Assembly: GCA_020852865.1 (NCBI GenBank)
Contig: JADYZZ010000011.1
Coordinates: forward strand, 1 to 51,938
DNA length: 51,938 nucleotides
From: Rubrivivax sp.
GTDB lineage: Bacteria > Pseudomonadota > Gammaproteobacteria > Burkholderiales > Burkholderiaceae_C
Direction of reading: 5' to 3'
Under the pieces are notes generated by a model. That model saw only the letters and a program-made list of their open reading frames with translations, made no database searches and was not told where the DNA came from. Position 1 is the first letter of the stretch. Each line of letters opens with the position of its first letter. Shown piece by piece: positions 1 through 51,938 of this stretch. The translations under genes and the position numbers were made by a program.

Positions 1-1
1 C

Positions 2-223
2 CTGATGGTGCGCAAGTCGCACAAGAAGGCGATCGTGGCGGTGGCGCACAAGATGATCCGCTTGATCTATGTGCTGCTCACTCGCAAGCAGGCCTACCTC
101 GATCAACACATCGACTACGCCGCGATGAGCGCGAAGAAGAACGCGCCGCGCTGGATCAAACAGCTCAAGCTCATCGGCAAGTGGCCCGCCCCCAAGGACG
201 CTGCGGCCGCCGCCAGCGCTTGA
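2..223 (+). pseudogene. IS110-family transposase, C-terminal part (runs off window start)
   Basis: The reading frame is open from the first bases of the window to a TGA at 221-223, so only the C-terminal end of the protein is visible (72 residues from the first in-frame ATG at 5). The stretch KKAIVAVAHKMIRLIYVLL followed by NAPRWIKQL matches the helical tail that follows the Transposase_20 domain of IS110-family DEDD transposases. Upstream sequence is outside the window, so the element may be intact or truncated. No terminal inverted repeat is expected for IS110, and none is seen. A second transposase remnant lies 200 bp downstream, so this looks like an insertion hotspot. Confidence 0.7.
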
Positions 224-418
224 TCCGCCGCTGATTTCGAGGGGTCGGGCCCAGCGGCCTTGCCAATCCTGCCGATCGGCGGGAGGGATCAACTCGCTCT
301 CAACGGGTTGGGCTTTCACGGTAACCAATCATGAGTCGGCCCACTCGCCCCCGACCATGAATGAACCGCGCCGGCTGAATCATCTTGCTGGTCAGGTGTA
401 CTCATGGTTCAACCCTCC
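224..418. other. Non-coding gap between two transposase remnants
   Basis: This 195-bp stretch separates the IS110-like remnant from the IS256-like remnant. I see no coding sequence with family support. It presumably holds the downstream flank of the first element and the right end of the second. I could not recognise a terminal inverted repeat or target-site duplication by eye. Confidence 0.4.
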
Positions 419-672
419 TCATCGGCCGGTGCCATGTGCGGCCTGCGTGAATCGCTCTTCGTCGGGTATCGCGAACTCGTTCATCTCCAGTTTCCATTCC
501 TTTGCCGCTCGGCTCGAGTCGGCAGTGATGTTGCGCAGCGCCAGCCAGGTGGCCTTGCTGGCCGCGTCATCGCTGGGGAAGTGCCCGCGCGTCTTGATGA
601 TTTTGCGTAGCCGGCTGTGCACGCTCTCGATGGCGTTGGTGGTGTAGACCGTCGGTGCCTGCCGCACGAACA
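419..672 (-). pseudogene. IS256-family (mutator-type) transposase, C-terminal fragment
   Basis: The minus strand encodes VYTTNAIESVHSRLRKII followed by KTRGHFPSDDAASK and WLALRNITAD, the strongly conserved C-terminal block of IS256-family transposases. Only about 80 of the usual 400 or so residues are present. The match starts abruptly near 660-672, and the frame just upstream (to 712) shows no family resemblance. The gene is therefore a 5'-truncated remnant. Its broken end lies less than 80 bp from the stop codon of the alpha/beta hydrolase at 740, so the deletion or insertion ended just outside the transport operon. Confidence 0.8.
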
Positions 673-739
673 GCAAGGCCGGCCGATGGGCCCGGCAGCG
701 CCCGGTCTGCAAGTTCGACCGGGGCTCGCGCGGCTGCCT

Positions 740-1579
740 TCAGGCCGCCAGGAAGCGCTCCACCAGCGCGTACTGCTCGGGTGTGTTGAGCGCCGGCGCG
801 TGGCCGCAGCCGGGAATCGTCGCCACCACCGCGCGCGGGCCGCGCACGCGCATCGCCTCGGCCACTTCGGGCAGCAGCAGGTCGCTCGTCTCGCCGCGCA
901 GCACGAGCACGGGGAGGTCGAGGCGGTCCCAGGCCTCCCATTGCGTGTAGTCGTCGGGGTGGTGCACGAACTGCTGCACCAGCGCCGGGTCGTAGTGCGG
1001 CGTCACGCGCCCGTCGGGCAGGCGGCGTGCGCTGCTCTCGGTGAGCGCGCGCCACTGCGCGTCGGGCAGCCAGCCGTAGGGCTTGTAGACGCTGCGGAAG
1101 TACTGCTCGAGCTCGCTCACGGTGGCGAAGGCCGGCGGGCTGCCGGCGTAGGCGCGGATGCGTTCGAGCGCCGCCGGCGCGAGCTCGGGACCGATGTCGT
1201 TGAGCACCAGGCGCCGGATGCGCCCGCGCAGCGCACCGGCCGCCGCCGCGAGGCCGATCGCTCCGCCCATCGAGGTGCCGAGCCAGTGGCAGCGCTCGAT
1301 GCCGAGCTGGTCGAGCAGCGCGACCGCCTGCTGCACGTAGAACGCCAGGCAGTATTCGCGCGCCGGGTCGGGGCTCCACTGGCTCAGACCGCGGCCGAGG
1401 GTGTCGGGGCAGACGACGCGAAAGCGCGCCGCGAGCTGCGCGGCGATCGGGTCCATGTCGCGGCCGGTGCGCGCCAGGCCGTGCCAGGCGACCACCGTCT
1501 CGGCGTGGCCCGCGCCCCACTCCATGAAGTGCAGCTCGCGGCCCAGGCAGACGAGGTAGTTGGAGGTCGGCGCCGTCAT
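740..1579 (-). CDS. Alpha/beta-fold hydrolase, last gene of the Liv-type operon
   Basis: A 279-residue alpha/beta hydrolase. The nucleophile elbow GTSMGG places the catalytic Ser at about residue 103. RGETSDLLLPE supplies the likely acid and GCGHAPALN the catalytic His near the C-terminus, so the triad looks complete. There is no signal peptide, so it should be cytoplasmic. The ATG at 1579 overlaps the TGA of the upstream permease (ATGA), implying translational coupling. The longer in-frame ORF reaching 1903 is out-of-frame permease sequence and was not used. Placement at the end of an importer operon suggests it hydrolyses the imported ester or amide, but the substrate cannot be read from the sequence. 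Confidence 0.88.
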   Translation of the reverse strand: MTAPTSNYLVCLGRELHFMEWGAGHAETVVAWHGLARTGRDMDPIAAQLAARFRVVCPDTLGRGLSQWSPDPAREYCLAFYVQQAVALLDQLGIERCHWLGTSMGGAIGLAAAAGALRGRIRRLVLNDIGPELAPAALERIRAYAGSPPAFATVSELEQYFRSVYKPYGWLPDAQWRALTESSARRLPDGRVTPHYDPALVQQFVHHPDDYTQWEAWDRLDLPVLVLRGETSDLLLPEVAEAMRVRGPRAVVATIPGCGHAPALNTPEQYALVERFLAA

Positions 1580-2655
1580 GCATCGCTCCTGCGCGCTTGT
1601 GTCGTCGTGCGCAGGCGACCGACGATGCCCGTGGGGAAGTAGTAGACCGAGAGCACGAACAGCAGGCCGAGCCAGAGCAGCCAGCGGTCGGGGCTGACGA
1701 TGCGCGCGAGCAGCGGCACACCCGCGAGCGCGCCGGCGCCGAAGGCGAGCAGATCCTGCAGATAGTTCTGCGCCAGCACGAACAGCGCAGCGCCGACCAC
1801 CGCGCCGTACATCGTGCCCATGCCGCCGATGACGACGATGAGCAGGATGTCGAGCATGATCTCGAAGGACAGCGTCGTGTCGGGCCCGACGTAGCGCAGC
1901 CACAGCGCCAGCAGCGCACCGGCCAGCGTGGCGAACAGCGCCGACAGCACGTTGCTCCAGGTGCGGTAGACGACGGTCGAGTAGCCGATCGCCTCGGCGC
2001 GGAAGTCGTTTTCGCGGATCGCCTGCAGCACACGGCCGAAGGGCGAGTTGACGATGCGCAGCAGCGCGAGGAAGAGCAGCGCGACGGCGGCGAGCAGCAG
2101 GTAGTAGGTGAAGACCTTGCCGTCGAGCGTGACGCCGAGCACCGGATTGTCGAAAGGCTCGAAGGCGGGCGCGAGCCAGGCCGGGTTGCGGAACGTCAGA
2201 CCGTCCTCGCCGCCGGTGAGCTCGGCCAGCTGCGAGGCCAGCGTCTGGAACGCGCTCGCCACCGCCAGCGTGATCATCGCGTAGAAGATCGCCTTCACGC
2301 GCAGCGAGAAGAGCCCGATCACGAGCGAAAGCAGCAGCGAGATCAGGAGCGCCGCCGCGGTGCCGACGAGCACCGCCGCCGGCCCCGCGCCGAGGCGCGT
2401 GCTGGCGATCGCCACGCCGTAGGCGCCGATGCCGAAGAACATCGTGTGCGCGAAGCTGACGATGCCGGTGTAGCCCAGCAGCAGGTCGAAGCTGGCCACG
2501 AGCAGGATGAAGACGAGCGTCTTGGCCGCCACGGCGAGCGCCTTCGCGCCCGGAAAGGCGAAGGGCGCGACGAGCAGCGCGACGAGCACGACGACGAGCG
2601 CCAGCGCCAGCAGCCGGCTGCGCGGGCGGTCGTGCGAAAGGAGGCGGTCGAGCAT
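1576..2655 (-). CDS. Branched-chain amino acid-type ABC transporter permease (LivM family)
   Basis: This 359-residue inner-membrane protein has about nine or ten hydrophobic segments. The LivM-type core is seen in LLLGYTGIVSFAHTMFFGIG near the N-terminus and IGGMGTMYGAVVGA near the C-terminus. It would pair with the LivH-type permease encoded 8 bp upstream to form the membrane pore. The start at 2655 (MLDRLLSHDRP) follows closely on the livH stop codon at 2664-2666. The longer ORF running to 2913 reads livH in a wrong frame. The 3' end overlaps the hydrolase start by 4 bp. Substrate specificity in the Liv/Urt/amide group cannot be decided from the permease. Confidence 0.9.
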   Translation of the reverse strand: MLDRLLSHDRPRSRLLALALVVVLVALLVAPFAFPGAKALAVAAKTLVFILLVASFDLLLGYTGIVSFAHTMFFGIGAYGVAIASTRLGAGPAAVLVGTAAALLISLLLSLVIGLFSLRVKAIFYAMITLAVASAFQTLASQLAELTGGEDGLTFRNPAWLAPAFEPFDNPVLGVTLDGKVFTYYLLLAAVALLFLALLRIVNSPFGRVLQAIRENDFRAEAIGYSTVVYRTWSNVLSALFATLAGALLALWLRYVGPDTTLSFEIMLDILLIVVIGGMGTMYGAVVGAALFVLAQNYLQDLLAFGAGALAGVPLLARIVSPDRWLLWLGLLFVLSVYYFPTGIVGRLRTTTQARRSDA

Positions 2656-2663
2656 GGCCAGGC

Positions 2664-3682
2664 TCAGCGGTTCGTCACCGGATACAGGCCCTGCGGCCGC
2701 CACAGCAGGATCGCGACCATCAGCGCGATGTTGGAGAACAGCGCCACCTTGGGCGCCAGGAAGCCGGTGTAGTTGGCCATCAGGCCCACCAGCAGCGCGC
2801 CGACGAAGCAGCCGAAGGTCGAGCCCAGGCCGCCGATGATGATGACGATGAAGATCAGCACGTTGACCTGCGCGCCGATCTGCGGCGAAACCGACTGCTG
2901 GTACAGCCCCCACAGCACGCCGCCCAGTCCGGCGAGCGCCGAGCCGGCGACGAAGACGCCGACGAACAGGCGCCGGATGCGGTAGCCGAGCGACTCGACC
3001 ATCTCGCGGTCCTGCACGCCGGCGCGGATCAGCAGGCCCACCTTGGTGCGCGCCAGCGTCCAGGCCAGGAGCGCGAACACGGCCAGGCCCGCCAGCGCGG
3101 CCAGCACGCGGTACTTCTCGATCGCCGCGTCGCCCAGATAGAACGCGCCGCGCAAGGGTGCGGGCATCGGCAGCGCGATCTGCAGCGGCCCCCAGATGAC
3201 CTTGATGAGCTCCTCGCCGACGATCATGCCGCCCATCGTGATCAGGATCTGCTTGAGGTGCTGGCCGTAGACCGGGCGCACGACCACGCGCTCGAAGGCC
3301 CAGCCTACGGCGGCGGCGACGGCCATCGCCACCACCATCGCGGCGAAGACGGCGAGCAGCGTCTGCCCCAGGCCCTGGTCGGTGAAGACGGCCATGCCGC
3401 CCATCACGCTGGTGGCGACGAAGGCGCCGATGGCGATGAACAGCCCATGCCCGAAATTGAGCACGTCCATCAGGCCGAAGATCAGCGTCAGCCCGGAGGC
3501 GATGACGAAGATGATCAGCCCCATCGCCAGCCCGGCGAAGGTGAGCGTGAGCCAGCTGCTCGCGCCGCCGATCGCCGGCAGCGCGGCGGCGACGAGCGCC
3601 AGCAGCAACGCCACCGGCCTCCAGTCGAACGCGGTCTTCGGGATCGCCGCCGTCTCGGCCGGGGCGATGGCGGCGCTGTCCG

Positions 3683-3686
<4 letters not shown>
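2664..3686 (-). CDS. Branched-chain amino acid-type ABC transporter permease (LivH family)
   Basis: A 340-residue permease with the LivH hallmarks: SGLTLIFGLMDVLNFGHG in the first third and IIGGLGSTFGCFVGALLVG near the end, plus multiple transmembrane helices. An N-terminal extension of about 25 residues rich in Ala precedes the first helix. The ATG at 3686 overlaps the TGA of the livF-like gene by 4 bp (ATGA), so the start is well supported. Together with the LivM-like product it forms the heterodimeric membrane domain of the importer. Confidence 0.9.
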
Positions 3687-4413
<727 letters not shown>

Positions 4414-4417
<4 letters not shown>

Positions 4418-5208
4418 CCGGCGGCCTCTTCGTGCCCCGCGTCGCTGCCCAGGCCCAGGTAGGCCTGCTGGACCACCGGGCTCGCGATCACCGCGGCCGG
4501 CTCGCCGTCGGCCACCAGCCGCCCGTTGTGCAGCACGACGATGCGGTCGGCCAGTTCGCGCACCACGTCCATCTTGTGCTCGACGAGCAGGATCACGATG
4601 TCGCGGCGGCTCTTGAGCGCGCGGATCAGCTCGAGCACCACCGGCACCTCGTCGACGCTCATGCCGGCGGTGGGCTCGTCGAACATGTAGACCTTGGGAT
4701 CCAGGGCGATCAGCAGCGCCACTTCGAGCTTGCGCTGGTCGCCGTGCGGCAGGCTGCTGGCCCGGGCCTGCGCCTTGTCGGCCAGCCGCACCTGCAGCAG
4801 GATGCGCGTCGCCTCGGCGATCCATTCCCCGTGGTCGAGCCACACGCGCAGCATGTCGCGCAGCAGGCCGAGCGCGGCGCGCGCGCGCGCAGTCTGGCGC
4901 GCCTGGATCGCCAGGCGCACGTTCTCGTGCACGCTGAGGTTGGGGAAGAGCTGCGTGAGCTGGAAGGCGCGCCCGAGGCCCCGCTGCGTACGCTGCGCCG
5001 CGGGCAGCGCCGTGATGTCCTCGCCGGCGAGCCGCACGCGCCCGGCGCTGGCCGGAAGCTGCCCGGAGATCAGGTTGAAGTAGGTCGTCTTGCCCGCGCC
5101 GTTGGGCCCGACGATCGCCGTCAGCGTGCCCGGTTCGAAGCGGCACGAGACATGGTCCACCGCGACGTGGCCGCCGAAGCGGATCGTGAGATCCTGGGTT
5201 TCGAGCAT
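4414..5208 (-). CDS. Branched-chain amino acid-type ABC transporter ATP-binding protein (LivG family)
   Basis: A 264-residue ABC ATPase with Walker A GPNGAGKTT, Walker B VYMFDEPTAGMS and LLVEHKMD downstream. The signature region reads LPHGDQRKLE instead of the usual LSxGxQ, a mild variant. The C-terminal extension after the ATPase core is typical of LivG. No good Shine-Dalgarno sequence is visible before the ATG at 5208. The 158-bp gap to the upstream binding-protein gene is packed with inverted repeats, which may set the expression ratio between binding protein and transporter. Confidence 0.9.
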
Positions 5209-5218
5209 GAAGAAGTCG

Positions 5219-5352
5219 GGAACGCGCGTTCCGTCCCTTTGGGACCGGTCGCCGCTGGCGACCAGGGGCGATGCGGTTGACGGGCCGAACCCGATCCCGG
5301 TCCCCGGTCGGGTTCGGCAGCCCCCTCGGGGGGGGGCGGCCGCCAGGCGGCC
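5219..5352 (-). other. Cluster of stacked inverted repeats between binding-protein and livG-like genes
   Basis: At least five hairpin-forming repeats fill this spacer. GGAACGCGCGTTCC (5219-5232) is a perfect palindrome. GTCCC/GGGAC lies at 5233-5245 with a 3-nt loop. GGTCGCC/GGCGACC lies at 5247-5263 with a 3-nt loop. A 12-bp arm pair at 5285-5296 and 5306-5317 has one G:T pair and a 9-nt loop. CCCCC/GGGGG lies at 5321-5332 and GGCCG/CGGCC at 5338-5352. No T-tract follows any of them, so a simple intrinsic terminator is not shown. Partial termination or 3'-end protection of the binding-protein mRNA is a plausible role. Confidence 0.6.
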
Positions 5353-5366
5353 GGGGGCTCAGACGT

Positions 5367-6608
5367 TCAACGCTTGTTGCGGATCGGGATCTGCAGCTCG
5401 CTGGCCGGGATCACGCGCACCAACTCGGGCACGCCCCAGGCGAAGGCCGGGTCGTTCTTGATGCGGAAGTGGTACATGTCCTGCATCGCCTGGTGATCCT
5501 CCTTGCGGAAGGTCATCTTGCCCTTGGGCGTCTCGAAGCTCATGCCCTCCATCGCGGCGATCAGCTTGTTGGTGTTGGTGTCGCCGCCGGTCTTCTTCAG
5601 CGCCTCGACCACGGCGATGGCCGCGCTCATGCCGCCGGCCGTGAAGAAATCGGGCGGCGCCTTGTAGCGGCTGTAGTGGTTGGCGACGAGCCACTCGTTG
5701 ACCGGGTTCTTCGGAATGCCGAAGTAGTAGTACAGCGCGCCTTCCATCCCGGGGAAGTTCTTGTACGCCACCATCGCCGGCAGGATGTTGCCGCCGGTGG
5801 CGAGCTTGATGCCGTAGCGCTTCTCGAGATCGAGGTCGGCGATCTTCGGGAACGGCGTCGGCGCGCCCGACCAGCCCACCGAGAGGTACTTGTTGCCCTT
5901 CTGGTCCTTCAGCGCGTCGATGATGCGCTGCAGCCCGGCGGTGAAGTCGGTCGTGCCCACCGGCAGGTATTCCTCGTGCACGATCTTCGCCTTCTTCGTG
6001 AACTCCTTGGCCGCCTTCACGCCGTCGCGGCCGAAGGCGTTGTCGTTGGCGAGGATCGCGACGACGTTGCCCGGCTGATCCAGCGCCGCGGCATTGGCGG
6101 CGGCATCCTGGCTGCTGTTGCGGCCGGTGCGGAAGATGTACTTGTTCCACTTGTCGCCGGTGATGCTGTCGGCCACCGCGGGCTCGACGAGCAGGATCTT
6201 CTTGTATTCCTCGGCCACCGGCAGCATCGCCAGCGCCACCGGGCTGGCGGTCGGGCCGACCGCGATGTCGACCTTGTCGTCGGCGTAGGCGGCGGCCAGC
6301 GCCGCCTTGCCGACGTCGGGCTTGCCCTGGTCGTCCTTCTCGATCACGACCAGCTTCCTGCCGGCCACGCTCATCGTGCCGCCGGTGGCGTACTCCAGCC
6401 CCATGTTGAAGCCGACGATCATCTGCTTGGCGTAGGCCTCGAGCGCCCCGGTCTTGCTCTGGATGACGGCGATCTTCACCTCGCCCTTGGCCTGGGCGAG
6501 GGCCGCGGTGGGCGCGCTGCCGGCCATCGCGAACACGGCCGAAGCGACGGCAGACGCCAGCCAGAGGCGGCGCGTGGCAGGGGGAGTAGCGGGGCAGGCA
6601 GGGCTCAT
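5367..6608 (-). CDS. ABC transporter substrate-binding protein (Peripl_BP_6 / LivJ-like)
   Basis: A 413-residue periplasmic binding protein. A Tat/Sec-like N-terminus with two Args and a hydrophobic stretch ends at an Ala-rich cleavage region (AALAQA), so the mature protein starts near residue 40 with GEVKIAVIQSKTGALEAYAK. The two-lobed type I fold is seen in IAVGPTASPVALAMLPVAEE and AILANDNAFGRDGVKAAKEF. It is the first gene of the operon and delivers substrate to the LivHMGF-like transporter. Its ATG at 6608 is preceded by GGAG about 8 nt upstream, inside a small palindrome (GGAGACTCC). The ligand is unknown; amides, urea, amino acids or aromatic acids are all possible in this family. Confidence 0.9.
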   Translation of the reverse strand: MSPACPATPPATRRLWLASAVASAVFAMAGSAPTAALAQAKGEVKIAVIQSKTGALEAYAKQMIVGFNMGLEYATGGTMSVAGRKLVVIEKDDQGKPDVGKAALAAAYADDKVDIAVGPTASPVALAMLPVAEEYKKILLVEPAVADSITGDKWNKYIFRTGRNSSQDAAANAAALDQPGNVVAILANDNAFGRDGVKAAKEFTKKAKIVHEEYLPVGTTDFTAGLQRIIDALKDQKGNKYLSVGWSGAPTPFPKIADLDLEKRYGIKLATGGNILPAMVAYKNFPGMEGALYYYFGIPKNPVNEWLVANHYSRYKAPPDFFTAGGMSAAIAVVEALKKTGGDTNTNKLIAAMEGMSFETPKGKMTFRKEDHQAMQDMYHFRIKNDPAFAWGVPELVRVIPASELQIPIRNKR

Positions 6609-6670
6609 CAGGAGTCTCCGGGTCGGTTGTCTGACTTACGGACATGGCATCCGCAATGAGATGAGAGTAC

Positions 6671-6685
6671 GCAGTGATCGTGCCA
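6671..6685 (-). promoter_or_regulatory. Predicted sigma-54 (-24/-12) promoter of the Liv-type operon
   Basis: Read on the minus strand the sequence is TGGCACGATCACTGC. It matches the RpoN consensus TGGCACG-N4-TTGC at all fixed positions except the first T of the -12 block, and keeps the invariant GG and GC with correct spacing. Transcription would start near 6659, giving a leader of about 50 nt before the ATG at 6608. The same reading predicts control by an enhancer-binding protein and points to a nitrogen- or stress-linked substrate. The activator site was not found by eye. Confidence 0.65.
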
Positions 6686-6863
6686 GGTCGATGCGGATCG
6701 ACATCGCGCCTCCACATGCCAGATCCGGGGTTCCATCGCTGCAGCCGAGCAGGTCAGGGCGCCCGAGCAGCTCGGCTCGAAGAGGCACGACGCGTCGTCC
6801 AGCGCCTGGGCCGGCGACGCGCCAGGCCATCGATCCCTCCAGTACTGTCCAGAACAAATACAT

Positions 6864-9746
6864 TTACCGCCGACCCGTCCGAACCTCGGACATCTCCGCC
6901 AGCTCGCCGCGCAGTCGCTCGGGCCACGGGCTCGAAGCCTCGTCGCTGGCGCTGCGGATGCGCAGCGCCTGGCGCAGGCTGTCGCGCCCTGCAGCCGCTT
7001 CGCCGAGCGCGGCCTGTGCCTTGCCCAGGGCGCGCCAGGCCAGCGACTCGAGGTGCGGCAGACGCCATGCCGGCGCCAGGCCGGCGAGGCGTTCGAGCGT
7101 CGAGCGCGCCAGCGCACGCGCCTGCTCCGGCTGACCTGTCGCCAGACGGGCTTCGGCCAGCGCGACGTCGCGCTTGAGCGCGTAGATGTCCAACGCCCCG
7201 TCGGGCAACTGCGCCGCCGGCATCGCCTCGAGGACGGCGGCGGCCTCGGTGGGCCGGCCCTGACGCAGCAGCAGGCGCGCGCGCGCGTGGCTGAGGTTCA
7301 GCCGGGTCCAGGGCGCATCCGCGCCGTCGGCGTACCGCGCCCAAAGCGCCTCGGCACGCGTGAGCCGCGCGTCGGCCTCGTCGAGGCGGCCGAGCGCGGT
7401 GTAGGCCTCGGCCAGCTGGCGCAGGCGGTGCACGAGCACGCCCGAGCGCGGCAGGTCCTCGGCCAGGGGGCCGATCTCCGGCTCGAGCAGCGCAGCCAGC
7501 GGCGCCGCTGCGCCGCCGTCGATCAGGTGCCGCGCGAGCAGGTATTCGAGGTTGCGCCGCCACGATGCGTCGTATCGGGCGTCGTTGGCGCCGATGGTCG
7601 CGCGGATCGCGCGCTGCTCCTCGCGCCCTTCGGAGCTGCGTCCGGTCTGCAACAGCAGATAGGCCAGATGGCTGCGAAAGACCAGGGTGACGCCATGTTC
7701 GGCCCCGTTGATGCGCGTCGACTCGGCGATCGCTTCGCGCAGCGCATGTTCGGCCTCGGCGAAGCGCCCGATCGACTGCCAGACCTCGGCCGTGTCGGCG
7801 CCGATCGTGACGATCGCCATCGCGCGGTCGGCGACGCGCCGATGTGCCTCGGCGTAGCCTTCGGCGAGCAGCGGCTCGGCGCGCGCGTAATCCAGCTGCG
7901 ACAGATGCGCCAGGCCCGCTGCCTGCAGCGCGCGCACCAGCGACAGCCCGGGCCCGGGCTGGGCCCGCTCGAAGGCCAGCGCCCGGTCGGCGCCGGCGAT
8001 GTATTCGCGCAGCGACTCGTAGCGGTAGAAGCGCACCCATTGCGCCAGCAAGCGGGCGCGCACCGCCGCATCGGCGCCGCCGCCGGCGTCGAGCACGGCG
8101 CGCGCCTCGGTCAGCAGGGCACGCGCCTGCTCGCGATACATGCCGTCGTGCAGGAAGCGCGCCAGCGCCAGCAGCGCATGGGCGCGCCGCGCATCGTCGC
8201 GGGCGAGCACGGCGCGCGCGAGCTCGACGCGCCGGCGCGCCAGATCGACGGCCCGCCCGCGCAGGCCCAGCTCGAGATAGAGATCCGACAGCGCGCCCAG
8301 CAGCTGCAGCCGCGCCTCGGGCGCGTCGGCCAGCGCGCGGTCGATGCGCGCCGCGCCCGCGTCGAGCAGCTCGCGTGCGGTGGTCTGCTGCGCGCGCATC
8401 GGGTCGGTCTGCTCGCGGCTGTTGGCGCGGAAGATGTCGAGCAGGAAGTCCTGCACCGCCTGCGCGCGCCGCGCCTCCTGGCGTGCGTGCTCGGCCTCCT
8501 GCCGCGCCGTGCGCGCCTGCCACAGCGCCGACGATCCGGCGACGGCCACCGCCGCCAGTGCCGCGGCGGCAGCCGCGCTGCCCGCGCGATGGCGCGCGAC
8601 GAACTTGCGCAGGCGGTAGCCGAGCCGGTCGGGCTGCGCGTGCACGGGCTGGCCGTCCATCCAGCGGCCCAGATCGTCGGCCAGTGCGTCGACCGTCGCG
8701 TAGCGCTCGGCCGGTGCCTTGTGCAGAGCCTTGCCGACGATGGTGTCGAGGTCCGCCGCCTGGTGGCGCGCCAGCCGCGCCGCCACGCCCTGGCGGTGCT
8801 GGCTCGGGCGCAGCGGCGCGGCCGACAGGATGGCCTGTTCGAGCTCGGCGCGGTGTGCGCCGCGGAAAGGCAGCTCGCCGGCCAGCAGGCGGTACAGCAG
8901 CACGCCCAGCGCCCAGATGTCGGTGGCGATGCTGACCGGCTCGCTGCGCACCTGCTCGGGCGCGGCGTAGTCCGGCGTGAGCGCGCGCCCGCCCAGGCGC
9001 GTGAGCTCGGTCTCGACGGCCCTGGCGTCCTCGGGCTGCAGGAGCTTGGCGATGCCGAAGTCGAGCAGCATCGCATGCCCCTCGGGCGTCACCAGCACGT
9101 TGCTCGGCTTCAGGTCGCGGTGCACGACGAGGTTGGCGTGCGCGAACTGCACGGCCGCCAGCACCTGCTGCATCAGCTGCACGCGCCGGCGGGCATCGAG
9201 GCGACACGCCTCGCAATAGCGGTCGATCGGCTCGCCGGGAACGTACTCGAGCGCCAGGTAGGGCTGACCGTCGGCGGCGAACCCCGCGTCGTACAGGCGC
9301 GCGATATGCGGGTGCGACAGCGACTCGAGGATCTCGCGTTCGCGCTCGAAGCGGCGCACGAGCACGTCGCGCCGCAGCCCGAGCACGGGCAGCTTGAGCG
9401 CCACCGCGCGCTGCGAGCTGCCGTCGTCGCGTGCGGCGAGCCAGACCTCGCCCATGCCGCCTTGCGCGAGCAGCCGCTGCAGCCGGTAGGGGCCGACGCC
9501 GTCGCCGGGGCCGGGCACCCGACTGCCCGCCGGCGGGCGCGCGATGCCGAGCGCCAGTCCGCGATCGAGGGCAGCGGCCGAGGCGGTGGACATGCCGGCG
9601 GCGAGCAGGCGGCGCAGGCGTTCGGCGAGCGCGGCGTCGTCCTGCGCCAGGCGCTCGAGCCAGGCCTCGCGCGCCGCGCCTTCGAGCTCGAGCGCCTCGT
9701 CGAGCAGCGGCGCCAGCCGCTTCAACTCGGCCACGCCGAGGGTCAT
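6864..9746 (-). CDS. Membrane-anchored serine/threonine protein kinase with TPR-like C-terminal half
   Basis: A 960-residue Hanks-type kinase. An N-terminal helical region (1-80) precedes the kinase domain (about 86-360): glycine loop LLAQGGMGEVW (92-102), VALK Lys at 118, catalytic loop HRDLKPSN with Asp 211, DFG Asp 229, and APE-type AAPEQ near 261. All key residues are present, so it should be active. A single transmembrane segment (about 389-408) is followed by a coiled Arg/Glu-rich stretch and about 500 residues of degenerate TPR-like helices, presumably outside the membrane. A strong GGGGAGGA lies 6-7 nt before the ATG. Kinases of this build often neighbour TIGR02999-type ECF sigma factors, and one lies 2.2 kb upstream on the same strand. 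Confidence 0.92.
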   Translation of the reverse strand: MTLGVAELKRLAPLLDEALELEGAAREAWLERLAQDDAALAERLRRLLAAGMSTASAAALDRGLALGIARPPAGSRVPGPGDGVGPYRLQRLLAQGGMGEVWLAARDDGSSQRAVALKLPVLGLRRDVLVRRFEREREILESLSHPHIARLYDAGFAADGQPYLALEYVPGEPIDRYCEACRLDARRRVQLMQQVLAAVQFAHANLVVHRDLKPSNVLVTPEGHAMLLDFGIAKLLQPEDARAVETELTRLGGRALTPDYAAPEQVRSEPVSIATDIWALGVLLYRLLAGELPFRGAHRAELEQAILSAAPLRPSQHRQGVAARLARHQAADLDTIVGKALHKAPAERYATVDALADDLGRWMDGQPVHAQPDRLGYRLRKFVARHRAGSAAAAAALAAVAVAGSSALWQARTARQEAEHARQEARRAQAVQDFLLDIFRANSREQTDPMRAQQTTARELLDAGAARIDRALADAPEARLQLLGALSDLYLELGLRGRAVDLARRRVELARAVLARDDARRAHALLALARFLHDGMYREQARALLTEARAVLDAGGGADAAVRARLLAQWVRFYRYESLREYIAGADRALAFERAQPGPGLSLVRALQAAGLAHLSQLDYARAEPLLAEGYAEAHRRVADRAMAIVTIGADTAEVWQSIGRFAEAEHALREAIAESTRINGAEHGVTLVFRSHLAYLLLQTGRSSEGREEQRAIRATIGANDARYDASWRRNLEYLLARHLIDGGAAAPLAALLEPEIGPLAEDLPRSGVLVHRLRQLAEAYTALGRLDEADARLTRAEALWARYADGADAPWTRLNLSHARARLLLRQGRPTEAAAVLEAMPAAQLPDGALDIYALKRDVALAEARLATGQPEQARALARSTLERLAGLAPAWRLPHLESLAWRALGKAQAALGEAAAGRDSLRQALRIRSASDEASSPWPERLRGELAEMSEVRTGRR

Positions 9747-9957
9747 GCGATCCTCCCCGTGGTGCCGCGCCGCGACATGCGCCGGACCGTGCAGCGCCTC
9801 ATACGGATCGACGCTGCGCGGACGGCCATCGCCGCAGCGTCTGCGGCCGCGTGCGGCGCCGGACTCCGCGGGGACCGGGCGGCGCGCACGGCGACCTCAT
9901 GACCGCCTGCGGTCGTTCATTCCGGGATCCCGGGCCCGCGCGCGCGCCGTCGGTCTG

Positions 9958-10692
9958 TCAGCGGCCGCCCGCGAAATCCAGCAGGCGGCGCACGAGTTCG
10001 TCGGGCCGGCTGACCATCGGGCAATGCCCGGTGGCGATCTCGACGACACGCCAGCCCGGCTGCGCGCGCACGCGCCGACGCGACGCATCGATGGTGGCCA
10101 GGGCCGGCGACGTGCAGTCGACGAACAGGCGCGGCAGCATGGCCAGCCGCTCGGCGCTGAACTGCACCGGCTCGCAGTACATGCCGAAGGGGTGCGGCAC
10201 CTGGCGGCGCAGCAGCCAGTCGCGGTCGGCGCCGGCGAGGCCGAACAGCGCCGGGTCGGCCGGCGGCAGCGCGTTGTCGTGCGCCGCCGCCAGCGCCTCG
10301 CGCTGGGCCAGTGTCTGCGGGGCGTGTCCGCTGCTCCACGAATCGCCGGGTTCGGGCACGGCCGCGTCGACATAGACCAGCCCGCGCAGTACGCCGGCCT
10401 GGCCCTGCGTCAGGATCGCCTCGGCCGCCGCGGTGATGACGATTCCGCCGTAGCTGTGCCCGACGAGCACGCAGCCCTGCAGTTCCTCGGCCTCGATCAG
10501 GCCGACGACATCGGCCACATGCGTGGCCAGACCGATGTCGGGCCGGCGCAGGTGTGCGCGTTCGCCGTCGCCGGTCAGCGTCACCGCGTGCACCTCGTGG
10601 CCGGCGGCACGCAGCGGTCCGAGCACGCGTCGCCAGATCCAGGCGCCGCCCCAGGCGCCATGCACGAGCACGATGGGCGGTCTGTGATCCAT
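9958..10692 (-). CDS. Alpha/beta hydrolase (EstC / salicylate-esterase-like)
   Basis: A 244-residue hydrolase starting IVLVHGAWGGAWIW, the oxyanion-hole block of the EstC/MES-type esterase family. The nucleophile elbow is LVGHSYGG (Ser 80), and TGHCPMVSRPDEL carries the catalytic His near the C-terminus. There is no signal peptide. It sits 211 bp upstream of the kinase gene and about 130 bp downstream of the small membrane protein gene, all on the same strand. Its link to the kinase is unclear and may be fortuitous. The substrate is unknown; small carboxylic esters are usual for the family. Confidence 0.88.
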   Translation of the reverse strand: MDHRPPIVLVHGAWGGAWIWRRVLGPLRAAGHEVHAVTLTGDGERAHLRRPDIGLATHVADVVGLIEAEELQGCVLVGHSYGGIVITAAAEAILTQGQAGVLRGLVYVDAAVPEPGDSWSSGHAPQTLAQREALAAAHDNALPPADPALFGLAGADRDWLLRRQVPHPFGMYCEPVQFSAERLAMLPRLFVDCTSPALATIDASRRRVRAQPGWRVVEIATGHCPMVSRPDELVRRLLDFAGGR

Positions 10693-10821
10693 GCACCGAT
10701 GCTGCCGCGGCGCGAGCGCGGCGCCAGTCAGGACTTACGCTATCCGCCCCGCCCGCAGCCGAGGGCGCGCGCGAACCCGCGCGCCCCCACGCCCGCCCGA
10801 GCGACGCTGCACCGGAGCGCT

Positions 10822-11100
10822 TCAGAACGTCGGCGCCGGCTCCTGCAGCAGCTCGGACCGGCCGGCCAGCGCACGCGCGGCGTCGGGCACCGAGGTGTCG
10901 CCGGGCGCCGGCGCGGGCACCAGGGCCTGCGGCGGCGACGGCCGCGGCGTCGGCGAGGCCACGACGATGCGCCCGAGCGTCGCCGTCAGCAGCAGGCCGA
11001 CGACGATCGACACGAGCGCCGCGGCCCACAGCCAGCGCGACGTCGCGTACGGCCGGCCGGATGCCGGCGGCGATGGACGCACGATGCTCTGCATGGTCAT
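10822..11100 (-). CDS. Small membrane protein, unrecognised
   Basis: A 92-residue product with one hydrophobic segment (about 23-45, WLWAAALVSIVVGLLLTATL) after a short polar N-terminus, then a Pro/Ala-rich tail. The ATG at 11100 was chosen because the longer ORF to 11556 only reads the next gene in a wrong frame. It lies 29 bp downstream of a small secreted protein gene on the same strand, so the two may be co-transcribed. I do not recognise the family. The topology suggests a single-pass membrane protein with a periplasmic tail. Confidence 0.6.
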   Translation of the reverse strand: MTMQSIVRPSPPASGRPYATSRWLWAAALVSIVVGLLLTATLGRIVVASPTPRPSPPQALVPAPAPGDTSVPDAARALAGRSELLQEPAPTF

Positions 11101-11129
11101 GGCACAGGCTCCTCGTGAAGCACGGGGGT

Positions 11130-11495
11130 TCAAGGCGTGCGGGTCGCAGCGGCCACGGCAACGCAGGCCGTCGGCGCGCGCCAGCGTGCGGCGCGCTCGC
11201 TGCCGACTTCGAATGCGATGCCGTAGAGCACGCGGCCGTAGCGCAGCATTGCGCGCGCCATGCGCGCGGCCTCGCAGTGGCCCTCGTCGGCCAGCGCGAC
11301 ATAGAGGTCGAAGGCCTCGCGGTAATGGCCGATCTCGTAGGCGGCCTGCGCGGACGCCAGGCGTGTCGGCGGGGCGTCCTGCGCGCAGGCCGCGCCGGGC
11401 GCCGCGAGGGCGGTCGCGAGCGCAAGCGCTGCCGACGCCGGCCGCGCGAGGCTTCGTCCGGCCCGCGGTCGCCGCAAGCAAAGGGCATGGGGCAT
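11130..11495 (-). CDS. Small exported protein with one TPR/Sel1-like helix pair
   Basis: A 121-residue protein with an Arg-rich N-terminus and a hydrophobic signal segment ending near AACAQDAPP, so it is probably exported. The mature part contains AAYEIGHYREAFDLYVALAD followed by EGHCEAARMARAMLRYG, a helix-turn-helix pair of TPR or Sel1 type. Similar short proteins occur beside sigma factor/kinase genes in Burkholderiales, from memory. A partner-binding role is likely; no catalytic motif is seen. It follows the kinase remnant and precedes the small membrane protein gene on the same strand. Confidence 0.65.
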   Translation of the reverse strand: MPHALCLRRPRAGRSLARPASAALALATALAAPGAACAQDAPPTRLASAQAAYEIGHYREAFDLYVALADEGHCEAARMARAMLRYGRVLYGIAFEVGSERAARWRAPTACVAVAAATRTP

Positions 11496-11531
11496 GGTCT
11501 GCTCTCCTGGGCGCCGACGCCATCGGCCCCT

Positions 11532-11834
11532 TCACCGCGACATACGCAAGCCGCACCGCAAACCGGCCAGCACACAGGCCGCGAACCGCGCGCAGGGCCG
11601 CTTGCCGCCCGGCAGCGCGCGGGCGGTCACGCCGAGCGCGTACAGGTCACCGGCCGTGCCGACGGGCTCGCCGCGCCGCGGCCCCGGGCCGGCGTACTGC
11701 GGCGTCGGCGCGCGGCCCAAGGCCCTGCGGTCAGCCGCTGCGGCTGCCGCCGCGACGTCGCCCGTCTCGAGTTCGGCGTGGTGCGCCGGCAGCCCGCGCA
11801 GCGTGCCGGCCGGAGCGTGCGGCGACGCGGGCAT
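11532..11834 (-). pseudogene. Decayed serine/threonine kinase fragment (activation segment only)
   Basis: This 100-codon frame contains RALGRAPTPQYAGPGPRRGE followed by PVGTAGDLYALGV. It aligns to the activation segment of the intact kinase in this window (RALTPDYAAPEQVRSEPVSI then ATDIWALGV). The APE motif is damaged to AGPGP, and no glycine loop, VALK lysine, HRD or DFG block is found. The downstream part (TARALPGGKRP) resembles a worn version of LYxLLxGxxPF. The segment lies where TIGR02999-type sigma genes often carry their partner kinase. I read it as the remnant of a second kinase, not as a functional gene. Confidence 0.6.
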
Positions 11835-11885
11835 CGCGGCAACGAGCGCAGTCCGGAGGCGCCCCCGCGCTGGGCCGCTGCGCAG

Positions 11886-11923
11886 GGTCTCACTGCATCG
11901 CCGCGATCAGCAGCAGCCGCGCC
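11886..11923. repeat. Duplicated sigma-gene tail, distal copy
   Basis: These 38 bp match 11959-11996 with one mismatch (C versus G at the base after GCAT). On the minus strand it encodes the same terminal residues as the sigma factor (ARLLLIAAMQ and stop). The copies start 73 bp apart. The copy sits between the intact sigma gene and the kinase remnant and marks a recombination or duplication junction. Confidence 0.85.
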
Positions 11924-11958
11924 GCTGTACCGCGAGGTCTGCCGGCCGCTGCACGGTC

Positions 11959-11996
11959 GGTCTCACTGCATGGCCGCGATCAGCAGCAGCCGCGCC
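11959..11996. repeat. Duplicated sigma-gene tail, copy within the intact ECF sigma gene
   Basis: This is the partner of the repeat at 11886-11923 and forms the natural 3' end of the ECF sigma factor gene. It includes the TGA stop at 11963-11965 and a few bases beyond it. Homology begins and ends abruptly, consistent with a short tandem duplication. Confidence 0.85.
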
Positions 11997-12514
11997 TTCT
12001 CCCAGTCGCGCCGCACGGTGCGTTCCGACAGCCCCAGCGCGTCGGCGATCTCGGCCTCGCCCAGCCCGCCGAAGAAGCGCATCTCGGCCACCTGCGCCAG
12101 CCGCGCGTCGGCCTGCTCGAGCACCTGCAGCGCCTCGTGCACGCGCAGCGCGTCGTTCTCGGGTGCCGCGAGCTGGCTCTCGAGCAGCGTGTCGAGCACG
12201 ACATGTTCGGCGTCGCCGCCGCGGCGCTCGGCGTTGCGCGCACGCGCGTAGTCGACGATCACCGAGCGCATCACGCGCGAGGCATAGGCGAAGAAGTGGT
12301 GGCGGTCGTCGACCGGCAGCGCTTCGCTGCCGACGATCCTGAGGTAGGCCTCGTGCACGAGCGAGGTCGTGCCCAGCAGCGTCAGCGTGCGGTGCGGCCG
12401 CAGCCGCGCGGCGGCCAGGCGGCGCAGATCCTCGTAGAGCAGGCCGAAGGCCTCGCCGGCGGCCTTCTGGTCGCCCTGGCGCGCGGCCGCGAGCAAGACG
12501 CTGAGTTCGGGCAT
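11963..12514 (-). CDS. ECF sigma factor (TIGR02999-like)
   Basis: A 183-residue ECF sigma factor. Region 2 spans about residues 10-90, with LLYEDLRRLAAARL, HEAYLRIV and HHFFAYASRVMRSVIVDYAR. Region 4 spans about 125-180, with RLAQVAEMRFFGGLGEAEIA and LGLSERTVRRDWEKAR as the DNA-recognition helix-turn-helix. The combination resembles the TIGR02999 (Sig-70_X6) group, commonly found with Ser/Thr kinases instead of a classical anti-sigma factor. No anti-sigma gene is adjacent. The start at 12514 gives a full-length protein. It is divergent from the caspase-FGE gene across a 276-bp gap that likely holds both promoters. Confidence 0.88.
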   Translation of the reverse strand: MPELSVLLAAARQGDQKAAGEAFGLLYEDLRRLAAARLRPHRTLTLLGTTSLVHEAYLRIVGSEALPVDDRHHFFAYASRVMRSVIVDYARARNAERRGGDAEHVVLDTLLESQLAAPENDALRVHEALQVLEQADARLAQVAEMRFFGGLGEAEIADALGLSERTVRRDWEKARLLLIAAMQ

Positions 12515-12790
12515 CGGACGCCACCTCCGGCCGCGCGATGCTATGCGGATCCCGCGGAGCCCGGCAATCGGGCTGCCCGCAGCGATGCCGCACGGGCGAA
12601 CCCGGCCCCCCGCGCCCTCGATCGCAGGCGAACGAGAAGCCCGGCACGCCCACCCACCGGGCGCAGGATGTACAAGGGCATGCGCCGCAGTCGAGAATCG
12701 CGCTGCACCGAGCGCCGGCGACGTCCGAGGCGGTGCGGCCGGCCCGGGCCCCGGGCGGCGCACCCCGCACGACGCCCGGCGCCACCGTCG

Positions 12791-15163
12791 ATGAACACGC
12801 TTCGCCTCCTTCTCCTGCTGTGGTGTCTGGGCTGCGCCGCGCTGCTCGCCGCGCCGGCCACGGCCCAGGGCACGCCGGGCAGCGAACCGCGCGTGGCGCT
12901 GGTCGTCGGCAACGCGGCCTACCGCAGCGCCCCGCTGCGCAATCCCGTCAACGACGCGCGCGCGATGCGCGACAAGCTCCAGTCGATGGGCTTCGACACG
13001 CTGTACTTCGAGAACCTGCAGACCCGGCAGGTGGGCGCCGCGCTGCGCGAGTTCCGCAACCGGATCAGGCCGGGCGCGGTGGCGCTGTTCTTCTACGCCG
13101 GCCACGGCGTGCAGGTGCGCGGCGAGAACTACCTGCCCGCCGTCGACGCCGAGATCGGCAGCGAGGAGGACGTGCCGCAGCAGAGCCTGAGCCTGGGCGC
13201 CGTGCTCAACACGATGGAAGACTCGAAGGCCGGCGTCAACCTGGTGCTGCTCGACGCCTGCCGCAACAACCCCTATGCACGCAGCTTCCGCTCGGCACCG
13301 ATGGGCCTGGCGCGCGTGCAGGCGCCCAGCGGCACGCTGATCCACTACGCCACGCGCCCGGGCAGCGTGGCCGAGGACGGCCGCGGCGAGCACGGCACCT
13401 ACACCGAGGCGCTGCTGGCGCAGATCGGCGAGGAGGGCGTGCCGATCGAGACCGCGCTCAAGCGCGTCACGATCCGCGTGCGCGAGGCCACCAAGGGCAA
13501 GCAGGAGCCGTGGATGGAGGGCAGCCTCACCGGCGACTTCTACTTCATCGTCAAGCCCGGTGCGGTCGTCAACATCCAGCAGGCGCCGGCGACACCCGAG
13601 GCGGCGGCCTGGCAGGCGGCCGAGTCGCTCGGCACGTCAGCGGCCTACGAGGCCTACCTGAACGAATACCCGAAGGGCCTGTATGCGGCGGCCGCGCGCA
13701 TCAAGCTGGCAGCCTTGTCCCGGCCCGCCGCGGCCGCGCCGGCGACATTGCCCGCGCCTGCCGCGACCTTGCCGGCCCCCTCGGCCACCGCGCCCGTCCT
13801 GCCCCCGGCAGCACTGCTCACCCCGGTGCCGGCCGGTACCAAGGACGTCGAGGGCTTCGTCTGGCGCGACGTTCAGGCGCGCGGCGGCCGCGAGCATTAC
13901 GAGGCCTACCTGCAGCGCTACCCGCGCGGCCGCTACGTCGCCGCCGCGCGCACGGCGCTGCGCCGGCTCGATGCCCAGCGCGACGCCGAGCGCCTGGCCG
14001 AGCAGCGCGCCGCCGCCGAACCCCAGGCCTGGGAGGCGGCGCTGCTGGCACGCAGCGAGGCCGGTTATCAGGCATACCTGCAGGCCTACCCGAACGGGCG
14101 CTACGCGGCGCAGGCGCAGACGGCGATCCAGGCGCTGCGCCAGCCGCCGCCGCGCCCGAGCGAAGCGCGCCGCGAGCCCGAGCGCCAGCGCACGGCCGAG
14201 GAACGCGAGGCGCTGCGCAGCGCGGCACTGCGCGAGCTGAGCCTGGCACGCCTCACCGGCGCCGAGTTCCAGATGGGCGCCGATGCCGACGAGCCGGGCG
14301 AGGACGGCCAGCCCGACGCCTCGGCCCAGCCCAAGCACGCAGCAGCGATCGCGAACTTCGAGCTCGCCTACTACGAGACCACGGTGGCGCAGTTCCGCAA
14401 GTTCGTCGAAGCCACCGGCTACGTCACCGAAGCCGAAGGCGCCGTCGAACCCGGCTGCAACGTGCCGGTCAAGGGCGGCCAATGGCAGCTGCAGCCGGCG
14501 GCGAACTGGCGCGCGCCGGGCTACACCCAGACCGACAGCCATCCGGTCGTCTGCGTGAGCTGGAACGACGTGCAGGCTTACCTGCAGTGGCTGGCCGGCA
14601 CCAGCGAACCGCTGCGGCTACCGAGCGAGGCCGAATGGGAATTCGCCGCGCGCGGCGGCACCACCTCGCCCAGGCCCTGGAGCGACACCGGCGGCTTCTG
14701 GACCCGTCTGTGGGAAAGCGTCAAGCCCGGCACGGGAGGGCCGCAGCCGCAGGAACAACAGCAACCGCAGCAACAGCCGCCGCCGCCCAGCCGCGCCTGC
14801 CGCTATGCCAACGTCGCCGACGAGACGCTGCGCACCGCGCTCGACTGGCCGGCCGTGCTCAACTGCAACGACCGCTACCCCTACCCGGTGCCGGGCGGCT
14901 ATTTCGGCCGCAACAACGTCGGCCTGTACGACATGATCGGCAACGTCGCCGAGTGGACGCAGGACTGCGCCAACCCGAGCCACGCCGGCGCCGCACGCGA
15001 CGGCCGCGCGCGCAGCGACGGCGACTGCACGCGCCACGTCGTGCGCGGCGGCAGCTGGGCCAGCTCGCCGGCGCTCATCCGCTCGGCGGCGCGCATCGGC
15101 CAGCCGCACTCGTACCGCGCGTCGGACCTGGGTTTTCGCATCGCGCGCACGCCCAAGAGCTGA
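12791..15163 (+). CDS. Secreted caspase-like peptidase fused to an FGE-sulfatase (SUMF1-like) domain
   Basis: A 790-residue protein. A signal peptide (1-26, cleaved after TAQG) is followed by a caspase/C14 domain (about 33-250) with His 105 in FYAGHG and Cys 157 in LLDACRNNP, an intact clan CD dyad. A linker region carries three related YLxxYPxGxY helical motifs (near 283, 368 and 424) separated by Pro/Ala-rich stretches. An FGE-sulfatase fold domain follows (about 485-785), with FELAYYETTVAQFRKF, LPSEAEWEFAARGG, NVAEWTQDC and RGGSWASS...GFRIAR. The Cys pair that binds copper in true FGE is absent from the RGGSW block, so oxidase activity is doubtful and a binding role is more likely. The ATG at 12791 gives the signal peptide; the far longer upstream frame is spurious. 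Confidence 0.9.
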   Translation: MNTLRLLLLLWCLGCAALLAAPATAQGTPGSEPRVALVVGNAAYRSAPLRNPVNDARAMRDKLQSMGFDTLYFENLQTRQVGAALREFRNRIRPGAVALFFYAGHGVQVRGENYLPAVDAEIGSEEDVPQQSLSLGAVLNTMEDSKAGVNLVLLDACRNNPYARSFRSAPMGLARVQAPSGTLIHYATRPGSVAEDGRGEHGTYTEALLAQIGEEGVPIETALKRVTIRVREATKGKQEPWMEGSLTGDFYFIVKPGAVVNIQQAPATPEAAAWQAAESLGTSAAYEAYLNEYPKGLYAAAARIKLAALSRPAAAAPATLPAPAATLPAPSATAPVLPPAALLTPVPAGTKDVEGFVWRDVQARGGREHYEAYLQRYPRGRYVAAARTALRRLDAQRDAERLAEQRAAAEPQAWEAALLARSEAGYQAYLQAYPNGRYAAQAQTAIQALRQPPPRPSEARREPERQRTAEEREALRSAALRELSLARLTGAEFQMGADADEPGEDGQPDASAQPKHAAAIANFELAYYETTVAQFRKFVEATGYVTEAEGAVEPGCNVPVKGGQWQLQPAANWRAPGYTQTDSHPVVCVSWNDVQAYLQWLAGTSEPLRLPSEAEWEFAARGGTTSPRPWSDTGGFWTRLWESVKPGTGGPQPQEQQQPQQQPPPPSRACRYANVADETLRTALDWPAVLNCNDRYPYPVPGGYFGRNNVGLYDMIGNVAEWTQDCANPSHAGAARDGRARSDGDCTRHVVRGGSWASSPALIRSAARIGQPHSYRASDLGFRIARTPKS

Positions 15164-15342
15164 GCGCCGGCGCCGCCGGCCCGCCGGGGTTCGGCCCGGC
15201 ATGCGCAGGCCGGCCGCGGCGGTTCGGCCGGAGTCACACACGCCCGCCCAGGTCGTGCGGCGAGCCGGTTGCTGCGGTCCCCGGCACGACAGCGCGGCCG
15301 GCTGCGATGCGCGCCGCGGCGATCCCGTCATCCTCGCGCCGC

Positions 15343-18700
<3,358 letters not shown>

Positions 18701-18721
18701 CCGAACCCCAAGGAGAACGCG

Positions 18722-20308
18722 ATGCAACGACGCACCCTGGCCGCACTTCCCGCCCTCGCAATGGGCCTCGCGCTGGGCCTGGCCAGCCCTGCCGGCCATG
18801 CCCAGGGCAAGACCCTCAAGGTCGTGGCGCACGCCGACGTGAAGATCCTCGACCCCACATTCACGACGGCCTACATCAGCCGCAACTTCGGCTACATGGT
18901 CTACGACATGCCATTCGGGCTGGACGAGAAGGGCCAGCCCAGGCCGCAGATGGTGGACAAGTACACCACCTCCAAGGACGGCAAGCTCTGGACCTTCACG
19001 CTGCGGCCCGACCTGAAGTTCTCCGACGGCAGTCCGGTGCGTGCCGCCGACGTCGTCGCCTCCATGCAACGCTGGACCTCCAAGGACAGCATCGGGCGCG
19101 CCATGACGGCGATCTCGTCGCCCGAGTGGAAGACCGTGGACGACAGGACCTTCACGTTGGCGCTCAAGGAGCCGTTCGGCATGGTGCTCGAGGGCATGGC
19201 CAAGCCGTCCGGCTTCCCGCCGGTGGTGCTGCCCGAGCGCCTCGCGAAGATGCCGACGTCCCAGCCGCTCACCGAGGTGCTGGGCTCGGGCCCCTACCTG
19301 TTCAAGCGCGACGAGTGGGTGCCCGGCAACAAGGCCGTCTTCGTCAAGAACCCCTACTACGTGCCCCGCAACGAGCCGGCCAGCGGTCTGGCCGGCGGCA
19401 AGAAGGTGGCCTTCGACCGGGTCGAGTGGTACTACATCCCGGACGCCAACAGCGCCGTGGCCGCCCTGCGCAAGGGCGAGATGGACCTGATCGAGCAGGT
19501 GCCGCCCGACTACATCAACCCGTTGCGCGCCGACGCCAACGTGAAGCTGGTGCCCTCAGGGGCCTGGCAGGGATGGATGGTCATGAACCAGCTTCACCCG
19601 CCCTTCAACAACCCGAAGATACGCCAGGCAGTGCTCAAGGCCGTCGACCAGGACAAGTTCATGGCTGCCATGGGCTACCCGAAGGATCTGCGCGTCACCA
19701 ATTGCGCCACCTTCTTCATCTGCGGCAGCGCGCACGAGACCTTCGCCGGCGCCGAGCCGTGGCGCCGGCCCGACAGCGCCAAGGCCAAGCAGCTGCTGGC
19801 CGAGGCCGGCTACAAGGGCGAGAGGGTCGTTCTGCTGGTGCCGAGCGACATCACCTACCTCAATGCCGAGGCGCTGATGGCGGCCCAGACCATGCGCAGC
19901 ATCGGCATGAACGTGGACATGCAGACCTCGGACTGGGCGACCATCGGCGCACGCCGCGCCAAGAAGGAGGCGCCCGACGCGGGGGGCTGGAACATGTACG
20001 TCACGGTGGCCGGCAGCTTCGACGCCGACTCGCCGATCACCAACGCCTATCTGAGCGCGGCCTGCGGCACCGCGCTGCCGGGCTGGCCCTGCGACAAGGA
20101 ACTCGACGAGTTGCGTACGGCCTGGCTCAAGGAGACCGACCGTGCCAAGCGCAAGCAACTGCTCGACCGCTTCCACGAGCGCGCCTTCGAAGCCCTGCCT
20201 TACATCAGCGTCGGCCAGTACTCGCCGGCAATGGCCGTGCGCAAGGAGGTCAAGGGCAGCGAGAAGATGTGGGGCGGCCTGCCCCTGATCTGGAACCTCC
20301 ACAAATAG
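18722..20308 (+). CDS. Peptide-type ABC transporter substrate-binding protein (SBP_bac_5)
   Basis: A 528-residue periplasmic protein. The signal peptide ends at AGHAQGK (about residue 28), and the mature start KTLKVVAHADVKILDPTF is typical of DppA/OppA-like proteins. Motifs include WTFTLRPDLKFSDGSPVRAA and LGSGPYLFKRDEWVPGNKAV and the C-terminal domain through PYISVGQYSP. GGAGAA precedes the ATG by about 6 nt. It should capture peptides or N-acylated amino acids for the permeases encoded immediately downstream. Confidence 0.92.
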   Translation: MQRRTLAALPALAMGLALGLASPAGHAQGKTLKVVAHADVKILDPTFTTAYISRNFGYMVYDMPFGLDEKGQPRPQMVDKYTTSKDGKLWTFTLRPDLKFSDGSPVRAADVVASMQRWTSKDSIGRAMTAISSPEWKTVDDRTFTLALKEPFGMVLEGMAKPSGFPPVVLPERLAKMPTSQPLTEVLGSGPYLFKRDEWVPGNKAVFVKNPYYVPRNEPASGLAGGKKVAFDRVEWYYIPDANSAVAALRKGEMDLIEQVPPDYINPLRADANVKLVPSGAWQGWMVMNQLHPPFNNPKIRQAVLKAVDQDKFMAAMGYPKDLRVTNCATFFICGSAHETFAGAEPWRRPDSAKAKQLLAEAGYKGERVVLLVPSDITYLNAEALMAAQTMRSIGMNVDMQTSDWATIGARRAKKEAPDAGGWNMYVTVAGSFDADSPITNAYLSAACGTALPGWPCDKELDELRTAWLKETDRAKRKQLLDRFHERAFEALPYISVGQYSPAMAVRKEVKGSEKMWGGLPLIWNLHK

Positions 20309-20315
20309 GCGCCGC

Positions 20316-21257
20316 GTGGGCGGCTACCTGCTGCGGCGGCTGGCCGCCACCCTGCCGGTGATGGCGGTAGTGGCCGTGGTCGTGTTCCTGCTGATCCACC
20401 TCTCGCCGGGCGACCCCGCGGCACTGATCGCGGGCGACCTCGCCACCACGGAGGACATCGCGCGGCTGCGCGTCGCGCTCGGACTGGACCGGCCCCTGGG
20501 GTGGCAGTTCCTGCTCTGGGCCGGGCGCATCCTGAGCGGAGATCTCGGTACCTCCATCTTCACGAACCTCCCGGTCACGCAGCTGCTGGCGCAGCGGCTG
20601 GAGCCCACTCTGTCGATCGCCTTCGTCACGATGGCCATCGCGCTGCTGCTGTCGATCCCGCTCGGCACCCTGGCCGCCGCCCGCGCCGGCAGCTGGATCG
20701 ATCGCGTGGTGATGGTGTTCGCGGTGCTCGCGTTCTCGTTGCCGGTGTTCCTGGTGGGCTATCTTCTCATCTACGGGTTCGCGATCCAACTCGACTGGTT
20801 CCCCGTGCAGGGCTACGTGCGCCTGGCCGAAGGCGGCGTATCCGGCTGGCTGCGCAGCCTGACCCTTCCCTGCGTCAACCTGGCGCTGCTCTATATGGCA
20901 TTGCTCACGCGCATGACGCGCGCGACCGTGCTCGAGGTCCTGCAGGAAGACTACATCCGCACGGCCCGCGCCAAGGGCCTGGGCGTGCTCGCCGTGCTCG
21001 GCCACGCGCTGCGCAACGCGGCGGTGCCGATCGCCACCACGGTCGGCGTCGGCATCGCGCTGCTGATCGGCGGCGTGGTGGTCACCGAGACCGTGTTCGC
21101 CATTCCCGGCGTCGGTCGGCTCGTGATCGACTCCGTCCAGCGCCACGACTACCCGGTGATCCAGGGCGTGCTGCTGCTGTCTGCCGGCGTCTACGTCTTC
21201 ATCAACCTGCTGGTCGACCTGAGCTACCGCCTGTTCGACCCGCGCATCCGCTACTGA
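20316..21257 (+). CDS. Peptide-type ABC transporter permease (DppB family)
   Basis: A 313-residue inner-membrane permease with six hydrophobic segments. It starts GGYLLRRLAATLPVMAVVAV, the typical DppB N-terminal helix, and carries the cytoplasmic coupling loop DYIRTARAKGLGVLAVLGHA (EAA motif). The start is GTG at 20316, 7 bp after the binding-protein stop codon; no better ATG exists near the conserved N-terminus. It pairs with the DppC-like permease encoded downstream. Confidence 0.92.
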   Translation: MGGYLLRRLAATLPVMAVVAVVVFLLIHLSPGDPAALIAGDLATTEDIARLRVALGLDRPLGWQFLLWAGRILSGDLGTSIFTNLPVTQLLAQRLEPTLSIAFVTMAIALLLSIPLGTLAAARAGSWIDRVVMVFAVLAFSLPVFLVGYLLIYGFAIQLDWFPVQGYVRLAEGGVSGWLRSLTLPCVNLALLYMALLTRMTRATVLEVLQEDYIRTARAKGLGVLAVLGHALRNAAVPIATTVGVGIALLIGGVVVTETVFAIPGVGRLVIDSVQRHDYPVIQGVLLLSAGVYVFINLLVDLSYRLFDPRIRY

Positions 21258-21322
21258 CAGCCCCCTGGACACATTGATCTCCGGCCCGACTCGCGCCGGC
21301 ACGAGTTCTGAGTAACCGCCGC

Positions 21323-22212
21323 ATGTCCGTCGCGCCGCCTCATGTCGACGCCGAGCCCGAGGACGCGGGCTTCGCCCCCGTCCCGCCGCGAAACCTGCGC
21401 TGGCTGCGCAAGAACTCCACGCTCGTGCTGGGCCTGGTCCTGCTCATGGTCGTGACCGCCCTCGCGCTGGCGGCACCCTGGGTGGCGACGGCCGATCCGC
21501 AGGACATCGACCCCTCCGCCCGTCTGCTGCCGCCCGACGCCCGGCACCATTTCGGCACCGACGCCCTCGGGCGCGACGTATTCAGCCGCGCCGTCTGGGG
21601 CGGCCGCATCTCGCTCGTCGTCGCGCTGGCGGTGTCGACGCTTGCCGCGTCCTTCGGCGTGGTGCTGGGGCTCTTGGCCGGCTTCGTGCGCTGGACCGAC
21701 GGGCCGATCATGCGCCTGATGGACGGCCTGATGGCCATTCCCGGCATCCTGCTCGCCATTGCGCTCATGGCCGTCACCAGGGCCAGCCTCGGCACCGTGA
21801 TCGTCGCGATCACGGTGCCGGAGATCCCTCGTGTGGTGCGCCTGGTGCGCTCGCTCGCGCTCACGCTGCGCGAGCAGCTCTTCGTCGAGGCCGCGCACGC
21901 GGTCGGTACGCGCCTGCCCGCCATCCTTTCGCGCCACGTGCTGCCGAACATGATGGCGCCGCTGTTCGTGCAAGCGACCTTCGTGGCCGCCTCGGCCGTG
22001 CTGATCGAGGCCTCGCTGTCGTTTCTCGGCGTCGGCGTGCCGGCGCAGACGCCGAGCTGGGGCAACATGATGGCCGAGGGCCGCAACGTGGTGGCCGTGG
22101 CCTTCCACATCATCCTGTACCCCGGCATCCTGCTGGCCGCCACGGTGCTTTCGATCAACATGGTCGGCGATGGCCTGCGCGATGCGCTCGACCCGCGCCT
22201 CGCGAGGCAGTT

Positions 22213-22216
<4 letters not shown>
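21323..22216 (+). CDS. Peptide-type ABC transporter permease (DppC family)
   Basis: A 297-residue permease. A cytoplasmic N-terminus with the OppC_N hydrophobic segment is followed by [20 protein letters not shown], the hallmark block of DppC/OppC proteins. The EAA coupling loop is [20 protein letters not shown]. The C-terminus includes [20 protein letters not shown], also diagnostic. The gap to the dppB-like gene is 65 bp. The stop overlaps the GTG start of the ATPase gene by 4 bp. Confidence 0.92.
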
Positions 22217-23214
<998 letters not shown>

Positions 23215-23281
23215 GGCCGCAGGTCTTGCCGAGAACTCGTTGCCGCCTGCCGGGACCGGTCGCGGGTGTTGGAGTGCACCG

Positions 23282-24259
23282 GTGAGCGCGCCGCTGCTCG
23301 CCGTCGAGGATCTGCGCAAGCACTATCTCGCGCCCCGGCAGTGGCTGCGCCGGCCCAGGCCGCCGATCCAGGCGGTCGACGGCGTGTCGTTCCAGGTGGC
23401 GCGCGGCGAGACGCTGTCGCTCGTGGGCGAATCCGGCTGCGGCAAGACGACGACGGCCAAATCGGTGATGCGCCTGATCGAGCCGACCTCGGGCTCGGTG
23501 AGGCTGGACGGCGAGGAACTCACCGCGCTGGACGCCGAAGCGATGCGCAGGCGCCGCTGCGATCTGCAGATCATCTTCCAGGATCCCTACGCTTCGCTCA
23601 ACCCGCGCTGGCGGGCCGGCGACATCGTGGCCGAGCCTCTGCGCAACTTCAGGCGCATGAGTGCGGCCGAGCGCCGCGAGCGCGTGCAGTGGCTGTTCGC
23701 GCGCGTCGGCCTGCGGCCCGAATCGGCCGCCCGCTACCCGCACGAGTTCTCGGGCGGACAGCGGCAGCGCCTGGGCATCGCCCGCGCCCTCGCCCTCAAT
23801 CCCAGGCTGATCGTCTGCGACGAGCCGGTCTCGGCGCTCGACGTCTCCGTGCAGGCCCAGGTCGTGAACCTGCTGATGGACCTGCAGGAGGAGTTCGGCA
23901 TCGCCTACCTGTTCGTCGCACACGATCTGGCGGTCGTGCGTCACATCAGCCGGCGCGTCGCCGTCATGTATCTCGGTCACATCGTCGAACTGGCCGACCG
24001 CGACACGCTGTTCGCGGCACCGCGTCACCCCTATACCGAGATCCTGCTCGCGGCCGCGCCGGTGCCCGACCCACGCACACCGACCCGGCGCATCCTGCTG
24101 CAGGGCGACCCGCCGAGCCCGGCGAACCCCCCCGCCGGCTGCCGGTTTCACACGCGCTGCCCGCTCACCACGGACCTCTGCCGCCGCACGAGACCCGAAC
24201 TCACGCCGCGCGACGCCGCCGGCGAGGGCGAGCAATGGGTCGCCTGCCACTTCCGCTGA
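23282..24259 (+). CDS. Peptide-type ABC transporter ATP-binding protein (DppF family)
   Basis: A 325-residue ATPase with Walker [10 protein letters not shown], signature [16 protein letters not shown], Walker [15 protein letters not shown] and switch His in [10 protein letters not shown], plus a C-terminal Cys-containing tail ([14 protein letters not shown]). I chose the GTG at 23282 because it begins the conserved [13 protein letters not shown] segment. The frame is open upstream to 23075 but reads the preceding gene in another frame. It is the second ATPase of the importer. Confidence 0.9.
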
Positions 24260-24279
24260 ACGACCACGGAGCGACTGCC

Positions 24280-25719
24280 ATGCACTACGAATTGCTGATC
24301 CGCGGCGGCACCGTCATCGACGGCACCAGGGCCGCGCGCTTCGAGGCCGACGTCGGCGTCCAGGGCGATCGCATCGCCGCCGTCGGCGACCTCGCCGCCG
24401 CGAGCGCGGAGCGCGTCGTCGACGCGACGGGCCAGATCGTCGCGCCCGGTTTCATCGATTCGCACACGCACGACGACCGGGCGCTGCTGGCGCAGGCCGA
24501 CATGAGCTTCAAGGTCTCGCAGGGCGTCACCACCGTGGTGGCAGGCAACTGCGGCATCAGCGCCGCCCCGCTCAGGCCGGACATGGAACTGCCCATGCCG
24601 CTGAACCTGCTCGACGTGCCGCACGGCGAACGCTTCACCACCTTCCGCGCCTACCTCGATGCCTTGCGCCGCGCGCCGGCCGCCGTCAACGTGGCCGCGC
24701 TCGTCGGGCACTCCACGCTGCGCGCGGTGACGATGGGCGCGCTCGAGCGCGAGGCGACGCAGAAGGAAGTCGCGGCGATGCGCGGCTTGCTCGAGGAAGC
24801 GCTCGACGCCGGGGCGATCGGCCTGTCGAGCGGTACCTTCTACCCGCCGGCGGCGAAGGCCACGACCGAGGAGATCATCGAGGTCGGTCGGCCGCTGAGC
24901 GGCACGCGGGGCCTGTACGTCACGCACATGCGCGACGAGTCCTCGCGCGTCATGGAAGCGCTGGCCGAGACGTTCCGCATCGGCCGCGAGTTGGGCGTCA
25001 CGGTGGTCGTCTCGCACCACAAGGTGCAGAACAGGCCCAACTTCGGCCGCTCGCGAGAAACGCTGCCCTTCATCCGCGAGACGATGCGCCGGCAGAAGGT
25101 CTGCCTCGACTGCTACCCGTACACGGCAGGCTCCACGATGATCCGCACCGACCGGGGCATGCTGGATGGGCGCGTGCTGATCGCCTCCAGCGAGCCGCAT
25201 CCGCAATGCGCCGGTCGCGACCTCGACGACATCGCCCGGGAATGGGGCGTGCCCGAGGCCGAGGCCGCGCGCCGCCTGCAGCCCGGAACGGCCATCTACT
25301 TCCTGATGGACGAGGACGACGTCCGCCGCATCCTCGCGTTCGACGAAACCATGATCGGCTCGGACGGCATTCCCGTCGGCGACATGCCGCACCCTCGCCT
25401 GTGGGGCACCTTCCCGCGCGTACTGGGCCATTACGCACGCGACGTGGCGCTGTTCCCCCTGGAGACAGCCGTCTGGAAGATGACGGGCCTGACGGCGCGC
25501 AACTTCGGCCTGACCGGCCGCGGCACGCTCGCCGAGGGGCAGCACGCGGACCTGGTCGTCTTCGATGCCGCTACGATCCGCGATGCCGCCACCTACGAAC
25601 ACCCGACGCGGGCGGCGGACGGCATCCGCAGCGTGATCGTCAACGGCAGCGTCGCCTGGCAGCAGGGCCGTCACACGGGCGCACGTTCGGGCCAAGTCAT
25701 CACCCGCCAACCTGCCTGA
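24280..25719 (+). CDS. N-acyl-D-amino-acid deacylase (D-aminoacylase, amidohydrolase family)
   Basis: A 479-residue amidohydrolase-superfamily enzyme of the length usual for D-aminoacylases. Conserved features are FIDSHTHDDR (HxH metal site), VVAGNCGIS (the metal-bridging Cys of this family), the His-containing blocks YVTHMRDES and VVSHHKVQN, and MIGSDGIPVGD with HPRLWGTFPRVLG. These fit hydrolysis of N-acyl-D-amino acids to free D-amino acids in the cytoplasm. The product would feed the DauA-like dehydrogenase at the start of the operon. The ATG at 24280 lies 20 bp after the upstream stop codon. Confidence 0.92.
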   Translation: MHYELLIRGGTVIDGTRAARFEADVGVQGDRIAAVGDLAAASAERVVDATGQIVAPGFIDSHTHDDRALLAQADMSFKVSQGVTTVVAGNCGISAAPLRPDMELPMPLNLLDVPHGERFTTFRAYLDALRRAPAAVNVAALVGHSTLRAVTMGALEREATQKEVAAMRGLLEEALDAGAIGLSSGTFYPPAAKATTEEIIEVGRPLSGTRGLYVTHMRDESSRVMEALAETFRIGRELGVTVVVSHHKVQNRPNFGRSRETLPFIRETMRRQKVCLDCYPYTAGSTMIRTDRGMLDGRVLIASSEPHPQCAGRDLDDIAREWGVPEAEAARRLQPGTAIYFLMDEDDVRRILAFDETMIGSDGIPVGDMPHPRLWGTFPRVLGHYARDVALFPLETAVWKMTGLTARNFGLTGRGTLAEGQHADLVVFDAATIRDAATYEHPTRAADGIRSVIVNGSVAWQQGRHTGARSGQVITRQPA

Positions 25720-25730
25720 GGAGCCTTCGC

Positions 25731-26114
25731 ATGCCCGCCATCCAGCGCCATCCGACCCCGCATCCGGTTCCGTTTTCGAAAGCGGTTCGCGCCGGCGACT
25801 TCCTGTTCCTCTCCGGCATCCTGGCCATGGACGCGCAGGCCAACATCATCGAGGGCGACGTCCAGGTGCAGGCCCGCGCCATTCTGGAGCGCATCGCCGC
25901 CACGCTGGCGGAGTGCGGCGCCGGCATGGGGCAGGTCGTCAAAGCCACCATCTGGCTGGCCGATCTGGACGATTTCGCGGCATTCAACCAGGAATACGCG
26001 AAGCACTGGCCCGCCGACAGCCTGCCTGCGCGCTCCTGCGTCCAGGCGACGCTGTACAGGGGTGCGAAGGTCGAGATCGAAGTGCAGGCCTACGTCGGCG
26101 ACGGCCATCGGTAG
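25731..26114 (+). CDS. RidA family enamine/imine deaminase
   Basis: A 127-residue RidA/YjgF-type protein. Typical blocks are GDFLFLSGILAMDAQANIIE, MGQVVKATIWLADLDDFAAF and PARSCVQATLYRGAKVEIEV, where the Arg in PARSCV corresponds to the substrate-carboxylate-binding Arg of active RidA proteins. It would hydrolyse the reactive imino acid made by the FAD dehydrogenase to the keto acid and ammonia. It starts at the ATG at 25731 with GAGGAG upstream, 11 bp after the deacylase stop codon, and is the last gene of the operon. Confidence 0.92.
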   Translation: MPAIQRHPTPHPVPFSKAVRAGDFLFLSGILAMDAQANIIEGDVQVQARAILERIAATLAECGAGMGQVVKATIWLADLDDFAAFNQEYAKHWPADSLPARSCVQATLYRGAKVEIEVQAYVGDGHR

Positions 26115-26328
26115 CGGCGCGCCGCCCGCGGTTGCCGTCCGCGTCGGCGGGCCACCGCTGCTCGAGCCGATCGCCGGCGCGCGACGGCACGGCGCCATGG
26201 CTCCTGTAGCCACGGGGCGACGCGCCCGCCCGCCGCAACGGCGCCGCAATCCGGCGAGTCACCGGCTCGGGCCCGGCACAGGTGCCGATCCGCGCGTCGC
26301 TGCACCACACCGGCGGGCCGCCTTGGCG
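26115..26328. other. Convergent intergenic region
   Basis: This 214-bp gap separates the RidA gene from the 3' end of the sigma-54 activator gene on the other strand. A modest hairpin with TGGCT/AGCCA arms lies near 26198-26215, but no T-tract follows in either direction. I see no gene or clear terminator. Confidence 0.4.
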
Positions 26329-27819
<1,491 letters not shown>

Positions 27820-27882
27820 CGGCGGCGACTGTAGCGGCTGCCGATGCCGCCGGTGCGGCCCCTGCGCACGCGCGCCGCAGCG

Positions 27883-29727
27883 CTACAGCCACATCGTGAC
27901 GCGCACCGTGTCGTCTTCGCGCGCGATCTCGTAGCGCTCGGTGGCGCGGCGCGCCAGTTCGATCATGCGCTTGTTCTGCGGCAGGATCTCGCCCACCAGC
28001 GCACGCAGGCCGCGCGTGCGCGCGTGCTCGACCAACCGGCGCTGCAGCGCGCTGCCCAGGCCCGTGCCCTGCCAGTCCGGCGCGACGACGAACGCGATCT
28101 CGGCGGTGTTGGTCGAGGGATCGGCAGGCCTGGCCGACGATCACCTCGTGCTCGCGCGTGCCGCTGACGGCCACGAAGCCGACCTCGTTCACGTGGTCGT
28201 AGTTGCACAGGCGCTGGATGTCTTGGCCGGAGAGCGAGCGCACGCGGCGGAAGAAGCGCGTGTAGACGTCGCCCTCGGGCAGCTTGAAGAACAACGCGCG
28301 GATGCCGCCGCCGTCGGAGGCGCGCGCCGGGCGCAGCAGCACCTCGACGCCGTTCTTCAGGCGCACGCGCCGCTCGTCCTCCAGCGCATAGGCACGCCTG
28401 CTGGCGAGCGTCTGGCCGGCGTCGAGCAGGCCCAGCCGCCTGGCCTCGTCGAGCAGCCAGGCGCGGAACTTCGGGTGCGCCAGCTCGATGAGCACCATGG
28501 CGCGCTCGCGCACCGACTTGCCGAACAGGTAGAGATGCCGTACTCGGTGATCACGTAGTGCACGTCGGTGCGCGCCACCGTGGCGCCCTCGCCGGCCAGC
28601 AGTTGCGGGCGGATGCGCGAGACCTCGCCGTCGTCGGTGGTCGAGGCCAGGCAGACGATCGGCTTGCCGCCGGGCGCGCGCGCCGCGCCGCGCAGGAACT
28701 CGGTCTGCGCCGCGAGCCCGCCGTAGAACTCGCCGGCGAACTGGTCGGCGCAGGCCTGGCCGGTGAGATCGACCGCGAACACCTGCGTCACCGACACCAT
28801 GCGGTGCTGCGCCGCGATGGTGTAGGGATCGCACACCGTCTCGATGGGCTGGAACGCGAACAGCGGGTTGCGGTCGACGATCTCGAACAGCCGGCGCGTG
28901 CCGAAGGCGTAGCTGGCGACGATGCGCCCGCGCTGCAGGCTCTTGCGCCGGCCGTTGACGATGCCCTTGTCGAGCAGCGGCACGATGGCGTCGGTGACGG
29001 CGTCGGAGTGGATGCCGAGGTCGCGCCGGTCCTCCAGGTACCGCAGCGCCTCGTTCGGGATGCGGCCGGGGCCGATCTGCAACGTCGCGCCGTCGTCGAT
29101 GGTGCCGGCGATGTAGCGCGCGATGCGCTCGACCACGGCCTGTTCGGTGGATGCGTGCCGGTACTCGATCATGGCCGGCTCGACCTCGACGAGATGGTGG
29201 ATGCGCTCGAGGGGCAGGGTCGATTCGCCCATCGTCCAAGGCATCGCCGGGTTGACTTCGGCGACGACGAGCCGGGCGCATTGCACCGCCGCCGCCGCCA
29301 CGTCGACCGAGACGCCCAGGCTCACGAAGCCGTGCGCGTCGGGCGGCGTCACCTGCACGCAGGCCACGTCGACCGGCAGGCGGCCGTCGCGCATCAGTTC
29401 GGGCAGCCGCGCCGCCGACAGCGGCACGTACTCGATCGCGCCCTGGCGCATCGCCGCGCGCATCTCGCTGCCGATGAAGATGGCGCGGTGGCGGCAGCGC
29501 GTCGCCACGCGTCCGTCGGCGCCGGCGGGCAGCGCGCCGTCGGTGACGAAGTGCAGCAACTCGACGTCCGCCGGCGGCGGCGTCAGCGCCTCGAGCGCGC
29601 GCACCAGCGTGCGCGGCGTGGCGCAGGCGCTGCCGACGAAGACGCGGTTGCCGGGCGCAATGCGTTGCACCGCGGCCTCGGCCGACAGCAGGCGGGCCCG
29701 ATAGGCCTGGGCGACGGAAGGCGTCAT
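27883..29727 (-). pseudogene. Acetyl-CoA hydrolase/transferase-GNAT fusion gene with two frame breaks
   Basis: The N-terminal part (from the ATG at 29727) is an acetyl-CoA hydrolase/CoA-transferase with NRVFVGSACATPRTLVRALE and VHYVITEYGI near its end. A one-base shift near 28532 moves the frame to YLFGKSVRERAMVLIELAHP and on to a GNAT N-acetyltransferase start (VRLKNGVEVLLRPARASDGG). At about 28123 a second shift separates EVIVGQAC from DPSTNTAEIAFVVAPDWQ; the missing loop suggests about 8 bp are lost. The GNAT tail ends at the TAG at 27883-27885. Intact fusions of this build are known as bifunctional proteins. The gene is either a recent pseudogene or carries two sequencing errors. Confidence 0.75.
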
Positions 29728-29925
29728 GCGGATCCCCGGGCGGCGCGCGCGGCAAGGCGCCGAAGCCGCGCACGGTAGCACCGCGCACCGCGGCGCCGCC
29801 AGCGGCGCGCACCCCCGCGTTCGCAGGGGGCCGGGCGTGTCCGCTTTTTCCGGCGCGCTGCGTATGCAAGTGCGCAGGTGCGGCCGCGATCCGCGCCGCA
29901 CGAATCCACTTCGAGGGGCCGTTTC

Positions 29926-30945
29926 ATGCATCGCATCGCCTTCGGCGCGGCAAGTCGTCTCATCGGTGTCCTGGCCTGTGCCGCCGCCGGCGCGGCCTGG
30001 GCCGGGCCGCTCACGCTGCAGCCGAACCTCCCGCAGTTGCGCCTCGGCGCCGACGGCGCCAGCCTGCCGACTCTGCCCGCCGGCTACGATCCGCCCAACG
30101 TCAAGGGCGCGCTCGCGCCCGGCGCTTCGGCGCGCCCCGGCTACCTCGCACTCGCCACCGGCCAGCCGCTGGGCGCGCCCGGCGGCGGCATCCAGGGGCC
30201 GATCAAGGAGCCCGGAGAACTGCCCAAGCTGCTCGGGCAACCCGACCCGATGGGCGCACCGGGCGGCCGCGTGATCGGTCCGATCCGCTTCCCCGGGGTC
30301 GTGGCCGCGCTCGTGACGCCGGGCATCACCGAGCTGCGGCTGCGCGCGATCACGCGAGCGATCCAGCCCGGCGCCGGCGTCGACCCCCTGGCGCCGAGCG
30401 TCGCGTACCTGCACCGCCTGTTCCCCGCTCTGGCCATCACCACCGAGCTGTACACGCCGGGCGGGGCACCGGGCGCGATCAGCTTCTGCAACTCCAAGGC
30501 CGCATGCTCGTCGGCGCCGGCGACACCCGATCCTGCGAACGTGCTGAGCGCCCTCTACGTCGGCTCGTTCGACTGGATCCGCGACGGCGGCGCCGAGTTC
30601 GAATATCTGTACTCCCTCCTCAACACCGACGCGCTCGTCTACATGGACATGACCGACCTGGCGCGCGTCGGCGCCGGCGACACGCTGGCCGGCCTGGTGC
30701 TGGCCGGTGCCGACGAGACGCTGCCCTACTTCGGCATCCACAGCGTGGGCTCCTTTGGGGCCGGCGCCAACGGCAAGCAGCTGCGCGACGTGGCCGACGT
30801 CACCGACGACGTGCTGGCGCGCTATGCAGCCGAGCAGGTGCCCGAACCCGGCACGCTGGCGTTCGTCGCCGCCGCGCTCGGTGCCGCGGGCTGGAGTGGA
30901 CGCACGCGCGCGCGGCAGGCCGCACGCGGCGGGCACCCAGGTTGA
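29926..30945 (+). CDS. PEP-CTERM sorting-domain protein, otherwise unrecognised
   Basis: A 339-residue exported protein. A signal peptide (1-26, ending AAWAGP) leads to a Gly/Pro-rich region with two similar blocks, GAPGGGIQGPIKEPG and GAPGGRVIGPIRFPG (about residues 84-125). A globular middle part follows, with SALYVGSFDWIRDGGAEFEY. The C-terminus has VPEPGTLAFVAAALGAAGW and then an Arg-rich end, the tripartite PEP-CTERM signal processed by exosortase/archaeosortase-type enzymes. The ATG at 29926 gives a proper signal peptide. No exosortase gene lies in this window. The protein is presumably exported to the outer surface or matrix; its function is unknown. Confidence 0.82.
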   Translation: MHRIAFGAASRLIGVLACAAAGAAWAGPLTLQPNLPQLRLGADGASLPTLPAGYDPPNVKGALAPGASARPGYLALATGQPLGAPGGGIQGPIKEPGELPKLLGQPDPMGAPGGRVIGPIRFPGVVAALVTPGITELRLRAITRAIQPGAGVDPLAPSVAYLHRLFPALAITTELYTPGGAPGAISFCNSKAACSSAPATPDPANVLSALYVGSFDWIRDGGAEFEYLYSLLNTDALVYMDMTDLARVGAGDTLAGLVLAGADETLPYFGIHSVGSFGAGANGKQLRDVADVTDDVLARYAAEQVPEPGTLAFVAAALGAAGWSGRTRARQAARGGHPG

Positions 30946-31006
30946 CGCAGGCGAACGCGCGGCCGGCGAGACTGCGGCCGCCTGCCTGGGGCAGGCGCGC
31001 CGCGGG

Positions 31007-31136
31007 GCACCTGCGCGCAGCGCTGCGTCCACGCGCACTGGGGCAGCGCGCAGCACCGCGTCCGCGCGCACTGGAGCACCTGCGCGCAGCGCCGCGTCCA
31101 CGCGCAGGGGAACACCTGACCGCAGCGGGGCGCGGG
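31007..31136. repeat. Tandem repeat of about 33-36 bp, three and a half units
   Basis: Three units start near 31007, 31042 and 31075. Each contains a GCGCGCAGC core followed by CGCGTCC-like and CGCGCA(CT)GG segments. A fourth, degenerate unit reaches about 31136. The array lies between the PEP-CTERM gene and the CHAT gene and crosses none of the conserved coding parts. It may include the leader of the CHAT gene. Confidence 0.65.
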
Positions 31137-31142
31137 CGCCCC

Positions 31143-34100
31143 GTGCTGCCCGGTCCGGCGCGGCACCGCACACCCGGTTGCAGATGCGGCCTGGCCACGC
31201 GCCTGGCGGCCGGCCTCGCAACCTGTCTCGTGCTGGCGCTCGCCGTCACGGCGGCGGCCGCTGCGCAGGGCGCATCTGCGGCGCCGACGCTCGAAGCCGT
31301 GGCCGCAGCCTGCGGCGCGGGCCCGCCGACCGCCGCCACCGCCGACGCCGCGCTTGCGCTGTACGCCCGGGGTGTGCTCGAAGTGGCGCGGCCCTGCGCC
31401 GTACCGCTGCTGCGCGCGGCACGCGACGCCGCAGGCCCGCCCGCGCTGCGCCTGGCCGCGCTGCGCGCCGCGGCGCGGCTGTCCAGTGGCGAGCCTTCGA
31501 GCGCCATTGCCGACGAGGTGGCCGCGTTGCTCGGCGACCTGGGCGGGGTCGTGGGCGAAGGCGCGGGCGCAGCCGACGCCACCCTGGCGCTGACGCGTTG
31601 GCAGGTGCGTGTCGAGCACGGCGTGCTGCTCGCGCTGCTGCGCCGCTCGGCCGAGGCCGAAGCCGCGCTCGATACCGCACTGGCCGCGGCACCTTCCACA
31701 GCCGACGCGGCCGAGCTCCTGCGGGCTCGCCGCTGCCTCGCGGTGGCGCTGGCCGACGGGCGGCGCGCCGCCGAGGCTCCGGCACGGGCACGCGCCGTCC
31801 TCGACGAAAGCGAGCGGCTGCTCGGCCCCGACCATGTCGAAACGCTGCTGGCCGCGCTCGGCCTGGGCACCTTGCTGTGGCGCGTGTACGAGCTGCCGGC
31901 CGCCGAGCTGCAGTACGAGCGCGCGGCGGCGGGCTTCGCGCGCGTGCTCGGCGCCGACCACGCCTACACGCTGGCGGCGCGCCAGGGCCTGGGCGTGCTC
32001 GCACTGCGGCGCGGGCAGTTCCAGGGTGCCGTCGCCACGCTCGGCGCGGCCCTCGTCGACGCCCGGCGCACGCGCGCCGACGACGACCCCGATCTGGCGC
32101 CGCTCGCACTGGCGCACGCCAGTGCGCTGGCCGAAACCGGCCGCCTGCGCGAGGCCGAGGCCGCGTTCGAGCGGCTCGAGGCGCAGCAGATCGCGCGCCA
32201 CGGCGCGCGCGACGCGCGCACGCTCGACGTGCAGTCGATGCTCGCCTTCGTGCGCTACTGGCTGGGCGACGGCCGCGGCACGATGCGCGCCGCCGAGGCC
32301 GTGCTCGAAGGCCGCGTGCGCAGCGCCGAACCGCACGATCCGCGCCGTCTGGCCGCCGAGGCGCTGTACGCCTCGGCGTTGCAGCTCGTCGGGCGCAGCG
32401 ACGAAGCCGCGCGCCGACTCGAGCAGGCCCTGGCCGTGGCGCGGCCGGTGCACGGGCCGGGCAACGACAGCGTACTGCAGATCGAGCTCGAGCTCGCGCT
32501 CGCCTATCTCGAGAGCGGCCGCACGGCCGAGGCCCTGCCGCTGCTGCAGGCGATCGACGCGGCCTTCGCCGGCCGGCCGGCGGAATTGCCGCATGTGCGC
32601 CTGATGGCCGAAGAGCTGCTGGCTCTGGCGCTGCTGCGCCGCGGCGGCGGCCGTGGCGCACGCACGCGCCGGCCTGGCCCTCGGCGACGCCGCCGGCGCC
32701 CGAGCCGAACTCGAAGCGGCGCTGGGCACGTTCGAGGGGCACGGCGACTTCCTCTGGCGCGAGCGCTTCGCGGCGCGCGCGGCGCTGGCGCAGGCAGCCG
32801 ACGCGCTGGGCGACGCCCGGGCCGCGCGCGTCGCGCGCCGGCGTCTCGTCGAAGACGTCGAGCGCATCCGCGCCAGCCTCGACGACAGCCCTGCGGTGCG
32901 CCAGGCCTACCTGCGCGATTGGGTGCCGCAGTACCGGCAGCTCGCGCTGGACGAGGCGGCGGCGGCGCGCCCGGCCGAGGCCTTCCGCGTGGCCGAGCTG
33001 GCGCGGGCCCGCACGCTGCTCGAGAGCCTGCGCAGCCGCCGCGCCGACGAATCGGGCCCGACCCAGGCGCGCGACCGCGCGGCGCTGGCCGCGCTGGCCG
33101 GCCGCATCGGCGTGCTCGACGAGGCGCTGCACGACGCGTCCGACGAGGCCCGCGTCGCGCTCGAAGCCGAGCGCAGCCGCGTCGCCGACGAACTGGCCGC
33201 ATTGCGCACCGCGATCGCCGCGCGTGATGCGCGCTACGCGGCGCTGCTCGCCTTGCCGGCGGCCGGCCCGGAGGCGGCAGCGCAGGTGCTGCAGCCGGGC
33301 GACCTGTTCGTCTCCTACACCGTGCACGAGGGCCGGCTGCTCGTGACCTGGTTCGACCGCCGCGGGCTGCCGCAGGCGCGCATCGCACGGCTGGCCGGCT
33401 CGCTGCGTGACGCCATCGAAGGCTGGCGCGCGCTGCTGCTGGCTTCGCCCGGGCGGCCGGCGGCGCCGGTGTGGATCGACGGCGAGCGCGTCGTGCTGGG
33501 CGTCGTGCGGCCCGGTCCCGGCGCCCGCCGCGCAGCCACGGCCGATGCGGTGGGCGCGCTGCTGGCGCGCTGGCTGCTCGAGCCGCTGGCCGACGCGCTG
33601 CCGGCGACGCGCCGGCTCGTCGTCGCGCCCGACCCGGCGCTCGCGCTCCTGCCCTTCGACGCCCTGCCGTGGCAGGGGCGGCCGCTCGTGGCGGCAGTCG
33701 ACATCGCGCATGTGCAGTCCTTCGGCGTGCTGGCGCTGCTGACGGCGCAGCCGCGCGCACGCGCGGCGCCGCGTCGCCTCCTGGCGGTGGCCGATCCGGC
33801 GTACGAAGGCGGCACCACCGGCCGCACGCGCCCGGCGAGCGCGGTCGAGCAGGAGCTGCGCCTGAGCGCACCCGGAATCGCCCCGGGTGAGCCGCTGGCC
33901 TGGAGTGCGCTGCCCGGCACGCGGCGCGAGGCGCTGGCCGTGGCGCGCTTGTTCGCACACCGCCGGCTGCTGCTGGGCGCGGGCGCCTCCGAGAGCGAGC
34001 TGTACCGCCTGGCGCAGCGCGGCACGCTTGGCCGCTACGACGTGCTGCACTTCGCCACCCACGGCCTGATCTCGGCGCAGCGCCCGTGGTCGAGCGCGCT

Positions 34101-34473
34101 CGTGCTCGCCGCGCCGCCGCCCGGCGCATCCGAGGACGGCTACCTCACGGCGCTCGAGTTCGGCCGCCTCGGCCTGGCCAGCAAGCTGGTGGTGCTGTCG
34201 GCCTGCGACACCGCAACCGGCAACGCGCTCGAGGGCGAGGGGGTGCTCGGATTCCCCTATGTTCTGCTGGTGTCGGGTGCGGCAGCGACGATGCTCACAC
34301 TGTGGCCGATCGACGACGCGGCCACCGCGCGCCTGATGCCGGCCGTGCTGCGCGGCGTGCGTGCCGGGCTCGCGCCGTCGCGCGCGCTGGCACGCGCCAA
34401 GCGCGAATGGATCGCGCACGATGCGGCTGCCGGCGCGCGCACCTGGGCCGGCGTTGTGGTGTACGGCCTGTGA
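31143..34473 (+). pseudogene. TPR-CHAT domain protein (caspase-like peptidase), coding frame broken once
   Basis: The first part (frame to about 32645) has an Ala-rich signal-like segment (CLVLALAVTAAAAAQG) and then TPR-type helices with LGPDHVETLLAALGLGTLLW and LGADHAYTLAARQGLGVLAL. At 32637-32650, within a GCGGCGGCGG run, the frame must shift by one base to continue as VAHARAGLALGDAAGARAEL. The C-terminal CHAT domain (about 33600-34473) has catalytic His in LHFATHG (His codon 34060-34062) and Cys in VVLSACDTATGN (Cys codon 34204-34206). Both catalytic residues are intact. The start is uncertain; GTG at 31143 is the best upstream choice. The lone disruption in a repeat may be a sequencing error, in which case the gene is functional. 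Confidence 0.8.
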
Positions 34474-36308
34474 ACGGCTCTTCGCCCGAGCGCGCCTGGC
34501 GCCGTCGCGGCGCCCTCGCCGCCCTGGCTGCGGCCGCGCTGCTGCCGCTGTTGCCGCCGCTGCAGCGCGCCGAGCTGGCCTGGCTGGACACGCAGTGGCG
34601 GCTGCTGCGCCGCCTGGCGCCGCCGGCGGCCGCGGCAGCGCGCGACGAACCGGTGGTGGTCGGCATCGACGAAGCCACCTACCAGGGCATCGCCGAGCCC
34701 TTCGCACTCTGGCATCGACCTCTGGGCGAGTTGTTCGCGGCGCTGGCCGCCGCCGGACCGCGCGGCGTGCTGGTCGACATCGCGCTGCCCGAGCGCTCGT
34801 TCGACCGCGTGCTGCCGGGCAGCGACGCCGCGCTGCTGGCCGGCATGCACGCGCTGGCGCGCGCCGCGCCGGTGGTCTACGCCGTCATGAGCGGTCCCGA
34901 CGGCCGACCAAGGCCGGTGTTCGCGCCGCTGGCGGCGGTGGCCGGCGCGCATTCGTTCGCCTCGGCGCTGCTGCCGCTCGACGAGGACGCTCATGTGCGC
35001 CGACTCGGCGGCGCGGCAGGCAACTTGGAGCCCGCCACGATGGCCGCGGCGCTGGCCGCGCGCCTGGGAGTCGCGTCGCCGCACGCCGACGCGCTCATCG
35101 ACTACGCGCCGAGGCACCGCTTCGACTACCTGCCGATGCAGGATCTGCTCGCGCTGCAGCGGGCCGGTCGCAGCGACGAGCTGCGTGCGCGCCTGGGCGG
35201 CCGGCCGCTGGTGCTGGGCGTGGTGCTCGCGTACAGCGACCGCCTTGCAACGCCGGTGCCGCTGGCTGCCTGGCAAGACGACGCGGCCGCGCCACCGGGC
35301 GTGCTTGTGCATGCGCAGGCGCTGCGCACCGTCTTGAGCGCGCGCGCGGTGCAACCGGCGCCGCCCGCGGCGGCTTGCGCGCTCGTGCTGGCCTGCGCTG
35401 CGCTCGGCTGGCTGCGGCTGCCGGCGGCGGCCGTTCCGGCCTCGGTACCGCCGGCCCTGGCACTGCCGGTCATGGCGTTGCTGGCCTTGGCGTTGCTGTC
35501 GACCGCGCTGCTGCGCGCCGGCTGGTACCTGCCGGCCGCCGCGGCCGCCGCGGCTCTGGTGCTGACTGCCCTGGCGCGTCAGGCGCTCGAGGCCGCGCTG
35601 GCGCTGCGCGAACGGGCGCGGCTGCGCAGCGCCTTCGCCGGCTACGTGAGCCCGCAGGTGCTGCAGCAGCTGCTCGCCGGGGAACTCGACCCCGCGCGAC
35701 CCGACGGCCCGCGCCCGATGGCCTTCCTGTTCGCCGACCTGCGCGGCTTCACCACGCGCGGCCAGCACGAAGCGGCGCGCGAAACCGTCGCGATGCTCAA
35801 CCGCTACTACGACGCCATCGTCGAGCCGATCCACGCCCAGGGCGGCATGGTCGACAACTTCCGCGGCGACGGCATCATGGTCGTGTTCGGCGCGCCGCAG
35901 CCGCAGCCCGACGCAGCACGCGCGGCCATGCTGGCCGCCGGCGGCATGGTGCGCGCGCTGACGGCGCTGAACCGGCAACTCCGCAGCGAGGGCCGGCCGG
36001 CGCTCGAGATGGGCATCGGCATCGCCTGCGGCGAGGCCGTGGCCGGCCAGGTGGGCAGCCGCCAGCGCCACGACTACACGGCGATCGGCGACGCCGTCAA
36101 TGTCGCCGCGCGGCTGCAGGACCAATGCCGGCCGCAGCGCGCGCAGGCGGTCGTCAGCACCGAGGCGGCAACCCGGCTGCGCGCCGGCGAGGCGCAGATC
36201 CGCGAACTGGGCGAGATCGAGCTGCGCGGGCATGCGCCGGTGCGCTGCTGCGCGCTCACCTGGCCGGACGGATGGCCTGACGGCACGGTGAACGCGGCGG
36301 CGGCATGA
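34470..36308 (+). CDS. CHASE2-domain class III adenylate/guanylate cyclase
   Basis: A 612-residue membrane enzyme. An N-terminal helix precedes a periplasmic CHASE2 sensor (about 45-280, with PVVVGIDEATYQGI and RGVLVDIALPERSFDRVLPG). Three hydrophobic segments (about 300-370) lead to a class III cyclase domain (about 415-590). Metal-binding Asp residues are seen in FADLRGF (Asp 423) and RGDG (Asp 467), and YTAIGDAVNVAARLQ is conserved. The position normally held by the purine-selecting Lys (VDKF) is Asn 463 (VDNF), so the nucleotide preference is open. The GTG at 34470 overlaps the CHAT stop codon, and the 3' end overlaps the next gene in ATGA, so these genes are translated together. Confidence 0.9.
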   Translation: MNGSSPERAWRRRGALAALAAAALLPLLPPLQRAELAWLDTQWRLLRRLAPPAAAAARDEPVVVGIDEATYQGIAEPFALWHRPLGELFAALAAAGPRGVLVDIALPERSFDRVLPGSDAALLAGMHALARAAPVVYAVMSGPDGRPRPVFAPLAAVAGAHSFASALLPLDEDAHVRRLGGAAGNLEPATMAAALAARLGVASPHADALIDYAPRHRFDYLPMQDLLALQRAGRSDELRARLGGRPLVLGVVLAYSDRLATPVPLAAWQDDAAAPPGVLVHAQALRTVLSARAVQPAPPAAACALVLACAALGWLRLPAAAVPASVPPALALPVMALLALALLSTALLRAGWYLPAAAAAAALVLTALARQALEAALALRERARLRSAFAGYVSPQVLQQLLAGELDPARPDGPRPMAFLFADLRGFTTRGQHEAARETVAMLNRYYDAIVEPIHAQGGMVDNFRGDGIMVVFGAPQPQPDAARAAMLAAGGMVRALTALNRQLRSEGRPALEMGIGIACGEAVAGQVGSRQRHDYTAIGDAVNVAARLQDQCRPQRAQAVVSTEAATRLRAGEAQIRELGEIELRGHAPVRCCALTWPDGWPDGTVNAAAA

Positions 36309-37219
36309 GCGGCCCCGCGCAGCGCCGCAAGGCGGTTCGCACGAGCGCTTGCATGACGAGCCGTCGCATGGGGTGTCGCATGAGGTACCGCACGAGGATC
36401 CTGTCTGCATTCGTCTTCGCCGCCTGGGCCGCCGCCGGGACCGCCGTGGCCGGCGCACGCTTGATCGACGTCGCCGGGCGAGCCGAGCGCGGCGGCGCGC
36501 GCGGCGGCAGCGCGCTCACGCTGTTCGAGGCACTGGCGCCGGGCGAGCGCCTGGTGCTCGCTGCCGGCGCCCACGCGACGCTCGTCTTCGACGACAGCGG
36601 TCGCCAGTTCCTGCTGCGCGGCCCGGGGCGCTGGGCGCTGCACGGCGACGCGATCGCCACGCTGCAGGGCGCAGCGCCCGAGCCGCTGCCGGTCGTGGTG
36701 CCGGCGCTGCGTCCGCCGGCCGCGGCCGGTGCACGGCTGGCCGCCGGCGGCGCGGCGATGCGCGTGTCCGGCGCCGTCGACCTCGCGCCCTGGCCCGACG
36801 CCACCCGTCTGCTCGCGGCGCCGCCGGCGCTGCGCTGGGCGAGCGCGGGCGAGGGCTCACGCTACAAGGTCACGCTGGCCACGGCCGAGGGCCAGGCGCT
36901 GGTCGAGGCCCGGGTCGACGGCTCGCCCCTCGTGCTGCCGGCGCCGCGGCGCACGCAGCCGGGCATGAGCTACGCCTGGTCGGTGGAGGTCGAAGCGGGG
37001 CCGCGCCAGGGCGCACGCGCCTTCGCCGCCTTCAGCGTGGCCGACGCAGCGACGCAGCAGCAATGGGCCGCGCTGCGCCCCGAAACCGACGCGCCGGCAT
37101 CGCAATGGGTGCTCTACGCGAGGGCGCTCGAATCCGCCGGCTTTGCCGACGACGCGCGTGCGGCCTGGGACCATGTGCGCGCCGCGCGCCCCGGACTGCG
37201 CCTGCCGACGACGTACTGA
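36305..37219 (+). CDS. Exported FecR-like domain protein
   Basis: A 304-residue protein. The start in the ATGA overlap gives a basic leader of about 30 residues, then a hydrophobic signal segment (LSAFVFAAWAAAGTAVAGAR). The part after that (about 50-130) has the FecR-like pattern: LTLFEALAPGERLVLAAGAH then ATLVFDDSGRQFLLRGPGRW. A second beta-rich region contains RWASAGEGSRYKVTLATAEG. A downstream ATG (36353 or later) would shorten the leader. It is likely a periplasmic partner of the CHASE2 sensor encoded just upstream. FecR domains bind peptidoglycan-linked or regulatory partners in other systems; the partner here is unknown. Confidence 0.7.
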   Translation: MSGPAQRRKAVRTSACMTSRRMGCRMRYRTRILSAFVFAAWAAAGTAVAGARLIDVAGRAERGGARGGSALTLFEALAPGERLVLAAGAHATLVFDDSGRQFLLRGPGRWALHGDAIATLQGAAPEPLPVVVPALRPPAAAGARLAAGGAAMRVSGAVDLAPWPDATRLLAAPPALRWASAGEGSRYKVTLATAEGQALVEARVDGSPLVLPAPRRTQPGMSYAWSVEVEAGPRQGARAFAAFSVADAATQQQWAALRPETDAPASQWVLYARALESAGFADDARAAWDHVRAARPGLRLPTTY

Positions 37220-37271
37220 AGCGCACCCGCCGCGCCCCCATCGCCCCGCCCGCTCGAACACCGCCGCCGCC

Positions 37272-37730
37272 ATGAGCCACGACCCGGACGCCCTCCCCGC
37301 CGCATCCCCCGGCGACAGCGCTGCTGCCGGCGCTTGCGCCGACTCCGTCGCGCGCGACGCTCCCGGCGCGCCGCCGCCGCGGCGCGACCTGCAGCGCTTC
37401 ACGCGCCGCTGCGCCTGCGGCGAACTCGTCTTCGAGGAAGGCGGCGCCGGGCGCTGCATGTACGTCGTGCTCGAAGGCGAGGTGCGCATCCACACCGGCG
37501 AGGGCGAGCAGCGACGCACGCTCAACACGCTCGGTCCGGGCCAGTCGTTCGGCGAGATCGCGCTGCTCGAGGAAGGCAGGCGCACCGCGAGTGCCGTGGC
37601 CGTCCGCACGCCGACCGTGCTGGTCGAGATCGACAAGCCCCGCTTCGTCTACCTGGTGGGCCAGCAGCCGGCCTTCGCCCTCACGGTGATGCGCGCACTG
37701 GCGCGCCGCATGGAAGGCAGGACGCGATGA
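37272..37730 (+). CDS. Cyclic-nucleotide-binding domain protein (single CNB domain)
   Basis: A 152-residue protein. The first 45 residues are a Pro/Ala-rich linker; the rest is one CNB domain. The phosphate-binding cassette GQSFGEIALLEEGRRTASA has the conserved FGE and the Arg that contacts the cyclic phosphate, so cyclic nucleotide binding is expected. No DNA-binding or catalytic domain is attached, so it probably acts by protein interaction. It lies 50 bp after the FecR-like gene and three genes from the cyclase, making a local signal-and-receptor pair likely. The ATG at 37272 was chosen; its stop overlaps the next start in ATGA. Confidence 0.88.
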   Translation: MSHDPDALPAASPGDSAAAGACADSVARDAPGAPPPRRDLQRFTRRCACGELVFEEGGAGRCMYVVLEGEVRIHTGEGEQRRTLNTLGPGQSFGEIALLEEGRRTASAVAVRTPTVLVEIDKPRFVYLVGQQPAFALTVMRALARRMEGRTR

Positions 37731-38500
37731 GCAGCGCCGAGACCCCGCGCGTGCACGAGCTGGCCGGCGGCGTGTGGCAGTTCGTCGGCGCGCAGCGCAG
37801 CGCGCACAGCTACCTGTTCAAGGGGCGGCGGCGCATCGCGCTGGTCGACAGCGGCCTGCCGACCACCACCGCCTACCTCGAGGCCTGCCTGGCGACGCTG
37901 GGCCTGGCGCCGCGTCACGTGGACTTGCTGGTACTGACGCACGAGCACATCGACCACGCCGGCGGCGCGCCCTTCTTCGCCGCGCAATGCCTGGTCGCCG
38001 CGCACGCGCAGGCGGCCAACAAGCTCGCGCTGGCCGACGACTTCTCGCTCATGACCAAAGCCTTCGCCGAGGCCGCCCGGCCGTTCCAGGTGGATCTGTG
38101 CTGCGCCGAGGGCACGGCGGTCGAACTCGGCGGCCTCACGCTCGAAGTGGTGCACACACCGGGGCATTGCTCGGGCTCGGTATGCCTGTACGTGCCGCAG
38201 CGCCGGGTGCTCGTCGCCGGCGACACCATCATGGCCGGGGGCGTGGTCGGCGGCGTGCTGTTGTCGGGCAACACGAGCGACTACATCGGCTCGCTCGAGC
38301 GGCTGCAGCGGCTGCGCATCGACGCGCTGCTGCCCGGCCATGGCCGCGTGTCGCAGGACGCCCAGGCCGATCTCGAGGCCGGCCGGGCGCGCCTGGCCGC
38401 CATGCTCGAGGACTCGCACACGCTGTTCGCCGCGCTGCGCGAGACCGATCGGGGCTTCGGCGAAGTCATGCGCTCGCTGCGCGACCTCAACCAGCTCTGA
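37727..38500 (+). CDS. MBL-fold metallo-hydrolase
   Basis: A 257-residue metallo-beta-lactamase-fold enzyme. The metal motif is LTHEHIDHAGG (His 72, His 74, Asp 76, His 77), and downstream ligands are in VVHTPGHCSGS, VAGDTI and LPGHG, so both zinc sites look complete. It lacks a signal peptide. The start overlaps the CNB gene stop by 4 bp, so it belongs to the same transcript. Family members hydrolyse thioesters, phosphodiesters or lactones; a cyclic-nucleotide or thioester substrate would fit the operon, but nothing in the sequence decides. Confidence 0.9.
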   Translation: MSSAETPRVHELAGGVWQFVGAQRSAHSYLFKGRRRIALVDSGLPTTTAYLEACLATLGLAPRHVDLLVLTHEHIDHAGGAPFFAAQCLVAAHAQAANKLALADDFSLMTKAFAEAARPFQVDLCCAEGTAVELGGLTLEVVHTPGHCSGSVCLYVPQRRVLVAGDTIMAGGVVGGVLLSGNTSDYIGSLERLQRLRIDALLPGHGRVSQDAQADLEAGRARLAAMLEDSHTLFAALRETDRGFGEVMRSLRDLNQL

Positions 38501-38504
38501 GCAT

Positions 38505-38538
38505 TTCAAGCCCGCCAGGCGGGTCCGGTGTTCTTGAA
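38505..38538. repeat. Imperfect nested inverted repeat after the MBL-fold gene
   Basis: An outer 6-bp pair TTCAAG/CTTGAA (38505-38510 and 38533-38538) encloses an inner CCCGC/GCGGG hairpin (38511-38523). There is no T-tract. It could mark the end of the operon transcript but is not a convincing intrinsic terminator. Confidence 0.4.
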
Positions 38539-38648
38539 GGAACCGCCACCTTCCGCTATGCCGTGACCGTTTGATATTCCTGTTCCTCGAGAGGCCGCGC
38601 GGCGACCGCGGGCCGGGCAGCCGGCAGCGCTTGCGTTACCCTCGGGGC

Positions 38649-40190
38649 GTGAACCCGACCCGCCTGCGCCGGCCGCTGCGGCCGGCGCGCCTGCTTTCCA
38701 TGCTGCTGGCGCTGTGGCTCGTCGCCTGCGCCAGCGTGACCAACCCCGTGACCGGCGAGCGCGAGCTCACGGTGATGGACGAGCGCGCCGAGATCGCCGA
38801 AGGCGCCAAGGCGCACCAGGAGGTGCTGAAGGAATACGCCGTGGTCGACAGCCCGGCGCTGCAGGCCTATGTCAACGGCGTCGGCCAGAAGCTGGCCGCG
38901 CAGTCGCATCGCGCCAGCCTGAAGTGGACCTTCACCGTGCTCGACAGCCCCGAGGTCAACGCCTTCGCGCTGCCCGGCGGCTACGTCTACGTCACGCGCG
39001 GCATCCTGGCCTACCTCGACAGCGAGGCCGAGCTGGCCGGCGTCGTGGGCCACGAGATCGGCCATGTCACGGCGCGCCACGGCGCGCAGCGCGCCACCAG
39101 CCAGGCGCGCGCCGGCTGGGCCGTGCTCGGCGCCACGGTGCTCGGTGCCGTGGTCGAGGCCGCCACCGGCGTGCGCGGACTCACGCAGGCGGCGGGCGAC
39201 ATCGCGCAGACCGGCGCCGCCGGCTTCATCGCCCGCTATGGGCGCGAACAGGAGCTGCAGGCCGACCAGCTCGGCGCCGAGTACCTGGCGCGCACGCACT
39301 ATGACCCGCAGCGCATGGTCGACGTGATCCAGGTGCTGAAGGACCAGGAGCGCTACGCCGCCGACGCCGCCAGGGCGGCCGGCCGGGCCCCGCCGGCCGA
39401 GCCGGGCTGGCTGGCCTCGCACCCGAGCAACGACCAGCGCCTGGCCGAGATCCGCGCCGCCGCGGCGCGGCTGAAAGCCGCGCAGCCGGGCGCCGTCGAC
39501 GACGGCCGGCTGCGCTACCTGAAGGCCATCGACGGCATCGGCTTCGGCGACGGCCGCGAGCAGGGCGTGGTGCGCGGCCGGCAGTTCCTGCACGAGCCGC
39601 TGGGCATCGCGATCACGGCGCCCGAGGGCTGGGCGATCGTCAACGAGGCGCAGCAGGTGACGCTCGTCAACGCGGCGCGCGACGCGGCGCTGCTGCTGCA
39701 GCCGGTGCCGCCCGCGGTGCTCGGCAAGACCGGAACCGACCACCAGGCGATCCTGCGCCAGGCGCTCGGCGCCACCGAGGGCCGCAGCGAGCGCCTCACG
39801 CTCGGCGGGCGCCTGAACGCGACCTACTACAACGGCCTGCGGCGCGATGCCCAGGGCCGCGTCGGCGCGCTCGAGGCGACCATCGCCGACGGGCCGCGCG
39901 GGCAGGTGTTCCTGCTCGCCCACATCGGACGCGACGCGGCGGCACGCGAGCGCGCGCGCAGCGCGATGCGCGAGGCCGAGCTGAGTTTTCGCGCGCTCGG
40001 CGCGGCCGACCGGGCGCTGGCGCGGCCCTGGCGCGTGCGGCTCGTGCCGCTGCCGCCGGGCGGCTTCGCGCAGCTGGCGCGCAACGCGCCCGTCACCGAG
40101 CTGCCCGAGCAGCAGCTGCGGCTGCTCAACGGCGTATACAGCGGCCAGGCCCTGCCCCGGGACGGCGAGCTGGTCAAGACGATCGAGTAG
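38649..40190 (+). CDS. M48-family metalloprotease lipoprotein (BepA/YfgC-like)
   Basis: A 513-residue protein. A GTG at 38649 gives a short basic N-terminus, hydrophobic core and lipobox LVAC (Cys about 27), so it should be a lipoprotein of the periplasmic side. The M48 domain has VVGHEIGHVTARHGAQR (zinc His 135 and His 139) and the downstream Glu-bearing segment GREQELQADQLGAEYLAR. A C-terminal domain of about 200 residues (LGIAITAPEGWAIVNEAQQV) follows. BepA-type proteases act in outer-membrane protein quality control. A longer start at 38571 or a shorter one at the ATG at 38700 are possible; only the GTG and longer starts give a full leader. Confidence 0.88.
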   Translation: MNPTRLRRPLRPARLLSMLLALWLVACASVTNPVTGERELTVMDERAEIAEGAKAHQEVLKEYAVVDSPALQAYVNGVGQKLAAQSHRASLKWTFTVLDSPEVNAFALPGGYVYVTRGILAYLDSEAELAGVVGHEIGHVTARHGAQRATSQARAGWAVLGATVLGAVVEAATGVRGLTQAAGDIAQTGAAGFIARYGREQELQADQLGAEYLARTHYDPQRMVDVIQVLKDQERYAADAARAAGRAPPAEPGWLASHPSNDQRLAEIRAAAARLKAAQPGAVDDGRLRYLKAIDGIGFGDGREQGVVRGRQFLHEPLGIAITAPEGWAIVNEAQQVTLVNAARDAALLLQPVPPAVLGKTGTDHQAILRQALGATEGRSERLTLGGRLNATYYNGLRRDAQGRVGALEATIADGPRGQVFLLAHIGRDAAARERARSAMREAELSFRALGAADRALARPWRVRLVPLPPGGFAQLARNAPVTELPEQQLRLLNGVYSGQALPRDGELVKTIE

Positions 40191-40298
40191 CCAGCCCGCG
40201 GCGGCTGCGGCCGCGTGGCAACATCGGCACACCCGGCTGCGCCGCCGCCGGCCGCGAGAACCGCAACGAGACCCAGGAACCAAGCCCGAGCTGCCGCG

Positions 40299-41852
40299 AT
40301 GGATGCCCAGTCCAATGCCAACCTGTACGTCGCGCTGCGCGCGGCGTTTCCCGACACGCTGGACGCCACCGCGATCGAGACCTGCGACACGCCGCGCCCG
40401 CTGCAATACACCTGGCGCGACCTCGAACGCGGCACGGCGATGCTCGCCAACTTGCTCGCCTCGCTCGGGCTGCCGCCCGACTCGCGCATCGCCGTGCAGG
40501 TCGACAAGAGCGTCGAGGCCCTGATGCTGTACCTCGCGGTGCTGCGCGCCGGCCACGTCTACCTGCCGCTCAACACCGCCTACCAGGCCGCCGAGATCGA
40601 GTACTTCGTCGGCAACGCCGAGCCGGCCGTGGTGGTGTGCAGCCCGCACGCCTTCGGCTGGGTGAGCCGCATCGCCTTTGCCGCCGGCACGCGCCATGTC
40701 TACACGCTCGACGCCGAGCGCCGCGGCACGCTGCTCGACCGCGCCGCCTACCAGAGCGACCGCCACGAACCCGCCCCGCGGCAGCCCGACGACCTGGCGG
40801 CCATCCTCTACACCAGCGGCACCACCGGGCGCAGCAAGGGCGCGATGCTCACGCACCGCAACCTGCGGTCCAACGCCGAGGTGCTGCACGAGGCCTGGGG
40901 CTGGGCGGCGCAGCCGCGCGGCAGCGACACGCTGATTCACGCGCTGCCGATCTTCCACGTGCACGGCCTGTTCGTCGCCGTGCACGGCGCGCTGCTGGCG
41001 GGCGCGAAGATGCTGTGGTTCGGCCGGTTCGACGCCGCCGGCGTGATCGCGCGCCTGAGCGAGGCGACGGTGTTCATGGGCGTGCCCACGCTGTACACGC
41101 GCATGCTGGCCGAGCCCGCGCTCGCGCGCGCGGCCTGCGCGCACATGCGCCTGTTCGTCTCGGGCTCGGCGCCGCTGCTCGCCGAGACCTTCGACGCCTG
41201 GCGCGAGCGCACCGGCCACACCCTGCTCGAGCGCTACGGCATGAGCGAGACCGTGATGCTCACCTCCAACCCGTACCGGCCCGAAGAAGGCCGGCGCCGC
41301 GGCACGGTGGGTCCGCCGCTGCCGGGCGTGCAGTTGCGCGTCCGCGACGAGCGCGGCCTGCCGGTGGCGAGCGACGAGACCGGCGGCATCGAGGTCAAGG
41401 GCCCCAATGTCTTCATGGGCTACTGGCGCATGCCCGAGAAGACGGCCGAGGAGTTCACGCCCGACCTGTGGTTCAAGACCGGAGACGTCGGCCGCGTCGA
41501 CGCCGACGGCTGGGTGACGATCGTCGGGCGCAGCAAGGATCTCATCATCAGCGGCGGCTACAACGTCTACCCGGCCGAGGTCGAGGGCTGCATCAACCAG
41601 CTCGAAGGCGTGGCCGAGAGCGCCGTCGTCGGCGTGCCGCACCCCGACTTCGGCGAGGTCGGCGTGGCGGCGGTGGTGCCCAGGGCCGGGGCCACGCTCG
41701 ACGGTGCGGCCATCGTCGCCGCGCTGAAGGTGCGGATCGCGCATTTCAAGGTGCCCCGGCAGGTCTTCGTCGTGCCCGAGCTGCCGCGCAACGCGATGGG
41801 CAAGGTGCAGAAGAACCTGCTGCGCGCGCAGCACCGGGCGCTGTTCGCATAG
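40299..41852 (+). CDS. Malonyl-CoA synthetase-like acyl-CoA ligase (MatB family)
   Basis: A 517-residue ANL-superfamily enzyme. The P-loop is ILYTSGTTGRSKGAMLTHRN, the adenylate-binding region ERYGMSETVMLTSNPYRPEE, the hinge region GWVTIVGRSKDLIISGGYNV, and the catalytic Lys is in PRNAMGKVQKNLL. The ALPIFHVHGLFVAVHGALL segment and the overall spacing are typical of MatB, which forms malonyl-CoA from malonate, ATP and CoA. Medium-chain or methylmalonate use is possible. It starts at the ATG at 40299, 108 bp after the protease gene; no malonate operon neighbours are seen. Confidence 0.85.
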   Translation: MDAQSNANLYVALRAAFPDTLDATAIETCDTPRPLQYTWRDLERGTAMLANLLASLGLPPDSRIAVQVDKSVEALMLYLAVLRAGHVYLPLNTAYQAAEIEYFVGNAEPAVVVCSPHAFGWVSRIAFAAGTRHVYTLDAERRGTLLDRAAYQSDRHEPAPRQPDDLAAILYTSGTTGRSKGAMLTHRNLRSNAEVLHEAWGWAAQPRGSDTLIHALPIFHVHGLFVAVHGALLAGAKMLWFGRFDAAGVIARLSEATVFMGVPTLYTRMLAEPALARAACAHMRLFVSGSAPLLAETFDAWRERTGHTLLERYGMSETVMLTSNPYRPEEGRRRGTVGPPLPGVQLRVRDERGLPVASDETGGIEVKGPNVFMGYWRMPEKTAEEFTPDLWFKTGDVGRVDADGWVTIVGRSKDLIISGGYNVYPAEVEGCINQLEGVAESAVVGVPHPDFGEVGVAAVVPRAGATLDGAAIVAALKVRIAHFKVPRQVFVVPELPRNAMGKVQKNLLRAQHRALFA

Positions 41853-42063
41853 GCGCGCCGCAGGCGGGGCAGCGCCTGGCGCAGCGCCGACGACGCCGCG
41901 GCAGCCGCTGACCCGCGCGGCAGCCGCCGCGCAGGCCTCCCATCGGCGCGGCCGGCGCTTCGTCGCCGCCGCGCGGCGGTTCGTCGCAAGCCGCTCGCCC
42001 ACGCGCGGGCCGCTGCCTACAGTGCAGGCATCGCATCACGCAGCCCGAACCCTGGAGATGACC

Positions 42064-42315
42064 ATGACCCGCGCACCCGCACTCACGGACAAGTTCCGGC
42101 GCAGCGCCTTCGCGCTCGCCGTCCTCGCCACCCTCGCCACACTGGCGGCGGTGAACACGCTGGCCACGGCGCCGGCGCACGAGCTGCAGCTCGCCGCACG
42201 CGCGGGCAGCGCACCCGTGGCCGCGGCCCCGGCCCAGCCGCCGCGGCTGTACACGGGACGCTCGGTCCGCGCCGGCGACCGGCCGGCGGTGCCGACCTCG
42301 GCGTCGATGTCGTAG
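42064..42315 (+). CDS. Small single-pass membrane or exported protein, unrecognised
   Basis: An 83-residue product with one hydrophobic segment (about 13-35, FALAVLATLATLAAVNTL) and a Pro/Ala-rich tail. GGAG lies 7 nt before the ATG at 42064, which favours this start over an in-frame ATG at 42058. The hydrophobic segment may be a signal peptide or an anchor. I do not recognise a family. It lies alone between the acyl-CoA ligase gene and the convergent SDR gene. Confidence 0.55.
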   Translation: MTRAPALTDKFRRSAFALAVLATLATLAAVNTLATAPAHELQLAARAGSAPVAAAPAQPPRLYTGRSVRAGDRPAVPTSASMS

Positions 42316-42395
42316 CCGGCGGCAGCCGGCCCGCCGCTGCGGCCCCGAGCTTGTGTGGATGCGACTCCTGTCCGCGATTCGGTCGGCGCAGGCTC

Positions 42396-43169
42396 TCAGC
42401 CGCGCCCGACCAGCGGCATCTGCGTCGCCATCACCGTCATCGACAGCACGTTCGCCTCGAGCGGCAGGTTGGCCATGTGCAGCACCGCGGCCGCGACATG
42501 GTCGACGTCGATGAAGGGCTCGGCGCGCAGGCCGCCGTCGGCCTGCGGCAGGCCCGCGTCGAGCGCGGCGGCGGTCTCGGTGACGGCGTTGCCGATGTCG
42601 ATCTGGCCCACCGCGATGGCGAAGGCGCGGCCGTCGAGCGCGGCGGCCTTCGTGAGTCCGCTCAGGCCATGCTTGCTGGCGGCGCAGGCCGCCGCGTGCG
42701 GTCGCGGCACCTGCGCCGCGACCGAGCCGTTGTTGACGATGCGTCCGCCGCGCGGCTCCTGCGCCTTCATCATGCGGAAGGCCTGCTGCGTGCACAGGAA
42801 GGCGCCGGTGAGATGGACGTCGAGCGCGGCGCGCCACTGCTCGATGCGCAGCTCCTCCAGCGGCACGCCGCCGGCATGCACGCCGGCGTTGTTGAACAGG
42901 AAGTCGAGCCGGCCGTGGCGCGCGCGCACGAAGTCGAACAGCGCCGCCACCGAGTCGGGCCGCGTGACGTCGGTGGGCACGGCGACGGCGCGGCGCGCGA
43001 TGTCGCCGAACGGGTCGTCGCACATCGCGATCGACTGACGCAGCGCCTCGAGGCGGCGTCCGGCGAACACGACCAGCCAGCCGTCGCGCACCATCAGGTT
43101 CGCGGTGGCGCGGCCGATGCCGCTGCCCGCGCCGGTGATCACCGCGACGCGGTCGTGCGCTTGCGCCAT
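42396..43169 (-). CDS. Short-chain dehydrogenase/reductase-like protein lacking the catalytic Tyr
   Basis: A 257-residue SDR-fold protein. The cofactor motif is VITGAGSGIGRA, the structural NNAG is at about 92, and the active-site Ser is in VNNGSVAAQ. The usual YxxxK is CAASK: the Tyr codon position is TGC (Cys) while the Lys is kept. Without Tyr the normal proton-transfer step is lost, so the protein is probably a poor oxidoreductase or has another role; a single-base error (TAC to TGC) is the alternative. DGRAFAIAVGQIDIGNAVTE is a subgroup block. The ATG at 43169 gives the canonical N-terminus. Confidence 0.85.
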   Translation of the reverse strand: MAQAHDRVAVITGAGSGIGRATANLMVRDGWLVVFAGRRLEALRQSIAMCDDPFGDIARRAVAVPTDVTRPDSVAALFDFVRARHGRLDFLFNNAGVHAGGVPLEELRIEQWRAALDVHLTGAFLCTQQAFRMMKAQEPRGGRIVNNGSVAAQVPRPHAAACAASKHGLSGLTKAAALDGRAFAIAVGQIDIGNAVTETAAALDAGLPQADGGLRAEPFIDVDHVAAAVLHMANLPLEANVLSMTVMATQMPLVGRG

Positions 43170-43200
43170 CGCTGTTTCCTCTTCTGCACGGCCGCGCAGT

Positions 43201-43812
43201 CTACGCGCGCACGAGCCCCAGCCACTGCCACAGCGCAAAGGCCGCAAGCGCCAGCGCCGACACGCGGTTGACGAGGCGCAGCGCGCGCAGGTCGAAGTGC
43301 CGGCGCAGCGCGTCCACGGCGCTGGCGAGCACGAGCCACCACAGCGCCGAGCCGGCCGCGACGCCGGCGATCATCGTCCACGCCGAGCCCGGTGCGGCCG
43401 CGTCGGCGCGCGCGCCCAGCGCGCCGAAGACGGCGGCGAAGGCGAAGATCGTCGCCGGGTTCGACAGCGTGAGCAGCAGCGTGCCGACGAAAGCGCCGGC
43501 CAGGCCCGGCCGCTCGGCCACCTGCGCCGCCTGCCCGGGCTGCGCGCCGCGCCAGGTGCGCCAGGCCAGCCACAGCAAGAAGGCGCCGCCGGCCAGCGCC
43601 AGCGGCACGCGCAGCGAGTGCAGCGCGCGGATCGCGCTCGTGACGCCGAACGCGCCGACGGCGCCGTACAGCGCATCGGCCAGCGCCGCGCCGAGACCGG
43701 TGGCGAGGCCGAGCATGCGGCCGTGGCGCAGCGTGCGCTGGATCACCAGCAGCCCGATCGGCCCGACCGGCGCGGCGATCGCCACGCCGACCCAGAGTGC
43801 GTCGAGGAACAT
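43201..43812 (-). CDS. LysE-family amino acid exporter-like protein
   Basis: A 203-residue membrane protein with about six hydrophobic segments. The N-terminus ALWVGVAIAAPVGPIGLLVI and the block LTLSNPATIFAFAAVFGALG are typical of LysE/RhtB exporters. It sits 31 bp upstream of the SDR gene on the same strand. The ATG at 43812 is the conserved N-terminus; longer frames belong to the neighbouring gene. The exported substrate is unknown. Confidence 0.88.
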   Translation of the reverse strand: MFLDALWVGVAIAAPVGPIGLLVIQRTLRHGRMLGLATGLGAALADALYGAVGAFGVTSAIRALHSLRVPLALAGGAFLLWLAWRTWRGAQPGQAAQVAERPGLAGAFVGTLLLTLSNPATIFAFAAVFGALGARADAAAPGSAWTMIAGVAAGSALWWLVLASAVDALRRHFDLRALRLVNRVSALALAAFALWQWLGLVRA

Positions 43813-43859
43813 CGTCGGTGCAGCGTGCGGCGGCAGCCTCGCCCGGCTCCGGTGCGCGT

Positions 43860-46142
43860 TCAGTAGCTCAGGCGCGCGAGATAGGTCCGGCGCGAGGCCT
43901 CGAGCGCCTGCGCCAGCGTGCCGATGCCCGCCGCCTCGAGCAGCGGGATCATCTTCAGGAACACCTCGGCCGTGACGATGGCGTCGCCCAGCGCCGTGTG
44001 CCGCCCGAGCACCGGCACGCCCAGGCGCTCGGCGATCGCCTCCAGGCGATGGCTTTCCTGGTGCGGATGCAGCAGCGCCGACAGCAGCAAGGTGTCGAGC
44101 ACCGGCATGTCGAAGCGCACGCCGCTGGCCGCCTCCTCGAGCTGCAGGAAGCGCATGTCGAACGCCGCGTTGTGCGCCACCAGCACGCTGTCGGCGGCGA
44201 AGGCGCCGAACGCGGCGAGCACGGCCGCGATCTTCGGCTGACCTGCCAGCATCTCCGCGCGGATGCCGTGGATCGCGATGCCGGCCTGCGGCAGATCGCG
44301 CTCGGGGTCGACGAGCTGCTCGAAGCTGTCGTGGCGGCGCAGCTTGCCCGCGTCGATGCGCACGGCGCCGATCTGGATGATCTTGTCGCCGGCCGAAGGC
44401 TCCAGGCCCGTCGTCTCGGTGTCGAACACGGTGAAGGTCAGCTCGACCAGGCGGCGCGCGCCGAGCTCGCCGGCGGCCGGCGCCGGACGCGAGAAGAGAT
44501 CGAAGTCGTAGAACTCGGGCCGGCTGCCCGGGCGCACGACGGCGCCGGCCTCGAGCGGCGCGCTCGTCGCCGCCAGCGGCACGAGAAAGCGGAAGAAGGC
44601 ACGCTGGGACGCGCGCTCGCGCTCGAACCAGAAGGCACCGCCGTGGCGCTGCACGACGTCGCGCAGCGTCGCCGCGCCCGGGCCCGAGCCGCCGTCCAGC
44701 GGCTCGGTCTCCCAGGCGACGACGGTCTCGGTGCTCACGGGCTGCAGCGGGAACACGAGGTCGAGCTGGGCGCGCTCGGCGGCCTGCGCCGCCGGCGCCA
44801 GGCGGATCTGCAGGCGCATCGGCCCCCAGCCCTGCTCGAGGCGCAGGGCCAGGTGCAGCAGCGCCTGCAGCAGCGAATAGCTCTCGACGCGCAGCCACAG
44901 GTCGGGCTCGATGCCGGCCGGCTGCACGCGGCTGCCGCACGCCGCCTCGATGCGCCGCGCTGCGGCGGCGGCGAAGTCGGCGCCGAGCATGTCCTCGAGC
45001 GGCCAGCGCGTCTCGAGCGCGGCGGCGCTCGCCGCCGCCGCTTCGTTGACGCGCCGCACGAGCGCGCCGATCTCGTCGCGGATGACGCCGAGGAAGCGCT
45101 CGCGCGTCGGCGCGTCGAGCTGCGGATCGTCGAGCAGTTCGACCGCCGCCTGCAAGTTGCCCGCCGAACTGCGCGTGCCCTCGGTGAGGCGATGCAGCAG
45201 CCGCTCGCGCCCGTCGGCCTCGGCGATTTCGCGCGTGATGTTGTCGAGCATGAGCACGAAGCCGTCGAGCGGCGCCGCTGCCTGCGCCGCCTCGGCCGGC
45301 GCGGCGTCGCGCTCGCCGTCCGCGCCGCCTGCGCCGTCGGTGCCGCCTGCGCCGTCCTTGCGCGCGGCGCCGATCGCGCGCACCGGTGCAAGCTGCACGC
45401 GCAGCAGCTGGCCGCCGGCGGTGCCGGTGACGAACTGCGCCGACGGGTTGCGCGCGCCGCGCGCCAGACGCTGCTGCACCGCCTCGAGCGCGTGCGCGAC
45501 GAGGCGGCGATCGAGCAGTGCGTAGATCGAACGGCCGAGCGCCACCGGCTCGACGCCGCCGAGACGCGCTGCGCCGGCGGCGTCGGCCAGGGCGCGCAAC
45601 TGCAGCCGCGCGCGCGCATTGAACAGCAGGATGCGGCCGTCGAGGTTGCACACGACCACGCTCTCGCTCAACTCGGCCATCAATGCCGCCAGACGGCCGC
45701 GCTCCTGGTCGACCGCGCGGCTGGCCTCGGCCACGCGCTCGGCCATCTCGCGGCGCAGCGCCTGGCGCTGGCGCGCGAGCAGGTTCACCGCCGCGGCCAG
45801 CGCGCGTGCGCCGGCCGTGGCGCGGCCGGCGCCGGGCTCGGGCAGGCGGTCGTCGGCGCTCGCGGCCAGCACCTGCAGTTGCTCGGCCAGGCGGCTGGGC
45901 ACGGCGCCGTAGCGCCGCCAGGCCCAGTGCAGTGCGGCGCCGCCGACCAGCGCGGCGAGGAACCACAGCATCACGAGCAGCGCCAGGCGCGGCTGCACCA
46001 GCGCCCACGCCGCGCTGCGCTCGGCCGGCTCGAGCGTGGCTGCGAGCAGCCAGGCCGCGAGCGCGAGCACGAGGCCGAAGGCCAGCGCCGGCAGCAGCGC
46101 GGCCGCCGCCGCGCGCGCGTCGATGCGCGGCCGCGGCGTCAT
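43860..46142 (-). CDS. Membrane protein with PAS/degenerate kinase-like region fused to a DEDDh 3'-5' exonuclease
   Basis: A 760-residue protein. Two transmembrane segments (about 14-36 and 50-72) flank a short loop. A PAS domain follows (about 155-290, with SESVVVCNLDGRILLFNARA). The next part (about 300-540) aligns in layout to a histidine kinase, but the H-box His is missing (LTEGTRSSAGNLQAAVELL) and the N and G boxes of the ATPase are not seen. The C-terminal exonuclease domain (about 566-735) is intact: VFDTETTGL (Asp 574, Glu 576), VLVAHNAAFDMRFL and HTALGDAIVTAEVF. It resembles DnaQ-type exonucleases. It overlaps the receiver gene in ATGA, so the products are coupled. Its nucleic-acid substrate is unknown. 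Confidence 0.85.
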   Translation of the reverse strand: MTPRPRIDARAAAAALLPALAFGLVLALAAWLLAATLEPAERSAAWALVQPRLALLVMLWFLAALVGGAALHWAWRRYGAVPSRLAEQLQVLAASADDRLPEPGAGRATAGARALAAAVNLLARQRQALRREMAERVAEASRAVDQERGRLAALMAELSESVVVCNLDGRILLFNARARLQLRALADAAGAARLGGVEPVALGRSIYALLDRRLVAHALEAVQQRLARGARNPSAQFVTGTAGGQLLRVQLAPVRAIGAARKDGAGGTDGAGGADGERDAAPAEAAQAAAPLDGFVLMLDNITREIAEADGRERLLHRLTEGTRSSAGNLQAAVELLDDPQLDAPTRERFLGVIRDEIGALVRRVNEAAAASAAALETRWPLEDMLGADFAAAAARRIEAACGSRVQPAGIEPDLWLRVESYSLLQALLHLALRLEQGWGPMRLQIRLAPAAQAAERAQLDLVFPLQPVSTETVVAWETEPLDGGSGPGAATLRDVVQRHGGAFWFERERASQRAFFRFLVPLAATSAPLEAGAVVRPGSRPEFYDFDLFSRPAPAAGELGARRLVELTFTVFDTETTGLEPSAGDKIIQIGAVRIDAGKLRRHDSFEQLVDPERDLPQAGIAIHGIRAEMLAGQPKIAAVLAAFGAFAADSVLVAHNAAFDMRFLQLEEAASGVRFDMPVLDTLLLSALLHPHQESHRLEAIAERLGVPVLGRHTALGDAIVTAEVFLKMIPLLEAAGIGTLAQALEASRRTYLARLSY

Positions 46143-46504
46143 CCGAGCAGTTCCCTCACCTTGGCCGCCAGCTCGCGCGTGGCGAAGGGTTTGCTCATGT
46201 AGGCGTCGGCGCCCACGCCCAGGCCCTGCGCGACATCGGTGTCGCGCCCCTTGGCGGTGAGCATCAGCACCTTGATGCCGGCGGTGGCCTCGTCGGCGCG
46301 CAGCGCCTGGCAGACCTCGAAGCCGCTCTTGCCCGGCATCATCACGTCGAGCAGCACGAGCGCGGGGCGCTCGCGGCGCGCCAGCGCCAGCGCCTCGTCG
46401 CCGTCGCGCGCGACGAGCACCGCGTGGCCTTCGCGCTTCATCAGGTATTCGAGCGAGACGACGATGTTGGGCTCGTCGTCGGCGATCAGCACCTTGTACG
46501 TCAC
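46139..46504 (-). CDS. Stand-alone response regulator receiver protein
   Basis: A 121-residue receiver domain only. Acidic pair ADDEPN near the N-terminus, phosphoacceptor Asp 53 in LVLLDVMMPGKSG, Thr 83 in LTAKG and Lys 105 in MSKPF are all present. No output domain is attached. The start is GTG at 46504 in a GTGA overlap with the upstream kinase gene, and the stop overlaps the exonuclease gene. It is probably the phospho-target of the SSS-kinase and may pass the signal to the exonuclease protein or another partner. Confidence 0.9.
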   Translation of the reverse strand: MTYKVLIADDEPNIVVSLEYLMKREGHAVLVARDGDEALALARRERPALVLLDVMMPGKSGFEVCQALRADEATAGIKVLMLTAKGRDTDVAQGLGVGADAYMSKPFATRELAAKVRELLG

Positions 46505-49149
46505 GATCGGGTCACCTCCACGCGGTACGGCAGGTCGAAGCCGAAGCAGGCGCCCCGGCCCGGCGGCGAGCGCAGCCACAGCCGCCCGCCGAAATGTTCG
46601 ACGATGCGCCGGCTGATCGGCAAGCCCAGGCCGGTGCCCTGCGGACGGCTGCGCGCATCGCCGCCCTGGCGGAACTTCTCGAACACGGCCTGCTGCTCGG
46701 CCGCCGGCACGCCCGGGCCGTTGTCCTCGACCTCGACCGTGATGCCCTGCGCACCGGCATGCAGCCGCAGCCAGACGCGGCCGCTGCCGGCGGGCGCGAA
46801 CTTCGCCGCGTTGGACAGCAGGTTGAGCAGCACCTGCAGCAGCCGGTCCGGGTCGGCACGCAGCGGCGGCACCGGACCGGCGCGCTCGATCACGAGCTGC
46901 ACGCCGCGCTCGCGCAGCACTTCGGCCATCGTCGCCGCCGCCTGTTCGACGAGCGCGCCCGCGTCGACCTCGGCGTTGCGCCACTCGGCGTGGCCCGACT
47001 CGATCTTGGCCATGTCGAGCACCTGATTCACCAGGCGCGTCAGCCGCTCGGCCTCGGCGACGACGATGGCCAGGAAGCGCTGGCGCTGCGCCGGCTCCAT
47101 GTCGGGCTCGTCGCGCATCAGCTCGGCGAGCGCACGGATGCTGGCCAGCGGCGTGCGCAGCTCGTGCGTGACGCTGCTCATGAAGTCGTCCTTGAGTCGG
47201 TCCAGGCTTTGCAGCCGCTCGGCGAGCTGGCGCAGCGCCGAGGCCTCCTCGACGATGCCGAGGATGTCGTCGAGGTCGAGCGGCTCCTCCTGGACCACCG
47301 AGGCCACCATGACGCGCGCGCTGGCGCTGCCGATCGCGCCGGCGAGCTGGGTTTCGGCGAACTGCACGAGCGCGGCGTCGGCCGGGCCCGCCGCGCGCCC
47401 GGCCAGCAGCGCCTGCGCGCGCTCGGCACCGAGAAAGCGCGCCAGCAGCGCGGCCAGGTCCTCGACGCGCGCCTTGCCGCGCCAGAACACGCGCTCCTCG
47501 CTCGCGCGCTCGAAGGCCTCGACGAACTGCAGCGCCTGGCCGGCCTCGGCGGCGCTGGGCGCACGCGCCAGCGACACGCCGACATAGAGCGCGGCGTTGA
47601 CGGCGAGGCTCCAGAACAGGGCATGGGTGAGGTTGTCCATGCCGGCGAGCCCGAACAACGCTTCGGGCCGCAGCCAGGCCAGCCCGAAGGGGCCATGCGT
47701 GACGAAGCCGGCATCCATCCAGCCGCTCTTGGCGATCGAGGGCAGCATCAGCGTGTAGGCCCACAGCAGCGCGCCCGCGCCCAGCCCGGCGAGCGCACCG
47801 TCGCGCCGCCCGCCCTTCCAGTACATGCCGCCCAGCAGCGCCGGCGCGAACTGCGCCACCGCGGCGAAGCTGATGAGCCCGATGCTCACCAGCGCGTAGG
47901 CTTCGCCGGCGACCTGGAAGTACAGCCAGCCCAGCAGCAGCAGCGCAACGATGACGGCGCGGCGGATGCCGAGCACGAGGCCGGTCAGGTCGGCGCGCCC
48001 CTGCAGCCGCCGCAGGCGCAGCAGCAGCGGCAGCACGAGGTCGTTGCACACCATCGTCGAGATCGCGATGGCCTCGACGATCACCATGCCGGTGGCCGCC
48101 GACAGTCCGCCGATGAAGGCCGCCAGCGCCAGCGCGCCGGCCCCGGCGGCCAGCGGCAGCGACAGCACGAAGGTCTCGGCGTCGGCGCCGCCGCGGCCGA
48201 AGTACAGCAGCCCGCCGGCGGCGATCGGCAGCACGAAGACGTTGATCGCCAGCAGGTAGGCCGGGAAGGCCCAGGCCGCGCGCCGCACGTGGCGCTCGTC
48301 GACGTTCTCGACCACCATCACCTGGAACTGGCGCGGCAGCAGGATCACCGAGAACATCGCCAGCACGAGCAAGGCGAACCAGGCGTCGTAGGCGAAGCCG
48401 GCGGCGGGCGGCTGCAGCACTCGTGCGATCGCCGGCTCGGCCAGCGCACGCGTGAACAGATCGTCCGGGCCGCCGAACAGGCCCCAGGTGACGAACGCGC
48501 CCACGGCCAGGAACGCCAGCAGCTTGACCACCGACTCGGCCGCGATGGCAGCCACCATGCCCTCGTGGCGCTCGGCGTTGTCGAGGTGGCGCGTGCCGAA
48601 GACGATGGTGAAGCCGGCCAGCAGCAGCGCCACGGCAAGCGCGACCAGCGCGTGCGTGCCGCCCGACGCCGGCGTGGCGGTGAGCAGCTCGTAGCCGGCC
48701 GTCACCGCCTTGAGCTGCAGCGCCACGTAGGGCACGACGCCCACGAGCGCGAGCAGCGTCACCAGCGCGGCCAGCGCGCGGCTCTTGCCGTAGCGGCTGG
48801 CCACGAAGTCGGCGATGCTGGTGATGCGCCCGCGCCGCGCGATGCGGATCATCTTGCGCAGCACCAGCCAGGCCAGCACCATGGCCAGCGTCGGCCCGAG
48901 GTAGATCGGCAGGAACCACAGGCCGCCGCCCGCGGCGCGCCCGATGCTGCCGAAGTAGGTCCAGGCCGTGCAGTACACGCCCATCGACAGCGCGTAGACC
49001 CAGGCGTTGCCGATCACCGAGCGTCCGTCGGCGGCACGGCGGTCGGCCCACCAGGCGATGGCGAACAGCGCAGCCAGGTAGGCGAACGAGGCCGTCAGAA
49101 CCGACACCGGCGCGAGCGCCGGCGTCGGCAGGACGCTCGCCGTCGCCAT
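46501..49149 (-). CDS. Sodium/solute symporter-domain histidine kinase (CbrA/CrbS-like)
   Basis: An 882-residue fusion. About 13 hydrophobic segments (15-490) form an SSS (solute:sodium symporter) domain, with VYCTAWTYFGSIGRAAGGGL and ADFVASRYGKS blocks. A linker leads to the kinase core: H-box SVTHELRTPLAS (His 662), N-box LLNLLSNAAKF, G1 VEDNGPGVP and GTGLGLPISRRIVEHFGG. Domain order matches CrbS/CbrA-type kinases that respond to acetate or amino acids. It has no receiver domain; a lone receiver gene overlaps its stop. Nearby ActP-like and CBS-DUF294 genes fit the acetate-switch neighbourhood known from pseudomonads and Vibrio, recalled and not verified here. Confidence 0.9.
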   Translation of the reverse strand: MATASVLPTPALAPVSVLTASFAYLAALFAIAWWADRRAADGRSVIGNAWVYALSMGVYCTAWTYFGSIGRAAGGGLWFLPIYLGPTLAMVLAWLVLRKMIRIARRGRITSIADFVASRYGKSRALAALVTLLALVGVVPYVALQLKAVTAGYELLTATPASGGTHALVALAVALLLAGFTIVFGTRHLDNAERHEGMVAAIAAESVVKLLAFLAVGAFVTWGLFGGPDDLFTRALAEPAIARVLQPPAAGFAYDAWFALLVLAMFSVILLPRQFQVMVVENVDERHVRRAAWAFPAYLLAINVFVLPIAAGGLLYFGRGGADAETFVLSLPLAAGAGALALAAFIGGLSAATGMVIVEAIAISTMVCNDLVLPLLLRLRRLQGRADLTGLVLGIRRAVIVALLLLGWLYFQVAGEAYALVSIGLISFAAVAQFAPALLGGMYWKGGRRDGALAGLGAGALLWAYTLMLPSIAKSGWMDAGFVTHGPFGLAWLRPEALFGLAGMDNLTHALFWSLAVNAALYVGVSLARAPSAAEAGQALQFVEAFERASEERVFWRGKARVEDLAALLARFLGAERAQALLAGRAAGPADAALVQFAETQLAGAIGSASARVMVASVVQEEPLDLDDILGIVEEASALRQLAERLQSLDRLKDDFMSSVTHELRTPLASIRALAELMRDEPDMEPAQRQRFLAIVVAEAERLTRLVNQVLDMAKIESGHAEWRNAEVDAGALVEQAAATMAEVLRERGVQLVIERAGPVPPLRADPDRLLQVLLNLLSNAAKFAPAGSGRVWLRLHAGAQGITVEVEDNGPGVPAAEQQAVFEKFRQGGDARSRPQGTGLGLPISRRIVEHFGGRLWLRSPPGRGACFGFDLPYRVEVTRS

Positions 49150-49179
49150 TGCCCGTCTCGTGCGCCGGCGCGCCGCCGG

Positions 49180-49395
49180 CTATTCGCCGTCGCCGCCGCG
49201 CTCCATCAGCACGGCCAGCACGACGATGACGAGCGCCCACAGCGCGAACAGCAGCAGCGCCGGCCTTGGCCAGCCCAGCAGCGTGGTCTCGGGGCCGCCG
49301 CCGCCCAGCGCGATGCCGAGCAGCGGGAAGTCCAGCAGCAGCCAGCCGGCGACGAACAGCGCCAGCAGGCGTTGCACGCGCAACGAGCGTTTCAT
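49180..49395 (-). CDS. Small two-helix membrane protein, likely symporter-kinase accessory
   Basis: A 71-residue protein with two hydrophobic segments (about 8-30 and 42-63) joined by a Gly/Pro-rich loop. It lies 30 bp upstream of the SSS-kinase gene on the same strand. Its size and topology resemble the small subunits that accompany SSS transporters (DUF4212/DUF485-like), but no sequence match could be confirmed. The ATG at 49395 is downstream of a GC-rich 9-bp tandem repeat. Confidence 0.65.
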   Translation of the reverse strand: MKRSLRVQRLLALFVAGWLLLDFPLLGIALGGGGPETTLLGWPRPALLLFALWALVIVVLAVLMERGGDGE

Positions 49396-49416
49396 CGCGG
49401 GCCCCCAGGCGCCGCC

Positions 49417-49506
49417 GACGGCACGGACGGCACGGACGGCACGGTCGGCACGGTCGGCACGGCCGGCACGGACGGCACGGTCGGCACGGCCGGCACGGCC
49501 GGCACG
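49417..49506. repeat. Perfect-phase 9-bp tandem repeat, ten units
   Basis: Ten consecutive 9-bp units of the form G(A/T/C)CGGCACG run from 49417 to 49506, and an eleventh imperfect unit follows. Only the second base of the unit varies. The array starts 22 bp upstream of the small membrane protein's ATG and ends 20 bp from the stop codon of the CBS-DUF294 gene. Unit number could change by slippage. Confidence 0.9.
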
Positions 49507-49525
49507 GGCGGCGGCGACCCGGCCG

Positions 49526-50971
49526 TCACAGTGCGTCGAAGCGGAAATGCCGGCGCAGCCATTGCCTGAAGTCCTTGACGATGTCGAGCGCGTCGCGCAG
49601 CGGCTCGCGCTCGAGCGTGGCCAGCTCGGCCGGCCGCACCTCGTTGCCGGCGGGCCTGCCGGCCGCGCGCTGGCGCAGCTGGTGCGCCAGCCGGATCCCC
49701 ATCAGCAGGTGCAGCGCGTCGACGAGGTCGTCGGCCTGGGCGGCATCGAACTGCCCCGCGGCGACCAGCGCGCGCAGCCGCGGCACGGTGCCGCTGACGT
49801 GCAGCCGCTGCTGCAGCGCCAGCGCGCGCACGCCATGCACGATCGGAAAGATGCCGAGCTTCTTGATGTCGAGCGGCCTGTCGTCGCGCGCCGTCTTCAG
49901 CCGCGTGAACCAGCCGCCGGGTTCGTGGAACTGGTCGGCCGCGGCGGCGAAGCGCGCCAGGAAGGCGTCGGCGCCGGCGAGCGCCTGGTCGAGGTGGGTA
50001 CGCAGCGCGTCGAGCAGCGCGGCGTCGCCGGCCACCGCGGTGGCGTCGACGAAGATCGCCAGCTGCATCGGCGCTTCGGGCTCGTGGCCGTAGAGCCATT
50101 GGCGGATCGCCTCGCGCCAGGCCGCCAGCGGCCGGCACCAGGCAGGCCGGCTCGCCATGATGCCGCCCGGGCAGGGCGGCCAGCCGAGTTCGCCCAGCGC
50201 CGCCGCAAGCCGCGCCGTCGCGCCGGCCACGTCGAGCGCCCGGGCGTCGAGCCCGTCGCGCAGCACGAGCGCGTTGTCCTGGTCGGTCTTGACGATCTGC
50301 TCGCCGCGGCCTTCGCTGCCCAGCACGAGCAGGCACGAGCCGCGCACCAGCTCGGGCGCAGCCGCCAGCGCCCAGGCGCGCGCGACCAGGCGGCGGTTGA
50401 GCTCGCTCACCAGATGCGTCACGCGCGCGATGCGGATGCCGCTGCCGTGCAGCAGCCGCACCATCTCGTCGACGCGCGCGGCCGCGGCGGCCAGCTCGGC
50501 CACCGTCGCCGCCTCCTCGATCTGCACGCCGATCAGGTGCGAGTGGTTGGCGACGAAGTTCATGAGGTCGAGCTGGCCGAGCACGCCCAGCACGCGCTCG
50601 CCGTCGCGCACGACGAGGCGGTGCACGCGGTGGCGCACCATCGCCCACAGCGCCTCGAAGAGCTCGGCCTCGGCCTGCACCTCGAGCACCGGGAAGCGCG
50701 CCACCTCGCGCACCGCCAGGCGCTCGGGCGGCGTGCCGCGCAGCAGCGCGTCGCGCAGGTCGGTGGTGGTGAAGATGCCCAGGCGGGCGGGGCCGGCGCC
50801 GTCGGCCTCGCGCACCAGCGCCGTCGTCAGGCCGGCCGCGGCCAGCGCCCGGCACACCGAGACGATGTCCTGCGCCCCGTCGACGAAGAACGGGGGGCGC
50901 ACGACGGCGTCGCGCACGCGCGCCGTCGCCAGCGCCAGCATCTCGCGCTGCGGTTCGATCGCCGGGGGCAT
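49526..50971 (-). CDS. CBS-pair / DUF294 putative nucleotidyltransferase (GlnD-like N-terminal type)
   Basis: A 481-residue protein. The first 150 or so residues hold a CBS pair (VCRALAAAGLTTALVREADG, VLGVLGQLDLMNFV). The central DUF294 region has LVLGSEGRGEQIVKTDQDNA, the G-S-x10-D-x-D nucleotidyltransferase-fold motif, complete with both Asp. A DUF294_C helical part follows (about 340-480). The start at ATG 50971 is preferred; a GTG at 50989 would add six residues. It lies between the ActP-like gene and the SSS-kinase gene on the same strand. Such proteins sit next to acetate-sensing kinases in other genomes (recalled), but their substrate is unknown. Confidence 0.85.
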   Translation of the reverse strand: MPPAIEPQREMLALATARVRDAVVRPPFFVDGAQDIVSVCRALAAAGLTTALVREADGAGPARLGIFTTTDLRDALLRGTPPERLAVREVARFPVLEVQAEAELFEALWAMVRHRVHRLVVRDGERVLGVLGQLDLMNFVANHSHLIGVQIEEAATVAELAAAAARVDEMVRLLHGSGIRIARVTHLVSELNRRLVARAWALAAAPELVRGSCLLVLGSEGRGEQIVKTDQDNALVLRDGLDARALDVAGATARLAAALGELGWPPCPGGIMASRPAWCRPLAAWREAIRQWLYGHEPEAPMQLAIFVDATAVAGDAALLDALRTHLDQALAGADAFLARFAAAADQFHEPGGWFTRLKTARDDRPLDIKKLGIFPIVHGVRALALQQRLHVSGTVPRLRALVAAGQFDAAQADDLVDALHLLMGIRLAHQLRQRAAGRPAGNEVRPAELATLEREPLRDALDIVKDFRQWLRRHFRFDAL

Positions 50972-51005
50972 CGCTCGCTCGTCGTGCACCGTGCACCGAT
51001 CCGGG

Positions 51006-51039
51006 AAAAAGGGGCCGCAGACGACACGCCTGCGGCCCC
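51006..51039 (-). terminator. Intrinsic (Rho-independent) terminator of the ActP-like gene
   Basis: Perfect 10-bp arms GGGGCCGCAG (51011-51020) and CTGCGGCCCC (51030-51039) enclose a 9-nt loop. On the minus strand the hairpin is followed by TTTTT (51006-51010 read in reverse). It lies 39 bp past the ActP-like stop codon, and no comparable element was seen elsewhere in the window. Confidence 0.85.
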
Positions 51040-51077
51040 GAGTGTGAAGCAGGCCGCCGCCGGCAGCCTGCGCGGCG

Positions 51078-51938
51078 TCAGTGTCCCGACGCGCCGGCCG
51101 CGCCGATGCCCGTCTCCGAGCGCACCTGCTGCGCCAGGAAGCCGGCCTTGTCCTCCTGGGCGCGCGCGCTGCCGTCGAGGAGGCTGAACAGCCAGATGCC
51201 GACGAAGCCGATGGTCATCGAGAACAGCGCCGGACTCGTGTACGGGAACCAGGCCGAGCCCTTGGGATTGCCGAGCGTGGCCTCCCACACCGCCGGCGAC
51301 ACCACCGTCAGCGCGACCGAGCTCAGGAGCCCGAGGAAGCCGCCGATCACCGCGCCCCGGGTCGTGCAGCCCTTCCACAGCACGCTCATCAGCAGCACCG
51401 GGAAGTTGGCGCTGGCGGCGATGGCGAAGGCCAGGCTCACCATGAAGGCGATGTTCTGCTTCTCGAAGGCGATGCCCAGCAGCACGGCGATGATGCCCAA
51501 CGCCACCGTGGTGATGCGCGAGACGCGCAGCTCGTCGCGGCTGTCGGCCTTGCCGCCCTTGACGACGGTGGAGTACAGATCGTGCGACACCGCCGAGGCG
51601 CCCGACAGGGTGAGCCCGGCCACCACCGCGAGGATGGTGGCGAAGGCCACCGCCGAGATGAAGCCGAGGAAGACGTTGCCGCCCACTGCGTTGGCCAGGT
51701 GCACCGCGGCCATGTTGCCGCCGCCCAGCAGCCCGCCCTTGGCGTCGAGGAAGGCCGGGTTGGTCAGCACGAAGATGATCGCGCCGAAGCCGATGATGAA
51801 GGTCAGGATGTAGAAGTAGCCGATCCAGGTGGTGGCCCACAGCACCGACTTGCGCGCCTCCTTGGCGTTGGGCACGGTGAAGAAGCGCATCAGGATGTGC
51901 GGCAGCCCGGCGGTACCGAACATCAGCGCCATGCCGAA
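51078..51938 (-). CDS. actP: ActP-like sodium/acetate symporter, C-terminal part (cut by window end)
   Basis: The last 286 residues of an SSS-family transporter; the frame is open to the window edge. [20 protein letters not shown] and [20 protein letters not shown] (with the following ASAVSHDLY) are typical of the cation/acetate symporter ActP. About eight transmembrane segments are visible. It takes up acetate with sodium. Its transcript ends at the terminator at 51006-51039, so the CBS-DUF294 and kinase genes downstream are probably read from a separate promoter or from read-through. Confidence 0.88.

Follow-up and report, generated by a model that had tools for sequence, protein, structure and literature searches.

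The window analysed here, a 51,938-nucleotide stretch of contig JADYZZ010000011.1 from Rubrivivax sp. (Burkholderiales), contains five genes that lie in the same direction on the + strand between positions 31143 and 38500. The first encodes a TPR-CHAT protease and is represented by a TPR half (31143–32642; GTG start; TPR_12, 1.1e-19) and a CHAT half (32653–34473), the latter with a clan CD cysteine peptidase domain at about 33550–34467 (CHAT, PF12770, 1.7e-54). It is followed by genes for a class III nucleotide cyclase with a CHASE2 domain (34470–36308; CHASE2, PF05226, 4.1e-19; Guanylate_cyc, PF00211, 4.3e-18), a FecR-like or MtxA-type protein that is predicted to be exported and consists of a beta domain, an Ig-like domain and a TPR-like C-terminus (36305–37219), a single-domain CNB protein that has no DNA-binding domain (37272–37730; cNMP_binding, PF00027, 1.3e-20), and an MBL-fold hydrolase whose membership of the module is unproven (37727–38500; Lactamase_B, PF00753, 2.3e-30). 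The start and stop positions confirmed the shared orientation and the three overlaps described in a first-pass annotation of this DNA: the GTG start of the cyclase gene at 34470 and the stop codon of the CHAT half (34471–34473) form a GTGA, and ATGA overlaps link the cyclase and FecR-like genes at 36305 and the CNB and MBL genes at 37727. An internal ATG at 36380 is a possible start of the FecR-like gene in place of 36305, and the CNB gene opens with the ATG at 37272 after a gap of 52 bp. The Pfam matches supported the domain content proposed for the protease, cyclase, CNB and MBL genes. The TPR-CHAT gene is not a single open frame.

The two halves of the protease gene, of which the TPR half runs to about 32.64 kb, occupy different frames, and the gene is therefore broken in this assembly. 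An intact TPR-CHAT protein of 1138 amino acids (P0132), whose TPR region is identical to that of the window, was identified in the protein database, as was a 527-amino-acid protein that corresponds to the broken form (P0131). Alignment with 10 relatives verified the His/Cys dyad reported earlier for the window CHAT domain, and catalytic dyads were retained in all of the CHAT (11 of 11) and C14 (9 of 9) proteins aligned. The N-terminus of the TPR-CHAT protein harbors a hydrophobic, signal-like stretch at residues 21–39, and export-like N-terminal signals are found on most proteases of related loci; the protease of L121 has no signal segment at its called start, and the two proteases of L122 have only a weak or Tat-like one. 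On the basis of these hydrophobic segments, the TPR-CHAT protease is predicted to be exported.

The identification of the third gene product as a FecR protein was not upheld. The window protein matched 0 Pfam families at E 0.001, including the FecR (PF04773) and MtxA models, and PF04773 was also absent from four of its full-length relatives. As judged from sequence profiles, the protein appears instead to be a distant relative of MtxA. Profile A2, built for the window family, picks up the proteins of L281 (7.3e-9) and L282 (4.7e-8), which in turn match the solved MtxA structure 4z29 at E values of 1.1e-86 and 3.8e-86, and the L281 protein carries Pfam MtxA domains; 4z29 itself was not listed when A2 was compared with PDB sequences, and the sequence link from the window protein to MtxA is thus an indirect one through these two proteins. 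The structure model (pLDDT 77.9) places strands at residues 51–128, an Ig-like domain at 157–251 and three helices at 248–294, and this model, together with the hydrophobic N-terminus, matches the MtxA architecture of a signal peptide, an N-terminal beta region, an Ig-like domain and a TPR-like C-terminus. The best Foldseek match of the model was the C-terminal domain of MtxA, which was tied with Ig folds in another comparison. The signal-like hydrophobic stretch at the N-terminus agrees with the original proposal that the protein is exported, as is also predicted here.

In the cyclase, D426, D470 and N547 are invariant and R551 is nearly so among 42 aligned rows (residues counted from 34461), and the class III active-site set of two metal-binding Asp residues, Asn and Arg is complete in the window protein. 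One hydrophobic segment precedes the CHASE2 domain, and a cluster of such segments follows it. At the class III cyclase position where a Lys specifies adenine, the window protein has Asn466 and many of its relatives have Lys; Rv1900c is reportedly an active cyclase with Asn at this position. We infer cAMP as the putative product of the window cyclase.

A sample of 300 genomes of the order yielded 22 CHASE2-cyclase loci at E<1e-100, from 18 genomes. A FecR-like gene lies beside the cyclase in 18 of the 22 loci, and a gene for a CHAT (9) or C14 (7) protease occurs within about 9 kb of the cyclase in 16, compared with a chance expectation, which ignores kinship, of 0.31 of 22. The protease is present in 16 of the 18 loci that have a FecR-like gene and in 0 of the 4 loci that do not; it is encoded on the opposite strand in two of the 16 (L119 and L135). 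In 5 of the 13 genomes with such a locus (G180, G192, G161, G328 and G239), no CHAT or C14 gene other than that of the locus was found over the cut-off, although some genomes are incomplete. The trio is also present at L138, yet the cyclase there is degenerate. A second survey started from the FecR-like profile and covered 398 genomes of the phylum; 14 neighborhoods from it were analysed and, with G068 (= L141), make up 15 loci; a protease was found in 10 of these, a cyclase in 7 and at least one of the two in 13, and TPR-CHAT genes lie beside the MtxA-type gene in L280, L282, L283 and L284. Five FecR-like loci have no cyclase (L275–L278, from one genus, and L280), the CHASE2-GAF protein of L284 is cut by the contig end and showed no cyclase domain, and no protease was found within the stretch examined at L131, L137, L010, L227, L279, L281 and L285. 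A prediction made in advance did not hold outside the order within the class: among 11 loci (E<=1e-80) from its other orders, three had a profile-positive FecR-like neighbor, one of them weak, and two a CHAT or C14 gene. The exact five-gene order was unique to this genome in the samples, an outcome that the first-pass annotation had set as counting against its reading, whereas the three-gene core extends to further families of the order and beyond it to additional classes of the phylum, with a protease type, CHAT or C14, that varies between loci. No description of a protease, MtxA-like and CHASE2-cyclase trio was found in the open-licence PMC literature searched.

The phosphate cassette of the CNB protein, including the phosphate-contacting Arg noted previously, aligns with that of the CRP proteins of sister loci. 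Neither an HTH, by Pfam and by alignment with CRP, nor a hydrophobic segment was detected in the window protein. At 8 of the 22 order loci, the cyclase has a neighboring gene with a CNB domain. The six relatives of the window clade all have a CRP-type gene there (CNB plus Crp-type HTH, Pfam-checked in five), which is divergent from the cyclase in four (L121, L125, L126 and L127) and upstream in the same direction in two (L120 and L092); a Ser/Thr kinase-CNB gene and a CNB-GGDEF-EAL gene lie directly upstream of the cyclase in L119 and L137, respectively. The CNB-only protein of the window appears, from its sequence, to stand in for receptors with output domains. The 52-bp gap before the CNB gene would also suit a chance juxtaposition, in which a CHAT-cyclase-FecR-like operon lies next to an independent CNB-MBL operon: the MBL gene had no match at the 22 + 18 order loci, 11 class loci and 14 phylum loci, and MBL-CRP gene pairs occur in the genus without a cyclase within loci of roughly 3.3 kb (L182 and L186). 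Such a juxtaposition of unrelated neighbors is nevertheless rather doubtful, since CNB-domain genes adjoin the cyclase in the eight loci described above and the window genes all lie inside one stretch that two members of the genus lack, although they have the flanking genes on either side.

We estimate a probability of roughly 0.5 that these genes encode an envelope-surveillance relay composed of a protease, an MtxA-type adaptor, a CHASE2 cyclase and a CNB reader. The TPR-CHAT protease, predicted to be exported, would work together with the adaptor, predicted to be periplasmic, or act upon it; the adaptor would engage the CHASE2 domain of the membrane cyclase, and inside the cell the cytoplasmic CNB protein would read the predicted cyclic nucleotide; we infer that the adaptor, the protease and CHASE2 meet in the periplasm and that the protease acts upstream of the cyclase. 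The first-pass annotation had likewise envisaged an envelope-signalling module, and this part is supported by the pairing of the CHASE2 cyclase with an exported-looking FecR-like partner in 18 of 22 loci, but its suggestion that the CNB protein passes the signal to the protease is not. Predictions place the CNB protein and the cyclase domain in the cytoplasm, whereas most proteases carry export-like signals; on this basis the cyclic nucleotide therefore could not act directly on the protease, and a CNB-to-protease relay is topologically unlikely. The CRP-type genes of the six window-clade relatives would fit an alternative that puts the protease at the output end: the cyclase senses the envelope by way of CHASE2 and the MtxA-like protein, cAMP-CRP turns on transcription of the gene for the protease, and the latter, once exported, acts on envelope proteins. 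This order of events is unlikely, because the FecR-like and protease genes are kept together without a cyclase in L280 and in four loci from a single genus, and their tie therefore does not need the cyclase; moreover, a DNA-binding domain is absent from the window CNB protein, and at two other loci the receptor next to the cyclase is of the kinase or GGDEF-EAL type.

Pycsar systems are defined by a CNB-linked TIR or membrane effector. The PADLOC models for the Pycsar cyclase and the CNB effector match the shared domains in the window (E 2e-21 and 2e-12), and clan CD proteases are known from conflict systems (PMC8195603), which would suit a role in phage defence, as a Pycsar or CHAT-effector system. 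Such a function is, however, very improbable here, because the single-domain CNB protein carries neither a TIR nor a transmembrane effector, a CHASE2 sensor and membrane segments are part of the cyclase, and the protease bears an export-like signal.

Most discussion of bacterial caspases and CHAT proteases treats them as effectors of cell death or defence in the cytoplasm. If a conserved clan CD protease that looks exported is tied to a membrane cyclase, such proteases would also have a role in envelope signalling. Among prokaryotic metacaspases, links between clan CD proteases and signalling domains include one fusion to CHASE2, but the protease of that fusion is predicted to be cytoplasmic, and a CHASE2-cyclase/MtxA-type configuration is not among the operons described in the cited passages (PMC3501461). 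In Sinorhizobium meliloti, an experimentally tested system comprises the CHASE2 cyclases CyaD1/CyaD2/CyaK, the outer-membrane protein NsrA and the CRP regulator Clr; as proposed for the window, a CHASE2 cyclase there passes on a signal from outside the cell, in this case through cAMP and a CRP-family receptor, but the signal enters via an outer-membrane beta-barrel, and the portion cited names neither a protease nor an MtxA-type gene (PMC13001267). The BiofilmReg operon of Burkholderiales similarly encodes an exported LysM-FecR protein beside a CHASE2 sensor, but its output is a histidine kinase and a response regulator, and its four genes, as described in the part cited, include no cyclase or protease (PMC5192318). 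The signals of CHASE2 domains have been described as unknown (PMC5192318), and the trio supplies candidate partners for them.

MtxA of magnetotactic bacteria is encoded beside a CHASE2 adenylate cyclase and has been called specific to these organisms, and under standard conditions no phenotype could be discerned in its deletion mutant (PMC4439547). The MtxA cluster and the window share a signal peptide, an N-terminal beta region, Ig-like and TPR-like domains and the neighboring CHASE2 cyclase (PMC4439547), and the window-family profile recovers MtxA orthologs; they differ in that the divergence of the window protein leaves it without a Pfam MtxA match and that no CHAT or caspase gene is mentioned for the MtxA cluster in the passages cited. 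The trio gives MtxA, whose deletion has no visible phenotype, a concrete set of candidate partners. A broader and more tentative possibility is that MtxA is at heart not a magnetotaxis protein but serves as adaptor in a second-messenger system that is gated by a protease and found across the phylum. A caspase-like protease of the exported kind, swapped between loci (TPR-CHAT, caspase-MORN or WD40-caspase), would sense an envelope event and act via the MtxA-type protein on the CHASE2 cyclase, and the cyclic nucleotide would reprogramme the cell via an exchangeable receptor whose gene lies nearby (CRP, kinase-CNB, CNB-GGDEF-EAL or, in the window, CNB alone).

The window receptor has no output domain, and its output must therefore pass through another protein. 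The coupled MBL hydrolase is the nearest, if weak, candidate for this partner; it gave B3-like and hydroxyacylglutathione-hydrolase-like NCBIfam matches below the cut-offs, and its PDB relatives are of similar kinds.

The five genes proposed in the first-pass annotation, encoding in order a TPR-CHAT protease, a CHASE2 cyclase, a FecR-like protein, a CNB protein and an MBL hydrolase, were borne out on a single strand at positions 31143–38500 (+), with overlaps of GTGA, ATGA and ATGA. The domain calls stood as stated, with two exceptions: the FecR-like protein has no Pfam match, and TPR-CHAT is broken into two reading frames near 32.64 kb. Protein-database relatives of TPR-CHAT include an intact form, P0132 (1138 aa, 10 member sequences, TPR region identical to that of the window), a 70% relative, P0133 (1130 aa), and a broken form, P0131 (527 aa, 2 members). 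About 28 residues are absent at the junction relative to P0132; therefore, the break may reflect either a genuine deletion or an error in the assembly. P0133 has the same longest-contig value (76093) as a cyclase relative (P0003) and a FecR-like relative (P0124), suggesting that the trio is also linked there, and matching values likewise suggest linkage for three more cyclase/FecR-like pairs.

The gene association recurs in other genomes. A profile made from 42 cyclases was run against 300 genomes of the order, and each of the 22 loci at E<1e-100, from 18 genomes, was retrieved together with flanks of up to 9 kb per side. A FecR-like gene adjoins the cyclase in 18 of the 22 loci, and all 16 loci with a clan CD protease nearby fall within these 18: a CHAT gene in nine (L092, as a contig-end fragment, L118–L121, L125–L127 and L135) and a caspase (C14) gene in seven (L122, L128–L130, L132, L134 and L138), the protease lying on the opposite strand in L119 and L135. 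Neither type was found in the four order loci without a FecR-like gene (L123, L124, L133 and L136). The chance expectation, calculated from CHAT and C14 gene numbers per genome and ignoring kinship, is 0.31 of 22 loci. Three genomes (G070, G200 and G298) carry two such loci apiece, one with CHAT and one with a caspase, and the protease type switches at least five times across a 35-row cyclase tree, indicating that it is exchangeable. Among five loci from named genomes, L009 has FecR-like and CHAT genes, L008 a caspase on a contig that stops after the cyclase, L010 a FecR-like gene only, and L011 a FecR-like gene on a 3-kb contig; neither partner was found in L012. An additional 18 lower-scoring order loci (E 1e-60 to 1e-94) include five with a FecR-like neighbor, three of which also have CHAT or a caspase (L146, L153 and L156), and 11 with a second arrangement, in which the CHASE2 cyclase is followed by a small protein and an M48 peptidase (L139, L142, L145, L147–L152, L154 and L155). 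In both examples scanned (L142 and L149), this small protein has a weak resemblance to SH3 that scores under the Pfam cut-off.

The association was also recovered starting from the FecR-like protein. The profile of its family matched in 24 of 398 genomes of the phylum. Nine rows that matched just the Ig-like part of larger proteins were set aside; 14 neighborhoods were fetched, and a fifteenth match (L141, genome G068) was covered to only about 1 kb on one side. The FecR-like gene is accompanied by both protease and cyclase in L273, L274, L282 and L283, by a protease and a CHASE2-GAF protein truncated by the contig end in L284, by a protease without cyclase in L275–L278 (one genus) and L280, and by a cyclase without protease in L279, L281 and L285; neither was found in L141 or in L286, a contig-end fragment. 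The proteases of L275–L278 are all C14 by Pfam (4/4), and the only one scanned over its full length, that of L275, also has WD40 repeats. In total, 13 of the 15 loci have one or both partners, ten the protease and seven the cyclase. Since the FecR-like protein keeps the protease without the cyclase and the cyclase without the protease, it would be the hinge of the system.

This FecR-like protein is probably of the MtxA type. The best Foldseek match of its model (pLDDT 77.9) is the MtxA C-terminal domain (E 3.1e-4), which in a second look tied with general Ig folds. L281 and L282, found with the same family profile, match solved MtxA over nearly the full length (E 1.1e-86 and 3.8e-86) and are MtxA orthologs, L281 carrying the Pfam domains DUF7354, MtxA_IG-like and MtxA_C. 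The available portion of PMC4439547 describes MtxA as specific to magnetotactic bacteria, where a CHASE2/adenylate-cyclase gene lies downstream of the MtxA gene, and deletion of the latter gives no discernible phenotype under standard conditions; that portion makes no mention of TPR-CHAT neighbors, which adjoin the MtxA-type gene in four loci of the MtxA branch (L280 and L282–L284).

For other orders of the class, the prediction made beforehand was a FecR-like neighbor in 70% or more of the loci at E<=1e-80, CHAT or C14 in at least half of them, and no recurrence of CNB-MBL. The first two parts failed: the FecR-like profile was positive in three of 11 loci (L225, L227 and, weakly, L229), and a protease was found in two (L228, caspase; L230, TPR-CHAT). 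The third part held. Three of the 11 loci are of the M48 type, a group admitted by the threshold, and seven lie on short contigs (4–12 kb); the prediction as written was nonetheless wrong. A 218-aa signal-bearing protein between the caspase and cyclase of L228 is matched by neither the FecR-like profile nor Pfam. In L230 (235–5895), the TPR-CHAT gene adjoins a gene for a CHASE2–histidine kinase–receiver–cyclase hybrid.

The cyclase is paired with a CNB-domain receptor in eight of the 22 order loci. The smallest starred clade containing the window cyclase has seven rows (SH-aLRT 95, quick tree), and a CRP-type gene (CNB and HTH; Pfam-checked in five, by profile in L127) adjoins the cyclase in all six relatives. 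Outside this clade, a CNB-domain gene lies directly upstream of the cyclase in two of the 16 remaining loci, encoding a CNB-GGDEF-EAL protein in L137 and, overlapping the cyclase gene, a Ser/Thr kinase-CNB protein in L119 (9001–12194); thus, the output domain of the receptor varies. The L119 protein joins receptor and kinase in a single bacterial polypeptide, a PKA-like combination. The candidate receptor of the window is a 152-aa CNB-only protein in place of the CRP type. The related loci of the order, class and phylum gave no match to the MBL hydrolase, which also has no homolog at E<=1e-40 among 60 relatives; homologs at E<=1e-20 occur in 19 of 299 other order genomes, with identities of 31–40% among the matches listed. 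Two genus members (L182 and L186) have an MBL hydrolase gene beside one of the CRP type, whose HTH was checked in L182; an M48-like gene lies opposite.

The His/Cys dyad is present in all 11 CHAT and all nine C14 proteins aligned. As read from hydropathy, most proteases and FecR-like proteins have a hydrophobic, signal-like N-terminal segment; none was seen at the called start of the L121 protease, and the two caspases of L122 have weak or Tat-like segments. In the window cyclase, a single membrane segment precedes CHASE2 and a cluster of segments follows, the layout given for a CHASE2 protein in PMC3501461. The metal and transition-state residues of the window cyclase are retained. The usual base-specifying residue in such cyclases is Lys, which is replaced by Asn466 in the window cyclase and likewise in other members of its clade, unlike many relatives; hence, cAMP is only a putative product. 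Catalytic residues are altered in five CHASE2 cyclase relatives, L138 and four without FecR-like and protease neighbors (L123, L124, L133 and L136).

A relay from the CNB protein to the protease, suggested in the first pass, is improbable on topological grounds, because a cytoplasmic nucleotide cannot directly act on a protease that is exported, as predicted here; the protease would then be either upstream of the cyclase or a transcriptional output. We infer contacts and a signaling direction in which the protease would act on the MtxA-type adaptor or together with it, the adaptor would in turn engage CHASE2, and the cyclase would report to a CNB-domain receptor. MtxA-cyclase pairs are already known, as are CHASE2 cyclase-to-CRP signaling in S. 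meliloti and FecR-CHASE2 pairs with kinases (PMC13001267 and PMC5192318, respectively); searches of the open-licence literature turned up no description of a joint system that includes an exported clan CD protease.

Within the genus, the cyclase occurs in one of 81 genomes and the FecR-like protein in one of 49, in both cases that of the window; a FecR-like database relative (P0123, 82%) is labeled Rubrivivax sp. A sigma-54 activator gene and an M48 peptidase gene are direct divergent neighbors in two genus genomes (L237 and L238), and in the window (27819–38571) about 10.7 kb lies between them, containing the entire five-gene block along with genes for an acetyl-CoA hydrolase/transferase and a PEP-CTERM protein. 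Imperfect direct repeats with 33–36 bp spacing (30995–31127) lie immediately 5′ of the TPR-CHAT gene. The genome has four CHAT and six C14 matches in total, and the window holds a second clan CD gene, for a caspase with its C14 domain at 12890–13543 (+) in an ORF (10691–15163) whose product begins with a signal-like segment and has a long C-terminus; on the opposite strand, an ECF-sigma-like ORF (11963–13393) was seen by eye.
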